DNA of 64,000 nucleotides from positions 62,001 through 126,000 of the forward strand of contig JABCZH010000010.1 in the NCBI GenBank assembly GCA_013289795.1. The letters run 5' to 3'. Below are positions 1 to 64,000 of the stretch, one piece after another. The position numbers and the translations under genes are program-made. This stretch comes from Acidobacteriota bacterium (GTDB lineage Bacteria; Acidobacteriota; Terriglobia; Terriglobales; Acidobacteriaceae). The notes below the pieces were generated by a model. It was not told where the DNA came from, ran no database searches, and saw only the letters and a list, made by a program, of their open reading frames with translations. Each line of letters opens with the position of its first letter. Position 1 is the stretch's first letter.

Positions 1-3337
<3,337 letters not shown>

Positions 3338-3637
3338 AGTCTTACGCCTCCATCCGCGAGCCACAAAACTTTACTTTCTTTTAACATTTCCTTGACAAGC
3401 CGCACTCTCGGACGCCAGTAACCTACAAGTGTATTTTGCCGGTCATCCTTCGTTGCCGGCTGTGTCTCGTGGTCGAATCACGCATTGCAGGATCAAGCAG
3501 GGGCGTCGACGTCTTCCCGACTGCCCTTACAAGAGATGGCGCACTGGGAGCATCGCGGCTCAATTACTGGGCGTCGATTGTGCGCCTTCGTCGCGGCGTT
3601 CATCCTGGGTGGGGTTCCGAGCCCTTCGAACTTTCGC
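3338..3637. other. Convergent intergenic region with a REP-like repeat at its right end
   Basis: 300 bp between the ends of ligA and the HIT gene. No convincing gene was found; short frames here lack ribosome sites and recognisable sequence. A TTGACA hexamer near 3392 has no matching -10. The right end enters the REP-like element listed at 3623-3648. Confidence 0.5.
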
Positions 3638-3648
3638 TCAGGGTGACA
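3623..3648. repeat. REP-like palindromic element (TCACCCTGAGCGAA type)
   Basis: Read on the minus strand this begins TGTCACCCTGAGCGAAAG and ends TCGAAGG, matching the CCTTCGACTTCGCTCAGGGTGAC palindromic element that recurs in intergenic DNA of many Acidobacteriota and Chloroflexota. It spans the stop codon of the HIT gene and supplies that protein's last residues. Only one copy was seen in this window. Confidence 0.5.
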
Positions 3649-4132
3649 CCGCCGATTTCAGTCCTCCCCTGATTCGTTCGTAGGTGATGTCGAGAGTTTC
3701 CGGCAGGATCCGCGTCTCTCCCACAACTGAAACAAAGTTGGAATCCGCGACCCAGCGCGGCAGCACGTGCATGTGGATGTGCCCTGCAACGCCAGCTCCT
3801 GCCGCCTTGCCGATGTTCATCCCCAGATTCACCCCATCAGGTTTGTATAGCTGGCGCAACACCTGCTCCATTTTTTGTGAGAGGTGAATCATTTCGTGGG
3901 CAGCCTCGACGGGGAGTTTTTGCAACTCATCAAGATGTGCAAACGGCACTACCATCACGTGCCCCGGCGTATATGGGTACGTGTTCAGCACGATAAAGCA
4001 GTACTGACCTCGGTAAACGATGCGGGCCCGCACATCGTCACCCAGCTTTGGAAGGTCGCAAAAGATGCAGCCTGAAGTCTTTTCCGCCGCGGTGACGAAG
4101 GCGTAGCGCCACGGAGTCCAGAGATAATCCAT
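3638..4132 (-). CDS. HIT family hydrolase (Ap4A-type)
   Basis: A 164-residue histidine-triad protein. The catalytic triad HIHMHVLP is at residues 118-125, and a Cys pair C22/C25 sits in the GCIFCDLP motif that binds zinc in many bacterial HIT proteins. The family hydrolyses or phosphorolyses nucleotide phosphates such as Ap4A or AMP conjugates in the cytoplasm. The start MDYLWTPWRY is the typical N-terminus of this subgroup (DxLWxPWR). The last few residues are encoded by a REP-like repeat, so the C-terminal tail is probably not conserved. It stands alone, convergent with ligA. Confidence 0.9.
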   Translation of the reverse strand: MDYLWTPWRYAFVTAAEKTSGCIFCDLPKLGDDVRARIVYRGQYCFIVLNTYPYTPGHVMVVPFAHLDELQKLPVEAAHEMIHLSQKMEQVLRQLYKPDGVNLGMNIGKAAGAGVAGHIHMHVLPRWVADSNFVSVVGETRILPETLDITYERIRGGLKSAVSP

Positions 4133-4190
4133 CGCAGGGCAGAGTAGCAGATGGAGCAGACTTTCGGAACCCGTGCGCGAACCTCGCCCT

Positions 4191-4589
4191 TCATTGCCAA
4201 GTCGTCACCTCAATCGTGCCTTTGTACTCAATGCCGAAACGAATCGTCGGAACATAGACTTTGAGGGGGCCGTCGGAGGGCGCGGCCAGACCAAAAACCT
4301 GCTCGATGAGATCGCCCTGGTTTCCGCTATAGAGTTTTGGGAACTTGATCTCCTGCCCATTGTCAAAGTAAGCGGGCTGAACACATGCTGGCAGAGTGTT
4401 TCGACAAAGCACCTTGATCTCCACCCAGTCGCCCTGTTTTAGAGACAGTGTCGTACTGAAGGTATGGTTCTCTTGTTTGGCTTCGACCAACTGATAGACC
4501 TTCAGGGTCGGGTTAGGGACCTGTGCCACGCAGTTTGCGCAAAGCAGCAATACGGCCGTCGTGAGCGACTTCGTTATGAGTGACTTCAT
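4191..4589 (-). CDS. Secreted protein of unknown function, 132 aa
   Basis: Starts at the ATG at 4587-4589, preceded by a GGGAGAG ribosome site. A signal peptide (MKSLITKSLTTAVLLLCANCVAQ) is followed by about 110 residues that read as one beta-rich domain with two cysteines (about 81 and 86) that could form a disulfide. No family is recognised. It lies 55 bp after a larger secreted SH3-containing gene on the same strand and may belong to the same transcript. Upstream in-frame codons overlap that gene and are discounted. Confidence 0.6.
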   Translation of the reverse strand: MKSLITKSLTTAVLLLCANCVAQVPNPTLKVYQLVEAKQENHTFSTTLSLKQGDWVEIKVLCRNTLPACVQPAYFDNGQEIKFPKLYSGNQGDLIEQVFGLAAPSDGPLKVYVPTIRFGIEYKGTIEVTTWQ

Positions 4590-4644
4590 GTTCTCTCCCA
4601 ATTGGATGCCTGATGCGGGGCCAAGCTCGGTATCCAGCGATCTC

Positions 4645-5913
4645 TTATTGCCCGCCAGCGCCCCGGAACATTTCCGGTGGGTCGAGGTAGCACCGCCGCC
4701 ACAAACCTTCATCGGATAGCGTGCCGGCCTTCCACTCCCGTAGCACCGGCAGGGTCGCAGCCACCATCCCTCCGTCGGAGGAATCGAAAATAAGCACAAT
4801 CCCCAACGCGGTTGACGAGGATTTTGTCAGCTCGGCGTACTCCTTGTCGAACAGCCCTTTAACGAATGTGAGCTTAGCTTGCGAACCGCTATCCGCCCCG
4901 CTGTTGGCAGCCTTTTGGATGGAAACAATCCTCACAACTTTCCCGCGAAGCGGTTCCCAATCCCCAGGGAAAGACGCGATCTGCTCGTTCTCAATCTGAA
5001 AGGGCGCCTTATCGTCAGCAGCTGGCGACGCGGGAGGGGCTACGGGCGGCGCGTCCTCGGCCGACGAAGCATCGGGCATCTCGAGGTTGGAACGCCTGAT
5101 CCAGGCGCGCGAAAGCCCGGAGATGCGCAAATGCACCCAGCTTTCATTGCTGTCCAGAATCTCGAACTCATCCTCCGCATCGGCGAGAAACAAAACCTTG
5201 GCTCCCTCGCTCGGGCTTACCAAAACTGGGGTTCCCGCCTTCCGGACGGCGGCCAGGTTGTTGGGATGTGATTGGTTGCGGAGGATTTCCTCCAGGTTCT
5301 TGGCTTCCTTGTCCAGATTGTCGGTGTGCCGGTCGGCCACGCCGCTCCTCGGAGGTGGTGTCGGGCTATGGTCTGCTCGCGGGAAAGTACTCCCCTTAAA
5401 GGACGGGGCTGAGGGAAGATTGAGAGTCGAAGCGTCAGTGGCGGAAACGCTTTTGCCCTTCGCGGTTCCGGGCGCGCTAGCGGGCGAAGAGGTGGTGGAG
5501 GAGGCCTTGGCAGCGACTGCGTCTGTCAATCGATCCAGCAGATCGGATTCCAGCCGGCCATTGGACGGCAAAACCTGATATCCGGATTTCGTCGCCTCGG
5601 GGGAGTTGTACCAAGCGGTGATTTTGGCGCTGATGCGTACCAGCGACCCACCTGTAGGGGTCGCGGTGACTTGAACGGCGCATTGGTAGTAGCCCTTCTG
5701 AAAACGATCGAGGGATTGCGCGCCGGGAACCGCGAAGCCATCCAGCACCGGCAGACGGCCGCTGGTCGAAGATTGCAACTGGCGAACCGCCGCCTCCACT
5801 ACCGGCTTTGGTTGGGGAAGGGTGCGTTCAGCGGGGGCGCCCTGCGCTCGACCCAACGGTATCGTCAGTGCCCACAAGGCCGCGACCGCAGCTAGGCAGA
5901 ACCTCGACTTCAT
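4645..5913 (-). CDS. Secreted protein with SH3-like domain, unknown function
   Basis: 422 residues. A signal peptide (to about residue 25, ending GRAQG) is followed by an N-terminal globular part, a low-complexity Ser/Ala/Pro linker, and a bacterial SH3-like segment around residues 225-280 (PVLVSPSEGAKVLFLADAED through WVHLRISGLSRAWIRRSN). SH3 domains of this kind usually bind peptidoglycan or periplasmic partners. The C-terminal 120 residues match nothing recognisable. The start codon overlaps the stop of the upstream gene by 4 bp (ATGA), so the two are translationally coupled, and that upstream gene also ends in an SH3-like domain. Confidence 0.6.
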   Translation of the reverse strand: MKSRFCLAAVAALWALTIPLGRAQGAPAERTLPQPKPVVEAAVRQLQSSTSGRLPVLDGFAVPGAQSLDRFQKGYYQCAVQVTATPTGGSLVRISAKITAWYNSPEATKSGYQVLPSNGRLESDLLDRLTDAVAAKASSTTSSPASAPGTAKGKSVSATDASTLNLPSAPSFKGSTFPRADHSPTPPPRSGVADRHTDNLDKEAKNLEEILRNQSHPNNLAAVRKAGTPVLVSPSEGAKVLFLADAEDEFEILDSNESWVHLRISGLSRAWIRRSNLEMPDASSAEDAPPVAPPASPAADDKAPFQIENEQIASFPGDWEPLRGKVVRIVSIQKAANSGADSGSQAKLTFVKGLFDKEYAELTKSSSTALGIVLIFDSSDGGMVAATLPVLREWKAGTLSDEGLWRRCYLDPPEMFRGAGGQ

Positions 5914-6845
5914 GGCAAAGGCTCCAACTGGGCGTGATTGATCCAGCCGTGCTGGCCGTCCTCGGTTTCGACACCGTACCAGTAGGGAGTAGCGATAAGA
6001 ATCACAACCTCAGATCCCGGGTCGAGCGTCTTCAGATTCGTGGCCGAATGGAAAGGAGCCGACTTTAGTTGTCCTCCAGGCGCTTTGATGACTCGTTCCA
6101 CCTGCCGACGCAGGTTCTCAACCTGCTGTTCCGGAGTGTTTGCCGAACCCTGCGCCCGAGCCACCGCGTTGGCCTGCTCCTGCGCGTTCTTTCGTTCCAG
6201 ACTTTTCCTGGCGAGCTCTTCCTGGCGGTGTCTAGCGTCGTCCGTAGCCTGCTTCTTTTCTAATTCAAGGGTGTCCACACGGTCCTGCACCTCTCGATAC
6301 TCCGCACTCTCGACGCTGCCGTCTGAGGGGTGGACAGTGTGGCGAAAATCCTCCACAAATACGGCATCAATTCGCAAAACAGTTTGCTGGGGGCCCTTGC
6401 CATCGATAATGTAGCGCACCGCCAGAGTACCCTGGTCGTTACTTTCCTTGAAATTCACCGGGGCCAGCACTTGCTCCCGCACTTTGTAGAAAACCTTGCC
6501 CGGCCCCTTATATTCCGCAAACAATGACGAAAAAGTCGCCGGAAACGCCTTTTCCACGAACTTGTCCTTGTTGTACTCCTTGCTGCCCTGGATGACTCCA
6601 TCATTTACCACCGCCTCAACGGCTTGCACCACCACGTCTTGGGGTGCGCTGATCTCGCTGGAGAAACCCATGCCATAGTCCGCTTTTTTCTTTTGTTCAC
6701 GGCCCTGCACCGGCAGGGAAAAGTTAAGCAGCAAAAGCAGCATTGCGGCAGCAAAAGGAACCCGGAGACGTTGGCTGGCCTGCGGAGATTCCTTGACCCC
6801 CTGCGACGAAGTGAGGATGGTTGGGTGGTGGGAGAGGTTTTCCAT
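5910..6845 (-). CDS. Membrane-anchored protein with coiled coil and C-terminal SH3-like domain
   Basis: 311 residues. An uncleaved-looking hydrophobic segment (about residues 28-47, PFAAAMLLLLLNFSLPV) follows a basic N-terminus, so the rest should be periplasmic. Then come a globular region to about 175, a Glu/Lys/Arg-rich coiled coil (about 185-250), and a C-terminal SH3-like domain (SEVVILIATPYWYGVETEDG then GWINHAQLEPLP). First gene of a coupled pair on the minus strand. No function is assigned; the SH3 domains suggest an envelope role. Confidence 0.6.
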   Translation of the reverse strand: MENLSHHPTILTSSQGVKESPQASQRLRVPFAAAMLLLLLNFSLPVQGREQKKKADYGMGFSSEISAPQDVVVQAVEAVVNDGVIQGSKEYNKDKFVEKAFPATFSSLFAEYKGPGKVFYKVREQVLAPVNFKESNDQGTLAVRYIIDGKGPQQTVLRIDAVFVEDFRHTVHPSDGSVESAEYREVQDRVDTLELEKKQATDDARHRQEELARKSLERKNAQEQANAVARAQGSANTPEQQVENLRRQVERVIKAPGGQLKSAPFHSATNLKTLDPGSEVVILIATPYWYGVETEDGQHGWINHAQLEPLP

Positions 6846-7046
6846 GCGCTCCGAATGATTGCTCTTACGCTCTCATACTCTCCGCTTGGCGCGCATGTCA
6901 ACTCCGGCGGAATCCGTTCCCTGCGGGCTGCCTCGCAGTCGGCGTGCTCTTGCAGGAGCACCGCAATCCGGAATTGATCACTACAACTGATTAGAGTGAT
7001 TCGCCTCTCCGATCAAAAATAGAGATTTGACAATCCTTTTACAAAA

Positions 7047-7796
7047 ATGGGTAGCCAGACTCTTGACACGCCCGCAAGAAAACGTCACCGTGGCTTGCGA
7101 GTCGAAAATAGCATGCTGAATGGTCTGAACGCGCGCACTCTTGCATCGCCGAGTCACCGTCCTGCTGCGGGCAAGTTGTCGCTTGTATCGCTGCCCAAGA
7201 GGAAGCGGGACCGTGCCGGCAAACAAAAAGCGCTGGTGCACGCGGCCTTACGCTTGTTTGCCACCAAGGGATATGAAGTCACAACCACTCGCGAGATCGC
7301 CGCGGCTGCGGGTTGTGCCGAGGGTTTGATCCACCGTTACTTCAAAGGAAAGGCCGGCCTGCTCACTGCCCTGGTCGAATACCACATCTCCGATGAGTTG
7401 ATGGGAATGCGTCATCGCGCGCGCTCGGCCGGGAGTCTGCAGGAAGAATTCCTGCAATTGGTCGATTGGGAGATCGGATACTTGTGGAAAAACCGGGATT
7501 TTCTCCGAGTGTTTGTTTCGCGGGCATTGGTGGATCCGTCGCTTGGCAGTGTAATTAGCCGGGCCGTGCTCTCCTCCCGCACCAAGGCCGTGAGGGAGCG
7601 TCTCAAGCGTCACCGGCAGTGCGCCGGTCTTTCTCAGGAGGAGCTTGAGATCCTGGCCCAGTCCGTAGGGCTGTTTGGTTTTGTGTTCGGCTTCATGCGT
7701 CCCGTGGTGCTCGGACAGGATCGAGCTCAAGCCCGGAAAATGGCCGCTGCTCTGGCCGCCATGCTGGTTCGTGATCTTGCTCGACTCTCAGGTTGA
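7047..7796 (+). CDS. TetR/AcrR family transcriptional regulator
   Basis: 249 residues with a classic TetR helix-turn-helix (ALRLFATKGYEVTTTREIAAAAGCAEGLIHRYFKGKAGLLTAL pattern, about residues 66-110) and a ligand-binding C-terminal helical domain. The N-terminus is about 55 residues longer than usual; an internal ATG at 7113 or a later codon may be the true start, since no clear ribosome site precedes 7047. It lies immediately upstream of, and on the same strand as, the cytochrome/oxidase operon. The perfect palindrome 74 bp past its stop is the obvious operator candidate. It may sense a redox or electron-donor-related ligand; this is inference from position. Confidence 0.85.
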   Translation: MGSQTLDTPARKRHRGLRVENSMLNGLNARTLASPSHRPAAGKLSLVSLPKRKRDRAGKQKALVHAALRLFATKGYEVTTTREIAAAAGCAEGLIHRYFKGKAGLLTALVEYHISDELMGMRHRARSAGSLQEEFLQLVDWEIGYLWKNRDFLRVFVSRALVDPSLGSVISRAVLSSRTKAVRERLKRHRQCAGLSQEELEILAQSVGLFGFVFGFMRPVVLGQDRAQARKMAAALAAMLVRDLARLSG

Positions 7797-7839
7797 TTAA
7801 CTTTTGTGAATCTGTCTCATTCATAGAAATTATTTCTTC

Positions 7840-7887
7840 TTGACACGTATCTCTTGGCAGTGTTAGTTAAGTGCGTACGTACGCACT
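7840..7887 (+). promoter_or_regulatory. Candidate promoter with TetR-type operator palindrome
   Basis: A TTGACA -35 hexamer (7840-7845) is followed at 17-18 bp by weak -10 candidates (TTAGTT/TAGTTA), then by an 18-bp perfect palindrome AGTGCGTACGTACGCACT at 7870-7887 lying over the expected start of transcription. Size and position are what a repressing TetR-family dimer would need. The cytochrome-porin gene begins 225 bp downstream, leaving a long leader in which no supported gene is seen; a short frame from 7892 lacks a ribosome site. Confidence 0.6.
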
Positions 7888-8112
7888 ACGAATGTCCGAA
7901 GAGCTGGTGACGGCGTCGGCTTTCTGTCTTTGGGTCACATTTTCTGGCCTGCTTGGGTGGTTGTTGAAGCTGGTTCGTTGCGACAGTTTGCAATCGGTTG
8001 GATGGCCTGTGGCCATCAGCAGCGGAGAACGCTCCCAGGATTCTGAGCGTTTGCTCAAATTTCATGTTGAACGGGCGAGTTCTTGCCCTTGATTCAGTGC
8101 CAGGAGGACTCA

Positions 8113-9525
8113 ATGACCTCTCCCCGGAGGCATTTTGCGGGATGGTTGCTGTGCGCATTGTTCATTGCGGGAGCGTTGCCACAGGCTAACGCCCTGCCTG
8201 CCTTCGCCCGCAAGTATGGTCTGCGCTGCTCAGCCTGCCACGAAGCCTGGCCGATGCTTAACTACTTCGGCCAGAAGTTCAAAGACAACGGCTACCAGTT
8301 GATGAACGATCACGACGCTCCCATCTGGCAGAATCCCGCCTACTGGCCGGTCACCTTCCGCATGACCCCGTACTGGCACCGGGAAAGCACCGACAAGGTC
8401 GCGGTTGACTCAGTGACAGGGGATGCCACGAGTGCAGCCAGGGAAGCCCAAGTCACATCTCACGGGTTTGACCTGAGTGGTCTCGACTTCCACACCGGCG
8501 GAACCTTGGACAAGAATATTTCCTTTTATCTGCTGCCCTCGTCCGATCCCACAGGGACTTTCCACTTTGAGACGGTGATGGCGCGGTTGGATAACCTTTT
8601 TGGCAGCTCCTGGCTGAACGTCAAGCTGGGCAAGTTCGAACTTGACAACTTGGTTTCCGAAAAACGAATCCTGACGCTGACCCCGATTTCGGGGGTTTAC
8701 CAGACCTATCACTTCCTGCCGCCTGGAGATGCCAATATCTACGGCCAGATTGGCGATAACCAGCTCGGCATCGAGTACATGGGACATTCTGCCAACGACC
8801 GCACGCGCGTGTCGGCCGCTCTTTTGAGCACCAGTGACGGCAACGTGAACCTGGCCTCCGGCACTAACACCTACACCGGATTTTTCGCCGCCAGCCAGGC
8901 ATTCGATACGGGCAAACTCGGCGTCCAACGCCTGGGATTTTACGCCATGGTTGGAGAGGCCCCAATTACGTTTCTCACCAGCGGGGGCGTGCCAGTGAAC
9001 GGCACTGGAACGGGCAACAAGGGGTTCAGCCGCGAGGGCTTTGTCGGATTGTTTTATCTCAAGAAGCTCGACTTCCTGGTGGTGACCCAGCATGGTTCCG
9101 ATAGCGCCTGGTTCGGACAAGGTTTCGGCAATGCCACCAACCCGTTTAATGGAACACCCGGAGGGGGGAACGGGGGCGGTCTGAATTGTATCCCCGGAAC
9201 GTGTGTTCTTCCCGCTGCTGCGCGCGCTCCCAGTTGGAACGGGTTCCTGTTGGAAACCCACTATGTGTATAGCCCGCAAATTGTCTTCATTCAGCGTTCT
9301 GAATGGCAGCGGGTGTCACAACAGGCGATGACAACCAATGCCTCCAGCTTGGGCAATACCGACATGTACACGTTTGGAATGCGCTGGTACCCGATCATGA
9401 CCAGCCGGGCGGGATTTGCCTGGCACAACGAGTACTCGTGGCTGCGTACGGTGGGAGGATCACCGGTCACGGGGACTGACCTGACCAGCAGTAGCTTGAT
9501 GTCCGGCTTTGACTTCGACTTCTAG
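8113..9525 (+). CDS. Fused monoheme cytochrome-porin (Cyc2-like outer-membrane protein)
   Basis: 470 residues; the ATG at 8113 has an AGGAGG ribosome site. A signal peptide ends about residue 27 (ANA). The mature protein opens LPAFARKYGLRCSACHEAW with one c-type heme site (C39-S-A-C42-H43) and the following YFGQKFKDNGYQ segment, then about 400 residues of alternating beta strands ending in FDFDF, the C-terminal aromatic signature of outer-membrane barrels. A short heme domain followed by a barrel is the Cyc2 architecture, in which the porin carries electrons through the outer membrane. It heads the operon with diheme cytochrome, cupredoxin and terminal oxidase. Iron as donor is only a hypothesis; a general extracellular redox role is equally possible. 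Confidence 0.75.
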   Translation: MTSPRRHFAGWLLCALFIAGALPQANALPAFARKYGLRCSACHEAWPMLNYFGQKFKDNGYQLMNDHDAPIWQNPAYWPVTFRMTPYWHRESTDKVAVDSVTGDATSAAREAQVTSHGFDLSGLDFHTGGTLDKNISFYLLPSSDPTGTFHFETVMARLDNLFGSSWLNVKLGKFELDNLVSEKRILTLTPISGVYQTYHFLPPGDANIYGQIGDNQLGIEYMGHSANDRTRVSAALLSTSDGNVNLASGTNTYTGFFAASQAFDTGKLGVQRLGFYAMVGEAPITFLTSGGVPVNGTGTGNKGFSREGFVGLFYLKKLDFLVVTQHGSDSAWFGQGFGNATNPFNGTPGGGNGGGLNCIPGTCVLPAAARAPSWNGFLLETHYVYSPQIVFIQRSEWQRVSQQAMTTNASSLGNTDMYTFGMRWYPIMTSRAGFAWHNEYSWLRTVGGSPVTGTDLTSSSLMSGFDFDF

Positions 9526-9540
9526 GAGAGGGGATCAGCG

Positions 9541-10407
9541 ATGCCTACGAAACTACTCAAGTGGTCGTGGTTGGCGGCGTCAGCTGCCCTGCTGCTGGCA
9601 GCCACGGCGCAAGCCCAGATCACCAGCTACGATGAAAGAGATCGCCTCAACACTGACAGCCATATTGGCAAATACACCGGCCATGCCACGAACGCCAAAG
9701 AGGACTACCGGCGGTATTGCGTGGGTTGTCACGGCGAGTTGGGCGATGGAAATGGCGAGGTCGCCCAGTGGCTCGATCCGAAACCGCGCGACTTCACTCT
9801 GGGCATCTTTAAGTGTCGCTCGACACCTACGGGGACGCTGCCCACCGACGAAGATCTCTTTAACACGATTGCGCGCGGCCTGGACCGCTCCAACATGCCC
9901 GTCTGGAACACCTTCACCAAACAGCAGCGCGCTGATCTGGTGGCTTGGGTCAAGCATTTCTCTCCGCGCTTTCAGAAGGAAAAGCCGGGGACGCCTATTG
10001 AGATTCCCGCCGAACCCGAGGTTACACCGGAGCGCGTCAAGGCTGGGCAAGATGTTTTTGCCCGGGTACAGTGCTGGAAGTGCCATGGCGTAGAAGGCAT
10101 GGCCAACGGTCCCTCGGCGTCGACTCTGACCGACGACTTGAGCCGGCCAATTCTGCCCTATAACTTCACCGACGGCTCGCGCCCCAAGTGTGGCTCCACT
10201 GACCAGGACATTTACCGGATCTTCATGACCGGCCTGGACGGCACACCGATGCCGTCGTTTTCCGACAACATCAAACCAGAAGAGGCCTGGGACCTGGTGT
10301 TCTATCTGCGTACCCTGCAGCCTCACAATACTTTCAATCTCAAGGAAAGGCAGATTGCCAAGCAATTGGGACTGAAGCCCGTGAATCCCAATGCGCCGGC
10401 ACAGTAA
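9541..10407 (+). CDS. Diheme cytochrome c, periplasmic
   Basis: 288 residues. A signal peptide to about residue 26 (ATAQA) precedes two class I cytochrome c domains with heme sites CVGCH (60-64) and CWKCH (178-182), each followed by the GDGNG/GMANGP type loop. A conserved methionine in SNMPVW and in TPMPSF can act as sixth ligand. Its role would be to shuttle electrons in the periplasm between the outer-membrane cytochrome and the cupredoxin or oxidase. It begins 15 bp after the cytochrome-porin with its own ribosome site (GGAGAGGGG), clearly in one operon. Same position as the diheme cyc1 gene in rus-type operons. Confidence 0.88.
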   Translation: MPTKLLKWSWLAASAALLLAATAQAQITSYDERDRLNTDSHIGKYTGHATNAKEDYRRYCVGCHGELGDGNGEVAQWLDPKPRDFTLGIFKCRSTPTGTLPTDEDLFNTIARGLDRSNMPVWNTFTKQQRADLVAWVKHFSPRFQKEKPGTPIEIPAEPEVTPERVKAGQDVFARVQCWKCHGVEGMANGPSASTLTDDLSRPILPYNFTDGSRPKCGSTDQDIYRIFMTGLDGTPMPSFSDNIKPEEAWDLVFYLRTLQPHNTFNLKERQIAKQLGLKPVNPNAPAQ

Positions 10408-10440
10408 TCCCGGAGGCTTCGGGAGATCAGGAGACTGTTC

Positions 10441-11187
10441 ATGAAAAGTCATTACGTACGCAAGCTTGCAGCAGTACTACCGGCGCTCGTACTTGTCTGT
10501 GCAGGAGCCGTGCTCTTGAGCCAGAAGGTGAACGCTGCCGGCGGCGGCTCAATCACCGGCACCGTGAAGTTGAGCGGAACCGCCCCGCACATGAAGGGCA
10601 TTGATATGTCCAAGGACCCGGTGTGCAGCAAGGCCCACGACACCAACCCGGCAAAAATGGAGAATGTGTTGGTCGGCTCGGGCGATGGTTTGGAGAACGT
10701 TGTCCTGTACATTTCGCAGGGCCTGACCGGCAATGAAGCACCGTCCTCGCAAGAACCTACGTTTGCTCAAAAGGGTTGCATGTATACACCCCATGTGCTG
10801 GCCCTAAATGTAGATCAGAAGTTCAAGGTGACCACGGAGGACCAGACCACTCACAATATCCACCCGTTGCCGGATCCGACCGCGGGGAATATCGGCTGGA
10901 ATAAGTCGCAACCGCCGGCAGCGCCCCCGATCGAGACGAGTTGGAAGAACCAAGAAGTGGCCATCCCGGTAAAGTGCAACATTCATCCCTGGATGCACGG
11001 GTGGTTCGTAGTCGTTAAGGGTCCGTACGCTACTACCGACGACAAAGGTTCGTACACCATCCAGAATGTACCAGCGGGAAGCTATACGGTAACCGCTTGG
11101 CAAGAGGATCTTGGAACGCAGACAGCAAAAGTGACGGTGGCGGCCGGAAGCGCGGCCAAAGCCGATTTCACCTTCAAGGGGAAATAG
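10441..11187 (+). CDS. Cupredoxin with C-terminal carboxypeptidase-regulatory-like domain
   Basis: 248 residues with an N-terminal signal peptide. A plastocyanin/azurin-type blue-copper site can be read: H138 in THNIHP, then C179, H182 and M185 in KCNIHPWMHGW. Two further cysteines (C62, C113) could form a disulfide. Residues about 195-248 form a beta-sandwich of the CarboxypepD_reg type (DDKGSYTIQNVPAGSYTVTAW). Proteins of this architecture are often named methylamine-utilisation or plastocyanin-like. Between a diheme cytochrome and oxidase subunit II it most likely passes electrons in the periplasm, a role like rusticyanin though not closely similar in sequence. Confidence 0.75.
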   Translation: MKSHYVRKLAAVLPALVLVCAGAVLLSQKVNAAGGGSITGTVKLSGTAPHMKGIDMSKDPVCSKAHDTNPAKMENVLVGSGDGLENVVLYISQGLTGNEAPSSQEPTFAQKGCMYTPHVLALNVDQKFKVTTEDQTTHNIHPLPDPTAGNIGWNKSQPPAAPPIETSWKNQEVAIPVKCNIHPWMHGWFVVVKGPYATTDDKGSYTIQNVPAGSYTVTAWQEDLGTQTAKVTVAAGSAAKADFTFKGK

Positions 11188-11276
11188 GATACCAATTCTG
11201 ACTGGGGCTGCCGCTTTTGCGCGGCCCCTGGGGCAGTTTCAGTAGCCGTTCGAAACTAGTCCAGCGCGAGGGCAAC

Positions 11277-12080
11277 ATGGCGAAACTACTGGCTGTGACC
11301 ATCGTAGTGATTGCGATCCTTTCCGCGATTCCGATCATCCGGAATACCTGGCACCCGCTGCCGGACGTCTCGGCCCACGGTCAAGCCATCGACGACCAGT
11401 TGTCGGAAACCATGTGGGAGGCGGGAATCTCTTTTCTAGCCTCACAGATTATCTTGGCGTGGTTTATCTGGAGATACTCGGGCAACAGGCCGGGCGAAAA
11501 GACCAAGACTTTTCCCGGCGGCGCTACGGGACTGGTGGCTGCTGCGGTCATTCTTGTCGGTGTGGAAGTGTTCGCCCTGGGAATTTTCGGAGTCAAGGCC
11601 TGGGCCAATATTTACTTCACACCGCCCGGCGCAGACGCGATGCCCGTGCAGGTCCAGGCCGGCCAATTTGCCTTTTACTTCCGCTATACCGGCCCGGACG
11701 GAACTTTTGGCGCCATCCATCCCGAGATGCTCAGCGAAGCTAACCAGAACTTTTACGGAATTGACACTGACCACGATTCCGACGCGAAAGACGACATCGT
11801 GACGGCTGAAATGGCGGTCCCGGTGAATCGTGAAATTCGCTTGTTGATGCACTCGAAAGACGTCAGCCATTCTTTCTACGTTCCAGCCTTGCGGATTCAT
11901 CAGGATTTCGTGCCGGGACTGGATCTGCAAATTCATTTCACGGCGACCAAGGTTGGCAGATATGAAATTGTGTGTAGCCAGCTCTGTGGCCTCGGACATT
12001 ACAACATGAAGGCCTACCTCAGTGTGCTTTCCCAGGACGATTTCGACGCCTGGTTAAAGAAGCAAGCAGCCCTGCAATAG
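11277..12080 (+). CDS. coxB: Cytochrome c oxidase subunit II
   Basis: 267 residues. Three hydrophobic segments can be seen (about 3-22, 48-66 and 83-108), then a periplasmic cupredoxin domain with the binuclear CuA ligands H198, C233, C237, H241 and M244 (VCSQLCGLGHYNM). It accepts electrons from a cytochrome c or cupredoxin and passes them to heme a in subunit I. The ATG at 11277 is chosen because GAGGG lies just upstream; an earlier in-frame codon adds 20 polar residues of no family similarity. The extra N-terminal membrane segment is more than the usual two. Confidence 0.93.
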   Translation: MAKLLAVTIVVIAILSAIPIIRNTWHPLPDVSAHGQAIDDQLSETMWEAGISFLASQIILAWFIWRYSGNRPGEKTKTFPGGATGLVAAAVILVGVEVFALGIFGVKAWANIYFTPPGADAMPVQVQAGQFAFYFRYTGPDGTFGAIHPEMLSEANQNFYGIDTDHDSDAKDDIVTAEMAVPVNREIRLLMHSKDVSHSFYVPALRIHQDFVPGLDLQIHFTATKVGRYEIVCSQLCGLGHYNMKAYLSVLSQDDFDAWLKKQAALQ

Positions 12081-12118
12081 GTGACGTAAGAACGACGACG
12101 TACCTTTGAGGTGAGCAT

Positions 12119-13903
12119 ATGCACGACACGTCAACGCACGCGGCGGCACATCACGGGCCGCCTACGAGTTTCATTCGGAAGCACGTTTTCAGCCTCGACC
12201 ACAAAGTGATCGGCAAGCAATACTACGGTTTAGGCCTGGTGGCTGTGATCATCGGCATGGTGCTTTCCTGGGTGATGCGCATCCACCTCGCGTGGACTGC
12301 CTATCCGATTCCGGGTCTGCATTTGCTCTCCGGCACGGGCGCCCCCGGCAATGTGATGACTCCAGAGTTCTATCTACAAGTCATGACCATGCACGCAACC
12401 TTCATGGTCTTTTTTGTGCTCACGGTTGTACCCTTCGCGGCATTCGGCAATTTCTTTCTGCCGATCCACACTGGCGCAGAAGACATGCCCTTCCCGCATT
12501 TCAACATGATGTCGTTCTGGACCACGTTTGTGGCCTTCTGCGTCATGTTGTTGTCGTTCTTCGTCGGCGACGGACCAACTCTGGGCGGTTGGACCCAGTA
12601 TGCACCGCTCAGCGCAGTTGGGGCGGTAGCAGGTCCTGGCCAGGGTTCAGGCGTGATTATTTGGGCAACCTCAATCGCCATATTCTGCGTGGGCCAGCTG
12701 TTTGGGGCCCTGAATTTTATCCCCAACGTCCTCGACCTGCGTTGCAAGGGCATGAGCATGTGGCGTCTGCCGATGCCGACCTGGGCGTGGTTCATTACTT
12801 CCTGCATGGGTCTGACGTCGTTCTCTGTTCTGATGCCAGCTTGCATCCTGCTGATTCTTGACCACGTGGCGGGGACGAGTTTCTTCGTCGCATCCAATCT
12901 GGTGATTAACGACCAGTTGCAACCTCACTCGGGTGGATCGACTCTTCTATGGCAGCATCTTTTCTGGTTCTTCGGGCATCCCGAGGTCTATATCGCCATC
13001 GTGCCGGGAATGGGGATTGTCTCGCATGTTCTGATCACCAACATGCGCAAGCCGATGCTGAGCCATCGGGTGTTGGTTTACTCCATGGGCGCCCTGGCGG
13101 TGCTCAGCTACATGGTGTACGGCCACCACATGTTCGTTAGCGGGATGAACCCCTTCTCTTCGCTGGTGTTCTCCTTCCCCACACTGCTGATTACCATACC
13201 CTCAACAGTCATCGTGTTGGTTTGGATCGGGAGTCTTTACGGCGCGAAGTTGCGCATTAACGCAGCTTCGCTGTTTGCTTTAGGTTTTATTTCGATGTTC
13301 ATCACCGGCGGAGTAAGCGGCTTTTTCCTGGCGCAGCCTTCGATCCAGATACTGCTCCACGCGACCTACTTCGTAGTGGCTCATTTCCACTTTACGATGG
13401 CGATCGCGGCGTTGTTCGGCATCTTCTCTGGAACGTATTTCTGGTTCCCCAAGATGTGGGGACGCATGATGAACGACAACCTGGGCAAGCTTCATTTCTG
13501 GCTCACCTTCATCGGCGTATATGCCATTTTCATGCCAATGCACTACCTGGGACTGGCGGGAAATGTGCGCCGCTACCAGGCTTTTGTGGTGGATTATATG
13601 CAGCCGCTAGTCGGCGTGCACCAGTTCATCACCATTGCGGCGCTCTTCACTGGCGCAGTGCAATTGATTTTCATTTACAACTTCATCCACAGCCGGTTCT
13701 GGGGAGAGCCCGCACCAGAGAATCCCTGGCAAGGCACTTCGCTGGAGTGGTCAGTCCCCTCCCCGCCTCCGCACGATAACTTCGGGGGCAAGCATCCGGT
13801 GGTTTATCACGATCCCTATCAGTATGGCGTGCAGAGTTCGACGGGTGATTACTTAATGCAGGATTCACCTGAGCAGGTGAAGGGCGCACAGGACGAGCCG
13901 TAA
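12119..13903 (+). CDS. coxA: Cytochrome c oxidase subunit I (A-type heme-copper oxidase)
   Basis: 594 residues, about 12 membrane helices. Visible landmarks: the low-spin heme histidine in TMHATFMVFF, the CuB/cross-linked Tyr motif GHPEVYIAIVPG (the Glu marks the A1 subfamily), the K-channel region YGHHMFVSGM, and the second heme-ligand pair AHFHF. It reduces O2 to water and pumps protons across the inner membrane. The gene sits 38 bp after subunit II, with a GAGGTGAG ribosome site before the ATG. It uses heme A or O, consistent with the heme O synthase gene four genes downstream. Confidence 0.96.
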   Translation: MHDTSTHAAAHHGPPTSFIRKHVFSLDHKVIGKQYYGLGLVAVIIGMVLSWVMRIHLAWTAYPIPGLHLLSGTGAPGNVMTPEFYLQVMTMHATFMVFFVLTVVPFAAFGNFFLPIHTGAEDMPFPHFNMMSFWTTFVAFCVMLLSFFVGDGPTLGGWTQYAPLSAVGAVAGPGQGSGVIIWATSIAIFCVGQLFGALNFIPNVLDLRCKGMSMWRLPMPTWAWFITSCMGLTSFSVLMPACILLILDHVAGTSFFVASNLVINDQLQPHSGGSTLLWQHLFWFFGHPEVYIAIVPGMGIVSHVLITNMRKPMLSHRVLVYSMGALAVLSYMVYGHHMFVSGMNPFSSLVFSFPTLLITIPSTVIVLVWIGSLYGAKLRINAASLFALGFISMFITGGVSGFFLAQPSIQILLHATYFVVAHFHFTMAIAALFGIFSGTYFWFPKMWGRMMNDNLGKLHFWLTFIGVYAIFMPMHYLGLAGNVRRYQAFVVDYMQPLVGVHQFITIAALFTGAVQLIFIYNFIHSRFWGEPAPENPWQGTSLEWSVPSPPPHDNFGGKHPVVYHDPYQYGVQSSTGDYLMQDSPEQVKGAQDEP

Positions 13904-13943
13904 GCAAACGATCATGGGATTTGTTTAAGGAGTTTAGTTCCCT

Positions 13944-14621
13944 ATGGCAACTACGATCCACGAACCGCCGAAAGTTGAGGAGCGTCGCTTACCAGGACGG
14001 GGAAGCCCCGGCAACGGAGACTTCCGGAATCTGGTCCCGAGCGACGGAAAGCTGCCAGCGGTTCAGGATTACGCTCCGGCTCCGGCCAAAACCGGAATCT
14101 GGGTGGTGCTGGCTGCGATTGCCATGAGCTTTGCCGCCTTTACCAGTGCCTTGATCGTACGGCAAGGATCGGCGATGGATTGGCACCATCTGGTGCTGCC
14201 CCGAATTCTTTACCTCAATACATTGGTATTGCTTGCCAGCAGCGTGACCTTGGAAATCGCTCGCCGCCGGGTCGCAGTTTTCATGACCGGTGCAAGAACT
14301 CTCGATCTAAGTCCTGCGCGCTGGTTGTACGTTACCTTATGCCTTGGTTTGGTTTTTGTTGCCGGCCAATACGCTGCCTGGCAACAATTGCGCTCCGAAG
14401 GGTTATATCTGGCCACCAATCCGGCCAGTTCTTTCTTCTATTTGCTGACGGCAATCCACGCGATGCACGTGCTCGGCGGGCTGGTTGGCTTGACCTACGT
14501 CATGCGCAAGCTGTATCGGGTCGTCCTACGGCGTAGCACACTGGATACGTTCTCCTATTACTGGCATTTCATGGGCATTCTCTGGGTGTATTTGCTCTTG
14601 CTGCTTTGGATGAAACTTTGA
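13944..14621 (+). CDS. coxC: Cytochrome c oxidase subunit III
   Basis: 225 residues; the first 50 are polar and probably cytoplasmic, followed by five hydrophobic helices. The ending FYLLTAIHAMHVLGGLVGL then YYWHFMGILWVYLLLLLW is the recognised subunit III pattern with its conserved histidines. An AAGGAG ribosome site lies upstream. Second in the oxidase block after subunit I; the protein stabilises the catalytic core. A second subunit III-like gene follows directly. Confidence 0.88.
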   Translation: MATTIHEPPKVEERRLPGRGSPGNGDFRNLVPSDGKLPAVQDYAPAPAKTGIWVVLAAIAMSFAAFTSALIVRQGSAMDWHHLVLPRILYLNTLVLLASSVTLEIARRRVAVFMTGARTLDLSPARWLYVTLCLGLVFVAGQYAAWQQLRSEGLYLATNPASSFFYLLTAIHAMHVLGGLVGLTYVMRKLYRVVLRRSTLDTFSYYWHFMGILWVYLLLLLWMKL

Positions 14622-14640
14622 TGCATGCACAGGAGGCACT

Positions 14641-15270
14641 GTGAGCGAAGCACATGTGACCATGGGAGCACATACGGCTGCACCGATGGAGGCGCCGCCG
14701 TTTGCGATTCCGTCTAAAAAGCTGGCGATGTGGCTGTTCGTCATGGCAGACGTAATGACCTTTGCTGCCTGTGTGGCTGCCTACGCATTCACCCGCAACG
14801 CCACCCCGGATTGGCCAAGACCCTTCCACAGCGTAACCGCCGTTGCTGTGATGACAGTCATCATGCTGACTAGCGGCTTGACTATGCTGATCGCACTCGG
14901 AGCTGCCAAGGCGGGCGATAAAGCGGGGGCCTTTCGCTGGATGATGATTACGGCCGTCGCGGGCATTATTTTCACCTTGCTGCACATCCGCGATTGGATG
15001 GGAATGATCGATCAGGGTGTGGGTCTGCTTCACAATCCTTGGGGGACGGCGGCCTTTGGAGCTTCATTCTATGCCATCACAGGGTTTAGCCTGCTGCACA
15101 TTTCCATCGGTACGATTGCGCTGATTATCGTGGCCATCCGCTACCAGGGAGGCCGTTACAACGCCGACGACATAGAAATCGTGAGCATTTTCTGGCAATT
15201 CGTGGGTCTGGTCTGGTTGTTCATCGTTCCCGTCGTCTATCTGATGAACCAGACGCCCGCGGCACGCTAG
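14641..15270 (+). CDS. Second cytochrome c oxidase subunit III-like protein
   Basis: 209 residues with about five membrane helices and the subunit III pattern FYAITGFSLLHISIGTIAL and IFWQFVGLVWLFIVPVVYLMN. It starts with GTG at 14641 after an AGGAGG ribosome site, 19 bp behind the first subunit III gene. Two subunit III-type proteins in one operon occur in several Acidobacteriota oxidase clusters; whether both enter the same complex is unknown. The YWHF motif of the upstream copy is FWQF here, so the paralogues have diverged. Confidence 0.85.
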   Translation: MSEAHVTMGAHTAAPMEAPPFAIPSKKLAMWLFVMADVMTFAACVAAYAFTRNATPDWPRPFHSVTAVAVMTVIMLTSGLTMLIALGAAKAGDKAGAFRWMMITAVAGIIFTLLHIRDWMGMIDQGVGLLHNPWGTAAFGASFYAITGFSLLHISIGTIALIIVAIRYQGGRYNADDIEIVSIFWQFVGLVWLFIVPVVYLMNQTPAAR

Positions 15271-15302
15271 ACCGAAGACATGAAGATAAGGGGCGAAACA
15301 CT

Positions 15303-15617
15303 ATGACAACCGCTGAACGGCACGGAATCGGGAAATATGTTGCCGTGTACATCTGCCTATTGGTCATTACGGCGCTGCAGTTCGTCATCGGCTATCAGAA
15401 CATTCAGGGGACGCAATTGGTGGTGCGTATGTTGACGTTTGCCATCATCGAGACCCTGCTCGTAGTGCTATTCTTCATGAACCTGGGCTCAGAAAAGCCG
15501 GTGTTCGTGAAGTTCGTCGTTTATTTCATGCTCTTCGTGCTGGCAACCATGAACTATATTTGGACGGACAGCTTCCGCCTGCTTTTATTTCGGCTCACGA
15601 AAGTCGGACCGAGTTAA
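15303..15617 (+). CDS. coxD: Cytochrome c oxidase subunit IV (prokaryotic type)
   Basis: 104 residues with three membrane helices and the COX4_pro pattern (NIQGTQLVVRMLTFAIIETLLVVLFFMNL, where the acid and Asn in helix 2 are typical; then LFVLATMNYIWTD). A small structural or assembly subunit that ends the core oxidase set. AGGGGC lies before the ATG. Confidence 0.85.
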   Translation: MTTAERHGIGKYVAVYICLLVITALQFVIGYQNIQGTQLVVRMLTFAIIETLLVVLFFMNLGSEKPVFVKFVVYFMLFVLATMNYIWTDSFRLLLFRLTKVGPS

Positions 15618-15646
15618 TGGCAAGGATGGCTATCTTTGGATGAAGA

Positions 15647-15922
15647 ATGAGACATAAATCGCACCTTCGGCTCGCGTATCTTGCAACGGCGGGACTGATC
15701 CTGCTGCTGACTGCACTTCCGGCGTTTTCGCAGAACTGTGCGCTCTGCTACACTCAAGCCGCTTCCGCGGGCGCGCGCATGATCCAGGCTCTGCGGAGCG
15801 GGATCTTGATCCTTATTCTTCCTCCTACCTTCGGCTCCATCGGCATGATCTTCATCGTCCGTCGCAGGAGCAATCAGTTCAAGCGGGACGATGATAGCGC
15901 AGAACCTGGCCAAGACTGGTAG
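15647..15922 (+). CDS. Small membrane protein with CxxC motif, unknown function
   Basis: 91 residues. A signal peptide or first helix (residues 10-27) is followed by QNCALCYTQAASAGARMIQALRSG and a second helix (about 53-72), with a basic and acidic tail. The CxxC lies at the membrane surface on the periplasmic side. Located between oxidase subunit IV and heme O synthase, so it could assist copper or heme insertion into the oxidase; this is inference from position only. Its end may overlap the start of the next gene. Confidence 0.6.
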   Translation: MRHKSHLRLAYLATAGLILLLTALPAFSQNCALCYTQAASAGARMIQALRSGILILILPPTFGSIGMIFIVRRRSNQFKRDDDSAEPGQDW

Positions 15923-15923
15923 A

Positions 15924-16823
15924 ATGGCGACCACAAACGTGATGGCGAATCCAACTTCTTTGCAGATGCTCCGGTCCAAGCTATCGGACTACTACACGCT
16001 CACCAAGCCCGAAGTGAATCTGCTGATTCTGATGACAACTTCGGCTGGCTATGCGCTGGCTTCGCGCTCACCGTTCCACATCATCGGTCTGCTCAACACT
16101 CTAGCCGGAACGCTGCTGGTGGCCAGTGGTACCGCCACCTTGAACCAGTGGATGGAGCGGGTGTGGGACGGTCGGATGCGGCGAACCGCTTCGCGGCCGC
16201 TGCCTTCGGGCCGAATGGCTGCCCACGATGCTCTGGGCTTCGGGCTGGCACTGAGCATCGCAGGGGGACTGTATCTGGCAGCCGCAGTCAACTTAGTCGC
16301 GGCTGGTTTGGCGATGGCGACTCTGCTCTCCTATCTTTTGATCTACACTCCGCTGAAGCGCAAGACGCCCCTATGTACGCTGCTGGGAGCGTTCCCAGGC
16401 GCGATGCCAACGTTGATCGGCTGGGCTGGGGCCTCGGGAAGGATCGACCCCAAGGCGTGGTTTCTATTCGCCATTCTGTTTCTATGGCAGTTCCCGCATT
16501 TTCTGGCGATCGCCCTGATGTACCGCGAGGACTATGCGCGGGCTGGCTACAAGATGCTGCCAGCTTTCGATCGGGACGCCCGCTTCACGCGCGCCGAGAT
16601 TCTGGGTTTGACGGTAATTCTGGTGGTGACTACGCTGCTGCCGTCCGCACGGCTCGGACTGCTGTATGGCATAGCCATGGCGCTGGCGGGAGCCTTCTTG
16701 TTGTATTACGTCGCCAAACTGACCCGCACAGCGTCTATTGTGCTGGCGAGCAAGTTGGTCCACGCTTCGGTGATTTATCTCCCCGTAGTTCTGGTGGCAG
16801 TGGTGGTCGCTTTCAAGGGCTGA
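15924..16823 (+). CDS. ctaB: Protoheme IX farnesyltransferase (heme O synthase)
   Basis: An integral membrane UbiA-family prenyltransferase that attaches a farnesyl group to heme b, giving heme O for the oxidase encoded upstream. Motifs: YYTLTKPEVNLLILMTTSAGY near the N-terminus, NQWMERVWDGRMRRTASRPLPSGR (the substrate-binding acidic loop), and YRxDYxRAGYKMLP (second loop). The start is uncertain: the ATG at 15924 (MATTNVM) directly follows the previous stop; an ATG at 15891 would overlap the previous gene by 32 bp. Neither has a strong ribosome site. Confidence 0.93.
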   Translation: MATTNVMANPTSLQMLRSKLSDYYTLTKPEVNLLILMTTSAGYALASRSPFHIIGLLNTLAGTLLVASGTATLNQWMERVWDGRMRRTASRPLPSGRMAAHDALGFGLALSIAGGLYLAAAVNLVAAGLAMATLLSYLLIYTPLKRKTPLCTLLGAFPGAMPTLIGWAGASGRIDPKAWFLFAILFLWQFPHFLAIALMYREDYARAGYKMLPAFDRDARFTRAEILGLTVILVVTTLLPSARLGLLYGIAMALAGAFLLYYVAKLTRTASIVLASKLVHASVIYLPVVLVAVVVAFKG

Positions 16824-17014
16824 AAGCTGTTGCCTACCGAGCCTTAGCTTAAGAGAGTAGTGATTTCCCTCTTGACTTGGCGTCTAGGCGGGAGGAAAAT
16901 TCCTGCGCTCGGTCACGGCCCGTTCTCCCCCGCTGCTGGCTGCCGAGCCCCCAACTCAGGTTGGGTCGGACGAACCCTGGACAATTTCCGATCTCTGAAC
17001 TTTGGAGGGTTTCC

Positions 17015-18643
17015 ATGAGGAAAACACTTGTTGCTTTGTTGATGCTCGTTCTTGCTTTGACTGCCGCACAAGCCCAAACTTTTAACGTGCTGTACAACTT
17101 CGGAACCAATAATGGGGACCCCTATAAGCCTCAGTGGGCAGGCATAGTGGCGCAGGGCCAGGACGGCAATCTGTACAGCACGGCATTGGGCGGCGTCAAC
17201 TCCATCGGCGCAATGTTCAAGATCACACCCAGCGGAACATTGACTGTGCCATACAACTTCGACCTCACGGATGAGGACGCCTACAGCGGGCTGACCCTGG
17301 GCACTGATGGTAACTTTTATGGCGCGACTGCGGGTGGCGGCACGTCTGGATTCGGCACCATTTATAAGGTCACGCCCAGTGGGACGCTGACCGTGCTGCA
17401 CAGCTTTTCGGGCAGTGACGGATACGCACCGTTTGCGCCCCCTATCGAAGGCACGGATGGCAACTTTTATGGAACAACCCAGCAGGGTGGCGCCAACGCC
17501 CTCTATGGGGTGGTGTACAAGATCACATCCTCGGGGGCGTTTACACTGCTTCATTCGTTCGACAGCACCGACGGCTCTGGTCCCGTTGCCCCATTGGTCC
17601 AGGGCAGCGATGGCAATTTCTACGGAACCACGGTGGTGGGGGGTGCCAACACGAGTTATGGCGAAGTGTTTAAGGTCACCGCCTCAGGCCAGCTCACGGT
17701 GATTTACAGCTTTGACGGCACGCATGGCGGCGAACCCTACGGTCCGCTGGTTCAAGGCAGCGATGGCAACTTCTATGGGACGACACTTGTCGGCGGCAGC
17801 ATAGGTTATGGAGAGGTCTTCAGGATTACCGCGGCCGGCAAGCTTACTGTCCTCCATAACCTCAATGGAAACACCGACGGAGATCAACCCTTTGGCGGTC
17901 TGGTACAAGCCACGGACGGCAACTTCTATGGGACAACAGAGGTCGGAGGATTGGGATATGGAACCATCTTCCAGGTCAACCCGACGCCCCCTTATCCTTA
18001 CAAAGTGATATACAACTTCGACGGCAACACCGCCGCGAATCCTCTGGTGACGCTTACCCAGCACACGAATGGGATTCTGTATGGAGACACCTTGGACGGC
18101 GGCACCGGCAACGTGGGGTGCGCCCTCGGTCTGTGCGGCACGTTTTACAGCTTGAAAGCGGGATTGAGGCCCTTCACCAGCCTGCTTCCCTACTCGGGAA
18201 AGGTAGCGAAAACCATCGAATTTCTCGGCCAGGGTTTCACCGGGACGACGGGAGTATCGTTCAACGGAACCGCGGCGACCTTCAGCGTGATATCGGATAC
18301 TTACCTGACAGCGACTGTGCCCAGCGGAGCAACCACCGGCTCCGTGAAAGTCACAACCCCCAAGGGCACGCTGACCAGTAACAAGAAATTCCGGGTCACG
18401 CCTCAGGTTCTCAGGTTCAGCCCGCCCAGCGGCCCTGTGGGGACTGTAGTGACCATCACTGGAGTCAGCCTTACCCAGACGGAAGGAGTCGGGTTTGGCG
18501 ATCACGTGCCGGCCAGCTTTACCGTGAACTCCGACACGCAGGTCACCGCAACTGTACCCACCGGCGCGAAAACCGGGCCAGTCGGCGTCGAGACCAAAGG
18601 GGGTATCGCACTTAGCTCTACATCTTTCACGGTGACGCAGTGA
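17015..18643 (+). CDS. Secreted GloVer-repeat protein with two IPT/TIG domains
   Basis: 542 residues with a signal peptide (MRKTLVALLMLVLALTAAQAQ) and a GGAGGG ribosome site. Seven copies of a roughly 50-residue repeat centred on GSDGNFYGTTxxGG plus GxVFKITxxGxLTVLxxF (residues about 40-390) mark the choice-of-anchor GloVer family, predicted to fold as a beta propeller. Two IPT/TIG immunoglobulin-like domains follow (about 385-542, each with FxGTxVTITGxxx and VPxGAxTGxV patterns). Extracellular; no enzymatic motif. It stands between the two respiratory operons but has its own leader, so a link to respiration is not shown. Confidence 0.85.
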   Translation: MRKTLVALLMLVLALTAAQAQTFNVLYNFGTNNGDPYKPQWAGIVAQGQDGNLYSTALGGVNSIGAMFKITPSGTLTVPYNFDLTDEDAYSGLTLGTDGNFYGATAGGGTSGFGTIYKVTPSGTLTVLHSFSGSDGYAPFAPPIEGTDGNFYGTTQQGGANALYGVVYKITSSGAFTLLHSFDSTDGSGPVAPLVQGSDGNFYGTTVVGGANTSYGEVFKVTASGQLTVIYSFDGTHGGEPYGPLVQGSDGNFYGTTLVGGSIGYGEVFRITAAGKLTVLHNLNGNTDGDQPFGGLVQATDGNFYGTTEVGGLGYGTIFQVNPTPPYPYKVIYNFDGNTAANPLVTLTQHTNGILYGDTLDGGTGNVGCALGLCGTFYSLKAGLRPFTSLLPYSGKVAKTIEFLGQGFTGTTGVSFNGTAATFSVISDTYLTATVPSGATTGSVKVTTPKGTLTSNKKFRVTPQVLRFSPPSGPVGTVVTITGVSLTQTEGVGFGDHVPASFTVNSDTQVTATVPTGAKTGPVGVETKGGIALSSTSFTVTQ

Positions 18644-18665
18644 CACTCTGAACGTCGGAATGCTC

Positions 18666-18691
18666 AGCCGCCCCGAGAGGCGGCTTTTTTG
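18666..18691 (+). terminator. Rho-independent terminator
   Basis: AGCCGCC, a six-base loop, GGCGGCT, then a run of six T. It ends transcription of the GloVer gene and separates it from the converging cytochrome bc operon. Confidence 0.9.
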
Positions 18692-18740
18692 TCGAATCAG
18701 GATTTTGTTTGAGTAAGGGCTCGGCCCTGACGATTTCCCG

Positions 18741-20228
18741 CTACTTCAGACTCTGTACGTATGCCACCAAAGCCTTCATGTCCTCGTCTTTGAGGTCCGT
18801 AGTAGCGGGCATCCCCCCAGCCGTCATTTTGCTGTTCGGCTGCTTCAAGAGTGCTTCCAGCTTTGCGCCGTCGTACTTGGCTCCGACGCCAATCAGTTTC
18901 GGAGCTGCGGCTGTTCCGACTCCGCCGTCCCCGTGACAGGCGTTGCATCCTTGCTGCTCGAAGATATCTTTTCCTTTGGCAGCGAGGGGGTTCGCGAGGG
19001 CTACGTTGGCAGCGGCCAGCGACGAGCCGGCCAATTCAGGTTCGAAGGGCGCTTTCATGAAGCTCACAACATCCTCATGTTGCTTAGCCAGTTGGGAAGC
19101 TACCGCCGGATCGCGCAAATCGTTGCGATGGCTCAGTCCGCCCAGGACTCCCAGGCCAATGAAAATGATGGCGTAGATGGTCACTGCGGCCGGCCGCTTC
19201 CAAGGGCGGCGTTCGGGGCGCCGATCGAGAAAGGGCAGCGCCACGAATAAGAGAGCCACAAATCCCGGTATCACCAGGATGCCCACGATTGCGAGGGCGC
19301 CCTCCCAATACTTCAACCACTGAAATACTGGAATGTAGTACCACTCCGGACGCGGGACATATTGCGTGTCAGCCGGGTTTGCCTTTGGACCCAGCTCCAT
19401 GGGGGAGAAATGAGCCAGCAGACCCAGACCACAAATAATAAGCAAAGCGAAGACGATGTCGAACAGAACCTGCCGCGGATAGAAGGGTTCGGTCGATTGT
19501 TTCAGGGTCGCGGCATTGCCCTGGATCGGTCCGGCGGCCCCGGCCTTGCGAAACAGGTAAACGTGGGCCGCAACTCCGGCGAAGATGAAAGCCGGAATCA
19601 TGAATACGTGAAGGACAAAGAAGCGGGACAGAGTCAATGTCCCCATCTCGGTTCCGCCGCGCAACAAGCTCTTCAGCGCGTTCCCGACCCACGGAATTTC
19701 GCTCAGAATATTGGTGCCTACGGTCGTGGCGAAGAAAGCCTTCTGGTCCCAGGGAAGCAGATAGCCGGTGAACGACATCCCCAGCATCAGAGCGAACAGT
19801 ACGCACCCTGCAAACCATAGAAGCTCTCGCTTGCCTTTGTACGATCCAAAAAGAAAAGTCTGGGTGATGTGCAGGAGCAGGACGATCACGATGGCGCTTG
19901 AACCGTAGGCATGGATGCTGCGAATAAACGATCCTGCAGTCACTTCCTTGGTGATGTAGGCGATGGTGGTATGTGCGTGATCGGCGGAAGGAATGTAATA
20001 CAGCGCCAAGAAAACGCCGGTAATGATCTGCGATACAAACAGAAACAGCAGCCCCGATCCGAATACATAGGCGAGGCTAGCGCCTCCGGGTATGGGTTCA
20101 TCGAGTGCGGCATGAAGCAACGAGTCGACTCCGGTCCGGAGATCCAGCCAGTGGAAGAATCTTCCGCGCTGGGACGGTGCGAACGTTCCGCCCTGCTGCT
20201 TACGGGATGTCGATTGCGGTTCGTCCAT
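18741..20228 (-). CDS. Cytochrome b6-type protein fused to a C-terminal cytochrome c
   Basis: 495 residues. The N-terminal 360 residues are a full cytochrome b of a quinol:cytochrome c oxidoreductase: heme ligands H106/H120 and H207/H222, and the quinol-site PEWY at 294-297. The second pair has 14 intervening residues, as in b6-type proteins, against 13 in mitochondrial-type b. After a last helix and linker, residues 415-495 form a class I cytochrome c with CNACH at 428-432. It replaces a separate cytochrome c1/f. Start codon 9 bp after the Rieske stop. It takes electrons from quinol (or delivers them to quinone if run in reverse). Confidence 0.93.
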   Translation of the reverse strand: MDEPQSTSRKQQGGTFAPSQRGRFFHWLDLRTGVDSLLHAALDEPIPGGASLAYVFGSGLLFLFVSQIITGVFLALYYIPSADHAHTTIAYITKEVTAGSFIRSIHAYGSSAIVIVLLLHITQTFLFGSYKGKRELLWFAGCVLFALMLGMSFTGYLLPWDQKAFFATTVGTNILSEIPWVGNALKSLLRGGTEMGTLTLSRFFVLHVFMIPAFIFAGVAAHVYLFRKAGAAGPIQGNAATLKQSTEPFYPRQVLFDIVFALLIICGLGLLAHFSPMELGPKANPADTQYVPRPEWYYIPVFQWLKYWEGALAIVGILVIPGFVALLFVALPFLDRRPERRPWKRPAAVTIYAIIFIGLGVLGGLSHRNDLRDPAVASQLAKQHEDVVSFMKAPFEPELAGSSLAAANVALANPLAAKGKDIFEQQGCNACHGDGGVGTAAAPKLIGVGAKYDGAKLEALLKQPNSKMTAGGMPATTDLKDEDMKALVAYVQSLK

Positions 20229-20236
20229 TCGGGTGT

Positions 20237-20812
20237 TCAGGCGATGACTTCTTTGTCTGGAACGAGCTGCCGGAAATACTGATAGTGCACTTTCAAAGTG
20301 CCATCCTCGACCTTGGTTTCAAGGCGGTCCATTCCTCTCGGGGGCGGGCCTCCCAGGAGTTTCCCGTCGGCGCCAAAGCGCCCGCCGTGACATGGGCACA
20401 GGAACTCGTTATTTTCGCTATGCCAGGCGGCCGAGCACCCCAAGTGTGGGCAGATGGAAGAAAGCACGGTGAGCTGCCCGTTTGCTTGCTTGATCACGTA
20501 TACCGCTTTTTCCGAGACAATCTTGCGCCAGCCGTCCCGCTGCTCAACCGTGATCAGTTTCTTGATGGGCGAGGCTGCGGCGGCAAGTTCGTCTACACTG
20601 CCGACTTCTGCCCACGAGAGAGGCGTTGTGCTTCTGAGCAAGGGATGAAGTACAAAGCGAAACAGCGGAACCGAGAGCAGTGCGGCGACGCTGGCTGTGC
20701 CTACTGCGAGCAGCACTCCAAGGAATGAGCGGCGATCCGGAGAAGAAAGAGATACATCTCTGCTTGTTGCGGGAGGGGCTCCAGGCGAATTGCCATCATT
20801 GCCTTCGAGCAT
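20237..20812 (-). CDS. Rieske iron-sulfur protein of the bc complex
   Basis: 191 residues. A twin-arginine-like leader (DRRSFLG at 26-32) with one membrane helix (about 30-50) anchors the protein; the [2Fe-2S] cluster motifs are CPHLGC (121-126) and CPCHGG (139-144), the two inner cysteines C126 and C141 being available for the stabilising disulfide. It transfers the first electron from quinol to the cytochrome c domain. Immediately upstream of the cytochrome b-c fusion in one operon. Confidence 0.94.
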   Translation of the reverse strand: MLEGNDGNSPGAPPATSRDVSLSSPDRRSFLGVLLAVGTASVAALLSVPLFRFVLHPLLRSTTPLSWAEVGSVDELAAAASPIKKLITVEQRDGWRKIVSEKAVYVIKQANGQLTVLSSICPHLGCSAAWHSENNEFLCPCHGGRFGADGKLLGGPPPRGMDRLETKVEDGTLKVHYQYFRQLVPDKEVIA

Positions 20813-20898
20813 GGCTCGGTCACGCTCCTTACTCGCGACTGCTCAAAGCGACCCAAAACGCGGGGAATGCGCCGTCGCACGGCGTTCAAACAGAATCT

Positions 20899-21234
20899 TT
20901 ACTTCTTGGGTAATTGCCGGATGTAGGCGACCAAATCTTTGACCTTGTCCGGAGAAAGCTTCGCCCCGAACGCGGGCATTTTCCCTTTTCCCTTGGCGAT
21001 GACATCGGCGAGGTCTGCGTCCGCCTTACCTTGGACTTCATCGGATCGCAAATCCTTAGCTTTCAGCGCCTTCCCGGTAGGCGAATTGCCGCTGCCGTCC
21101 TCGGAATGGCACAGGGTACAGTTAGCCTTGAAGACCTTGGCGGCATCGCTCTGCGCCTGGAGGCTCAAGGGGATTGCGACAATTGCGAGGCAAACCAAAA
21201 CGACAGGCGCAAGACGTGAGGCATTGAGCTGCAT
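20899..21234 (-). CDS. Small periplasmic cytochrome c
   Basis: 111 residues. A signal peptide (to about residue 28) precedes a class I cytochrome c of about 80 residues: heme site CTLCH (39-43), SEDGSGNSPTG loop, and the methionine ligand in KGKMPAFG. AAGGAG ribosome site before the ATG; an upstream in-frame extension has no similarity. Probably the soluble electron acceptor or donor of the bc complex encoded just downstream. Confidence 0.9.
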   Translation of the reverse strand: MQLNASRLAPVVLVCLAIVAIPLSLQAQSDAAKVFKANCTLCHSEDGSGNSPTGKALKAKDLRSDEVQGKADADLADVIAKGKGKMPAFGAKLSPDKVKDLVAYIRQLPKK

Positions 21235-21271
21235 GGGATCTCCTTTCGTTAACGCAGCAGCCAGAAGCACG

Positions 21272-21304
21272 CCGGAAGCGGGTGGATTCTCCACCCGCTT
21301 CCGG
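21272..21304. repeat. Perfect inter-gene hairpin, 15-bp arms
   Basis: CCGGAAGCGGGTGGA and its exact complement separated by TTC, in the 110-bp gap between the second cytochrome-porin gene and the small cytochrome c gene. No T run follows on either strand, so it is not a standard terminator; it could stabilise or process the mRNA and set different levels of the outer-membrane protein and the bc complex. Confidence 0.7.
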
Positions 21305-21344
21305 TTCAACACGACAACCGGGAGCAGAAACGCAGTCCACTCTA

Positions 21345-22715
21345 TCAGAAAACAAATCGCATCAAAAGATAGGTGGAGCTGTTTGCGCCAGCGCTGCGGC
21401 CGGCACCGTCATAATTCGTGCCGGCTCCGTTGAACTTCACATAGCCGGTGTATTGGAATGCCAGATCAATGTTCTGCTGCGGCCACCAGGAAACGTTCAA
21501 CAAGTAGCCGTTGCTGGCGGGACTCCCGCTCGCGCTTCCTGAAACTGGGGCTTGGGCAAAAAGCAACGGATCGCGGGTTCCCGTTACATCGAAGTATCCG
21601 ACCGTGCCCGAAAAACGTGTGCCGAAATGATATTCGACATTTCCCTGCACCGTGTTGAGGTGGTTTGGCACGAGCGATGCGGCTGCGCCTGCAAAGCTCG
21701 CCTGCAAAGAGGAATTCTCGCGGATATACGTACCACGGAAGGATAGAACGTCATTCTTCCATTGCGGGATGACCCGATCATACTGAAAGTCAGCAGCCCA
21801 GTCTGTGTAGCCGTCTTCCAGACCAGTGATCGCGCCGGGTGAGCTCTTCAGGTGTATTCCGTAGGTGCCGATTTCCAGGTTGCTATTTGGCGTAGAGGTT
21901 TGCCATGCGAGGCGCCAATAGGGCGCCAGGCCGCGAATATTGATTCCGAACCCCGTTCCTGGGTTGGGTTGCGACCCGCCGATGTGCTCGGAACGATACA
22001 GCGTGCTTGCCAGATACAGATGATCGTTCCACATCGCATATCCGCCCAGTCCGGCTACGTCCTGGGCCAGGCCTCCATTGATGATGGCCCCCGCTGCGGG
22101 CGAAGGCACCGCATTGCTGCCAACGAAGGGATAGCCCCATGCGGGCGTGCTGTTCCAAAGATCCTCGACCGTTGGATTGTTGTTTAGCGTTGAACCGTAG
22201 GTGAGCGATTTGCCAAAAAGATGGCCATTGGTCCCCGCAAATCGGATGTCCGTGTTGTCCCAACTGAAGTGATCGCCCTGGGCGTCGTATGTGACCTGCG
22301 CAAAGCTGCCCACATGGCTTCCCCAGCTCCCGGCCAGGAACAGCGAAACATCCTGGGGAAACTGGAAGTTGCCATTTTGGGTGCCAGGCACAGTGGATCT
22401 AGTGGAAGTGAACGAAGTATCAAACACCACTGAAAGCGGGAAGGCCTCGAGGAGGTGCAGACTGGAATTGTGGTCCTTCTTGTCATCGCTCACCTCGGCC
22501 TTGGTAGCGAAGGTATAGCCCTCCAACTTGAATTTTCTGCCAAACGCATTCAGTTCTGGAGGAGAGTAGTGGCAGGACGCACAAGGCAGACCCGTCTGCC
22601 GCGAATAACTGGGAACGGCGCCTGCGGTGGTTACGGACAGAACAACCAGGCACAGGACCGCAAACAACCTTCCTAGGCTTCCGTTTGACGAATACCAAGA
22701 TCCCTTGCGAAGCAT
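21345..22715 (-). CDS. Second fused monoheme cytochrome-porin (Cyc2-like)
   Basis: 456 residues with a strong AAGGAGG ribosome site. Signal peptide to about residue 33; the mature protein starts AVPSYSRQTGLPCASCH (heme site C45-x-x-C48-H49), followed by ELNAFGRKFKLEGYTF, then a beta-barrel of about 380 residues ending LLMRFVF. The heme segment resembles Cyc2 N-termini more closely than the copy at 8113 does. First gene of the minus-strand operon leading to the cytochrome c, Rieske and cytochrome b-c genes, and preceded by a CRP-type site. A surface electron-transfer role is inferred. Confidence 0.75.
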   Translation of the reverse strand: MLRKGSWYSSNGSLGRLFAVLCLVVLSVTTAGAVPSYSRQTGLPCASCHYSPPELNAFGRKFKLEGYTFATKAEVSDDKKDHNSSLHLLEAFPLSVVFDTSFTSTRSTVPGTQNGNFQFPQDVSLFLAGSWGSHVGSFAQVTYDAQGDHFSWDNTDIRFAGTNGHLFGKSLTYGSTLNNNPTVEDLWNSTPAWGYPFVGSNAVPSPAAGAIINGGLAQDVAGLGGYAMWNDHLYLASTLYRSEHIGGSQPNPGTGFGINIRGLAPYWRLAWQTSTPNSNLEIGTYGIHLKSSPGAITGLEDGYTDWAADFQYDRVIPQWKNDVLSFRGTYIRENSSLQASFAGAAASLVPNHLNTVQGNVEYHFGTRFSGTVGYFDVTGTRDPLLFAQAPVSGSASGSPASNGYLLNVSWWPQQNIDLAFQYTGYVKFNGAGTNYDGAGRSAGANSSTYLLMRFVF

Positions 22716-22809
22716 TGGTTCCTCCTTAAGTTCTTGAGCCAGAACTGCCTACAGGTGGTGATTTTCGCGCGCCGATGCTCATAGGTGCAGTGGGAAGGGT
22801 CACGCCGGG

Positions 22810-22827
22810 TTGTGACGGGGATCACAA
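22810..22827 (-). promoter_or_regulatory. CRP/FNR-family binding site
   Basis: TTGTGACGGGGATCACAA, a perfect match to the CRP-type consensus TTGTGA-N6-TCACAA, centred about 103 bp upstream of the start codon of the cytochrome-porin/bc operon. The 280-bp gap holding it shows no gene. Confidence 0.7.
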
Positions 22828-22995
22828 ATTGAGCCAAAATGGGTTTGTGCAAATGGTGCCGGGAGGGAAAAACGACATCTTCCTAGACTGGCCTTGACTC
22901 TCTAAGTGGAGGAAAGGGCAGGTGGTAACCTCCGGTCTCTTGAGGGACCGAAACCGCAACCGACTCTGACTCGCGAGACTTTGCCAGGCAAGGAA

Positions 22996-23472
22996 TCAGT
23001 GGATATGTAGTCCGCCATCCTTCAATTGGCGGGAATGCTTGCTCATTTCGATCTTGGCCTCAAACTTCGGTGTTACGGCTAGCGCGCGCGAAACCAAGCA
23101 GAGCGTCTTGGCTTTATGCAAGAGACCGATCGCCCGCCCTCGGCTCTCTTCACCCGAAATTGTCAAGCTGGGCCGGATGATAATCTCGCTGAAGCAATAG
23201 CCATTCTCCGTTTTTGTAACGGTTCCCTCCGCCTCCACCGCCAAGTCGGTGTATTCGAATTTCGAGTATCCCGCGATCGTGTGGAAGGTCGTGGTAAAGC
23301 AACTGGCGAGGGCGGTCATCAACAGGTCTTCGGGCGTCCACCTTCCTTCCAGACCACCGAACTGCGGAGGCGCGGCGAAGTGAATCGCGCCAGGGGCCGA
23401 ATCAGACTTGGCGAGACCGGTTTGTCCTGAGGTCCACCAGGCCAAAACCCTATAAGAGTGTTCATTTTCCAT
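22996..23472 (-). CDS. OsmC/Ohr family peroxide-reducing protein
   Basis: 158 residues. The family's two cysteines are at C58 (ALASCFTTTFHTIA) and C124 (KAKTLCLVSRA), with the swapped-dimer fold pattern typical of OsmC. Such proteins reduce organic hydroperoxides using reduced thiols. The ATG at 23470-23472 has GGAG at 6 bp; an upstream in-frame codon lacks one. Lies between the respiratory operon and metal efflux genes and has its own CRP-type site. Confidence 0.88.
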   Translation of the reverse strand: MENEHSYRVLAWWTSGQTGLAKSDSAPGAIHFAAPPQFGGLEGRWTPEDLLMTALASCFTTTFHTIAGYSKFEYTDLAVEAEGTVTKTENGYCFSEIIIRPSLTISGEESRGRAIGLLHKAKTLCLVSRALAVTPKFEAKIEMSKHSRQLKDGGLHIH

Positions 23473-23564
23473 GGATACTCCGGATTGGGCTTCGAATGTC
23501 CCGTTCACTCGGACGATTCTGTCGCCGCGGACTCAGGGAAATCCGTGGCCTCGGTCACGGCCCG

Positions 23565-23582
23565 TGGTGACAATAATCACAA
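23565..23582 (-). promoter_or_regulatory. CRP/FNR-family binding site upstream of the OsmC gene
   Basis: TGGTGACAATAATCACAA, one mismatch from TTGTGA-N6-TCACAA, about 93 bp upstream of the OsmC start, nearly the same distance as the site before the bc operon. It lies in the 341-bp divergent gap 23473-23813; a weak TTGACT/TACGTT promoter pair (from 23763) may serve the plus-strand efflux operon. Nothing else was seen in the gap. Confidence 0.55.
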
Positions 23583-23813
23583 ATCCAGTGGCACAATCCG
23601 GCCCATTGGACAGTGCCAAAGACGTGCCCTCGCGATTCCAACTTCATCGAAAAAATGCTGAACTACTGAGGGCGCTCGCGATGTGGTTATTAGGGGATCA
23701 AGATTGTGATCGTCGATCTCATGCTACGGTGCCGATAGTAACCTGCGAGCCTTTTCATTTCATTGACTTACGCGGGACATTCTTGCTACGTTCAAGACTA
23801 GGGAGGACGGTGA

Positions 23814-24287
23814 GTGTTTCGCGCCGGGCTTTCTTGTATAGTTGACGTTCCGACTTTTCACATGGAACTGTTGCTTAACCTGGTTTGGCTGACGCTGGCG
23901 CTTCCCGCCATCTGGATCTGGCAGCACGGGCCCGCTCGCCCAGGCCACTCGCGCGATCACAGCCGCCTCTGTTCCTGTCTGCTTTTGACGTGTGTTCTCG
24001 TGCTTCTGTTCCCTGTAGTCTCCGCCAGTGATGATCTGCACCCGATGCGCGCGGAGATGGAGGAGTCCAGTCCCTTCAAGCGCGCAGTCAAACAAGCGAG
24101 CAGCAACGGCTCGGCCACCTGGCTCTCCAACCCCGGCAATTTCCTGGTTTGGTCCATTTCGGACTCTCAGATTTGTCCCGGCAATGAAGTCTGTGCACTC
24201 GTCTCGCCCAGTTCTTTTGTCTTTCCTGAGCTACTCCTGTACGGCCAACGCGACGCCCGCGGGCCGCCTTCTCCTCTTCTTGGCTGA
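23814..24287 (+). CDS. Small membrane protein at head of metal-efflux operon
   Basis: Up to 157 residues. From the internal ATG at 23862 it reads MELLLNLVWLTLALPAIWIW, one helix, then a polar stretch, a second helix (CSCLLLTCVLVLLFPVVSASDDLHP) and a polar tail. Two-helix proteins with the LLFPVVSASDDLHP motif commonly precede TolC/RND genes in Acidobacteriota; function unknown. The GTG at 23814 has a GGGAGG ribosome site at ideal spacing, but homologous proteins seem to start at MELLL, which lacks one. 124 bp separate it from the TolC gene. Confidence 0.6.
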   Translation: MFRAGLSCIVDVPTFHMELLLNLVWLTLALPAIWIWQHGPARPGHSRDHSRLCSCLLLTCVLVLLFPVVSASDDLHPMRAEMEESSPFKRAVKQASSNGSATWLSNPGNFLVWSISDSQICPGNEVCALVSPSSFVFPELLLYGQRDARGPPSPLLG

Positions 24288-24411
24288 TGTACAGCTTTGC
24301 ATGATCGGCAGGGAAGACTCCCCCTTCAAGGAAGTGGGGTTTACTGTTGTTCGCGTTCGCGCCCGCGGCTGGACTCTTGCCGCGATCAGACACACGACGA
24401 TGGAGTAAGTG

Positions 24412-25683
24412 ATGCAAAAGATGTTTTGGCGTTATTTCATGCTGCTTGCTGTGCTCTGCGTGTCTGCAATCGCAGGCGCGCAGCAGGCATTGACCTGGGA
24501 GCAGGTCCGCCAACGTTTTGAACAGAGCAATCCGACGCTGCTAGCCGACAAGCTGAACATCGACGAATCGAGAGCGGAAGAGATCACTGCCTTCCTGCGC
24601 CCGAACCCGCAATTCTCTCTAACCGCTGATGGGACCCAAGTCGCTCCCGAAAAAGGCGTCTGGCGGCCATTCGCCGGCACTTTTGAGTCGCCCAGCATTA
24701 GCTTTCTGATTGAGCGACGGCGCAAGCGGCACCTGCGCCTGGAGAGCGCGAAAAAGGGGACACTGATTGCCGAGTCTACCCATGCCGACCTGGAGAGAAC
24801 TCTGCTGTTCAATTTGCGCAGTGCATTTGTGTCAACGTTACAAGCCAAAGCGGTGCTTCAGTTGGCAAAAGATAACCTTGTTTACTACGACCACGTGCTC
24901 GACATCAGCAGAAACCGGTTCAATGCCGGCGACATTGCACAAATCGATCTCGACCGGTTGGAACTCCAGCGGGTGCAGTATGAATCAGATTTGCAAGCTG
25001 CCGAGGAAAACCTGGAAACTGCAAAGATCCAGTTGCTCACCCTCCTGAACGACCGGACTCCGATCGAACAATTCGACGTCAGCGGGCCATACGATTTCAA
25101 TGATCAACTCCTGCCCCGCGACGAGTTCAGGAAAATTGCTCTCGATACCCGGCCTGACCTGAAAGCGGCGGTTGAAGCCATAGATAAAGCCCGAACCGAT
25201 CACACGCTCGCGGTTGCGAACGGCTCGACCGACCCGACCATCAGCGCGTGGTATACCCACAACTCATCTAACAACAACCCATTTGGCATAAATACGCTCG
25301 GCGTCAGTGTCGGCATCCCCTTGCGTATTTTCGATCGCAACCAGGGAGAGAAGTTGCGTACACAGCTCGATATCACGCGCAACGAAAGGTTGCGCGATGC
25401 CGCCGAAGCGTCGGTTCTAAGCGACGTTGACTCCAGCTATGCCACGGTTGAAAGCGACGTGAAGCTGCTGCGGCCCTACAAAGCGAAATATCTACAACAG
25501 GCGGTTCGAGTGCGAGACACGATCTTCTTTTCGTATCAGCACGGCGGGGCGGCGCTGCTCGACTACTTGAACGCTCAAAGTGAGTACCGCACGGTGGAAC
25601 TTAACTACGTAAATCTGGTTGGTTCGTACTTAACGGCTGCGGCCCAGTTGAACATGGCCGTGGGCCGTGAGGTGATCCCATGA
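24412..25683 (+). CDS. TolC-family outer-membrane efflux protein
   Basis: About 423 residues with a signal peptide (ending AIAGAQQ). Long helical repeats with the TolC/CusC pattern (ALTWEQVRQRFEQSNPTLLADK near the N-terminus; second repeat with TRPDLKAAVEAIDKA, residues about 245-260) and a C-terminal half ending AAAQLNMAVGRE. Forms the outer-membrane channel of the tripartite pump. Start ATG at 24412 with GGAG at 6 bp. Overlaps the next gene by 4 bp (ATGA), so translation is coupled. Confidence 0.9.
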   Translation: MQKMFWRYFMLLAVLCVSAIAGAQQALTWEQVRQRFEQSNPTLLADKLNIDESRAEEITAFLRPNPQFSLTADGTQVAPEKGVWRPFAGTFESPSISFLIERRRKRHLRLESAKKGTLIAESTHADLERTLLFNLRSAFVSTLQAKAVLQLAKDNLVYYDHVLDISRNRFNAGDIAQIDLDRLELQRVQYESDLQAAEENLETAKIQLLTLLNDRTPIEQFDVSGPYDFNDQLLPRDEFRKIALDTRPDLKAAVEAIDKARTDHTLAVANGSTDPTISAWYTHNSSNNNPFGINTLGVSVGIPLRIFDRNQGEKLRTQLDITRNERLRDAAEASVLSDVDSSYATVESDVKLLRPYKAKYLQQAVRVRDTIFFSYQHGGAALLDYLNAQSEYRTVELNYVNLVGSYLTAAAQLNMAVGREVIP

Positions 25684-26822
25684 AAATCAAATTTGCTGGC
25701 CCGATCTTACTGGCAAGTTCTTGCATAGCCCTAGGCCTGCTGCTCGCTGGTTGCAACGACAAAAAAGCAGACCCGAAGGCAGGAGCGCCGCCTCCGGCAA
25801 CCGTCGAGCCTGACTTGGACGCCAACAACTTCAAAGTGGACCACCCCGAGCAGTTTCCGCTGGTGACCGCGACTGAGCATAAAGCAGCCCCCGCTCTGAA
25901 TGTGACCGGCGTCGTACAGCCTGACGTAGCGCGCGCTGTGCCTGTGATCTCGCTAGCTACCGGACGAGTTGTGGAAATTAAGGCCAGGCTGGGCGATCAC
26001 GTGGAAAAGGGCCAGTTGCTGCTAAGGGTCCGGAGCAACGACGTATCCGGAGTCTATCAGGTGTATCTGAAGGCCGTAAACGATGAGCGCCTGGCGCGGC
26101 AGCAACTGGAACGGGCGCAAACCCTCTACGAGAAGGGCGCCGTCGCAAAAAGCGCGCTGGAACAGGCCGAAGACGCTCAACAGGACGCCAAAGTCGATCT
26201 GGATACGGCTACCGAGCAGTTACGGCTTCTCGGCGTAGACAAAGACCACCCCTCAGGTATCGTCGATGTTACCGCCCCCATTTCGGGTGTCATCACCGAC
26301 CAACAGGTTACCAACGCAGCCGGCGTTCAGGGTCTGTCTGGCCCCAACCCGTTCACCATCTCTGATCTTTCTTATGTCTGGATCATCTGTGACGTTTACG
26401 AAAATGATCTCGACGCGGTGCAACTCGGCGAGTACGCGGATATCCACCTAAACGCGTATCCCGACAGGGTCTTGAAGGGGCACATCGACAACATCTTGCC
26501 AGTTCTGGATCCCAATATCCGCACTGCGAAGGTTCGGCTCGAAGTCGCCAATCCTGGACTGATGCGGGTGGGGATGTTCGTCACTGCGACCTTCTACGGC
26601 AAAGAAGCGGAAACCCATGCCGCAGTTCCCGCAGCCGCAATTTTGCACTTGCATGATCGCGAGTGGGTTTACACGCCAGTGGGCACAGGGCATTTCAAAC
26701 GGCTGGAAGTGGTCACGGGAAACATGCTTCCCGGCAACCTGCAAGAAGTTGTGTCAGGGATCAAACCGGGAGATCAGGTGGTTTCGAATGCTCTGGTATT
26801 GCAAAACACGGTGGAGCAATAA
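25680..26822 (+). CDS. RND efflux periplasmic adaptor, lipoprotein
   Basis: 380 residues. A lipobox LLAGC puts the acylated cysteine at C25. Lipoyl/biotinyl-like segments (VVEIKARLGDHVEKGQLLLRV and DVTAPISGVITDQQV) flank a helical hairpin (about 120-180), then a beta-barrel domain and C-terminal membrane-proximal domain. This is the CzcB/CusB-type membrane-fusion protein linking the inner pump to TolC. Stop codon abuts the start of the pump gene. Confidence 0.92.
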   Translation: MKIKFAGPILLASSCIALGLLLAGCNDKKADPKAGAPPPATVEPDLDANNFKVDHPEQFPLVTATEHKAAPALNVTGVVQPDVARAVPVISLATGRVVEIKARLGDHVEKGQLLLRVRSNDVSGVYQVYLKAVNDERLARQQLERAQTLYEKGAVAKSALEQAEDAQQDAKVDLDTATEQLRLLGVDKDHPSGIVDVTAPISGVITDQQVTNAAGVQGLSGPNPFTISDLSYVWIICDVYENDLDAVQLGEYADIHLNAYPDRVLKGHIDNILPVLDPNIRTAKVRLEVANPGLMRVGMFVTATFYGKEAETHAAVPAAAILHLHDREWVYTPVGTGHFKRLEVVTGNMLPGNLQEVVSGIKPGDQVVSNALVLQNTVEQ

Positions 26823-29800
26823 ATGATTCGGCGCGTCGTTGACTTTGCCCTCAACAACCGTTGGATGGTGCTGGCGATTGCGCTGGTGCTGTTCGGCTGG
26901 GGCATTGTTTCGTTCCGCAATCTTCCCATCGAAGCCTATCCGGACGTAGCGGACAACTACGTTGAGGTTATTACTCAATGGCCGGGAATCTCGGCGGAAC
27001 AGATCGAACAGCAGGTGACAATTCCGCTCGAAATCGTCATGAACGGAATCCCTCACGTTGTGCACCTGCGATCATTCTCACTTTTCGGACTTTCTGACCT
27101 GAAGCTGATTTTCGATGACGAATCGGACAACGACTGGAATCGGGAGCGGGTTCTGGAACGGCTGAGCCAGGTTACGCTGCCTCCGGGCGTGGTGCCGCAA
27201 ATGGGCACGGACTGGAGTCCAGTCGGCCAGATCTATTTCTTTACGCTCCATAGCACCAACCCGGCCTATGACCCGATGGAACTGAAGTCCATTGAAGACT
27301 GGGTCATCGAAAAAAACTTCAAAGCTGTGCCGGACATTGTCGATGTTGCCAGCTTTGGCGGTCCCACCCGCGAATACCAGGTTCGAGTTGACCCCAACAA
27401 ACTCGTCGCCTATGGCCTGAGCATTGCTCAAGTCGAGCAGCAACTGATAAACAACAACGTGAACGCAGGCGGAAGCTTCATACAGGAGGGTCTGCAGCAG
27501 ATCAACGTGCGTTCCGTGGGCTTGGTCGACCGTGCCCAGGACATTGAGCGGACGGTCATCACGACCAAGAATGGCACGCCTCTGCGAGTGAAAGACATTG
27601 CCGTGGTTGCGCAAGGTCCAAAGATCCGGCTCGGCCAGTTTGCCAGGGCCGTTCACCGCGAGAATGGAAAGATCGTCGATAACGACGATGTCGTGTCAGG
27701 CATTGTGCTTTTGCGCAAAGGCGCAGCGGCGGACACCGCCCTGCAAGCCATTCACAACAAAGTCGAGGAACTGAACGGCCATATTTTGCCTCCGGGGGTG
27801 AAGATCGTCCCTTTCATTGATCGCAGTGATCTGGTCCACTTCACCACCCACACCGTCCTTCACAACCTTACGGAAGGAATGATCCTAGTGTCGATCATCC
27901 TTTTCTTGTTTCTCGGCAACTTCAGAGGCGCGCTGATTGTGGCAGCGACGATACCGTTTGCCCTGTTGTTCGCTTCCATCTGTTTGGATTTGAGACACAT
28001 TCCCGCAAACCTTCTGTCTCTGGGTGCGTTGGATTTTGGCATGGTGGTCGATGGCGCGGTGGTTATGTTGGAAAACATCATTCGACATTTAGGCCACAAG
28101 AATGGGGATTCCAAAACCCCAGCCGTACGAATCAGTGAGGCCTCGCACGAAGTGCAGCGCCCGGTGTTTTATGCCATCGCCATCATCATTACTGCTTATC
28201 TACCGATTTTTACCCTACAGCGGGTCGAAGGCCGGCTTTTTCATCCCATGGCCTGGACGGTGGCCTTTGCCCTGCTTGGGGCGTTGATCTTTTCCATTGT
28301 GATCGCGCCCGTCCTCGCCAGTTTCGCCTTCGCGAAGGGAGCGCACGAATGGCATAACCCAATCTTGCATTTTCTGACTGAGCGGTACCGCAAGGCAGTG
28401 CGGTGGGCCATTCGCCGGCGCGCGCTGGTATTGGGTGTGGGTGTGCTCGGGTTTTTCGTAACACTTTACCTTGCCTTCAGCGGCGTCATTGGTTCTGAAT
28501 TCCTACCCCACTTGGATGAGGGCGCACTTTGGGTCCGTGGCACACTTGCGCCCAGTACCGGGCCAGACGAGGGTACCCGTGTATCAAATCAAGCCCGCAT
28601 CATTCTTTGCTCCTTCCCCGAGGTTCCCCAATGTACGAGTCAAACAGGACGGCCGGATGATGGCACAGACACGACCAGCTTTTTCAATACCGAGTATTTT
28701 GTTGACCTCAAACCGAAAGAACAGTGGCGCCCTGTTTTCCACGAGAACAAAGACGAATTGATCGCCGCCATGAATCGTGAACTCAACAAAATTCCTGGTG
28801 TCGTCTGGGGGTTTTCTCAACCGATTGAAGACAACATGGAAGAGGCCGTAAGTGGGGTAAAAGGCGAGTTGGCGATCAAGGTCTACGGCGATTCCTTGAA
28901 GACCTTGGAAGAAATGAGCGCCCAGATCGCCAGCATTATGGGAACGGTTAAGGGAGTCGAAGATCTGGGAGTCTTTCATGTGTTGGGTCAGCCTAACCTG
29001 AACGTGACCGTGGACCGTGACCAGGCTGCTCGTTACCAGATCAACGTCGCAGATGTGCAAGATGCGGTCCAGACCGCAGTTGGGGGGAACGCACTCACCC
29101 AGGTCTTGCAAGGTGAGGCCCGATACGACCTAGTGCTGCGCTATCTCCCGCAATATCGCAGCACGAGGCAAGCGATCGAGAATGTTCGCCTGCTATCTCC
29201 TTCCGGAGAACGAGTGTCTCTCGCACAGCTCTGCAAGATCGAAGAAAGGGACGGCGGCTCTGAAATCTATCGCGAAGGTAATCAGCGTTATGTTGCCATC
29301 AAGTACAGTGTTCGCGGCCGTGACTTGGGTGGCGCGGTGGAAGAGGCGATGAAGAAGGTCAACGCAGAGGTAAAACTGCCGGCCGGATATCACATTGATT
29401 GGGCGGGAGAATACGAGAGCCAGAAACGGGCCGACAAGCGGTTGCTCGTTGTGCTCCCGATCACGATCCTCGTCATCTTCATCATCCTGTATACGATGTT
29501 CAAGTCATTCAAGTGGGCAATGTTGATCCTGGCGAACGTGGCTATGGCTCGCTTTGGTGGCCTATTGGCGCTTCTGATCACCGGCACCAATTTCAGTGTT
29601 TCCTCCGGGGTGGGCTTCCTGGCGCTGTTCGGAGTGTCGGTACAGACTGGTGTCATCATGCTGGAATACATCAACCAGCTTCGAGCGCGGCGCTATTCCA
29701 TCGACGATGCCGCAGTTGAAGGAGCCGTGTTGCGGCTGCGCCCCATCATGATGACCATGCTGGTCGCCACACTAGGACTGTTGCCGGCTGCCCTCTCGCA

Positions 29801-29975
29801 TGCGATTGGATCTGACTCCCAACGTCCCTTCGCGATCGTCATAGTCGGCGGGTTGATTGCAGACCTGGTGATGAGCATCTTCCTTCTGCCGACGCTGTAT
29901 GTGTGGTTCGCAGGGGAACGCGACGTCCTCCCCGCTGCCGAAGAAGGATTCGAAGCGGGCGAGCACGTGGACTAG
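26823..29975 (+). CDS. Heavy-metal efflux RND transporter (HME family, CzcA/CusA-like)
   Basis: 1050 residues, the usual length. Twelve helices with two large periplasmic loops. In helix 4 the HME proton-relay signature is LGALDFGMVVDGAVVMLEN, with D404, D410 and E417 spaced as in CzcA, which places the pump in the metal-cation group and not in drug efflux. The substrate cannot be fixed; the CusA methionine triad was not confirmed. Exports divalent metal or Cu+ from periplasm or cytoplasm through the TolC partner encoded upstream. Last gene of the operon. Confidence 0.94.
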   Translation: MIRRVVDFALNNRWMVLAIALVLFGWGIVSFRNLPIEAYPDVADNYVEVITQWPGISAEQIEQQVTIPLEIVMNGIPHVVHLRSFSLFGLSDLKLIFDDESDNDWNRERVLERLSQVTLPPGVVPQMGTDWSPVGQIYFFTLHSTNPAYDPMELKSIEDWVIEKNFKAVPDIVDVASFGGPTREYQVRVDPNKLVAYGLSIAQVEQQLINNNVNAGGSFIQEGLQQINVRSVGLVDRAQDIERTVITTKNGTPLRVKDIAVVAQGPKIRLGQFARAVHRENGKIVDNDDVVSGIVLLRKGAAADTALQAIHNKVEELNGHILPPGVKIVPFIDRSDLVHFTTHTVLHNLTEGMILVSIILFLFLGNFRGALIVAATIPFALLFASICLDLRHIPANLLSLGALDFGMVVDGAVVMLENIIRHLGHKNGDSKTPAVRISEASHEVQRPVFYAIAIIITAYLPIFTLQRVEGRLFHPMAWTVAFALLGALIFSIVIAPVLASFAFAKGAHEWHNPILHFLTERYRKAVRWAIRRRALVLGVGVLGFFVTLYLAFSGVIGSEFLPHLDEGALWVRGTLAPSTGPDEGTRVSNQARIILCSFPEVPQCTSQTGRPDDGTDTTSFFNTEYFVDLKPKEQWRPVFHENKDELIAAMNRELNKIPGVVWGFSQPIEDNMEEAVSGVKGELAIKVYGDSLKTLEEMSAQIASIMGTVKGVEDLGVFHVLGQPNLNVTVDRDQAARYQINVADVQDAVQTAVGGNALTQVLQGEARYDLVLRYLPQYRSTRQAIENVRLLSPSGERVSLAQLCKIEERDGGSEIYREGNQRYVAIKYSVRGRDLGGAVEEAMKKVNAEVKLPAGYHIDWAGEYESQKRADKRLLVVLPITILVIFIILYTMFKSFKWAMLILANVAMARFGGLLALLITGTNFSVSSGVGFLALFGVSVQTGVIMLEYINQLRARRYSIDDAAVEGAVLRLRPIMMTMLVATLGLLPAALSHAIGSDSQRPFAIVIVGGLIADLVMSIFLLPTLYVWFAGERDVLPAAEEGFEAGEHVD

Positions 29976-30032
29976 AGAGCACGTGCAGGGTGTTGTCCCC
30001 GATTGGCGGAGAGCCGTGCTCAGCCAACGCCC

Positions 30033-30635
30033 TTAAGGCTTTTGCGGTTTCAGACTGCAGTCCTTGCGAACCAAGGCCAGATCGAGGCCTGCGGGAGTAA
30101 ATTCCGCGATTTGCGGACCGCGAGGGGAGTCGAACTCGACCTTAAAGATCTTGGCTCCGATTAACTGGCGAACCGTGTCCTTATCCATGGCGAGGAAATT
30201 GCCGTGCACCCAGTTCCAGCTGTGACGGCTGCTGGAATTGTCCACGCGGACGCGCACCCGCATTTGCGGCTTGCCTTCCCAAAAGCTCGCGCGATTCGGA
30301 GGCCCCAATCTCAGGTTGGGACGGAAGTCGCCGAGAGCCAGTTTTCCGCCCACGCAGAAAAGAAGCACCTTCGCTTTAGCATCGCTGTCCGGCAGGAGAT
30401 TATCTGCTTCGAGCTCAAAGCGATTCTTCTGGGCTCCCGTCATCTTGTCTTCAGACTGGAATTCCAACCATTTTCCGCCCGCAGGGATGCCGGCAACCTG
30501 CTTTCCGTCGGTGGGCGGGCCGCCCTCCTGCGCGCACAGCGTAACCGACAGCGTGCACAAGAAAAAGAAGGATACGGCGAGCGCCTTCACAACTAATTTC
30601 GGACTGGCCACGGCACTGGGACGAAGGATTGTCAT
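30033..30635 (-). CDS. Secreted protein of unknown function, 200 aa
   Basis: ATG at 30633-30635 with AGGAG at 6 bp. A signal sequence (hydrophobic to about residue 35, ending VTLCAQ) is followed by a single domain of about 160 residues rich in beta strands (MRVRVRVDNSSSRHSWNW; FKVEFDSPRGPQIAEF). Convergent with the efflux operon. No family recognised. Confidence 0.6.
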   Translation of the reverse strand: MTILRPSAVASPKLVVKALAVSFFFLCTLSVTLCAQEGGPPTDGKQVAGIPAGGKWLEFQSEDKMTGAQKNRFELEADNLLPDSDAKAKVLLFCVGGKLALGDFRPNLRLGPPNRASFWEGKPQMRVRVRVDNSSSRHSWNWVHGNFLAMDKDTVRQLIGAKIFKVEFDSPRGPQIAEFTPAGLDLALVRKDCSLKPQKP

Positions 30636-30813
30636 TTCTGCTCCTACACTATTAAACCCCAAAGGACGCAAAAGTTTCACCAAAATCTAGGGTAGGCACC
30701 CAGCACAGACACTTGCGCCAACTCGGCACTACTTGCTGGGCGGATGATTCTAAGATGACCCAAGAGGTCTGATTGTTGCCAGAAAGCGCTAGGCTTGCGG
30801 CATGATCAGGGGC

Positions 30814-31527
30814 TCAGTCAGGATCATAGACGGCATTGCCGTAACCCTGGCGCCTGATGCTTTCCTGCATCTGGTCGAGCCGTGTTTTTTCCTGATCGAG
30901 CTGACGCTGCGATGCGTCGTATTGTGCTTTCAAGGTCCGCCCGGTGTCGCACCAGTCCTTGTAATAGGGCGAGGTATAAGACGAAGTCCAGCACAATGGG
31001 GCTTCGTCGTCCTGGGAGTACTCGGCGCTCCACGCGGCAAACTGATCCTTTAAGCTCGCCATGCGGTTCTGGATACTGGCGATCTCTCCCTTCTCCGCCA
31101 AAATCTGGTTCTTGAAGACCCTTGCCTGCGCCTCAAAAGCCCTGTCTCTCTGGATTTCTTCATCAGCGGTCTGCCCTGCGGGGTGAGAGGCATGAAGAGA
31201 AGCGGTCTGAGTGATTGCAGGTTTCACAGCGCTGGGGCTGGCGGGAGCAGGACTGCCAGCGTCAGCCGGGTCCTTGACGTCCGTGTTTCGGTAGACCTTG
31301 GCTGCCGGCGCCGACGCCTGCAATTGTCTTGAGGCGCGAGCTGCATCCGCCACTGTTTGCCGTGTGTTGGGCCGGGGCTTGGCCGGTGGAGTAGTTGGCT
31401 GCAGGCTCGGAGTTGGGGTGGTCGGCTGCCCCGTGGCAACCGATTGGTCGGCTTGGCCGAATGCCAGGGCGCCCAGCAGCAACGGCGCTGCGCACAATAC
31501 CAACCTCGACCTGAAAAAGGCGCGCAT
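30814..31527 (-). CDS. Secreted coiled-coil protein, unknown function
   Basis: 237 residues. Signal peptide (MRAFFRSRLVLCAAPLLLGALAFGQA), a Thr/Pro-rich linker (30-60), then mostly helical sequence with a coiled coil at about 125-165 and 200-230 (LDQEKTRLDQMQESIRRQ). Two cysteines (CWTSSYTSPYYKDWC, about 185-200) may form a disulfide. Divergent from the BlaI gene. No family recognised. Confidence 0.6.
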   Translation of the reverse strand: MRAFFRSRLVLCAAPLLLGALAFGQADQSVATGQPTTPTPSLQPTTPPAKPRPNTRQTVADAARASRQLQASAPAAKVYRNTDVKDPADAGSPAPASPSAVKPAITQTASLHASHPAGQTADEEIQRDRAFEAQARVFKNQILAEKGEIASIQNRMASLKDQFAAWSAEYSQDDEAPLCWTSSYTSPYYKDWCDTGRTLKAQYDASQRQLDQEKTRLDQMQESIRRQGYGNAVYDPD

Positions 31528-31698
31528 GGACTGCCTAAATCATAGCGCGCTGAGAGTCTGCGGGCGTGGCTGGATTCCAAACTGAAGTTGCTGTCCTGTC
31601 GCGCAACGGCACTTAGACTTTCACGGGGCCGGACTTTCTTCTCCTTGTTTTTGAGGCCATTTTGCGATAATTTTGCGTTCTTCATTAGTGAGTTCAGA

Positions 31699-32124
31699 AT
31701 GAATAGCATCTACCGTTTCCTCGGACGATCGCCGAAAGCCCAACTCGGGCCCCTCGAGCAACAACTGCTGGAGGAATTATGGAAGTGTAAGAGTGCAACC
31801 GTTCGCGAGTTGCTCGATCGCAGCGATCTCAGGCTTGCATACACTACGGTGATGACCACCCTCGACCGGCTCTACAAAAAGCAACTGCTGGACCGGGTGG
31901 CAGAAGGACGAGCGTTCCGTTACTCTCCGCGGCACACACAAGAGGAGATCAAGAAAGCCGCCGCCGGGGAGACCATCCGCCAGTTGTTGAGTTCCAGCCC
32001 AGCCGGCTCGCTTCCTCTTTCTTACCTGGTGGAAGCGGTCAGCGAACACGACGCAGGCTTATTAGACGAGTTGCAGCAACTCCTGGACCAGAAGCGCCGC
32101 GAGCGCAACCGGGAGAAACGCTGA
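31699..32124 (+). CDS. BlaI/MecI/CopY family transcriptional repressor
   Basis: 141 residues. Winged helix of the Penicillinase_R family: LGPLEQQLLEELWKCKSATVRELL then LAYTTVMTTLDRLYKKQLLDR (residues 16-70). The C-terminal part dimerises and in known systems is cut to relieve repression. Start ATG at 31699; a GATAAT -10-like element lies at 31666-31671. Overlaps the M56 peptidase gene by one base (TGATG), the classic BlaI/BlaR pairing. Confidence 0.9.
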   Translation: MNSIYRFLGRSPKAQLGPLEQQLLEELWKCKSATVRELLDRSDLRLAYTTVMTTLDRLYKKQLLDRVAEGRAFRYSPRHTQEEIKKAAAGETIRQLLSSSPAGSLPLSYLVEAVSEHDAGLLDELQQLLDQKRRERNREKR

Positions 32125-33089
32125 TGTTTCTTGCCCGCTGCGCCGCCATTTCGCTGGCCTTATTCGTTCTGCTGTATGTCCCGGCCTCGCTTGCGGTTTC
32201 GCGAGGGTGGGGCTTGCTACCGCAAGTGGTCAAGCCGCGAACGGCACGCGGCTCCGCTGACCTGCTCTTCGCTCTGCGCATGCTTCCCTTTGTACTGGCT
32301 GCCGTCTTCACTCTGGTGTTTGCCCTGCCATCGTTCCTGTTGCTGGAACCCCGTTCGACCGACGAGGCCGTCGGGACTGCCCCGCTGATGCTGGGCTTGT
32401 GCTGCCTCGGCGTGCTGGCAGCGGGGGCTGTTCGATCGGCATCAGCCCAGATCAGAACCTCGCGAGCACTCACGAAGTGGATGGACGGCTCCACGGTCAT
32501 GGACTCCGCGGCTCCCGTGCCGGTCTTTATTACGGCGAGGGACGCGGTTACCGCCAGGGATGCGCCGTCCCTGACCGTGGCAGGCGTGCGCGATCCCAAA
32601 GTGTTAGTGTCGGAAGCTGCTATTGCCGCCTTGACACCGCCGGAACTGCGGGCCGCTCTCAAGCATGAAGCAGCGCATGCCCAGTCCTACGACAATTTGA
32701 AGAAGCTACTGTTTCGATTGGCTGTGTTCCCCGGAATGGCTGGGTTGGAGCGCGCCTGGTCCGAACAGAGCGAGCTGGCTGCGGACGATGCGGCGGTCCT
32801 GTGCTTCCGGGATGCGCTGGATCTCGCGGGCGCACTGATCAAAGTCTCGCGATTGGGCACATGGCAGCCCCAGGCAGAACTGACCACCGGTCTGCTGCAC
32901 AGTTCGACCGCGCTGGGAACGCGCGTGCAGCGGCTGATTTCGTGGAAGAAGAATTCAGCGTCTGCAACGCATGGCACCAGCTGGCGATACGCACTGCCGT
33001 CTTTGTGCGGAACTCTCTTTGTGCTGGTCGCAACCTACGGCTCGGTGCTCACCGGCCTGCACGCCGTCACGGAATGGCTGGTGCGCTAA
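32124..33089 (+). CDS. M56 (BlaR1-type) membrane metallopeptidase
   Basis: 321 residues. Membrane helices at the N-terminus and near 50-75 and 85-105, a cytoplasmic zinc-protease domain with HEAAH at 181-185 and the downstream ELAAD (217-221), then a last helix (about 295-312). Unlike BlaR1 there is no C-terminal penicillin-sensor domain, so the stimulus must be read by the short membrane or periplasmic parts or by a partner. It would cleave the repressor encoded just upstream. The regulated genes are not identified here. Confidence 0.88.
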   Translation: MFLARCAAISLALFVLLYVPASLAVSRGWGLLPQVVKPRTARGSADLLFALRMLPFVLAAVFTLVFALPSFLLLEPRSTDEAVGTAPLMLGLCCLGVLAAGAVRSASAQIRTSRALTKWMDGSTVMDSAAPVPVFITARDAVTARDAPSLTVAGVRDPKVLVSEAAIAALTPPELRAALKHEAAHAQSYDNLKKLLFRLAVFPGMAGLERAWSEQSELAADDAAVLCFRDALDLAGALIKVSRLGTWQPQAELTTGLLHSSTALGTRVQRLISWKKNSASATHGTSWRYALPSLCGTLFVLVATYGSVLTGLHAVTEWLVR

Positions 33090-33093
33090 TCGG

Positions 33094-34686
33094 TTAGCGA
33101 TTTCCCAGCAGCCCGTACACCGACACCTGCGTCGCCGTCGGCACATACACCTTGCCGTTGACCACAGTCGGGACGGTAAACTTCACCGCAATGCCGGGCT
33201 GGTCGCGCGAGCTGTTCTGGTTGCTGTTGTAGAACTCGGTGGCAATGTTGTTGGCATCGTAGGCATGCAGGATCGCCTGGCCATTGCTACCATAGTTATC
33301 CACCTGTAACGTCCAGACAATCGAATTGTTGGTTCCATTCGCCGAGATTGACGGCGTAGGCCCGGGGAATCCCGAATAAGTCCCTGTCGCAACTGCAGTG
33401 TTCGACAACAGACCCGTGGTCGTGTTGAACGTATATTGCCTCAGGTAGTCGTTGCTTCCGCCAAAGTAGACGTTGTTATTCCACCAGGCCGGAGTGGCCC
33501 ACAAGCCACCAATCGCGTTCTCCATGTCTTGCACGATCTGGTTATTGTTGTTGGGGTTGTAGCGTCCCATGTGGTCGCGATCGATCAAATAGATGGAGCC
33601 GCTCTTGCCGACCTGGACCAGCAAATGCTGATGCGGCGCTCCTTGACCCTGGTCGGGCAATAGCATTACGCCTCCCGAACCCACGTCAGTGTCACCATCC
33701 GAAAGGGTCCCCTGATCATAGGGGGTGAAATAGTCATAGGGGTGCTGTAGGTGCGATGTGGCTGGGCCCTTCAGCACGCTATCCGCGAAATCCGAACCGC
33801 CCTTGGGGCCATCGTAGCTGCCGTTGCCGGTGGCAAAAAAGATGTATGTGCCATCCGATGCGACGCCGCCACCGCTCTGCCACACTCCTCCCAGCCCGCC
33901 GTTGGGAGTGGAGTTCCATACTGCGGTCTGCTTCAGAGTGGACTCGTTGTATTCCATCACCCAGCCGTGATATGGGCTGTTGTCGCAGTGGGACGCCCAG
34001 GCAATGAACAGCGTGCCATTAACGAGCAATAACCCCGGTCGCTGCGCCTCGTGCAACGGATCGAACTTGACGATTCCATTCACCGACCCGTCGCCGTTCC
34101 CCTTCACCTGCGCATGAATGACCACCGGTGAGCCGGGTTGGTCCTTGCCGGTGAAAATGTTAATCGCATGCAAAACGTGGAGGAACTGTCCGTTGTCTTT
34201 TATCTTGGTGACCACGAACATCGTCCCCGCCGTGATGTCGATCACCGGCGTGCTGGTGATCCCAATCTCCGGGACCAGGTCGCTGCAGTTCACGTCGTTG
34301 CTGGACACCGTGGTTATGCCACGGGCGGGATCGATCAGGCTGGTCTGCCATAGAGGAGCGGCGTTGATCCCGGTATTATTGTCGGCATCGAAGGCGTAAA
34401 CGCTGTCGTGTTCCGTGGCCACGTACACTACATTGTGCGTGCCCATGCCAGGGATGCTGACGTTGGGCACATACAGGGGCTGGGCATATACGTAGCCATC
34501 CACTGGCTGTGAAAACAGCTTGCCGAACTGACCCACGTTGACATTGCCAGGCGTCAGAATGGTCTCGCTCAAGTTCTGGCCGTCGCGCATATTGTCGTTG
34601 CGCGAAGTGGTGACGCTGACTTGTGCATGGGCGGCGCGCAGCAACGCTAGACCGCACACCAGAACTGCCAGGATGCATGACTTCAT
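33094..34686 (-). CDS. Secreted PQQ-like beta-propeller protein
   Basis: 530 residues. Signal peptide ending LRAAHAQ; repeated blades of the pattern VVYVATEHDSVYAFDADNN, TMFVVTKIK, GKSGSIYLIDRDHMG, GQAILHAYDAN, TVVNGKVYVPTATQVSVYGLL. Similar to PQQ-binding-like propellers, but no quinoprotein dehydrogenase signature was seen, so enzymatic activity is doubtful. ATG at 34684-34686 with TGAGGAG ribosome site. Stop is 4 bp from the convergent M56 gene. Divergent from the HAF-repeat gene. Confidence 0.75.
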   Translation of the reverse strand: MKSCILAVLVCGLALLRAAHAQVSVTTSRNDNMRDGQNLSETILTPGNVNVGQFGKLFSQPVDGYVYAQPLYVPNVSIPGMGTHNVVYVATEHDSVYAFDADNNTGINAAPLWQTSLIDPARGITTVSSNDVNCSDLVPEIGITSTPVIDITAGTMFVVTKIKDNGQFLHVLHAINIFTGKDQPGSPVVIHAQVKGNGDGSVNGIVKFDPLHEAQRPGLLLVNGTLFIAWASHCDNSPYHGWVMEYNESTLKQTAVWNSTPNGGLGGVWQSGGGVASDGTYIFFATGNGSYDGPKGGSDFADSVLKGPATSHLQHPYDYFTPYDQGTLSDGDTDVGSGGVMLLPDQGQGAPHQHLLVQVGKSGSIYLIDRDHMGRYNPNNNNQIVQDMENAIGGLWATPAWWNNNVYFGGSNDYLRQYTFNTTTGLLSNTAVATGTYSGFPGPTPSISANGTNNSIVWTLQVDNYGSNGQAILHAYDANNIATEFYNSNQNSSRDQPGIAVKFTVPTVVNGKVYVPTATQVSVYGLLGNR

Positions 34687-34830
34687 AGGTCTCCTCAGAA
34701 GGGTTAAGCTGTGAACAAACGCCGTACGGACCTGCTGATGCCACTGTCGGGGCGAAGGGCGCGACAACAGTTTTCTATGTATAGCCGCCAGCTGTCAAGG
34801 TGTTTGACGGGCAGGAGCCTTTCTACTCAC

Positions 34831-35853
34831 ATGAGCTGCGCGCGTGGCCAGTGGCCGCCGATATCGTCGAGAGCCTTGCGTCGGAAGAGGCTGGAGATCC
34901 CCCTTGCACTGGTCGTGTTTCTTGCGTCCGCGATGGCGGGGCAAACCGCAACGCAGTCCAGACTTCGCTACCGGGTGGTCGAAATACCTCTGAAGCCCTG
35001 GCACCTGAGCAACTCGGGCCAAGCCGCCGGTAAAACCAGCAAGAATCAGGCTGCGATCTGGAACCGGCGGCGTGGCCTGCGGTTGTTGCCCACGATCGAG
35101 GGATTCTCTGAGAGTGAAGCCCGGGGCTCGAATGCTTCCGGCTATGTGGTGGGATTCGCGACTAACAGCGATCAAGTCGGCGGTTTCACTTATGAAAAAG
35201 GCAAGCTGGTTCGGCTTCCGGGCAAGAATTCCAAAGCGCTTGCGGTCAATGATGCTGGCGAGGTCGTGGGCGAATCTGAAATCGAGGGCAAGGCACCGGT
35301 TGTGCCTGCGCTATGGAACCATCAGCAGGTCACCAGTCTGGGCGGATGTTGCGGCGGTGTGGCGAGGGGGATCAACAATCGCGGGCAAATCATCGGCGAT
35401 CTCTACGACCAGGCTGGACGCTATCGGGCTTTTCTGTGGGATAGCGTCCACGGGATTCAATCCCTCGGTCCGGCGAGCGGCTACAGTTCCGCAATCGCGA
35501 TCAATGACGCGGGCCATGTTCTGTTGCAAGAGCCGGAGCGAGGTGTGTCGGTCTATCGCAGCCCTGACGCAACGGTTCACATCGAGATTCCCGACCACCA
35601 ACCCGGCGACGGACGCGCCATCAACAACGCCGCCGAAGTTGTCGGCGCCTTTGGACCTTACTTCGACGCCGACCACGCCTTCCTGTGGACCGAGAAGGAC
35701 GGATTCCGCGATCTTAACGACCTGATTCCCGCTGGTTCAGGATGGAAGCTGCAAGTCGCCACCGGAATCAACGACCGTGGCGAGATTGTCGGATTCGGCA
35801 GCCATAGCGGAGAAGATGCGGCCGGCTTTCTGCTGATTCCACAGAGAAAATAG
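34831..35853 (+). CDS. HAF-repeat secreted protein
   Basis: About 340 residues from the ATG at 34831. A basic stretch (RALRRKRLEIP) and hydrophobic segment serve as signal peptide, followed by tandem repeats of the HAF family (for example INNRGQIIGDLYDQAGRYRAFLW and INDRGEIVGFG), each about 45 residues. Probable surface or extracellular propeller. Upstream in-frame codons at 34711 (GTG) and 34777 exist, but 34711 would leave only 24 bp to the divergent gene, too little for two promoters. Confidence 0.75.
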   Translation: MSCARGQWPPISSRALRRKRLEIPLALVVFLASAMAGQTATQSRLRYRVVEIPLKPWHLSNSGQAAGKTSKNQAAIWNRRRGLRLLPTIEGFSESEARGSNASGYVVGFATNSDQVGGFTYEKGKLVRLPGKNSKALAVNDAGEVVGESEIEGKAPVVPALWNHQQVTSLGGCCGGVARGINNRGQIIGDLYDQAGRYRAFLWDSVHGIQSLGPASGYSSAIAINDAGHVLLQEPERGVSVYRSPDATVHIEIPDHQPGDGRAINNAAEVVGAFGPYFDADHAFLWTEKDGFRDLNDLIPAGSGWKLQVATGINDRGEIVGFGSHSGEDAAGFLLIPQRK

Positions 35854-35860
35854 AGCCGCC

Positions 35861-36961
35861 CTATCTTCGCGCCGCCGGCACCTTGGCCGGTTCTGGACCT
35901 GGACTGGGCATGGTCGTGACACGTGCTCCGGCAGCCGCAACCGGTGCCGCGGTTGCCGCCGGCGCAGCGGGAATCAGCCCCAACTGCTTGCGGACTTCCG
36001 CTTCCAGCTTCACCATCGTGTCTTTGTTGTCTTTCAGGAACTGGCGGGCGTTCTCGCGTCCCTGCCCGATGCGTTCTCCCTTGTAGCTGAACCAGGAGCC
36101 AGACTTCTCCACGATTTCCTTGGCCGCCGCCAGATCGAGCAAGTCGCCTTCCCGCGAGATTCCCTCGCCATACATAATGTCGAATTCGGCCTCACGGAAC
36201 GGCGCTGCGACTTTGTTCTTCACCACCTTGACCTTGGTGCGCGAACCCGTGACCACATCACCCTCTTTGATCGCGGCGATGCGGCGGATATCAATTCGCA
36301 CTGAGGAATAGAACTTCAACGCGCGCCCGCCTGTCGTGGTCTCGGGGTTGCCGAACATCACTCCAATTTTCTCGCGGATCTGGTTGATGAAGATCAGGCA
36401 AGTGCGCGACTTCGAAACCGTTCCGGTCAGCTTGCGCAGCGCCTGCGACATTAACCTCGCCTGCAATCCCATGTGGCTGTCACCCATTTCGCCATCGAGC
36501 TCGGCTTTGGGTACGAGCGCCGCCACTGAGTCCACCACCAGCACATCAATCGCGCCCGAGCGCACCAGCGCTTCCGTAATTTCGAGCGCCTGCTCACCGT
36601 AATCAGGCTGCGAAACCAGCAGATTGTCCACATCGACGCCAAGCTTCTTGGCATAGCCAGGGTCGAGCGCGTGTTCCGCGTCCACAAAGGCGGCCATGCC
36701 TCCGGCCTTCTGCGCCTCGGCAACTACTTGCAACGCGATCGTGGTTTTGCCCGAAGATTCAGGCCCGAAGATTTCGACCACACGGCCGCGGGGAAATCCG
36801 CCCACTCCGAGCGCCGCGTCAAACGAAATCGCGCCGGTAGAAATCACCGCGATGGGGACGATGGCTTCCTTCGATCCCAGACGCATGATCGAGCCCTTGC
36901 CAAACTGCTTTTCGATTTGCGCAAACGCCAGATCAATCGCCTTGGATCGTTCATCTGCCAT
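35861..36961 (-). CDS. recA: Recombinase RecA
   Basis: 366 residues. Walker [10 protein letters not shown] (66-74), the [21 protein letters not shown] Walker B and L1 region, L2 loop with [20 protein letters not shown]-dependent strand exchange and SOS co-protease. The C-terminal tail is Ala/Pro-rich and unlike the acidic tail of enteric RecA. ATG at 36959-36961 with AAAAGGAG ribosome site. No convincing LexA box was seen upstream. Confidence 0.98.
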
Positions 36962-37004
36962 GAGAACAGCTCCTTTTAAAATTGCAGGATGTGTCTACCG
37001 CCGA

Positions 37005-37010
37005 ATTATA
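37005..37010 (-). promoter_or_regulatory. Candidate -10 element for recA
   Basis: TATAAT on the minus strand, 44 bp upstream of the recA ATG. The expected -35 position holds only a weak TTTTCT-like sequence. Confidence 0.5.
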
Positions 37011-37149
37011 TACTTGGAGCGCAGCGAAGAAAAGGCGAATCTTAAGAAGATTAGTGGAAAACGTTCCCAAATTGGCGCGGAAGATTGTTCATCACTGGCT
37101 TCCGTCGAGACCAGACAGTTATACTTAGCGGGAATTCCTGGGGGTAGTC

Positions 37150-37701
37150 ATGAAACGGTTACTTTCTGCAGTGGGCTTGGTTTTCGTGCTCAGTTGGAGC
37201 TGCATTGCTCAGACCAGCACTGCGGACTCTCCCGCGACGAAGGAAGACGTCGAAAAATACCTTCAGGTCGTCCATTCTCACGACATGATGAAAAAGATGG
37301 CGGTGGCGATGTCCCAAGGTATGCACCAGATGTTGCACCAGCAATACCTAAAGCACAAAGACGATCTGCCCGCAGACTATGAATCGAAGATGACCGCCAG
37401 GATGGATGAAATGTTCGAGAACATGCCCTGGGATGAAATGATGCAGGCTATGGCTCCGGTGTACGAGAAGCACTTTACGAAGGGCGACATCGACAGCTTG
37501 ATTGCATTCTATTCCTCGCCCACCGGTGAGAAGATGTTACGAGAGATGCCCTCCATCATGACGGAGGCGATGCAAAGTATGACGCCGATCATGACCAAGT
37601 ATATGGAGACCGTCCAACAACGACTACAGAAGGAAACTGACGTCATGATTGCCCAGTCCAAGAAAGCGTCTAGCCCTAACACTACAGCTACACACAACTG
37701 A
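37150..37701 (+). CDS. DUF2059 domain-containing secreted protein
   Basis: 183 residues. Signal peptide to about residue 20 (SCIAQ), then an all-helical DUF2059 domain: KYLQVVHSHDMMKKMAVAMSQ, and the characteristic YEKHFTKGDIDSLIAFYSSPTGEKMLREMP (about 110-140). Very methionine-rich (more than 20 Met). Function unknown; members are periplasmic. Divergent from recA. Confidence 0.85.
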   Translation: MKRLLSAVGLVFVLSWSCIAQTSTADSPATKEDVEKYLQVVHSHDMMKKMAVAMSQGMHQMLHQQYLKHKDDLPADYESKMTARMDEMFENMPWDEMMQAMAPVYEKHFTKGDIDSLIAFYSSPTGEKMLREMPSIMTEAMQSMTPIMTKYMETVQQRLQKETDVMIAQSKKASSPNTTATHN

Positions 37702-37723
37702 GCCAACTTGCTACCGCTTCATC

Positions 37724-39274
37724 TCACTCAACGTGGGCGTCGAACACTCCTGTTTCTACTCGACCCGCGCGCTTGACCTGGACAAAGAGGCGGTAATCAC
37801 CGGCTTTCGGGAAGCCGTAGGGGAAAGACACCTCTGGCGACACCGATGCCGGGGGCATAGCCATATCTGATGCCATGCCAGTCTGCGTCTGTACCACGTA
37901 CGCGGGCAAGCCTGCCTGGGCCAACTCGATCGCTGCCATGGGAGCTGATCCCGCCGGGTGCACGTGAGCAAATACAGTCTGGTCGGAGCGCACAAATTCC
38001 GCATGAGCCGCCATGCCCATGTAAGGCTCCAGGTTCTGCACCGGCTTTCCGTCGGCGTCCTGCAAACGAAAGCGGAAATCGGTGGCCATCCCAGCTTTCA
38101 GTGGCGCGACCGGCGACTCCCAAATCATCTGCGCGCCGTCTGGAAGCAAAGACTTTGTAGCCGCGTTCGCGCTGGTCGAAATGCCGGCGCCATCCCACTC
38201 GGAATCGTCGCCAGTTACGGCATTGCTCGAAATCTCGGGAAGTTCGACTTCGCCAACCATGGTTGTTGGGAAGCCAGTTTGATGGACCACGTCGGCAAAA
38301 ATCTGGTAGCGGCCGGCTGGCAGGCTAGGCAATTGGACCACGAATTGGCCGCCGTCGGTTCTCTCGGGATGTAAGTGCAGAAAGCGATCCATCTGCGGAA
38401 GCCGGAACAAGAATAAGTGCATCAGGTGATTGTGATCAGGAATAAGGTCGGCCAAATAGTCGGAGGGCACCCATCCTCGTGGCAGCTCGCTGGTGCGTGC
38501 TTTCGTCGGCCGCAAACTCAAGAGCAGCCGGCCTCCGGGTTCCAGCGTTCCAGACACCTGCGGAACCTGATAAACGTTTGCATTGGCCACTAATTCCTCG
38601 GCGTCCCACCAGCGTTTGCCGCCATACAGCAGCGCGAGGCAGAAGATGGCGGCTAAGGCCATCACCATTCGAGCGCGCAGCCGGTCGTTTTCTGCCGGTT
38701 TGACTCCGGGAATCAACTCGGCTTCTCGCGCAGCTGCGGTAGCGATGGCCACTGCCCCGAACGCCAGTACGATGGTCAAACCGAAGAGTATGCCACCCAG
38801 GGGCCTTGACATGCGCATGGTGCGCTGCGAAATCGCTGGGACGGGCACAGAGAGTTCAGCCTTGCCGCGCGCGCCGTCCACCTCCACGCGTATCTGAATC
38901 GAGCCAAATTCCATCAGCCAAAGGTTGCCGGTGAAGAACTGCTGGTCTTGTTGTGAGCGCACGGTAGGCTCAGGCGAAGCCGGGTATTTGGCTCCCGCCC
39001 CGGTGAGGGCAAGCGCCAGAATCCCCACCTGAGTAACATCATTCGTCTGACTCCGAATCTCGACTTCTGCAACCCCGGGAACCACCTGTGGTACGCGCAC
39101 CGTAACAAAAAGATGATAGGGCCCGGCATCGCCTTCATAGAAGACGTCAGGACTGCCCACGTGGGCCCCAGCCGGGAACGCGGTCAGCAACACGACCAGC
39201 AGAAGATAGCGCGCGTAGGACGATCGCGTCGCACGACTCGCGGAAAGATCGACACTTCTTATTTGCTCTGGCAC
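37724..39274 (-). CDS. Membrane protein with histidine-rich YtkA-like domains
   Basis: 516 residues, GTG start at 39272-39274, 18 bp after the preceding gene's stop. Signal or first helix (21-36), an N-terminal Ig-like domain, two helices (about 158-182 and 201-219), then a C-terminal periplasmic part with histidine clusters: H281, H283, H286, H300, H302 and H424, H437, H439. The segment PYMGMAAHAEFV...FAHVHPAG matches the YtkA/copper-handling style domain found in metal-related envelope proteins. Metal binding is inferred. Co-transcribed with the membrane protein upstream. Confidence 0.65.
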   Translation of the reverse strand: MPEQIRSVDLSASRATRSSYARYLLLVVLLTAFPAGAHVGSPDVFYEGDAGPYHLFVTVRVPQVVPGVAEVEIRSQTNDVTQVGILALALTGAGAKYPASPEPTVRSQQDQQFFTGNLWLMEFGSIQIRVEVDGARGKAELSVPVPAISQRTMRMSRPLGGILFGLTIVLAFGAVAIATAAAREAELIPGVKPAENDRLRARMVMALAAIFCLALLYGGKRWWDAEELVANANVYQVPQVSGTLEPGGRLLLSLRPTKARTSELPRGWVPSDYLADLIPDHNHLMHLFLFRLPQMDRFLHLHPERTDGGQFVVQLPSLPAGRYQIFADVVHQTGFPTTMVGEVELPEISSNAVTGDDSEWDGAGISTSANAATKSLLPDGAQMIWESPVAPLKAGMATDFRFRLQDADGKPVQNLEPYMGMAAHAEFVRSDQTVFAHVHPAGSAPMAAIELAQAGLPAYVVQTQTGMASDMAMPPASVSPEVSFPYGFPKAGDYRLFVQVKRAGRVETGVFDAHVE

Positions 39275-39292
39275 TTCGATTCTCGGTCTTCC

Positions 39293-40471
39293 TTAGCGGC
39301 GAACCTTGCGCAGCCAGCCTCCACAAGCCAGTCCGATCCGCGTAGTCACGATGGCCAAGCCCAAGGCGGCCGCCATAATCAGCCAGAACTGCATGCGGCT
39401 GGCCGCTGCCGGGTAAAACTGGTTCATGGCCGTATGAGATGTGGGCTGCGTGAAATAAGGGATATAACCAGTGCCAAAAAACCAGTTACGGGACCAGGGC
39501 GACAACAGAAAATCGGCGAAGGGCCACTGCACCGCGATGAAACCCGTTAGAAACACCGTTCCCAGGATCATCGCCATCTTCCAGCGGTTAGCTTCCGGCA
39601 GCCTGGCGCGGACCAAGTCCCAGAGGAATGCAGGGACGATGATCAGCAGAGGAAAGTCCAGCGGGATGAGATGGGTCACATGCTGGTAAACCGGGCCCAA
39701 TTTAGGCGTGGCCGGAAACATGGGAAAGATCCACACGTTTGCCATGGCGAATGCGGTATACATGGCGGCCATGATCGTACATGCCCAACGACGGCCCGAT
39801 GCAACGGCCAGGGCGATCAGTATCCCCGGCACTTCCCCGCACACCGCGGCATAGCAGATGGCGCTGTGCTCAAGAATACGGTGATTGGCCAGGATGAGAT
39901 GCAGCAGGATAATGGTCGCGCCTAGATAGAGGAAAAGAAATTCGAGTTTCTTCCTCGCCGCCGCCGAACTGCGGTTCCTCGCTCCCGCCAGTAGGACGAT
40001 GCCGCCCAACTGCACCCCGGTGACTCCGATCACCAAAGCCCAGTGGGGAGGACTGTTTAGCTTGGCGTCCAGACCATAGGCAGCATGCCACCAATTGTCG
40101 AAACCGGCCGAACTCAGCATCACGATTCCGCCCCATGCCGCTATGAAAGCCCCAAGGGGCGCATGGAATCCCCAAACCTGGATCGACGCAGCCCGGTCGG
40201 ATGCAACCGGGAGAAAGGTCGTCCGCAAGATCATGTATCCGCACGAAATCCCGGCCAGGATTCCGCAAAGGTAAATCACCATGTGTGCGGGAGTCCAAAA
40301 GCTGTCACGACCAATCGATGCGTGCCAGGCGATGTCCCAATACATCCCCACCGTGAAGCACGTAGCTGCCCCCACTACCCCAAGCACGGGCCAGGGAACG
40401 GAAGTCAATAGACCGGTTTGAGCTGTAGTTTGAGGGACAACGTGACGGTCAACAACAACGGAACCTGCCAT
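39293..40471 (-). CDS. Polytopic membrane protein with duplicated His/Asp motif, unknown function
   Basis: 392 residues and about ten membrane helices. Two related segments are seen: D46-x2-W49-H50-x5-D56-x6-H63 (YWDIAWHASIGRD) and D125-x2-W128-H129-x5-D135-x7-H143 (FDNWWHAAYGLD), each at the end of a helix, suggesting an internal duplication holding metal or heme ligands. Further histidines occur in HLILANHRILEHS. No family is recognised. ATG at 40469-40471; a longer TTG frame is less likely. Operon with the YtkA-like protein. Confidence 0.65.
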   Translation of the reverse strand: MAGSVVVDRHVVPQTTAQTGLLTSVPWPVLGVVGAATCFTVGMYWDIAWHASIGRDSFWTPAHMVIYLCGILAGISCGYMILRTTFLPVASDRAASIQVWGFHAPLGAFIAAWGGIVMLSSAGFDNWWHAAYGLDAKLNSPPHWALVIGVTGVQLGGIVLLAGARNRSSAAARKKLEFLFLYLGATIILLHLILANHRILEHSAICYAAVCGEVPGILIALAVASGRRWACTIMAAMYTAFAMANVWIFPMFPATPKLGPVYQHVTHLIPLDFPLLIIVPAFLWDLVRARLPEANRWKMAMILGTVFLTGFIAVQWPFADFLLSPWSRNWFFGTGYIPYFTQPTSHTAMNQFYPAAASRMQFWLIMAAALGLAIVTTRIGLACGGWLRKVRR

Positions 40472-40503
40472 TTTTGGGGCCCACCCCAAGCATGAAGCGT
40501 CCG

Positions 40504-40509
40504 TATTAT
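40504..40509 (-). promoter_or_regulatory. Candidate -10 element for the His/Asp membrane operon
   Basis: TATAAT on the minus strand, 32 bp upstream of the ATG at 40471; no strong -35. The 261-bp gap 40472-40732 holds nothing else recognisable. Confidence 0.45.
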
Positions 40510-40732
40510 AACCCAGGTGTGCACCGGCTCCGACGCACGGAATCGAGGATCTAGCCTAACTTTCGACAACTTGGAGAAGATGACAAACGTATGGAGAACT
40601 TTAGGTACATGGTTCGGGTGAAGAGACGATTTCTTCCTCATCTCCAGCGACGTTTTGTAGTAACATTTGCGGCGTCAACTTTGGCGCGGGGCGAATGGGC
40701 CCGCGCCGCAGCTTCCAATTCTGGAGGGTTCG

Positions 40733-40903
40733 ATGGAGCAACCGGCTGCAGGTAGTCCCCGGAGCAATGCGCAGGGGGCTGATTCTTCCCAAACGCCGCA
40801 TCACGAGGGTCGCGGAGTTTGGGTACTGACTGCCTATGGCGTCTCTGGCCTGGCATTGTTCGGCGTTCTTATTTATTACTTCTCCGTGTATGTGACCCGG
40901 TAG
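40733..40903 (+). CDS. Small single-helix membrane protein, 56 aa
   Basis: Good ribosome site (TGGAGGG, 4 bp before the ATG). A polar N-terminus (MEQPAAGSPRSNAQG...HHEGRG) precedes one membrane helix (VWVLTAYGVSGLALFGVLIYYF) and a short VTR end. Small proteins of this form lie beside respiratory or membrane genes in related bacteria; it is divergent from the His/Asp membrane operon. No function assigned. Confidence 0.55.
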   Translation: MEQPAAGSPRSNAQGADSSQTPHHEGRGVWVLTAYGVSGLALFGVLIYYFSVYVTR

Positions 40904-41064
40904 GCCGGGGTCTCACGGCGGTGATTTCCCATGCCCTCACGCTGGCGCGGCCCTGTCTGCAAACGTGCTAGAATTGGCCCGCTCAATCGTGGGCGCTTCT
41001 CCTAAGAATAAACACCTGACGGTTTCCTGGCAGCCCAAGAAACGGACTAAGAGACGGATTGACT

Positions 41065-42117
41065 GTGGCCCAAACTCCATCGACTACCGCCACCATAACG
41101 TATGCCGATGCGGGCGTAGACATCGACCGCGCCAATCGCACCAAGAAACGCATCAAGTACCTCGCTCACAAGACTTTCACCCGCGGCGTGCTGAGCGAAA
41201 TTGGCGGCTTTGGCGGGCTGTTCTCCATTGACCGGGACAAGTATCTTGATCCCGTGCTGGTTTCGAGCGTGGACGGCGTCGGCACCAAGCTCAAGATCGC
41301 CTTCGAAATGAAGATGCACCACACCATCGGCGCCGACCTGGTAAACCATTGCGTCAATGACATCGCGGTGCAGGGCGCGGCGCCGCTCTTCTTCATGGAC
41401 TACCTGGCCACGGGCAAACTTGTCCCCGAAGTGGCGGAAAAAGTTGTCGAAGGTCTGGCGGACGCTTGCAAACAGAATGGATGCGCCCTGATTGGCGGAG
41501 AGACTGCCGAGATGCCCGGCTTCTATCCCGATGGCGAATACGATCTGGCCGGATTCATCGTTGGAGTGGTGGAACGGGAGCGCATCATCAACGGAAAGGC
41601 TGTGCAACCCGGCGACATCATCCTGGGCTTGGCGTCGAATGGCCTTCACACCAACGGCTACTCTTTGGCCCGCAAGCTGTTGTTTGAGATCGCTCACTAC
41701 ACGCCCGACTCCTACGTGAACGAGCTCAAGGGAAAAGTCGGCAACGAGCTCATGCACACCCACCGCAGTTACTGGCCGATGATCAAGAAACTGGTACATG
41801 CCGACTGCGTTTCCGCGCTGGCCCACATCACTGGCGGGGGAATTACGGAAAATCTGCCTCGTGTTCTGCCACGTGGCGCAGCCGCCGTGATCGAGATGGG
41901 AACGTGGCCGGTGCTGCCCATATTCGAGCATCTGCAAAAGCTGGGCAATGTTCCTCCCGACGAGATGCTACGCACCTTCAACATGGGGCTCGGCATGCTG
42001 CTGGTGGTTCCCGCCGCCAAGTTCAAGAAGGCCCAGAGCGTCCTCGACAAGATTGGCGAAAAGGCCTACACCGTGGGCCGGATTGTGAAGGGTGACAGGA
42101 AAGTGATGTACACGTAG
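41065..42117 (+). CDS. purM: Phosphoribosylformylglycinamidine cyclo-ligase
   Basis: 350 residues. PurM/AIR synthase, fifth step of purine synthesis: formylglycinamidine ribonucleotide + ATP to aminoimidazole ribonucleotide. Motifs: TYADAGVDI, VSSVDGVGTKLKIA, GADLVNHCVNDIAVQGAAPLFFMDY, ALIGGETAEMPGFY and ITGGGITENLPR. Start GTG at 41065 (spaced from AGAGACGG) or TTG at 41059; both give nearly the same protein. purH lies 7 kb away, so the pathway is scattered. Confidence 0.95.
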   Translation: MAQTPSTTATITYADAGVDIDRANRTKKRIKYLAHKTFTRGVLSEIGGFGGLFSIDRDKYLDPVLVSSVDGVGTKLKIAFEMKMHHTIGADLVNHCVNDIAVQGAAPLFFMDYLATGKLVPEVAEKVVEGLADACKQNGCALIGGETAEMPGFYPDGEYDLAGFIVGVVERERIINGKAVQPGDIILGLASNGLHTNGYSLARKLLFEIAHYTPDSYVNELKGKVGNELMHTHRSYWPMIKKLVHADCVSALAHITGGGITENLPRVLPRGAAAVIEMGTWPVLPIFEHLQKLGNVPPDEMLRTFNMGLGMLLVVPAAKFKKAQSVLDKIGEKAYTVGRIVKGDRKVMYT

Positions 42118-42136
42118 CTGAGCGATTCGGCCCGCT

Positions 42137-42529
42137 CTATTGATCCAAAGAAACCAGGCGCAGGCCCTCGACCTGTTGAAAGTGCTTCCGATTGCGGGTG
42201 AGTAGCTGTAACCCATTTGCCAGGGCAATACCAGCGATCAAGCTGTCTCCCATCCCAATCGGCAACCCTCTTGCAGCGAGGTCTCTGCGGACGTCGGCCG
42301 CCCGGACAGCGGACTCAAGATCTAGGGGAAGTACCGGTAGAGTTGAGATAAGGCGCCGGACTTCCTCACCTTGTTTGCCCTGGTCCGCCCCGCTCAGCAG
42401 TTCAAAACAAGTCACAGCACTCGTGCGTAGGGATTGTGAAGCAGCGTAGGACCTGATGCGCTCGGCTGACGGCTGAACTCCTTTGAGATAATCAATTAGT
42501 ACATCAGTGTCAGCTAGTATCAACGCCAA
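42137..42529 (-). CDS. vapC: VapC-family PIN-domain ribonuclease toxin
   Basis: 130 residues. PIN acidic residues: D7/D9 (LADTDVLIDYL), E43 (TCFELLSG) and D95 (GMGDSLIAGIA), then TRNRKHFQQVEGL. Mg-dependent RNase that blocks translation when free. The start is TTG at 42527-42529 or 42521-42523; the first overlaps the antitoxin by 10 bp, typical of coupled TA genes. Confidence 0.9.
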   Translation of the reverse strand: MALILADTDVLIDYLKGVQPSAERIRSYAASQSLRTSAVTCFELLSGADQGKQGEEVRRLISTLPVLPLDLESAVRAADVRRDLAARGLPIGMGDSLIAGIALANGLQLLTRNRKHFQQVEGLRLVSLDQ

Positions 42530-42759
42530 CTCCCGCGCAGTGCGGTCGTGACCTCACGAAGGTTGTCCGCCTCTTCAGCGGAAAGAGAACCCTCCAAAGA
42601 AAGAAAGTCCTTCAGCCTCTGACTTTGTTCTTTATTGCCACGCAGGTACTCTTCGATGGCCTCGGCCAAGACGCTGGAAAAGCCTTTCTCTCCGCGCCGC
42701 GCCGCCAAGGCAAGAAGGGCGCTGCGATGTTCCGTCTTCATTTCCACCGTTGTTCTCAT
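42520..42759 (-). CDS. vapB: VapB-type antitoxin
   Basis: 79 residues. A ribbon-helix-helix N-terminus (MRTTVEMKTEHRSALLALAARRG then GFSSVLAEAIEEYL) for DNA binding, and an acidic C-terminus (LSAEEADNLREVTTALRG) to wrap the toxin. AGGAG ribosome site before the ATG. Precedes the toxin gene and is preceded by an operator-like palindrome. Confidence 0.85.
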   Translation of the reverse strand: MRTTVEMKTEHRSALLALAARRGEKGFSSVLAEAIEEYLRGNKEQSQRLKDFLSLEGSLSAEEADNLREVTTALRGSWR

Positions 42760-42769
42760 GCTCCTATTG

Positions 42770-42789
42770 TAACATGCATGTGCATGTTA
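42770..42789 (-). promoter_or_regulatory. Operator-like palindrome of the vapBC module
   Basis: TAACATGCATGTGCATGTTA: 9-bp arms with a 2-bp centre, ending 10 bp before the antitoxin ATG. The position suits autoregulation by a ribbon-helix-helix antitoxin. AT-rich sequence to its right (TATGATAA region) can hold the promoter. Confidence 0.7.
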
Positions 42790-42839
42790 ATTGTAAGTAT
42801 ATGATAAACAACGGCCCGACTGTAAGACTTGCGATCTTC

Positions 42840-43094
42840 TCAACGAAGTCTTATCGAAGAAACCAAGAACACAGATGGACCCGACAGCAATAAGGCCAGC
42901 AGCGCGTGAAGACGAGTGCTTGGTTTAATCAAGTCTCGGACTAAGAACACCAGGGTTACCAACAGCAGCAAAGGCACAAGAACCATCTCGACCACAATTG
43001 CTGCATCAGGGTGATTTATGTGAATGAGACTCCAGAAAACTCCGACCAAAAGCAAATTCAGCGACGCCAGGACTAGAGGAGTCGCGATCTTCAT
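42840..43094 (-). CDS. Small membrane protein, 84 aa
   Basis: Three hydrophobic helices (about 6-22, 29-48, 58-78), reading MKIATPLVLASLNLLLVGVF at the start. ATG at 43092-43094 with AGAAGAA upstream; in-frame GTG codons at 43106 and 43118 are alternatives. No family recognised. It lies 69 bp after thyX on the same strand. Confidence 0.5.
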   Translation of the reverse strand: MKIATPLVLASLNLLLVGVFWSLIHINHPDAAIVVEMVLVPLLLLVTLVFLVRDLIKPSTRLHALLALLLSGPSVFLVSSIRLR

Positions 43095-43163
43095 TTCTTC
43101 TGACACTCCTGTTTGCACTGGTGCAGGATGTCACTCGTCCATGTGTTTTCGGGTGACGAGCCG

Positions 43164-44747
43164 CTACCTCTTCAACAGATCCACGGGCTCACGCACATCG
43201 GTCACGCGGAAATACCTAGAAAGCGCGGGATGCTTCTTAGTCACCGCTTCAAACATCGCGTACGCCACATTGCGATAGGACGCGTGTCCGGCGGGAGTCG
43301 TTCTCAGCTCGGAGATGTACACCACTTCGGCGAAATCCATCTTGAACAACGTCCGTTTGCGGAAGCCTAGAGGAATCGCATACTGGGCATTCTCCTTAGC
43401 CTCGGGTCCCGGCTGCCGGGACAACTGTTCCACAGCTTCCGCCGTGCGTTGCATGGCTTCGTCGTAGGCTTCACGGACTCCCGCGCTCTCCAGTTCGGGC
43501 GGAGTGTCGTAGCCGTGCCGGGTGGTGAATTCCTGCCCAATCTGCACACAGCGCCGATGGCGATGCATATCGCGGAAGCCGCCCACGTCCATCAGAATGT
43601 CGAAGCGGAACTGTTGTCCCGCACAGAACGCGCGCTGCATCTCGTCATGCTTGCCGCGATGCCGCAGGCCCACGTCGATGATCTCCCGCCGAATCCGTTC
43701 CCCCGCCGCCTCGACCGCCATGCGAATCTGCCTATAGGGATAGTGGCTGTGCTCATAGACCAGCGTGGCTGCGAGTTCCACTTCCAGCGGTTCTTCTTCC
43801 AGCAGATCGACCATCGGGGCTGGCGCGACTGGCAAGCTTCCCATCAATTGTTTCGCGATCTGCTTGACTTCTCCCCGCGTCTCCATCTCGTAGCGGTTGG
43901 GATCGGCGTATTTCACCAGCGTCGGCGCTACGCGAACCTCGCGCAGTAACTCCTCTTCCGCGCGCGCGCCCAGCTCCGGCGAGACCGCGCGGATCTGGCC
44001 CACCAACTCCTGCATTGCCTCCTGATTCACGTTGTACGCAGGCCCCGTGGCGGCGCGTTTCAACAGCTCTCCGAGGTGCCGCACCTCGCGATGCTTATGC
44101 GAAAGCAAATGCGAAACCTGGCTCTCCAACGTGCGTGCGTTGACGATTTCTCCCAGCGACGTATTGGTCGCCAGCGGCAAAAGATAGCGCGAAATGTCGA
44201 ACGCCCTGGCCCGCAGGGTTCGCTCGTAAGCCTCCTGCTTCATGTCTTCCGGCTTGGGAGTGATGCTGGCCAGATACAGCGCCATCCGGTCGGAGAGCGA
44301 TTCGTACTGCGTGAACAAATCCTGGATGGTCTGCTTGTACAGGGTCCGCGCCAATTGGTCGTCGCCGAAGTCGGGTGTGAAGTAGCCGCTCTTATTGAAA
44401 TCCTGGTAGCGGGTGGACCGCTCCTGGCCATCCCAGCGCTGCTCGTCGGCAACGGCAATGGCCGCAAGAATCGAGAGCTTTTCGATGGCCATTGCCACGT
44501 GCGCCAAATCCGCGATGGAACGGTGTCCGTACTGAAAGTAGAAAGTATTGAGGAATTTCTCGGCTTTCTGCTGGCTGATTTCCCGGAGAGATTCCTTCAT
44601 GGAAAGCGAGGATCGCGAATACTTGGCCATCGCGTAAGCCTGGATTTCCGGCTCCGCGCCGTAGACGGCATAGACTTCGACGGACGGCTCATTCGTCAGC
44701 CCCTGGTTCCCGTTCGCGGGGGTGATCGTCTCGCTGGCCTCAGGCAT
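43164..44747 (-). CDS. thyX: Long-form FAD-dependent thymidylate synthase (ThyX)
   Basis: 527 residues, about twice the common ThyX length, with two ThyX-like halves. The first half has YGHRSIADLAHVAMAIEKLS and ERSTRYQDF (about 73-118); the second has FDILMDVGGFRDMHRHRRCVQIGQEF with an RHR motif (about 390-415), as in the 529-residue chlamydial enzyme. It makes dTMP from dUMP using methylene-tetrahydrofolate, FAD and NADPH. No thyA was seen nearby. The active-site Ser region differs from short ThyX, so activity is inferred from the long subgroup. Confidence 0.85.
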   Translation of the reverse strand: MPEASETITPANGNQGLTNEPSVEVYAVYGAEPEIQAYAMAKYSRSSLSMKESLREISQQKAEKFLNTFYFQYGHRSIADLAHVAMAIEKLSILAAIAVADEQRWDGQERSTRYQDFNKSGYFTPDFGDDQLARTLYKQTIQDLFTQYESLSDRMALYLASITPKPEDMKQEAYERTLRARAFDISRYLLPLATNTSLGEIVNARTLESQVSHLLSHKHREVRHLGELLKRAATGPAYNVNQEAMQELVGQIRAVSPELGARAEEELLREVRVAPTLVKYADPNRYEMETRGEVKQIAKQLMGSLPVAPAPMVDLLEEEPLEVELAATLVYEHSHYPYRQIRMAVEAAGERIRREIIDVGLRHRGKHDEMQRAFCAGQQFRFDILMDVGGFRDMHRHRRCVQIGQEFTTRHGYDTPPELESAGVREAYDEAMQRTAEAVEQLSRQPGPEAKENAQYAIPLGFRKRTLFKMDFAEVVYISELRTTPAGHASYRNVAYAMFEAVTKKHPALSRYFRVTDVREPVDLLKR

Positions 44748-44870
44748 CGCTGACCCTCAGAACTTTGCAGTTCTGGAATCTTAACAGGTTGGAGCGCAGA
44801 ATCTAGGGTCTAACCCGCGTGGTTCAGTCGGCCGAATCTTTCCCTTTTGGGAAGGAATCAGATAGTGTAA

Positions 44871-45731
44871 ATGCTTGATTTCTGCATGAAGCGTACGGTT
44901 CTTACAATCTGTGGCCTGCTTTTCTGCCTGGCAGGATGGGCAGCCGCCCAGTCTGGCGCGCCTGCCGTCGAGGCCAGCCGGCCCGCGTCCTATCTTCTCT
45001 CGGACGACGACTCGCCGGCTTCGCCGCCAGTTCAGACTGAGGACCGCACGCCTACGGTCCTGATTGCACCAGCTCCTCTGCCGCGCATGTCGCCCGAGCT
45101 CACTCTGCAAGCGTATCGCAACCGGGTCACTCAGCAGGCGGCTCGCCTATCTTCGTACTCGGCAAATTCGGTGATCCTGGCCCAGCTTCCCGCGACTCAG
45201 CAGTTCGGAGAATGCGACTTGCAACGCCTCTATTCCGCCCCACACACGCTGGAGTTCAAGTCGGTTCGCTTCGTGGGAGATGGTTTCGTGAAGAGCAACG
45301 TGATTCTCCGGCTGCTGCAGTCGGAAGTGGATCACGTGCAGAAGGACGACCCTGCAACAACCGCGCTCAGCGACGACAATTACAAGTTCTCCTACAAAGG
45401 CACCACGCAATTGCAGAACCGCCTTGTCCATGTTTTTCAGGTGAAACCGCAAACCAATCGTCCAGGCCTGTTCAAGGGGAAGGTCTATCTCGACGCGCAT
45501 ACCGGGAGCATGGTGCGGGCCGAAGGCAGAGTGGCGAAGTCACCCTCTTTGTTTATCAAGAGAATCGAGTTTCTCCAGGACTACAAGGAGTTCGGTGCCT
45601 TCACCTTTCCTGTACACATTCACTCCGAAGCCCGGACCCGTCTGGTGGGACGCGCAATCGTGGACATTTACCACTACGACTACCAGCCGATTGCCAGCAC
45701 GCAAACGGCGCAGTTGGCGACCTCCCGATAG
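44871..45731 (+). CDS. Secreted LolA-like beta-sheet protein
   Basis: About 286 residues. Signal peptide (KRTVLTICGLLFCLAGWAAAQ), a Pro/Ser-rich linker to about 70, then a domain with long beta strands resembling LolA/LolB-type lipid-binding folds (residues 85-275; KGKVYLDAHTGSMVRAEG and FPVHIHSEARTRLVG). No lipobox. ATG at 44871 (weak upstream GAAGGA) or 44886 (MKRTV). Exact role unknown. Confidence 0.6.
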   Translation: MLDFCMKRTVLTICGLLFCLAGWAAAQSGAPAVEASRPASYLLSDDDSPASPPVQTEDRTPTVLIAPAPLPRMSPELTLQAYRNRVTQQAARLSSYSANSVILAQLPATQQFGECDLQRLYSAPHTLEFKSVRFVGDGFVKSNVILRLLQSEVDHVQKDDPATTALSDDNYKFSYKGTTQLQNRLVHVFQVKPQTNRPGLFKGKVYLDAHTGSMVRAEGRVAKSPSLFIKRIEFLQDYKEFGAFTFPVHIHSEARTRLVGRAIVDIYHYDYQPIASTQTAQLATSR

Positions 45732-45781
45732 CCAGGCAACTTCCCCCAGTTTACCCATCCGCACGACGACCCAAGCCCAGC

Positions 45782-45787
45782 TATAAT
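45782..45787 (+). promoter_or_regulatory. Candidate -10 element for fabG
   Basis: TATAAT 28 bp before the fabG ATG, followed by an AAGGAG ribosome site. No matching -35 hexamer is evident. Confidence 0.4.
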
Positions 45788-45815
45788 TCCGCTTCAACAA
45801 CTCAAGGAGCAACTC

Positions 45816-46559
45816 ATGACCCTCTCAGGCCGGATCGCGCTGGTCACCGGCGCATCCCAAGGCATTGGCCGTGCCTGCGCCCTCAGACTCGCCGCAGGCG
45901 GAGCCGCCGTTGCCGTCGCTGCCCGCAATCAGGAGAAGTTGAACGAACTGGTGCAGCAGATCACCTCGACTGGCGGCAAGGCCGCAGCTTTCCCCATGGA
46001 CGTGGCAGAAGAAGACCAGATCAAGCCCGGCTTCAAGGCTGCGCTAGCCCACTTCGGCAAGATCGATATCTTGGTCAACAACGCCGGCATCACCCGCGAC
46101 CAACTGGTGATGCGCATGAAACGCGCCGACTGGGATGCCGTCCTCAACACCAACTTGACTTCGGCCTATCTTTGCACTCAGCAAGTGATGAGTTCCATGC
46201 TCAAACAGCGATGGGGACGTATTGTGAACATAACTTCTGTCTTCGGTCAGATGGGCCAGGCCGGGCAAGCCAACTACGCCTCCTCAAAGGCGGGCCTTAT
46301 CGGATTGACCATGGCCATCGCACGGGAAGTGGGATCGCGCAATATTACTTGCAACGCGGTTGCGCCGGGCTTCATCGAAACGTCTATGACGTCTGTGCTA
46401 GGGGAAGACTTCAAGCAAATGGCAGTGAAGAACATTCCTCTGGGACGCGTGGGATCGCCGGAAGACGTGGCCGGCGCGGTGGCGTTTCTGGCATCCGATG
46501 AGGCTTCCTACATCACCGGGCACGTGTTGAGTGTGAATGGCGGAATGCTGATGGGATAG
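45816..46559 (+). CDS. fabG: 3-oxoacyl-ACP reductase FabG
   Basis: 247 residues, short-chain dehydrogenase. NADP-binding TGASQGIG (11-18), NNAG at 88-91, and the catalytic S141, Y154 and K158. Ends with GHVLSVNGGMLMG, typical of FabG. Reduces 3-oxoacyl-ACP in fatty-acid elongation. It stands alone, not in a fab cluster, so a related reductase role cannot be excluded. Confidence 0.92.
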   Translation: MTLSGRIALVTGASQGIGRACALRLAAGGAAVAVAARNQEKLNELVQQITSTGGKAAAFPMDVAEEDQIKPGFKAALAHFGKIDILVNNAGITRDQLVMRMKRADWDAVLNTNLTSAYLCTQQVMSSMLKQRWGRIVNITSVFGQMGQAGQANYASSKAGLIGLTMAIAREVGSRNITCNAVAPGFIETSMTSVLGEDFKQMAVKNIPLGRVGSPEDVAGAVAFLASDEASYITGHVLSVNGGMLMG

Positions 46560-46567
46560 AAAGACCT

Positions 46568-46664
46568 AACCACAAAGGACACGGAGTTCACAGAGGCAAA
46601 CGTGGAAAGAACAAAAGAACCGGAAGAGAGAGTTTCCTCTGTGCCCCCTGTGTTCTCTGTGGTT
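46568..46664. repeat. MITE/REP-like inverted repeat (ACCACAGAGG family), copy 1
   Basis: 29-bp arms at 46568-46596 and 46636-46664, 23 of 29 positions complementary, around a 39-bp centre. Arms begin AACCACAAAGGACAC and end GTGTTCTCTGTGGTT. A second copy is at 55621-55687. The right arm lies inside the acetyltransferase reading frame. Confidence 0.75.
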
Positions 46665-47135
46665 AAGGATTTTTCAATCCAACAGGGAGTAACCCCGACG
46701 CAAATCGCCCAAGCTCGTGAACTATTCCTCGAATACTCCAAATCTCTTGGCTTCAGTCTGTGCTTCCAGAATTTCGATCAGGAACTCGCGGGATTACCCG
46801 GCGATTACGCGCCTCCTGGTGGCCGTCTTCTATTGGCCGATTTCCAGGGCGAAGTCGCAGGCTGCGTGGCCCTGCACAAGATCGAAACCGAAGTCTGTGA
46901 GATGAAACGGCTTTACATCCGCACCAAGTTTCGGGGTAGGGGTCTGGGCCGGATTCTTGCCGAGGCGATCATCGCCGAAGCCCGCCAGATCGGCTACCTG
47001 CGCATGCGGCTCGACACTGTCGGTCCGGTAATGAAAGACGCCGTAGCCATGTATCGCAAGCTGGGATTTCGAGAGATCGCGCCCTATCGCGCGAATCCTA
47101 TGGCCGGCACACTCTATCTTGAACTGACGCTCTGA
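46602..47135 (+). CDS. GNAT family N-acetyltransferase
   Basis: Up to 177 residues. Acetyl-CoA-binding motif [22 protein letters not shown] (about 103-124) and C-terminal [16 protein letters not shown]; the N-terminal part has [26 protein letters not shown], typical of a common GNAT subgroup. The first 24 residues are encoded by the inverted-repeat element, so the original start is probably further in. GTG at 46602 has GAGG upstream, and a GTG at 46659 lies within the right arm. Substrate unknown. Confidence 0.85.
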
Positions 47136-47177
47136 TGGCGGTTGCGATAGTATTCTAAACATTCAAGGAACAATCCC

Positions 47178-47915
47178 ATGAAGAGAACCCTTCTCTCTCT
47201 TATTATCTTGTCGCTCACTCTATCCGCCGCCGCGGCCACATCCAAGAATGTCTCTTACAAGAGCGGTGACGAAACCGTGCAAGGCATTCTCTACACGCCA
47301 GCCGGCAAAGGTCCGTTTCCCGCCATTATTGTGATTCACGAATGGTGGGGTCTCAGCGATTGGGTCAAGGAGCAGGCATCCAAGCTCTCGGATCAGGGGT
47401 ACGTCGCGCTGGCCGTCGATCTTTACCGTGGCAAGGTTGCTACGACCGCCGAAGTTGCTCACGAACTGATGAACGGACTGCCGGAAGACCGCGCCAAACG
47501 CGACCTTCATGCCGCCTTTGATTACCTGGCCTCACAGCCGAACGTGAAAAAGGACCGCATTGGCTCCATCGGCTGGTGTATGGGCGGAGGGCTCTCGCTC
47601 GATGTTGCCCTTCAGCAGCCGACTTTGCGCGCAGTCGTAATCAACTACGGTCGTCTGGTCACCGACCCGCAGTCTCTGAAACAAATTAACGCCTCAGTGC
47701 TTGGGCTTTTTGGCGCTCATGATCAGGGCATTACGCCGAGCGTTCCCAAATTCGAGAGTAGTCTTAAGGAACTCGGTAAGAATGTCGATATCAAAATCTA
47801 TCCCGATGCGGGACACGGCTTTGAAAACCCCGTCAACAAAGACGGATACCGTGCCGACGATGCTGCCGATGCCTGGAAGCGTACGGTTAAGTTCTTTGCT
47901 GCCACGCTGAACTAG
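47178..47915 (+). CDS. Dienelactone hydrolase family protein, exported
   Basis: 245 residues. Signal peptide (to about 20) and alpha/beta hydrolase with the DLH catalytic triad: C134 in IGWCMGGG, D182 in GAHDQ, H213 in DAGHGF. Hydrolyses lactones or esters; the periplasmic location is unusual compared with the cytoplasmic chlorocatechol enzyme, and the substrate is unknown. Confidence 0.88.
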   Translation: MKRTLLSLIILSLTLSAAAATSKNVSYKSGDETVQGILYTPAGKGPFPAIIVIHEWWGLSDWVKEQASKLSDQGYVALAVDLYRGKVATTAEVAHELMNGLPEDRAKRDLHAAFDYLASQPNVKKDRIGSIGWCMGGGLSLDVALQQPTLRAVVINYGRLVTDPQSLKQINASVLGLFGAHDQGITPSVPKFESSLKELGKNVDIKIYPDAGHGFENPVNKDGYRADDAADAWKRTVKFFAATLN

Positions 47916-48071
47916 CAAGAACCAGAAGCGTTTGATTGCTCAGCGCCCAGGTTGGCCTCTGGTCACAAGGTTTAGCCACCTGCCGCTTGGGCAGCGAAAT
48001 TCCACTTGCCAGACCGTACTACTCTGGTTACTATTCTGCATCGCGGAGAACGCATTTTGGCTTCCTTCTCA

Positions 48072-48419
48072 ATGAACATCGGTGAGACCATCCGGAACTA
48101 CCGGCTGCAGAAGGGAATGTCACAAGGCGATATCGAGAAGCGCACCGGTTTGCTGCGTTGCTATCTCTCGCGAGTGGAAAACGGGCACACTATCCCTTCT
48201 CTCGACACGCTTTCCAAGATTGCCGGTGCCATGGAACTGCCGCTGTCCCAGTTCTTCTCCGAGGCTGGCCACACCAACGGCGGCAAAGGTCTGCCACAAC
48301 TCTCCGACGATGAAGTCCGCTTCCTCAGTCAGATCCGCCGCTATTCCGTCAGCCTGAACGACAGCGATCGAAAGCTGGTCCTGGCCATGGTGAAGAAAAT
48401 GGCCTCTAACGCGAAATAG
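48072..48419 (+). CDS. XRE-family helix-turn-helix regulator
   Basis: 115 residues. HTH_3 domain at the N-terminus (ETIRNYRLQKGMSQGDIEKRTGLLRCYLSRVENG, residues 4-37), and a helical C-terminal part (DDEVRFLSQIRRYSVSLNDSDRKLVLAMVKKMA). ATG at 48072 has no clear ribosome site; TTG at 48057 with GGAG at 9 bp is the alternative. Probably a small dimeric DNA-binding protein; targets unknown. Confidence 0.85.
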   Translation: MNIGETIRNYRLQKGMSQGDIEKRTGLLRCYLSRVENGHTIPSLDTLSKIAGAMELPLSQFFSEAGHTNGGKGLPQLSDDEVRFLSQIRRYSVSLNDSDRKLVLAMVKKMASNAK

Positions 48420-48521
48420 CCGTCTCTATTTGGTGACTTTCGTACCATCCTTCGCGATGACCCACCGGTACCTCGTCCCCAACCCCCAGTAGAATCTAGA
48501 CTGTTGGTTGGAGAACTCTCG

Positions 48522-49166
48522 GTGACCATAGACGAAGAACTGACCCACCTCGAGACCCAGTTGCGCCGACTCAAGATTGAGTACGAAGTCTATTTCAGCA
48601 ACCCAACCAAGAAACCGCCCACCGATGTCGAGTGGAAGGTCCTGAGTTTGCTCCGCAAGTTCAGCGACGGCGGGCGGATGAGCTTTTCGCAGCGTTACCG
48701 CTACAACGAAATGGCGCAACGCTACGCGATTTATAGCGATCTGTGGCGTAAGAAAGCCCGCATTCGGGAGGAAGGCTACCGGCGTCCCCAGGATGCTTTG
48801 CTTTCGGTGCAGGGAGTTCGGCCGGCGGAAGGAATTGAACCAGAACACCATCCGGTGTACGGACTAGGTCAGGCTCGCGCTGCAACCGGAACCGCGGCCG
48901 CGCCCGCGAAAGCGCAGGAAGAACCGCTCACCGTGCAATGCTCCGATCCCTCCGCTGAACGCGACCAGGTAGAAAAGCTCTACCACGCCCTCACCGAAGC
49001 CAAGAAGAAGAGCGGAGAGTCGGTTGCCGGCAACCTCGACAGTTTCGCTTCGTTCGTACAGAAGAAGACTGCACAGATCCGCCAGGAGAACGGTTGCCAG
49101 GCAGTGGAATACACGGTTGAGATGCAGGACGGCCAAGTCAAACTGAAGGCGCGAGCCAAAGTGTAG
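48522..49166 (+). CDS. MXAN_5187-type C-terminal domain protein
   Basis: 214 residues, GTG start with GGAGA at 8 bp. N-terminal part ELTHLETQLRRLKIEYEVYFSNPTKKPP then FSQRYRYNEMAQRYAIYSDLWRKK, a helical domain; an Ala/Pro linker (about 115-135); a C-terminal segment LYHALTEAKKKSGES...SFASFVQKKTAQIRQ then beta strands ending KLKARAKV. The pattern resembles the MXAN_5187 C-terminal domain family of Myxococcota and Acidobacteriota. Function unknown; cytoplasmic. Confidence 0.65.
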   Translation: MTIDEELTHLETQLRRLKIEYEVYFSNPTKKPPTDVEWKVLSLLRKFSDGGRMSFSQRYRYNEMAQRYAIYSDLWRKKARIREEGYRRPQDALLSVQGVRPAEGIEPEHHPVYGLGQARAATGTAAAPAKAQEEPLTVQCSDPSAERDQVEKLYHALTEAKKKSGESVAGNLDSFASFVQKKTAQIRQENGCQAVEYTVEMQDGQVKLKARAKV

Positions 49167-49341
49167 TTGTCGAGCGTCTTGGGAAGGCCCGCGTCTTACT
49201 CGTGCCGGTCAAGCCACTTAAGAGAGGCCGGTTTTAGCTGCTGGAGGGACGCGCCCGCTCCTCGCCCCCTCCCGGCTTCTCCGCTGATAGAATCTTCCGT
49301 TACCCTTTTCACTCTCAAATCATTCTCCATCGAGGCTCTTG

Positions 49342-50895
49342 ATGTCCAGAATCCAGCGGGCCATTCTCAGCGTTACGGACAAGACGGGGTTGGCCGATTT
49401 TGCTCGCAAGCTTTCTGGGTTGGGGGTGGAACTGATCTCGACTGGTGGCACAGCCAAATTGCTGCGCGAATCGAACATTCCGGTGAAAGACATTTCCGAG
49501 CTGACCGGCTTCCCTGAAATGCTGGACGGGCGGGTCAAGACGCTTCATCCCAAGGTGCATGGTGGCATCCTGCATCGACGCGACGATCCCGCCCATCGCA
49601 CCGCCGTGGCTGAGCACGGCATCAAGCCGATCGACATGGTGGTGGTGAATCTCTATGCCTTCGAGAAGACCGCGGCCAAGCCCGGAGTATCCTTTGACGA
49701 ACTGATCGAGAACATCGACATCGGCGGTCCCTCGATGATTCGCTCCGCCGCCAAGAATTTCCAGGACGTTGCCGTCGTGACCTCACCGGCTGATTATCCT
49801 GCAATCGCGGAAGAGATGGCGAAGTCGGGCGGAGAATTGTCGTCCGCAACCACGTGGCGGCTGGCGCAGAGAGCCTTCGCCACGACCGCCGCCTATGACT
49901 CGGCCATCGCGTCCACGCTGGAGCGTGTCAGCGCAAATGGGGGAAGCACCTTCCAGGACAAAGGCTTCCCGCAGAATCTGCGGCTTTCATTCAGCAAGAT
50001 CATGGACCTGCGGTACGGAGAGAATCCACATCAGAAAGCCGCGATGTACTCCGATGGCTCTGGGCAGGGCGTGGCCAACGGCCACCAGATTCAAGGCAAG
50101 GAGCTTTCCTACAACAATATCGTGGACCTGCAGGCGGCATGGGACCTGGCCCAGGAATTCGACGAGCCGGTTTGTGCCATTATCAAACACACAAATCCAG
50201 CTGGCGCGGCCACCGGCAAGACCTTGGCTGAGGCCTACAGGAAAGCCCTCGAAAGCGACCCGGTGTCGGCATTCGGCGGAGTGATTGGGGTGAATCGGCC
50301 CATCGACGGCACGGCTGCCGAAGAAATGGCCAAATTGTTTCTAGAAGTGATCGCGGCGCCGAAGTTCGACGAGGCGGCCAAGGCAGTATTCAGCGCCAAA
50401 AAGAACCTTCGGTTGGTCGAGATTACGAATGCTCCACAGAAATGGGTGCTGAAGGATGTCTCGGGTGGAATCCTCTTGCAGGACGCCGATGTCCGCCCGC
50501 TCCACGATAGCGATCTAAAGGTGGTCACCAAACGCCCGCCCACAGCGGAAGAGAAGCGTGCACTTTTATTCGCCTGGAAGGTCTGCAAACATGTGAAATC
50601 CAATGCCATCCTATACGCGCGCGAGGGACAAACCGTCGGCGTCGGCGCTGGACAAATGAGCCGTGTGGATTCCTGCAAAATGGGAGCAATGAAAGCGGTT
50701 TTGCCGCTGCAAGGCACAGTCGCAGCTTCGGACGCCTTTTTCCCATTTCCCGATGGAGTCGAAGAAATTGCAAAAGCTGGCGCCACCGCTATCATTCAGC
50801 CAGGAGGCTCGGTTCGCGACCAGGAAGTCATTGACGCGACGGATCGCCACGGCATGGCAATGGTTTTCACCGGAGTGCGCCACTTCCGCCATTAA
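49342..50895 (+). CDS. purH: Bifunctional AICAR transformylase/IMP cyclohydrolase
   Basis: 517 residues. N-terminal MGS-like IMP cyclohydrolase domain ([49 protein letters not shown]) and C-terminal AICAR formyltransferase ([53 protein letters not shown]). Catalyses the last two steps of IMP synthesis. Start ATG at 49342, GAGG 5 bp upstream; TAGAAT at 49288 may be its -10. Confidence 0.97.
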
Positions 50896-51073
50896 CATGG
50901 CCGCTCAGCCATTGCCAGTCGCTGACAGTCCCTGTACCTCCGAATCTGCGTGTGCCGCGTTCCAGGCACCGTTTTACCCAATCTCCGGCGACAAGGGTTT
51001 ACAATAATCCGAGCACCCGCTGGCAGCGATTCGGCATCCAAAACGCTGTAGCTATCGTGATCGAAGGTCTTTA

Positions 51074-53164
51074 ATGAAAAGTGTTTATTGCGTTTTTGCG
51101 TTGTTAACGGCGATGGTTGCAGGGGCACAGCAAACGCCAGCCCCTTCCGTCTCAGATCCCGCGACTTCCGCGCCTGCGGCGGCGAAACCGGCTGCCCCAG
51201 CTCCTGCGCGAAAAGTAGATCGCGCTGCCGCCTACTATCACTACACCCTGGCTCACCTCTATGAGGAGCAGGTGGCGATGTACGGCCGCAGTGAGCTGGT
51301 CACCAAGGCCATCGAAGAGTACCGCCAGGCCATTGAGGCTGACCCCACCTCGGAGTATCTTACTTCCGCTCTGGCTGAGCTCTATACCCGTGCGGGAAGA
51401 ATCCGCGATGCGGTGCTGGAAGCGCAGGACATTCTCAAGCGCGATCCCAATAACCTCGAAGCCCACAAACTGCTGGGCCGCATTTATCTGAAATCTTTGG
51501 GCGATGTGCAGGCTGGAACTGCCTCGGACAGTGTGCTCAAGCTGGCCATCGAGCAGTGGGAACAAATCGTCAAGCTGGAGCCTGACAGTGTGGACGACCG
51601 CCTGTTATTGGGCCGGCTCTACAAAGTCAACAACGATCTTCGGAAAGCCGAAGAACAATTCAAGACCGCTGTGAAGTTGCAGCCCGACTCTGAGGATGCC
51701 GTCACCACGCTGGCCCTGTTCTATACCGAAGAAGGAGACTCGACTCGCGCCGCCGAGGTGTTGAGTTCCGTCCCTGATGCGGCGCGCTCCGCCAAGCTGT
51801 ACTCCGTCCTCGGCTATGCCTACGAGCAGCAGAAAGAATACAAGAAGGCGATTGACGCCTACCGCAAGGCGGCCGAACTCGATCGCGACAATCTCGACGC
51901 CATTCGTGGCCTGGCTGAGAACCTGATGAACGATGGGCAGACCGACGCCGCCCTCGAGCAATACAAGATCATCGCCGACGCCAATCCCGACGACGCCCAG
52001 ACCTACCTGCGCATGGCGGAGATTTATCGCCGCCGGGGACAATTCGATCTCGCCCTCACCAACCTGACAAAAGCCGAGTCCATGGTGCAGGACTCCATGG
52101 AAGTTCCCTACAACCGTGCCGCCGTCTATCAAGCCCAGGGACGCTATGACGAGGCGGCGCAGATTCTGCAAGACCTGCTGAAAAAGACCGACAAGACTGA
52201 CAACAACTATTCCCAGGGCGAGAAAAACAATCGTGCGCTGTTTCTGGAGCGGCTGGGAACCATTTATCGCGACAACAGCAACACCACTCTTGCCATTGAA
52301 ACCTTTCGCAAGATGTTGACCCTCGGCGATGAGAACGCCGAGCGCGGCTACCAGCAGATCATTGACAGCTACCGCGAAGCCAAGCTATGGCAGCAGGCCA
52401 CCGACATCGCCAAGGAAGCCGTGCAGAAGCTGCCCAACGACCGCGACCTGAAGATGGTGTACGCGGCGCAACTCAGCGACATGGGTCAGCCCGACGAGGC
52501 CTTGCAGCAGGTGAAGTCGCTGCTCAAGGGTACCCCGGAGGATCGTGATGTCTACATCCGGCTGGCCCAGATCGACAGCCGTCTGAAACGCTGGCAGGAT
52601 GCCGAGGACAACCTCAACAAGGCGGCTCAGCTTTCCACCAAGGACGAAGATCAAAAGTACGTTGATTTTCTCCGCGGTTCCAATTACGAGCGTCAGAAAA
52701 AATACGATCAGGCGGAACAGGTATTTCGCAAACTTTTGGCCGGCGATCCGCAGAATGCCGCCGTGCTCAACTATCTGGGTTACATGCTGGCCGACCGCGG
52801 CAGCAAGCTGGATGAAGCTCTGATCATGATTAAGAAAGCGGTGGAACTGGATCCCGCCAACGGCGCTTATCTCGACTCGCTGGGCTGGGCTTATTTCAAG
52901 CTGGGCAAGTACGAACTGGCAGAAGATAACCTGACCCGTGCCTCGCAGCACATGGGCGCCGATCCCACAGTGCAGGCGCATCTCGGCGACCTCTATCAGA
53001 AGACCGGACGCCTGAAGTTGGCCGTCGCGCACTGGGACCGTGCCATCCAAGAATGGAACAAAACCGTCGCCGCGGAAGTGGATAGCGACGAAATGGCCAA
53101 AACCCAGAAAGACCTTGAGTCTGCCAAGGTCAAGTTGGCCAAAGAGAGCTCAGAGCAGAAGTAG
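51074..53164 (+). CDS. Secreted tetratricopeptide-repeat protein
   Basis: 696 residues. Signal peptide (ending VAGAQQ), an Ala/Pro linker, then more than ten TPR units of 34 residues (for example YEQQKEYKKAIDAYRKAAELDRDNLDAIR; LAGDPQNAAVLNYLGYMLADRGSKLDEALIMI; LGWAYFKLGKYELAEDNL). Probably a periplasmic scaffold. AAGG before the ATG. No partner indicated. Confidence 0.85.
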   Translation: MKSVYCVFALLTAMVAGAQQTPAPSVSDPATSAPAAAKPAAPAPARKVDRAAAYYHYTLAHLYEEQVAMYGRSELVTKAIEEYRQAIEADPTSEYLTSALAELYTRAGRIRDAVLEAQDILKRDPNNLEAHKLLGRIYLKSLGDVQAGTASDSVLKLAIEQWEQIVKLEPDSVDDRLLLGRLYKVNNDLRKAEEQFKTAVKLQPDSEDAVTTLALFYTEEGDSTRAAEVLSSVPDAARSAKLYSVLGYAYEQQKEYKKAIDAYRKAAELDRDNLDAIRGLAENLMNDGQTDAALEQYKIIADANPDDAQTYLRMAEIYRRRGQFDLALTNLTKAESMVQDSMEVPYNRAAVYQAQGRYDEAAQILQDLLKKTDKTDNNYSQGEKNNRALFLERLGTIYRDNSNTTLAIETFRKMLTLGDENAERGYQQIIDSYREAKLWQQATDIAKEAVQKLPNDRDLKMVYAAQLSDMGQPDEALQQVKSLLKGTPEDRDVYIRLAQIDSRLKRWQDAEDNLNKAAQLSTKDEDQKYVDFLRGSNYERQKKYDQAEQVFRKLLAGDPQNAAVLNYLGYMLADRGSKLDEALIMIKKAVELDPANGAYLDSLGWAYFKLGKYELAEDNLTRASQHMGADPTVQAHLGDLYQKTGRLKLAVAHWDRAIQEWNKTVAAEVDSDEMAKTQKDLESAKVKLAKESSEQK

Positions 53165-53220
53165 TCTTCAACCTCGCAAATCGAGCCGACGAACGAGATG
53201 AAGTTGAAACTTCGCGTCGT

Positions 53221-53562
53221 CTAAAAGCCGACCGCTGCCTCCATAACCGTAGGTTTCCAGTCAACAACTTTGTTTATGTTCGTCATTTTCAAGATGTGTT
53301 CCACGTGGTTGTTGACGCCCGCCAACCGCAACTCCCCGCCCGCTTCCTTCACCTGGCCTGCCGACGTCACGATGATCCCGATTCCAGTGCTGTCAATGTG
53401 GCTCACGTGGGTCAGGTCAAAGCTGATCTTTTTCCGGTTCTCTTTCACCAGGTTTTCGGTGGTCCATTCCAGGTGCTGGCAATCTCTGCCAATGGTGATC
53501 TTTCCGGTTATTTCCAGAACAACGATGTCAGGTGGCAACTGCTTGGTTTGAATCTCAAGCAT
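53221..53562 (-). CDS. STAS-domain anti-sigma factor antagonist
   Basis: 113 residues, a single STAS domain. Phospho-acceptor S58 in SHIDSTGIGII; strand LRLAGVNNHVEHILKMTNINKV follows. In known systems the dephosphorylated form binds an anti-sigma kinase and frees a sigma factor. No kinase or sigma gene is adjacent. Own ribosome site AAAGGAG. Confidence 0.9.
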   Translation of the reverse strand: MLEIQTKQLPPDIVVLEITGKITIGRDCQHLEWTTENLVKENRKKISFDLTHVSHIDSTGIGIIVTSAGQVKEAGGELRLAGVNNHVEHILKMTNINKVVDWKPTVMEAAVGF

Positions 53563-53713
53563 AAGTCAGCTCCTTTCGGATATCTGCACTTCTGCTAACG
53601 GAACCCGCTGAACATGACCCACATCGGTATCGTTGCGCGATCATCTTAGGGGTCGGGTCGCGGCAAGTCAATGCAGGCGGGAGTCTTAGCGTGGCTTTGT
53701 ATTGATAGCAATG

Positions 53714-53788
53714 CTAGCCCCGGGGGGCGACCACATCGACGCCGCGGTCGCGCAAATCGGCAACATCGCGAGTCGCGAGCGTTGATCG
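53714..53788 (-). pseudogene. C-terminal fragment of a vapC-type PIN toxin gene
   Basis: Minus-strand frame reading STLATRDVADLRDRGVDVVAPRG then stop, matching the C-terminal end of VapC toxins (LATRNxxDFxxxGVxVVNP). A stop codon precedes it by two codons and no start or catalytic part remains. It lies in the 314-bp gap 53563-53876, in which no other gene was seen. Confidence 0.6.
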
Positions 53789-53876
53789 CTAGAGAGCGGG
53801 GGCTGCGTGTCTTTATGACAGGAAGGGTCACTCCCGAGCGACTTGGCACCGATTCCAGACTGTGCAACAAAAGACT

Positions 53877-54326
53877 ATGCGCGCGCGACCACTCCCAAAG
53901 CTCGCCGTCTGTTTCCTTTACTGCCTGCCGACGCTGTTATCCGCCCAACAAAAGTCGCCAGAGGGAGAGAAGATTCTCGCTCTGGAAAGGAAATGGACAG
54001 AGAGTTATAAGCAGCGCGACGTAGCCATCTTGTCGTCTTTGCTGGCCGAGGACTTCATCATTACCATCGAGGATGGAAGCACCTACGGGAAGACCGGCTA
54101 CATCAGCCACAGCGCTGATTCCTCGGTCCACGTGGATGTCGCCGAGCTGTCCGAGCTAAAGGTTCGCCTGCACGGAGACACGGCGGTGGTCACCGGCGCA
54201 TATCACGAGACCGGGGACTCGAAGGGCAAGCACTACGAATACCGCGATCGCCTGACCGATGTCTGGATGAAACACGATGGCAAGTGGCGGGTGATCGCGT
54301 CCCACTACAGCGTTCCGCTCAAGTAG
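53877..54326 (+). CDS. Exported SnoaL/DUF4440-like protein
   Basis: 149 residues. Hydrophobic N-terminus (PLPKLAVCFLYCLPTLLSAQQ) as signal peptide; then an NTF2-like fold of the DUF4440 type: ILALERKWTESYKQRDVAILSSLLAEDFIITIEDG, later YRDRLTDVWMKHDGKWRVIASHYS. Family members bind small ligands; no reaction is assigned. ATG at 53877; an upstream GTG at 53862 is possible. Confidence 0.8.
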   Translation: MRARPLPKLAVCFLYCLPTLLSAQQKSPEGEKILALERKWTESYKQRDVAILSSLLAEDFIITIEDGSTYGKTGYISHSADSSVHVDVAELSELKVRLHGDTAVVTGAYHETGDSKGKHYEYRDRLTDVWMKHDGKWRVIASHYSVPLK

Positions 54327-54335
54327 CGACAGGAA

Positions 54336-54426
54336 TTACTTGATGACGTGGAACGGCACATTGCTGGTCAGCGTCCCGCCGGGGCTGGTCACGGTGACAT
54401 AACCCGTCGTCGCTCCAGCGTGGCTC
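54336..54426 (-). pseudogene. C-terminal remnant of an IPT/TIG-domain secreted protein
   Basis: Minus-strand frame reads GATTGYVTVTSPGGTLTSN, then VPFHVIK and stop, nearly the same as the IPT/TIG ending of the GloVer protein in this window (GATTGSVKVTTPKGTLTSNK). No upstream part of the gene is present; the frame runs into the simple repeat at 54442. Confidence 0.6.
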
Positions 54427-54441
54427 CCTGTCCATCGCCTA

Positions 54442-54477
54442 CGGCTGAATGCTGAGAGCTGAAGGCTGATAGCTGAC
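54442..54477. repeat. Degenerate AGCTGA-type tandem repeat
   Basis: About five imperfect copies of (A)GCTGAA/T (GCTGAATGCTGAGAGCTG and on) between the IPT remnant and dgt, ending next to the dgt promoter region. Confidence 0.6.
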
Positions 54478-54498
54478 GCCGTCTGCTAAACTTCCCTC

Positions 54499-55611
54499 AT
54501 GCTCGCCGACTACGCGGTGCATGCGGCCGAGTCCCGCGGACGCCGTTTCCCCGAGCCGCAGCATCCTTACCGCAACGACTTTCAGCGCGACCGCGACCGC
54601 GTCATTCATTCCCGTGCCTTCCGCCGGCTCGAAGCCAAGACACAGGTCTTCACTCGCCGCTACTCCGACCACTTTCGCAATCGCCTGACCCACACGCTCG
54701 AAGTAGCCCAGATCGCGCGCACCATCGCCGCGCAACTTGGCCTCAATGTCGATCTGGTCGAGGCCCTGGCTTTGGTCCATGATGTCGGCCATCCTCCGTT
54801 CGGCCACGCCGGGGAAAAGGCACTCGACACCATCATGCGTGCGCACGGATTCTTCTTCGATCACAACCTGCATGCGCTGCGCATTGTCGAGGACTTCGAG
54901 CTTCGCTACGCGGCGTTTCGCGGATTGAATCTGACCTTCGAAGTGCGCGAAGGCATCATCAAACATTCGCACGATTACGACGCCAATCAGTTCCCTGAAT
55001 TGGCAGAATATTTGCTCGACCGGCGTCCGCCGCTTGAAGCCCAGCTCATCGATCTGGCCGACGAAATCGCCTACAGCACCGCGGACCTTGATGATGGCTA
55101 TGAAGCCCGCCTGCTGACCCTGGAGACGATTCGCAGCGGCGTGCCGGTGTTCGCGCGCTTCTATGCGGACGCCGAACGCACTTATCCCGACGTGATGGAG
55201 AAGCTGAAATTCAACGAGGCCATCAAACGTGTGCTCGACCGCTGGGTAGGAGATTTGATCCGAAACACAAGAGACCAGATCGTCAAAGCTGGTGTCCACA
55301 GCCTTGAAGAGGTGCGTGCCTGTCCACGGCGACTTGTTGCGCTAAGCCCAGAAGTCGAAGAAGAACGCCGCCGAACCAAAGCCTTTCTGTATGAAACGCT
55401 GTATTACAGCCCGACGCTCGACCCCGAAAAAGACGATGCGGAGAAGATCATCACCCAGCTATTCGAATTCTGGATGGCCAAGCCCGACCAACTTCCCGCC
55501 AGCTATCAGGGGTCAGCCGACCACGCCCCGCTGACCCGAGTCATCTGCGACTACATTGCCGGCATGACCGACAACTACATCTACGAGCAGTACGAGAAGT
55601 ATCATCTGTAA
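54499..55611 (+). CDS. dgt: dGTP triphosphohydrolase-like HD protein
   Basis: 370 residues, HD-domain dNTPase of the Dgt type 2 subgroup. Metal-binding residues in RLTHTLEVAQIARTIA, LVHDVGHPPFGHAGE (HD pair), and ...IDLADEIAYSTADLDDG. Converts dGTP or other dNTPs to nucleoside and triphosphate, balancing dNTP pools. The N-terminal NDFQRDRDRVIHSRAFRRLEAKTQVF is a family hallmark. ATG at 54499 fits. Confidence 0.93.
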   Translation: MLADYAVHAAESRGRRFPEPQHPYRNDFQRDRDRVIHSRAFRRLEAKTQVFTRRYSDHFRNRLTHTLEVAQIARTIAAQLGLNVDLVEALALVHDVGHPPFGHAGEKALDTIMRAHGFFFDHNLHALRIVEDFELRYAAFRGLNLTFEVREGIIKHSHDYDANQFPELAEYLLDRRPPLEAQLIDLADEIAYSTADLDDGYEARLLTLETIRSGVPVFARFYADAERTYPDVMEKLKFNEAIKRVLDRWVGDLIRNTRDQIVKAGVHSLEEVRACPRRLVALSPEVEEERRRTKAFLYETLYYSPTLDPEKDDAEKIITQLFEFWMAKPDQLPASYQGSADHAPLTRVICDYIAGMTDNYIYEQYEKYHL

Positions 55612-55620
55612 GAACCGTTT

Positions 55621-55687
55621 ACCACAGAGGTCACGGAGGTTCACCGAGGGCTTGCTTCCCCCTGTGTAACTCTGTGACCTCTGTGAT
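55621..55687. repeat. MITE/REP-like inverted repeat (ACCACAGAGG family), copy 2
   Basis: 30-bp arms at 55621-55650 and 55658-55687, 24 of 30 positions complementary, with only a 7-bp centre. Arms begin ACCACAGAGGTCACGG and end CTGTGACCTCTGTGAT. Sits between the converging dgt and M20 genes; TTTTT just past the right arm could let it act as a terminator for dgt. Confidence 0.75.
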
Positions 55688-55702
55688 CGCTTTTTGGGAG
55701 CT

Positions 55703-57166
55703 TTACTCCGGTTTCGCTGCCACTCTTGTCACCACGTCATACATCACGCGAAACCCCCGCCTCACTTCTTCCACCCGGATGCGCTCATCGTTGCCATGCT
55801 CAGTGTCATTTTCTTCCTGCGTCGCGGTATAGGGATTGAATCCATAGGCGTAAATCCCCAGCGGACGATAACGCTGGTTCTCGTCGTACCCGCTGGTCAG
55901 CAAGGGGGCGACCGGAGCGCCGGGGAAATAGTGCGCGGTCACCTGGCGGACGGCCTTATACAAATTGGTATCTGTGGGTGAATAGTTGGCCTGACGGAAA
56001 TCCAGGGTTTGCGGCACCACAGTCACATTCGGATCGGCCACTACCCGGCGTATGGTTTCGAGAAACGCCTTCGGATTGCCTCCCGGCAGCAGTCGCACAT
56101 CCAGGTTGGCCCAAGCTTCGGCAGGAATGACATTGGTCTGCTCAGATCCGCCCAGCATAGTCAACGTGATGGTGTCGCGGAACAAGTAATTCAGGTTCTC
56201 ATCAGCTTCAAGCTGCCGACGAAACTTCGGGTTGTCCAGGCTGCGCCGAATGTTGCGAAACATCGCGGCTCGCGCAGGGGGCTCGTCGGGCGCCATGGTT
56301 TTCAGAAATTCCTCCACCACCGGCAGCACTCGCAGCGGGGTTTTATAGGCGAGAATTCGCTCCAGGGCTCGCACCAGCCGGTTGGGCGCCGAATCGTTAT
56401 TGGGACGCGATCCGTGTCCCGGCCGCCCATGCGCCACCACGTGCAGCCACAACGGCGATTTCTCGCCCACGTCCACGCCGACATATTTCAGGCGGCCATC
56501 GGGCCGCAGGATGTTTTCTCCTCCTTCATTGATCATAAATTCCGCGTTGCCCAGCAAATCGCGTTGATGCGCGATGAACCAGTCGGTGCCAGTTCCATCA
56601 GCCTCTTCATCACTGACAGCCAGGAAGATTACGTCGCGGTCCAGCGGCACTTTCTCGCGTTGCAACATCACCATGACCATCAAGTGCGCCAGGCCCTCGC
56701 TTTTCATGTCCTGCGCGCCTCGGCCATAGATGGCGCCATCCACAATCTGCGCGCTGAACGGCGGCACTTTCCAATGCGTGGGGTCACCGGTTACTACATC
56801 CATATGGTCCAGCAGAATGAACGGCCGCCGGGGCGTGGCGCTGGTATGCGGAATCCTGGCCCAGAGATCGGCTCGGCCCGGTGCGTATTCAAAAATGCGG
56901 TTCTCAATTCCTTCTGCGTCGAGGATCTTCTTGAGGAAAGTGGCAGTCCGCAACTCGTTCCCAGGAGGATTGGTGCTGTCAATGCGCAGGTAATCCTGTT
57001 CCCACTGCACCGCCTGGTCAGCGTATTGCGTCATTCGGTCGGACGGGATGCGGTCCGACATCAGCGCGGTCTTGCTGTTCTCTTGAGCGTAAATTTGGCC
57101 GCCCCTGAGGGCGATCAGCATGAGGAAAGGTGTAAGAAGGCAGACGGCGGGCTTCCTTAAGAACAT
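55703..57166 (-). CDS. M20 family metallopeptidase, exported
   Basis: 487 residues. Signal peptide (ending IYAQE), then a two-zinc peptidase: H121/D123 (LLDHMDVV), D153 (GRGAQDMKSEG), E187/E188 (AVSDEEADG), and a lid/dimerisation domain in the middle (from HVVAHGRPGHGSRP). Typical for aminoacylases/carboxypeptidases of the M20/ArgE/DapE group; substrate unknown. Start ATG at 57164-57166. Confidence 0.9.
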   Translation of the reverse strand: MFLRKPAVCLLTPFLMLIALRGGQIYAQENSKTALMSDRIPSDRMTQYADQAVQWEQDYLRIDSTNPPGNELRTATFLKKILDAEGIENRIFEYAPGRADLWARIPHTSATPRRPFILLDHMDVVTGDPTHWKVPPFSAQIVDGAIYGRGAQDMKSEGLAHLMVMVMLQREKVPLDRDVIFLAVSDEEADGTGTDWFIAHQRDLLGNAEFMINEGGENILRPDGRLKYVGVDVGEKSPLWLHVVAHGRPGHGSRPNNDSAPNRLVRALERILAYKTPLRVLPVVEEFLKTMAPDEPPARAAMFRNIRRSLDNPKFRRQLEADENLNYLFRDTITLTMLGGSEQTNVIPAEAWANLDVRLLPGGNPKAFLETIRRVVADPNVTVVPQTLDFRQANYSPTDTNLYKAVRQVTAHYFPGAPVAPLLTSGYDENQRYRPLGIYAYGFNPYTATQEENDTEHGNDERIRVEEVRRGFRVMYDVVTRVAAKPE

Positions 57167-57487
57167 TCGATCTCCGGGTAATTGATTACTGAGGATGTAC
57201 GCAGTTTTTATACCAGCTTTACCAAAATTACTCCCATTTGCTCCGGGCAGAGACTACAATACCATTGTTATCTAAGGACTTATCTTGTGTTTTGGTTTGG
57301 CATCGAACCTGTTCTACCAGAGGGCGGATGCGGGCACATAAGCTGTCTTCGCGAGTTGAGACAGTTGGCCTACAAGGCATCGACAGCTTGTCGCACGCCA
57401 CCCTGTTTTCGAAAATGCGCCACGCCCGCTAATGGCGTGCTGGAGTGGAGCTCCCAGGAAGCTCCCTACCACCCCGGAGGAATTAAA
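57167..57487. other. Divergent intergenic region between M20 peptidase and OmpA genes
   Basis: 321 bp holding the promoters for both genes. A minus-strand TATAAA lies near 57210. No gene, repeat or clear operator was recognised. Confidence 0.5.
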
Positions 57488-58363
57488 ATGAAGAATCGAG
57501 TTCTGACCGCGTTGCTGATTGCAGTGTTCGCCCTGCCAGCGTTGGCGCAAACCAGTTCTGCTGCGTCCCCAGACCAAAACCAGGCCCAAACCCAAGCTCC
57601 AACCACGGCCAGCCAACCGGTCGCTGTTCCCACGGACAGCGCTACCGGAAAGCCATTGCAGCGCCCCGCCCGCGAGGGATTCTGGGGCCGCCTCAACCCC
57701 TGGGCGCGCAAGAGCTATGTGAAGCGGCAAGTCGACCCTATCCGCGACCGCAACAATGAACTCGATGAGCTCACTGCGTCGAACAGCAAGATGATCAAGG
57801 ATGTGGATTCGCGCGCCCAGCAAGGCATACAGCTCGCTTCTGCCAAAGCCACTGAAGCTGACCAGCACGCCATCGACGCAGGCAACAAGGCTCAGGCAGC
57901 GCAACAGACGGCGACTCAGGCCAACACTCGCCTCTCTACCGTCGAACAAGTGGTCGGGAACATCGACCAGTACAAGGCCACCAATCAGACCGAGATTCGT
58001 TTCCGTCCCGGCCAGAGTGTGCTGAGCAAGAACGCCAAAGCCGCGCTCGATGAACTTGCTACGCCGTTGAAGACTCAGCGCGGGTATATCATCGAGGTGC
58101 AAGGCTTCTCTTCCGGCCGTGGGCAGACCGCGATTGCCGCATCGCAAAAGATGGCGGACTCGGTGGTGCGATACCTCGTCTTGAACCATGAGATTCCCGT
58201 CTACCGCATTTATGTGGTCGGAATGGGCAACGCTCCGGTCAGTACCGACGAAGCGAAGACCGCCAAGCGCACCAGCGGTGGACGCGTCGAAATCAGCTTG
58301 CTGAAGAATGATCTGGAGCAGCTCTCTGCCAGCTCAAACCCGGTGGCAGCGCCCGAACAGTAG
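57488..58363 (+). CDS. OmpA-family outer-membrane protein
   Basis: 291 residues. Signal peptide (ALPALAQ), a Gln/Ala/Pro-rich segment, a short helical and coiled part (about 90-160: TDSNNELDELTASNSKMIK-like), and a C-terminal OmpA peptidoglycan-binding domain (FRPGQSVLSKNAKAALDELA...IIEVQGFSSGRGQTAIAASQKMADSVVRYL). No N-terminal barrel, so it probably spans the periplasm. Strong GGAGG ribosome site before the ATG. Followed by a terminator. Confidence 0.88.
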   Translation: MKNRVLTALLIAVFALPALAQTSSAASPDQNQAQTQAPTTASQPVAVPTDSATGKPLQRPAREGFWGRLNPWARKSYVKRQVDPIRDRNNELDELTASNSKMIKDVDSRAQQGIQLASAKATEADQHAIDAGNKAQAAQQTATQANTRLSTVEQVVGNIDQYKATNQTEIRFRPGQSVLSKNAKAALDELATPLKTQRGYIIEVQGFSSGRGQTAIAASQKMADSVVRYLVLNHEIPVYRIYVVGMGNAPVSTDEAKTAKRTSGGRVEISLLKNDLEQLSASSNPVAAPEQ

Positions 58364-58410
58364 CGTTCTGGAAAGCCGCCGAGCTCATGGCCCGACGGCT
58401 CCTCCCCCAG

Positions 58411-58442
58411 AAAAAGGCCCCTCCAGCGCGAGGGGCTTTTTT
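58411..58442 (+). terminator. Rho-independent terminator after the OmpA gene
   Basis: AAAAAG-GCCCCTC, loop CAGCGC, GAGGGGC, then six T. The A run before the stem makes it able to work in both directions. Confidence 0.9.
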
Positions 58443-58528
58443 GTTGAAGCGTTATGGCCCAGCGTCGCGGAAGTTCTTGGGCAGTTCCCGGCTTGCATCT
58501 TCCATAAGGAAAATTGACACTGGACGGC

Positions 58529-59248
58529 ATGAAAGTGATCGCTGTCATTCCGGCCCGTCTGGCGTCCACTCGATTGCCGCGAAAAATGCTGCGCGAGATC
58601 GCGGGAGAGACTCTACTGGCACACGTATACCGTGGCGTGAGATCTTGTTCGCTGCTCGATGATGTCATCGTGGCCACCGACTCGGACGAGATCATGCGGC
58701 TTTGCCGCCAGAACGGCTGGCAGGCGCAGATGACGTCAACCACCCACCGCAGCGGCACTGAGCGCGTGCATGAACTTTCGAAATCAGTCGCCGCCGACGT
58801 TTACCTCAACGTGCAAGGCGACGAGCCGATGACCCGGGCGGAGCATATCGCCGCGATGCTCGACCTCATGAAAGATCCGAAGATCCAGGTGGGCACGCTG
58901 AAGACACCGGCCCCCGCCGAGGACGTCTCTAATTCCAACGCAGTCAAAGTGGTGACTGACGCCACCGGACGAGCGCTATATTTTTCCCGCGCGACCATTC
59001 CTTACGACCGCGATGGTTCAAAGCCCCGCTACTTCAAGCATCTGGGATTTTACGCCTACCGCAAAGATGCGCTCAACCGCTTCTGCGCGCTGCCGGAATC
59101 TTCACTGGAACGCAGCGAACGCCTGGAGCAGTTGCGTTTTCTGGAGAATGGGATCTCTATTCATGTGGCGGAAACGCCGTACGACACCGTAGGAGTGGAT
59201 ACTGAAGAAGATCTGCAGAGGGTGGAACGGATATTGAGTGGCCGTTAA
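58529..59248 (+). CDS. kdsB: 3-deoxy-manno-octulosonate cytidylyltransferase
   Basis: 239 residues. Activates KDO as CMP-KDO for lipopolysaccharide. N-terminal VIPARLASTRLPRKML, ATDSDEI, HRSGTERV, and NVQGDEPM are all KdsB motifs. ATG at 58529 is the natural family start; a TTG at 58514 would add five residues. Shows that the organism makes LPS. Confidence 0.95.
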   Translation: MKVIAVIPARLASTRLPRKMLREIAGETLLAHVYRGVRSCSLLDDVIVATDSDEIMRLCRQNGWQAQMTSTTHRSGTERVHELSKSVAADVYLNVQGDEPMTRAEHIAAMLDLMKDPKIQVGTLKTPAPAEDVSNSNAVKVVTDATGRALYFSRATIPYDRDGSKPRYFKHLGFYAYRKDALNRFCALPESSLERSERLEQLRFLENGISIHVAETPYDTVGVDTEEDLQRVERILSGR

Positions 59249-59269
59249 GGCATGCGTCCCAAGCACTCA

Positions 59270-60427
59270 CTAGTGGGCGCCAGCCGTCTTGGGCTGTTTC
59301 GCCCAGGCTTCCGCCGCGGCCACTCGGCGGGAAATCGCGGGATGGGAATGAAAGAACCACTCCACCCATTTCGAAGGCGAACGCTCAGCGAGATTCTGCT
59401 CCGCCAGCTTGTTCATCGATGAAACGAACGGCTGTATGTTAGCAATCGACCGGAAGGCGTAACGGTCGGCTTGGCGTTCGTTGTAGCGTGAGAAAGCGTT
59501 CAGCGCCGGCAGCAACAGGAATGACAGCACGGTTGAAACCAGCACCAGCAGCGGCAAATTGGCGAAGTCAGAAAGAGTATCGAAGAAGTGCCGGCGCTCC
59601 ATGGCGTAGTGCAAGATCCAATTAGCCGCCGAAAATCCTGCCAGCGTGACCCCCGCCTGCACTGCGATACTCTTCAGAATATGTTTGTGCACGTGATGTC
59701 CTAGTTCATGGGCGAGCACGGCCTCAATTTCGTCGGGCGAATAGTGCTCCAGAAGAGTATCGGCAAGGATGATACGGCGGGTATTGCCGAGCCCGGTGAG
59801 GGCCGCGTTCGCCTTCTTACTTTTCTCCGACAAATTCCATTTGTAAACGCCCCGCACCCGTGTTCCCGCCGCCTCGCTGAGTTTCACCAGACGCGATTTC
59901 AATTCCTCATCCTGCAATGGCTCAAACTTGTAAAAGATAGGGAAGAGAATGAGGGGAGCGAGTTGCGCCATCAGGACAAACAGTCCAAGGAAAGCCGCCC
60001 AGGCTATGAGCCACCAGTATTGCGGGGCCTGGCGGATGATGAAGTAAAGCAACTCAACCACGATCGTGCCCAGCACGACGCCCACGAGAAGCCCCTTGGT
60101 TTCGTCCCACGCCCAAGCCCGCAATCTCTGGTTGGATAGATTGAAGCTGTGTTCAAGCCGGAAGCTATAGTAGTCCAGGCCGAGCCCGAGCACTTTCCCA
60201 ATCAGCATCAGCATGAGGACGTACACAAAGACCTGCACCGTATACCACGACGAGGCAGAATAGGCGATGTCCCGCAGCCCGCCATTCCACCCCGTGAACA
60301 GCAATAGGATGAGGAACAGCAGACCGAGCAAGAAGTCGGCAATGCTAAGCCATCTCCGAATGCGGTTATAGCGCCGCGCCTCCGGCGAATCAGCCGGAGG
60401 GCTAACCATGGATGCGGGGGAACTCAT
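59270..60427 (-). CDS. M48 family membrane metalloprotease (Ste24-like)
   Basis: 385 residues. Several membrane helices at the N-terminus (about 28-50, 62-84, 108-130, 135-158), zinc motif HELGHH at 240-245, and NERQAD at 316-321 providing the third ligand. Resembles CAAX-prenyl-protease Ste24 homologues that degrade or process membrane proteins. ATG at 60425-60427. Stop is 21 bp from the end of kdsB, convergent. Confidence 0.92.
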   Translation of the reverse strand: MSSPASMVSPPADSPEARRYNRIRRWLSIADFLLGLLFLILLLFTGWNGGLRDIAYSASSWYTVQVFVYVLMLMLIGKVLGLGLDYYSFRLEHSFNLSNQRLRAWAWDETKGLLVGVVLGTIVVELLYFIIRQAPQYWWLIAWAAFLGLFVLMAQLAPLILFPIFYKFEPLQDEELKSRLVKLSEAAGTRVRGVYKWNLSEKSKKANAALTGLGNTRRIILADTLLEHYSPDEIEAVLAHELGHHVHKHILKSIAVQAGVTLAGFSAANWILHYAMERRHFFDTLSDFANLPLLVLVSTVLSFLLLPALNAFSRYNERQADRYAFRSIANIQPFVSSMNKLAEQNLAERSPSKWVEWFFHSHPAISRRVAAAEAWAKQPKTAGAH

Positions 60428-60528
60428 CTAGAAGACATTGTACTCAGCGCGGAGCGGCACATGTCCGAAAAACGACGCCTCGGCGCTACAAGTATGGTGC
60501 CGAGCTCTGCCGCCTGTACATGAACAGG

Positions 60529-61950
60529 CTATGAGTGTGAGTGTACGAATAACTCCGCGGAGGCCAGAATCTCGTTCACCAACTCGGGTGAAGCTGCCTC
60601 GGCGTAGATGCGCAGCAGCGGCTCGGTGCCGGACCCCCGGAGCAGCACCCAGGCCTCCGCTCCCTTGTCAGGCGTCGGCGCGTCGAGAAAGAGTTTTATG
60701 CCGTCCAGAGCCTCTTTTTTCAGGATCGAGTATCGGCCCGAGTGCGTGGTCTTATCGGAACGAGCGCGCTGAATAGCGTTTTGTTTTGTGTCTTCCGGAA
60801 TGTGCAAATCGCGCCGGCCATAATAATGAGGACCGTACTCCCGTTGCAGATCGGCCACCAGTTGGCCGAGTGGCTTGCCCTCCTCGGCCATGACGTTCGC
60901 CAGCAGCAGAGCGTTCAGGATGCCATCACGCTCGGGCAAGAAACGCGAATAACCAATCCCGCCGGATTCTTCGCCACCAATCAGAATGTCACGTTCCATC
61001 ATCAGGTCGGCGATGTACTTGAAGCCGATCGGGCATTCGATCAGGGTGCGACCATAGCGCGCGCAAATACGGTCCAACATGCGAGTGGTGTTGAAAGCCC
61101 GGACTACGTCGCCCGGCCATTTCTTTCGTACCAGCAACCACTGCAAGAGCACAGAAAAAATCTTGTGGGCATCGACGAAGCTGCCGTCCTCGGCCACAGC
61201 GCCGATGCGGTCGGCGTCTCCATCGCTGGCAAACCCCGCGTGGCAGCTTTCTTTCAGTACCACCTGCTGCAGCATCGCAACATGAGGCTCGATGGGCTCC
61301 GGGTTGATGCCGGGAAATAACGGATTCAGTTCCTGGCGAATCGCGATGTGGGCGATGCCGTGGTCGGAGAAGATCTTCGCCAGCACCCCGCGTCCCGAGC
61401 CGTACATCGAATCCACCGCGAACTTGAATCCGGCCTTGGCGATGAGATCGAGATCGGCGAACTGGCAGATGGTATCTACGTAGGCGCGCTTGAAGTCCAC
61501 TTCTTCGATGCTCGCCTTGTGACCGTTTGAATTGGTGCCCGCGTGAAGCTCAGTCTCGATGCCCTTGATGATCTGCGGCGTGGCCGACCCGCCAAACCTG
61601 CCTTTAAACTTCACCCCGTTCCAATTCCATGGATTGTGACTCGATGTAATCACCACCCCACCGGCCGCGCCCAGTTGCTTGACGGCCAGGGAAATCGCCG
61701 GGGTAGGGGAATAGTCGTTGGCCAGCTTGATCGGAATTCCGGCGCTGGCAAGCACCTCGGCGGTCATCCGTGCGAAACGTTGCGAGCTGAAACGGGTGTC
61801 GTAGCCGACGACAAGACCGTGGCGGGCGTCCTCGTGTTTCAAGGTATAGGCGGCGATGGCGACCGCGACCCGGCGGACGTTGTCGTACGTGAAATCATCG
61901 GCGATGACGCCGCGCCAACCGTCGGTGCCGAATTTGATGGCAGTGGCCAT
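60529..61950 (-). CDS. Phosphomannomutase/phosphoglucomutase
   Basis: 473 residues, alpha-D-phosphohexomutase. N-terminal FGTDGWRGVI, active-site serine S104 in TSSHNPWNWNG, metal loop SDGDADRIG, sugar-binding GGEESGGIGY and C-terminal RGSGTEPLLRIY phosphate site. With manA and manC just upstream it most likely makes mannose-1-phosphate, but glucose cannot be excluded. Confidence 0.92.
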   Translation of the reverse strand: MATAIKFGTDGWRGVIADDFTYDNVRRVAVAIAAYTLKHEDARHGLVVGYDTRFSSQRFARMTAEVLASAGIPIKLANDYSPTPAISLAVKQLGAAGGVVITSSHNPWNWNGVKFKGRFGGSATPQIIKGIETELHAGTNSNGHKASIEEVDFKRAYVDTICQFADLDLIAKAGFKFAVDSMYGSGRGVLAKIFSDHGIAHIAIRQELNPLFPGINPEPIEPHVAMLQQVVLKESCHAGFASDGDADRIGAVAEDGSFVDAHKIFSVLLQWLLVRKKWPGDVVRAFNTTRMLDRICARYGRTLIECPIGFKYIADLMMERDILIGGEESGGIGYSRFLPERDGILNALLLANVMAEEGKPLGQLVADLQREYGPHYYGRRDLHIPEDTKQNAIQRARSDKTTHSGRYSILKKEALDGIKLFLDAPTPDKGAEAWVLLRGSGTEPLLRIYAEAASPELVNEILASAELFVHSHS

Positions 61951-61961
61951 TGCTAACAGAT

Positions 61962-63074
61962 CTACACCAGTTTGTGCAGCTTCTTCTCGTCCAAGTGCTT
62001 CACTACTTTGCCGACATCCTGAGCATGTTCGCGTGTCGTGATCAGCAGTGCATCTTCGGTTTCAACCACGACCAGATTGCTTATGCCGACGGCTGCGACG
62101 AACTTCCCCGGCGCATGAATATAGTTCCCTTGAGCATTCAGCGTGAACACTCCATCGCTTGAGATCAGGTTGTCATGTTGCGGTTTCTGCTTGGCAACTT
62201 GGTGCTCGTGCAGCGCCGTCCACGATCCCAGATCGTTCCAGCCGAAACTGGCGGGAAGGCAGAAGATGTTTGATTTTTGCTCGCCTTTCGCCGAACGCGG
62301 TTCGAGGACGGCATAGTCAACGCTGATGTTCTCGCATTTGGGATACAGCCTGCGAAAAACCTGTCCAAACTTTCTGCTTCCGAACGAAGCTGCAATCTCC
62401 TCCAGGATGGATGCCGTCTTCGGCAGATGCTCCCGCAGCGCATCGGCTAGAGTGCGGGCGCTCCACAAGAACACGCCGCTGTTCCAATAATAGTTGCCGG
62501 CTCGCAGAAAGTTTGCGGCACGTTCGGCATCGGGCTTTTCGGTGAACCGCTTTACGTGCAAAGCACCGTCGGCGGTCGCGGTGCCCGCCTCGATGTAACC
62601 GTAACCGGTCTCGGCGCGAGTGGGTGCAATTCCAATCACCACGATGTTCTCGCCGGCCGCGGCGATGGCAGCGCCTTCTTGCAGGAGCTTACGAAAGCGT
62701 ATTACATCTGCAATGACATGATCGGATGGAAACAGGCCGATCACTGCCGCTGGATTCTGACGCAGAAGAATGAAAGCCGCGAGCCCAATCGCCGGCGCGG
62801 TGTTCCTGCCTACAGGTTCGGCGATGATTTGCGATGGGCACAGCCGTGGAACTTGGCGGATGACCTCACGCCGCAGGTCCTGGTTGGTAATGATCCACCC
62901 GTGACTGGGTGGTGCCAACTGCAACAAGCGGGCCACGGTTTGCTGGATCATGGTCTGCTTGCCGTCAAGCGCTAGCAATTGTTTGGACCGCCGCTTGCGG
63001 CTCAGCGGCCAGAAGCGCGTGCCACGGCCGCCGGCGAGAATCACGGGATAGAAATTGGAGTTGGTTTTCGCCAC
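61962..63074 (-). CDS. manC: Mannose-1-phosphate guanylyltransferase
   Basis: 370 residues, nucleotidyltransferase making GDP-mannose. PVILAGGRGTRFWPLSR at the N-terminus with KQ at the usual place, FPSDHVI, GYGYIE, EKPD, NSGVFLW and FGWNDLGSWTALHE. No isomerase domain at the C-terminus, so it is the single-function form. 11 bp before the mutase gene, 29 bp after manA: one operon. Confidence 0.93.
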   Translation of the reverse strand: MAKTNSNFYPVILAGGRGTRFWPLSRKRRSKQLLALDGKQTMIQQTVARLLQLAPPSHGWIITNQDLRREVIRQVPRLCPSQIIAEPVGRNTAPAIGLAAFILLRQNPAAVIGLFPSDHVIADVIRFRKLLQEGAAIAAAGENIVVIGIAPTRAETGYGYIEAGTATADGALHVKRFTEKPDAERAANFLRAGNYYWNSGVFLWSARTLADALREHLPKTASILEEIAASFGSRKFGQVFRRLYPKCENISVDYAVLEPRSAKGEQKSNIFCLPASFGWNDLGSWTALHEHQVAKQKPQHDNLISSDGVFTLNAQGNYIHAPGKFVAAVGISNLVVVETEDALLITTREHAQDVGKVVKHLDEKKLHKLV

Positions 63075-63103
63075 GGTTCAAGAAATTGCAATCCGGCTGC
63101 GGT

Positions 63104-64000
63104 TTACATTCTAACTGTTGGTTCAGGCATTGCCTTACCCGGCAAACGTGACTTCAGGAATTCCACCGACCATTGCGGGCGAACACTGAATCGCCCGGCA
63201 AACGCCGGAACCACAACTGCATCGCCTTTTGCAAAAGTTACGGGTTCAGCCCCAGGCGATTCGACTACGCCACAACCCTCGACCGCGGTCAGAATCTGCA
63301 CCGAACTCTTGCCGGAGTCGTCGGTAGTCTGAAACTCCTGGGAATGCTTGAGCTCGAACATTTCCACCACAAAATAGGGCGACGCCACCAACTGGGCCCG
63401 GCGGTTTCTAGTACCGGGGATTTCCTCGGGCGGCGGACGCAGTACCTTCCCCGATCCGGTATTCTCTTTCATCACAGAAAGCCCCTGCTGCAAGTGCAAC
63501 TCGCGCGGTCGGCCATAGTCGTATAGGCGATATGTTGTATCCGACTGCTGCTGGGTTTCCACCATGATGGAGCCGGGCCCAAGCGTGTGCACGGTGCCTC
63601 CTGCGATGTAGATCATTTCTCCGGGGAAGACGTCGATCCAGTTCAGAAACTCCTCTGCGCGTTTCTGCTGGATCGCCTGCTGAAACTCTTGCCGCGTGGT
63701 TCCAGCCTTCAAGCCCAGCGCAACTTGGGCGCCAGGCTTGGCATGCGCTACGTACCAGCATTCGTTCTTACCGCAGGGCTCGCCGGCGCGATGGGCAGCA
63801 GCGTCATCTGGATGCACCTGGACCGAGAGCTTCTCATGCGGAAACAGAAACTTCGTGAGCAATGGAAAGCGACTGGGGTCTGTAGCGGCTTCCCCCACCA
63901 GTTCCCGGCCAGACTGGGTGGTCAGTTCGGCAAGCGACTTCCCTTTCAGGTGACCGTTCGCTACCTTGCCGTCCTCTCCGGTCAGCCACGACTCCCCTAT
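63104..64000 (-). CDS. manA: Mannose-6-phosphate isomerase, class I (N-terminus beyond window)
   Basis: 298 residues seen; the N-terminal part runs off the right edge (first visible residues IGESWLTGEDGKVANG). Zinc site pieces HPDD (SVQVHPDD) and KNECWYV; then AGGTVHTLGPGSIMVETQQQSDTTYRLYDYGR, typical of the cupin core. Interconverts fructose-6-phosphate and mannose-6-phosphate, first step to GDP-mannose in this operon. Confidence 0.93.
   Translation of the reverse strand: MGESWLTGEDGKVANGHLKGKSLAELTTQSGRELVGEAATDPSRFPLLTKFLFPHEKLSVQVHPDDAAAHRAGEPCGKNECWYVAHAKPGAQVALGLKAGTTRQEFQQAIQQKRAEEFLNWIDVFPGEMIYIAGGTVHTLGPGSIMVETQQQSDTTYRLYDYGRPRELHLQQGLSVMKENTGSGKVLRPPPEEIPGTRNRRAQLVASPYFVVEMFELKHSQEFQTTDDSGKSSVQILTAVEGCGVVESPGAEPVTFAKGDAVVVPAFAGRFSVRPQWSVEFLKSRLPGKAMPEPTVRM

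Follow-up and report, generated by a model that had tools for sequence, protein, structure and literature searches.

A run of genes at positions 8113-16823 of the window, the whole stretch of 64,000 nucleotides that was analysed, brings together a fused cytochrome-porin, two candidate periplasmic electron carriers and a terminal oxidase. It raises the question whether these genes form a route for electrons from the cell surface to oxygen, and whether such a route is a relative of the rus operon of Acidithiobacillus or a separate assembly. A search of the open-access literature, with most subscription papers and bioRxiv preprints outside its range, found no description of this operon.

Gene content and layout

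The operon consists of ten genes, all open and all on the + strand, listed here together with the regulator-like gene ahead of them:

7047..7796, +, TetR-family regulator gene (TetR_N 2.8e-16)
8113..9525, +, fused monoheme cytochrome-porin (family A), 470 aa (heme motif, 16-strand model, OprP as best fold)
9541..10407, +, diheme cytochrome c, 288 aa (two CXXCH; Cytochrome_CBB3 and Cytochrom_C)
10441..11187, +, amicyanin-like cupredoxin with C-terminal CarboxypepD_reg domain, 248 aa (ligands, fold search, Pfam)
11274..12080, +, CoxB, oxidase subunit II, with CuA-type motif CSQLCGLGHYNM (COX2 8.7e-14)
12119..13903, +, CoxA, subunit I, without the usual K-channel lysine (COX1 6.2e-117)
13944..14621, +, first CoxC-like subunit III (COX3 1.1e-8)
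14641..15270, +, second CoxC-like subunit III (COX3 1.9e-12)
15303..15617, +, CoxD-like subunit IV (COX4_pro 4.1e-8)
15647..15922, +, conserved small protein of 91 aa (kept in 19 of 23 relatives' loci)
15891..16823, +, CtaB, heme O synthase (TIGR01473, 254.8 bits against a cut-off of 210.3)

The earlier note had described the genes that it named as lying on one strand in this order with short gaps, and this was borne out: the gaps, 5' to 3', are 15, 33, 86, 38, 40, 19, 32 and 29 bases, and the last pair overlaps by 32 bases. The 91-aa gene is absent from that note's gene list. Its product has no match in Pfam or NCBIfam, and a relative of it adjoins the genes of the host's C6 oxidase. Pfam backs seven of the ten genes (diheme cytochrome c, CoxB, CoxA, both CoxC-like proteins, CoxD and CtaB), and CoxB also has an NCBIfam CoxB match of 9.5e-32, yet under the model's cut-off. 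The TetR-family gene is a possible regulator of the operon; a TetR-like gene on the same strand is found in 8 of the 23 relatives' loci, one of the eight being a 23-aa match. A promoter scan was no better than on shuffled sequence and the terminator scan was close to shuffles, and the transcript ends are therefore left unclaimed.

Comparison with Cyc2 and the rus operon

In the published definition of Cyc2, AXPXFAR[Q/K][T/Y] stands ahead of CXXCH and PXL behind it, and the function of the Cluster 3 homologues is rated the most uncertain (Keffer et al. 2021, PMC8406198). The window protein reads ALPAFARKY-GLR-CSACH-EAW-PML around its single CXXCH and is longer than 365 aa (470 aa, where at least 365 are asked for). 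The strict pattern is present in 20 of 23 members of family A and a loose one in all 23, with 10 of 11 reference Cyc2 sequences having the strict form. No match at E 0.01 was found for this protein in Pfam or NCBIfam.

The structure model has 16 strands at a mean pLDDT of 63.8 (moderate confidence). In the fold search 2o4v, 4rjx and 4rjw take ranks 1, 3 and 5, the first being OprP and the other two OprO, which are the templates named for Cyc2 (PMC8406198). This likeness is non-specific, because PorB, another 16-strand porin, scores nearly as high (ranks 2 and 4). The motif, the one heme site and the modelled barrel support the earlier description of a fused cytochrome-porin. The predicted heme plug in a barrel of about 16 strands was recovered as regards the strands, while residues 22-68, the region that should show where in the barrel the heme sits, are modelled only at pLDDT below 50.

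The protein thus resembles Cyc2 in motif, heme number, length and an OprP/OprO-like barrel, but its alignment with Acidithiobacillus Cyc2 is limited to the heme domain (hhalign, 49 columns, 96%). The barrel compared separately gave 0.25%, no detectable homology to the reference Acidithiobacillus Cyc2, while a third family of cytochrome-porins, found in the same relatives, aligns with family A over its full length (406 columns, 99.95%). The candidate identification of the gene as a full-length Cyc2 was rejected since only the heme domain aligns. In a plasmid collection searched at E 1 the protein had four distant heme-domain matches, two of which (Caballeronia and Methylocystis) are full-length relatives of a second, Cyc2-like family described below. 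Two other proteins of the window, compared with plasmids, had hits below 60% identity spread over many genera; for one of them the hits were distant and came from several phyla, with Acidisarcina included.

The diheme cytochrome c has 6h5l_B as its closest solved relative (E 3.8e-59, residues 52-261), which we take to be an anammox protein whose partner is an octaheme enzyme and not an oxidase. Against rus Cyc1 the best blastp E value was 0.17, and 1h1o was absent at E 10. Profile comparison gave 95% over 177 columns, which is read as general similarity among diheme c proteins and would not place the protein in the Cyc1 (c4) type. In the cupredoxin, H138, C179, H182 and M185 are invariant in all 22 aligned sequences. 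Pfam recognises only its C-terminal CarboxypepD_reg domain. The fold search returned the cupredoxin fold with amicyanin at the top and AcoP structures no higher than ranks 40 and 43; hhalign with the Cup/AcoP type of rus gave 0.8%, outside that type. The rusticyanin model TIGR03095 had no match in the host genome, though the control was weak, matching in one of 14 genomes and above the cut-off in none.

The lysine of the K channel is missing from the window CoxA, from all 22 relatives' CoxA of the same class and from all eight CoxA of the fetched rus loci. It is kept in both further CoxA of the host, in 10 of 10 C6-type CoxA of the relatives and in two intermediate CoxA (58-60% identical). The D-channel aspartate is kept in 20 of 20 CoxA having that column, whereas the rus CoxA have N or T (8 of 8). 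Its presence suggests a proton-pumping, energy-conserving oxidase. The window CoxA is 56% identical to the C6 oxidase of the host and 29% to rus CoxA, and it lacks the long extension found at the N-terminus of the latter. Besides the operon's oxidase the host genome encodes two heme-copper oxidases, one of which has NrfD, FeS and multiheme genes as neighbours, interpreted here as alternative complex III; the operon oxidase therefore need not serve ordinary respiration.

Set beside the fetched rus loci (L080-L090), the operon has the same order by kind of protein: cytochrome-porin, diheme c, cupredoxin, coxB, coxA, coxC and coxD. A heme O synthase gene, a Cyc2-type heme domain and a CoxA without the K-channel lysine are further likenesses. 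The rus-like layout proposed earlier is upheld by this agreement with L080 and with the published order, in which, according to PMC10654088, the cupredoxin gene cup lies between cyc1 and coxB. The same position of cup is visible in L080, so the order matches better than the earlier note supposed when it regarded the cupredoxin as moved; the missing part is rusticyanin, for which the control is weak. That the same five parts occur here is right for kinds of protein and does not extend to orthology. The barrel, cupredoxin and diheme c are not specifically related to those of rus, there are two coxC-like genes, and only the Cyc2 heme domain is specifically common to both. For this reason, and because CoxA is nearest to the host's own oxidase, the operon looks as if it was put together independently, with an aa3 oxidase of the host's own kind as its centre. 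It would nevertheless work like rus. After this comparison, acquisition of the rus operon by transfer from Acidithiobacillus was dropped as the simplest account.

Conservation in relatives and a second cluster

The cytochrome-porin is carried by 23 of the 100 relatives searched, the host's own genome included. The gene order, for which the earlier note had proposed a survey, recurs in these genomes beyond what chance would give: on the same strand of the 23 family A loci are the diheme and cupredoxin genes (23 each), coxB (20), coxA, both coxC-like genes, coxD and the 91-aa gene (19 each) and ctaB (5). The fetched loci do not include three second copies that are partial or broken (G058:C93, G058:C11 and G009:C219). 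In L057 the cytochrome-porin gene is split into two ORFs and the contig stops after the cupredoxin. Alignment A1 comprised the window and 20 of the 23 loci (without L036, L041 and L057), and alignment A2 the window and 21 (without L048 and L057).

Cytochrome-porin and this class of CoxA occur together in 22 of the 100 genomes, each without the other in one, and neither in 76 (Fisher p about 7e-20, relatedness ignored). In this scoring G086 was counted as having CoxA (gene in two pieces) and G056 as without the cytochrome-porin (CoxA contig cut), and the CoxA matches in G018 and G098 (58-60%) were put in another class. L046 and L048 have the cytochrome-porin, diheme and a cupredoxin gene without adjoining oxidase genes; L048's genome holds another copy, which does adjoin an oxidase, and the genome of L046 (G054) is entirely without this CoxA class. 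In L047 the cytochrome-porin and diheme genes are 2.6 kb apart.

The linkage to oxidase genes that the earlier note expected of homologues holds for the near full-length ones (coxB beside 20 of 23). It does not hold for the relatives sharing the heme domain only, where coxA or coxB was matched in none of 17 fetched loci, nor for distant homologues from other families of the phylum (search threshold E 1e-30), where an oxidase adjoins in one of seven. In that one, L142, cupredoxin, cytochrome-porin and diheme genes adjoin a cbb3-type oxidase.

About 12 kb from the first cytochrome-porin the window holds a second cluster, outside the region covered by the earlier note and missed there:

21345..22715, -, Cyc2 homologue (CytPorin2, family B), 456 aa, first gene of the cluster (30% identity over 494 columns to Acidithiobacillus Cyc2, E 9.5e-36)
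20899..21312, -, monoheme cytochrome c, start uncertain (ORF; Cytochrome_CBB3 3.2e-15)
20237..20812, -, Rieske iron-sulfur protein (PF00355 9.1e-12)
18741..20228, -, cytochrome b fused to a C-terminal cytochrome c (PF00033 3.4e-48, PF00034 2.5e-13)

By hhalign CytPorin2 matches Acidithiobacillus Cyc2 at 100%, and likewise with the barrel separately (339 barrel columns); on this alignment the gene is accepted as a full-length Cyc2 homologue. Among the full-length matches listed, 20 relatives were fetched, some on short contigs. Through this cluster a second surface cytochrome may exchange electrons with the quinone pool, running either way.

Proposed electron route and alternative readings

The genes, the heme and copper ligand residues, the barrel model, the conserved order and the oxidase linkage were observed here, and they point, with a probability of about 0.65, to an outer-membrane-to-oxygen electron chain. 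The surface-to-oxygen route of the earlier note gains from the layout, the Cyc2-type heme domain, the barrel model and the oxidase linkage; direction and donor, as well as location and the order of the two periplasmic carriers, belong to the inferred part. The one-heme cytochrome on its 16-strand outer-membrane barrel would accept electrons from the donor at or inside the pore. From there they would pass to the periplasmic diheme cytochrome c, the amicyanin-like cupredoxin or both. The CuA site of CoxB would receive them next, and CoxA would use them to reduce O2. Soluble Fe(II) is the first guess for the donor.

The same chain could be fed by humic hydroquinones, minerals or partner cells, with Fe(II) irrelevant. 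The barrel differs from that of Cyc2, so that the pore may admit another donor, and RuBisCO, the one carbon-fixation marker sought, was not found, so that the host is no classic autotrophic iron oxidiser. This reading is nevertheless rather doubtful, as the heme domain agrees with the Cyc2 consensus and a single heme in a narrow 16-strand pore has been argued to favour dissolved Fe2+ over solids (Keffer et al., PMC8406198). The RuBisCO result would also suit a protective role, in which a reduced metal that is toxic (Fe(II), Cu(I) or another) is oxidised at the outer membrane, oxygen taking up the electrons and the cell gaining little energy. Metal-efflux-type genes (OEP, HlyD_D23 and ACR_tran) lie nearby at 24409-29975, proteins like theirs are labelled CusA/CzcA in plasmid records, and RND efflux genes follow the cytochrome-porin and diheme pair in L143. 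The efflux genes of the window are however outside the operon, and the conserved D-channel aspartate suggests that energy is conserved; protection is an unlikely main function. Least of all does it seem that the diheme cytochrome and cupredoxin are fed by periplasmic or quinol-side enzymes and serve an ordinary terminal oxidase, with the cytochrome-porin as a side branch or outward route. The cassettes without adjacent oxidase in L046 and L048 would fit this, but an oxidase is a sink and cannot send electrons outward, and the co-occurrence of this CoxA class with the cytochrome-porin is near-perfect.

With the outer-membrane-to-oxygen chain as the preferred reading, a wider and tentative one is that a heterotroph lineage, probably of the Acidobacteriota, independently evolved a surface electron system with two branches, the cytochrome-porin feeding an aa3 oxidase without K channel and thereby oxygen, and the true Cyc2 homologue connected to a bc-type complex. 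Together they might harvest electrons from Fe(II) or other extracellular sources, and the cassette of cytochrome-porin, diheme cytochrome and cupredoxin could be a portable input module for different oxidases (aa3 and cbb3). That two distant oxidase lineages, both tied to cytochrome-porins, lack the K-channel lysine gives a specific and testable hint on externally fed oxidases. If the reading is true, the same gene layout would have arisen at least twice, and a sizeable part of the family (the 23 in 100) would oxidise donors outside the cell, perhaps Fe(II), without the usual rus parts. Whether such heterotrophs gain energy from iron or other outside electrons is then a testable question.

Composition and conservation of the operon

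The gene kinds, their order and the single strand listed by the earlier note were all present in a run of ten genes:

8113-16823, plus strand: cytochrome-porin, diheme cytochrome c, cupredoxin, coxB, coxA, two coxC-like genes, coxD, a gene for a 91-aa protein (15647-15922) and ctaB

The successive gaps are 15, 33, 86, 38, 40, 19, 32 and 29 bases; the last two genes overlap by 32 bases, and a TetR-family gene lies upstream. Pfam identified seven of the ten products: the diheme cytochrome c, CoxB, CoxA, both CoxC-like proteins, CoxD and CtaB. The only part of the cupredoxin recognised in the Pfam/NCBIfam search was a C-terminal CarboxypepD_reg domain, and neither database gave a match to the cytochrome-porin or the 91-aa protein at E 0.01. 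A relative of the 91-aa protein (37% over 71 columns) adjoins the genes of C6, one of the host's two other heme-copper oxidases. Upstream of the operon, the product of 4645-5913 (minus strand) shares 33% identity over 412 columns (E 1e-58) with that of a gene (9772-10995, plus strand) directly preceding the cupredoxin gene of a relative's locus, L046. No description of this operon was found among the papers listed by open-access literature searches. Cytochrome-porins in Acidobacteria were already known, since a passage of PMC10654088 reports homologues of Leptospirillum Cyc572 there; what is new relative to the literature found is the operon.

At E 0.001 the cytochrome-porin had matches in 57 of 100 genomes, its own included. 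It was near full-length in 23 genomes, with 51-76% identity in the 22 others than its own, and in 34 the matches were confined to or near the heme domain. The survey of gene order proposed earlier showed the layout to be kept in most of 23 relatives' loci: the same strand carried the diheme and cupredoxin genes in all 23, coxB in 20, coxA, the two coxC-like genes, coxD and the gene for the 91-aa protein in 19 each, and ctaB in just 5. Oxidase genes are missing from L046 and L048, contig ends truncate L057 and L036, 2.6 kb separate the first two genes in L047, and the cupredoxin gene is placed upstream in L048. The oxidase adjacency expected of homologues thus holds for most near full-length relatives and not for the heme-domain-only ones, where coxA or coxB was matched in none of 17 fetched loci.

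The threshold used detected CoxA of the operon class (at least 69% identity) in 22 genomes; G086 has it as a split gene. Both cytochrome-porin and this CoxA occur in 22 of the 100 genomes and neither in 76; G054 has the cytochrome-porin only and G056, with a cut contig, the CoxA only (Fisher p ~7e-20, kinship among genomes ignored). Across 396 genomes of the phylum the family profile matched 11 at E 1e-30, four in the host's family, counting the host itself, and seven outside it. At one of these seven distant loci (L142, 7803-13986, minus strand) the cupredoxin, cytochrome-porin and diheme genes adjoin COX1-family and FixO-cytochrome c genes, a pair that is a cbb3-type oxidase. At another, on a short contig (L143), the diheme gene is followed by RND efflux genes, and comparison of the other five with the window's proteins revealed no partner.

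Comparison with the rus operons

Eleven rus-type loci from Acidithiobacillus and proteobacterial assemblies were fetched with a Cyc1 query. The parallel with the Acidithiobacillus rus operon drawn in the earlier note stands for the layout, but the parts differ. What the note called a "small gene", lying between cyc1 and coxB, encodes a cupredoxin in the published order (PMC10654088) and in L080, which displays the rus gene order; the rus cupredoxin therefore has the same position as that of the window.

The N-terminus of the cytochrome-porin reads ALPAFARKY-GLR-CSACH-EAW-PML. According to Keffer et al. the Cyc2 consensus consists of AXPXFAR[Q/K][T/Y], CXXCH and PXL, with at least 365 residues and a 16-strand porin like OprO and OprP (PMC8406198). 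Likeness to Acidithiobacillus Cyc2 is restricted to the heme domain (blastp 57 columns, 40%, E 1.3e-7; profile comparison 49 columns, 0.25% with the barrel only). Modelling from 21 sequences gave 16 strands at a mean pLDDT of 63.8. Foldseek placed OprP at rank 1 and OprO at ranks 3 and 5, with TM-scores of about 0.5; ranks 2 and 4 went to the porin PorB. The predicted 16-strand barrel is thereby supported with moderate confidence; the heme plug suggested together with it would lie in residues 22-68, the heme domain, modelled at pLDDT below 50. A sequence search of solved structures to E 10 gave no match.

The window's cupredoxin does not match that of rus (0.8% in profile comparison). Its H138, C179, H182 and M185 are kept in all 22 aligned sequences, and its model (mean pLDDT 86.2) is closest in fold to amicyanin and a purple cupredoxin, with Acidithiobacillus AcoP at ranks 40 and 43. 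A rusticyanin model, for which the control was weak, found nothing in the host genome. The diheme protein resembles its rus counterpart in profile comparison (95% over 177 columns), which we read as a probable general similarity of diheme cytochromes c; its closest solved relative is 6h5l_B (E 3.8e-59), and Acidithiobacillus Cyc1 (1h1o) does not appear among the 25 solved proteins that it matched within E 10. CoxA shares 56% identity with that of the C6 oxidase and 29% with rus CoxA. From these sequence comparisons we infer that the shared layout arose by convergence, not transfer.

The K-channel lysine column, which we take to be K354 in Paracoccus numbering, holds isoleucine in the window's CoxA and I, L, V or M in 20 relatives of its class (L151-L170). 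It is I in the split CoxA of L050, V in L182 (located by pattern, not alignment), and I or V in all eight CoxA retrieved from rus loci, two of them belonging to a single strain and three to unnamed assemblies. The lysine is retained in the host's two other CoxA, in 10 of 10 relatives' C6-type CoxA and in two intermediate CoxA. All 20 operon-class CoxA that cover the column of the D-channel aspartate retain it; the eight rus CoxA have another residue there. Loss of the K channel alone is not unique, because Degli Esposti et al. mention repeated loss as implied by one scenario for family A oxidases (PMC8239418); the new point is the agreement of lysine loss with cytochrome-porin linkage.

A second cytochrome-porin cluster

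A second cluster runs toward the operon and ends about 1.9 kb from the operon's end; a set of efflux genes lies close by:

22715 to 18741, minus strand: second cytochrome-porin, monoheme cytochrome c, Rieske protein, cytochrome b-cytochrome c fusion
24409-29975, plus strand: genes for an outer-membrane efflux protein, HlyD_D23 and ACR_tran, together an RND system of the metal-efflux type near the second cytochrome-porin

The second cytochrome-porin is homologous to Cyc2 over its full length (identity 30%, 494 columns, E 9.5e-36; profile comparison 100% over 426 columns, and also over 339 barrel columns). Its heme motif, the variant AVPSYSRQT, does not fit the strict pattern; 7 of 23 members of its family do. 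Rieske and cytochrome b genes adjoin on the same strand in 7 of 20 loci of this family (L111, L113, L120, L121, L128, L129, L130); in three (L116, L119, L125) the Rieske and cytochrome b genes are arranged otherwise, together with an eight-heme ORF, and the fetched stretch of the remaining ten holds neither Rieske nor cytochrome b. At L129 (10561-13149, plus strand) and L130 (5395-8034, minus strand) the cytochrome b proteins (862 and 879 aa) carry four CXXCH motifs, and their genes adjoin those for Rieske and the Cyc2-family protein. Near the genes of a third cytochrome-porin family (L064, L066, L073 and similar loci) lie those for a cupredoxin-like protein, Rieske and cytochrome b. L066 and L073 also have a pyridine-nucleotide/FeS oxidoreductase; L066 further has an eight-heme cytochrome, and L073 a multicopper oxidase upstream.

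The second cluster may move electrons uphill to quinone, or outward. An autotrophic need for electrons is doubtful, since RuBisCO, the one carbon-fixation marker searched for, was not found.

Proposed electron route

Everything about the donor is inferential; our first guess would be Fe(II), in view of the heme-domain family to which the cytochrome-porin belongs. Keffer et al. report that each of three Cyc2 clusters has one representative with biochemical evidence, and call distant homologues uncertain (PMC8406198). The operon probably encodes an electron chain from the outer membrane to oxygen (probability about 0.65). Electrons from the donor would enter at the outer-membrane heme of the cytochrome-porin, pass to the diheme cytochrome and/or the cupredoxin and on to CuA, and finally reduce O2, an inward direction suggested by the oxidase being the electron sink.
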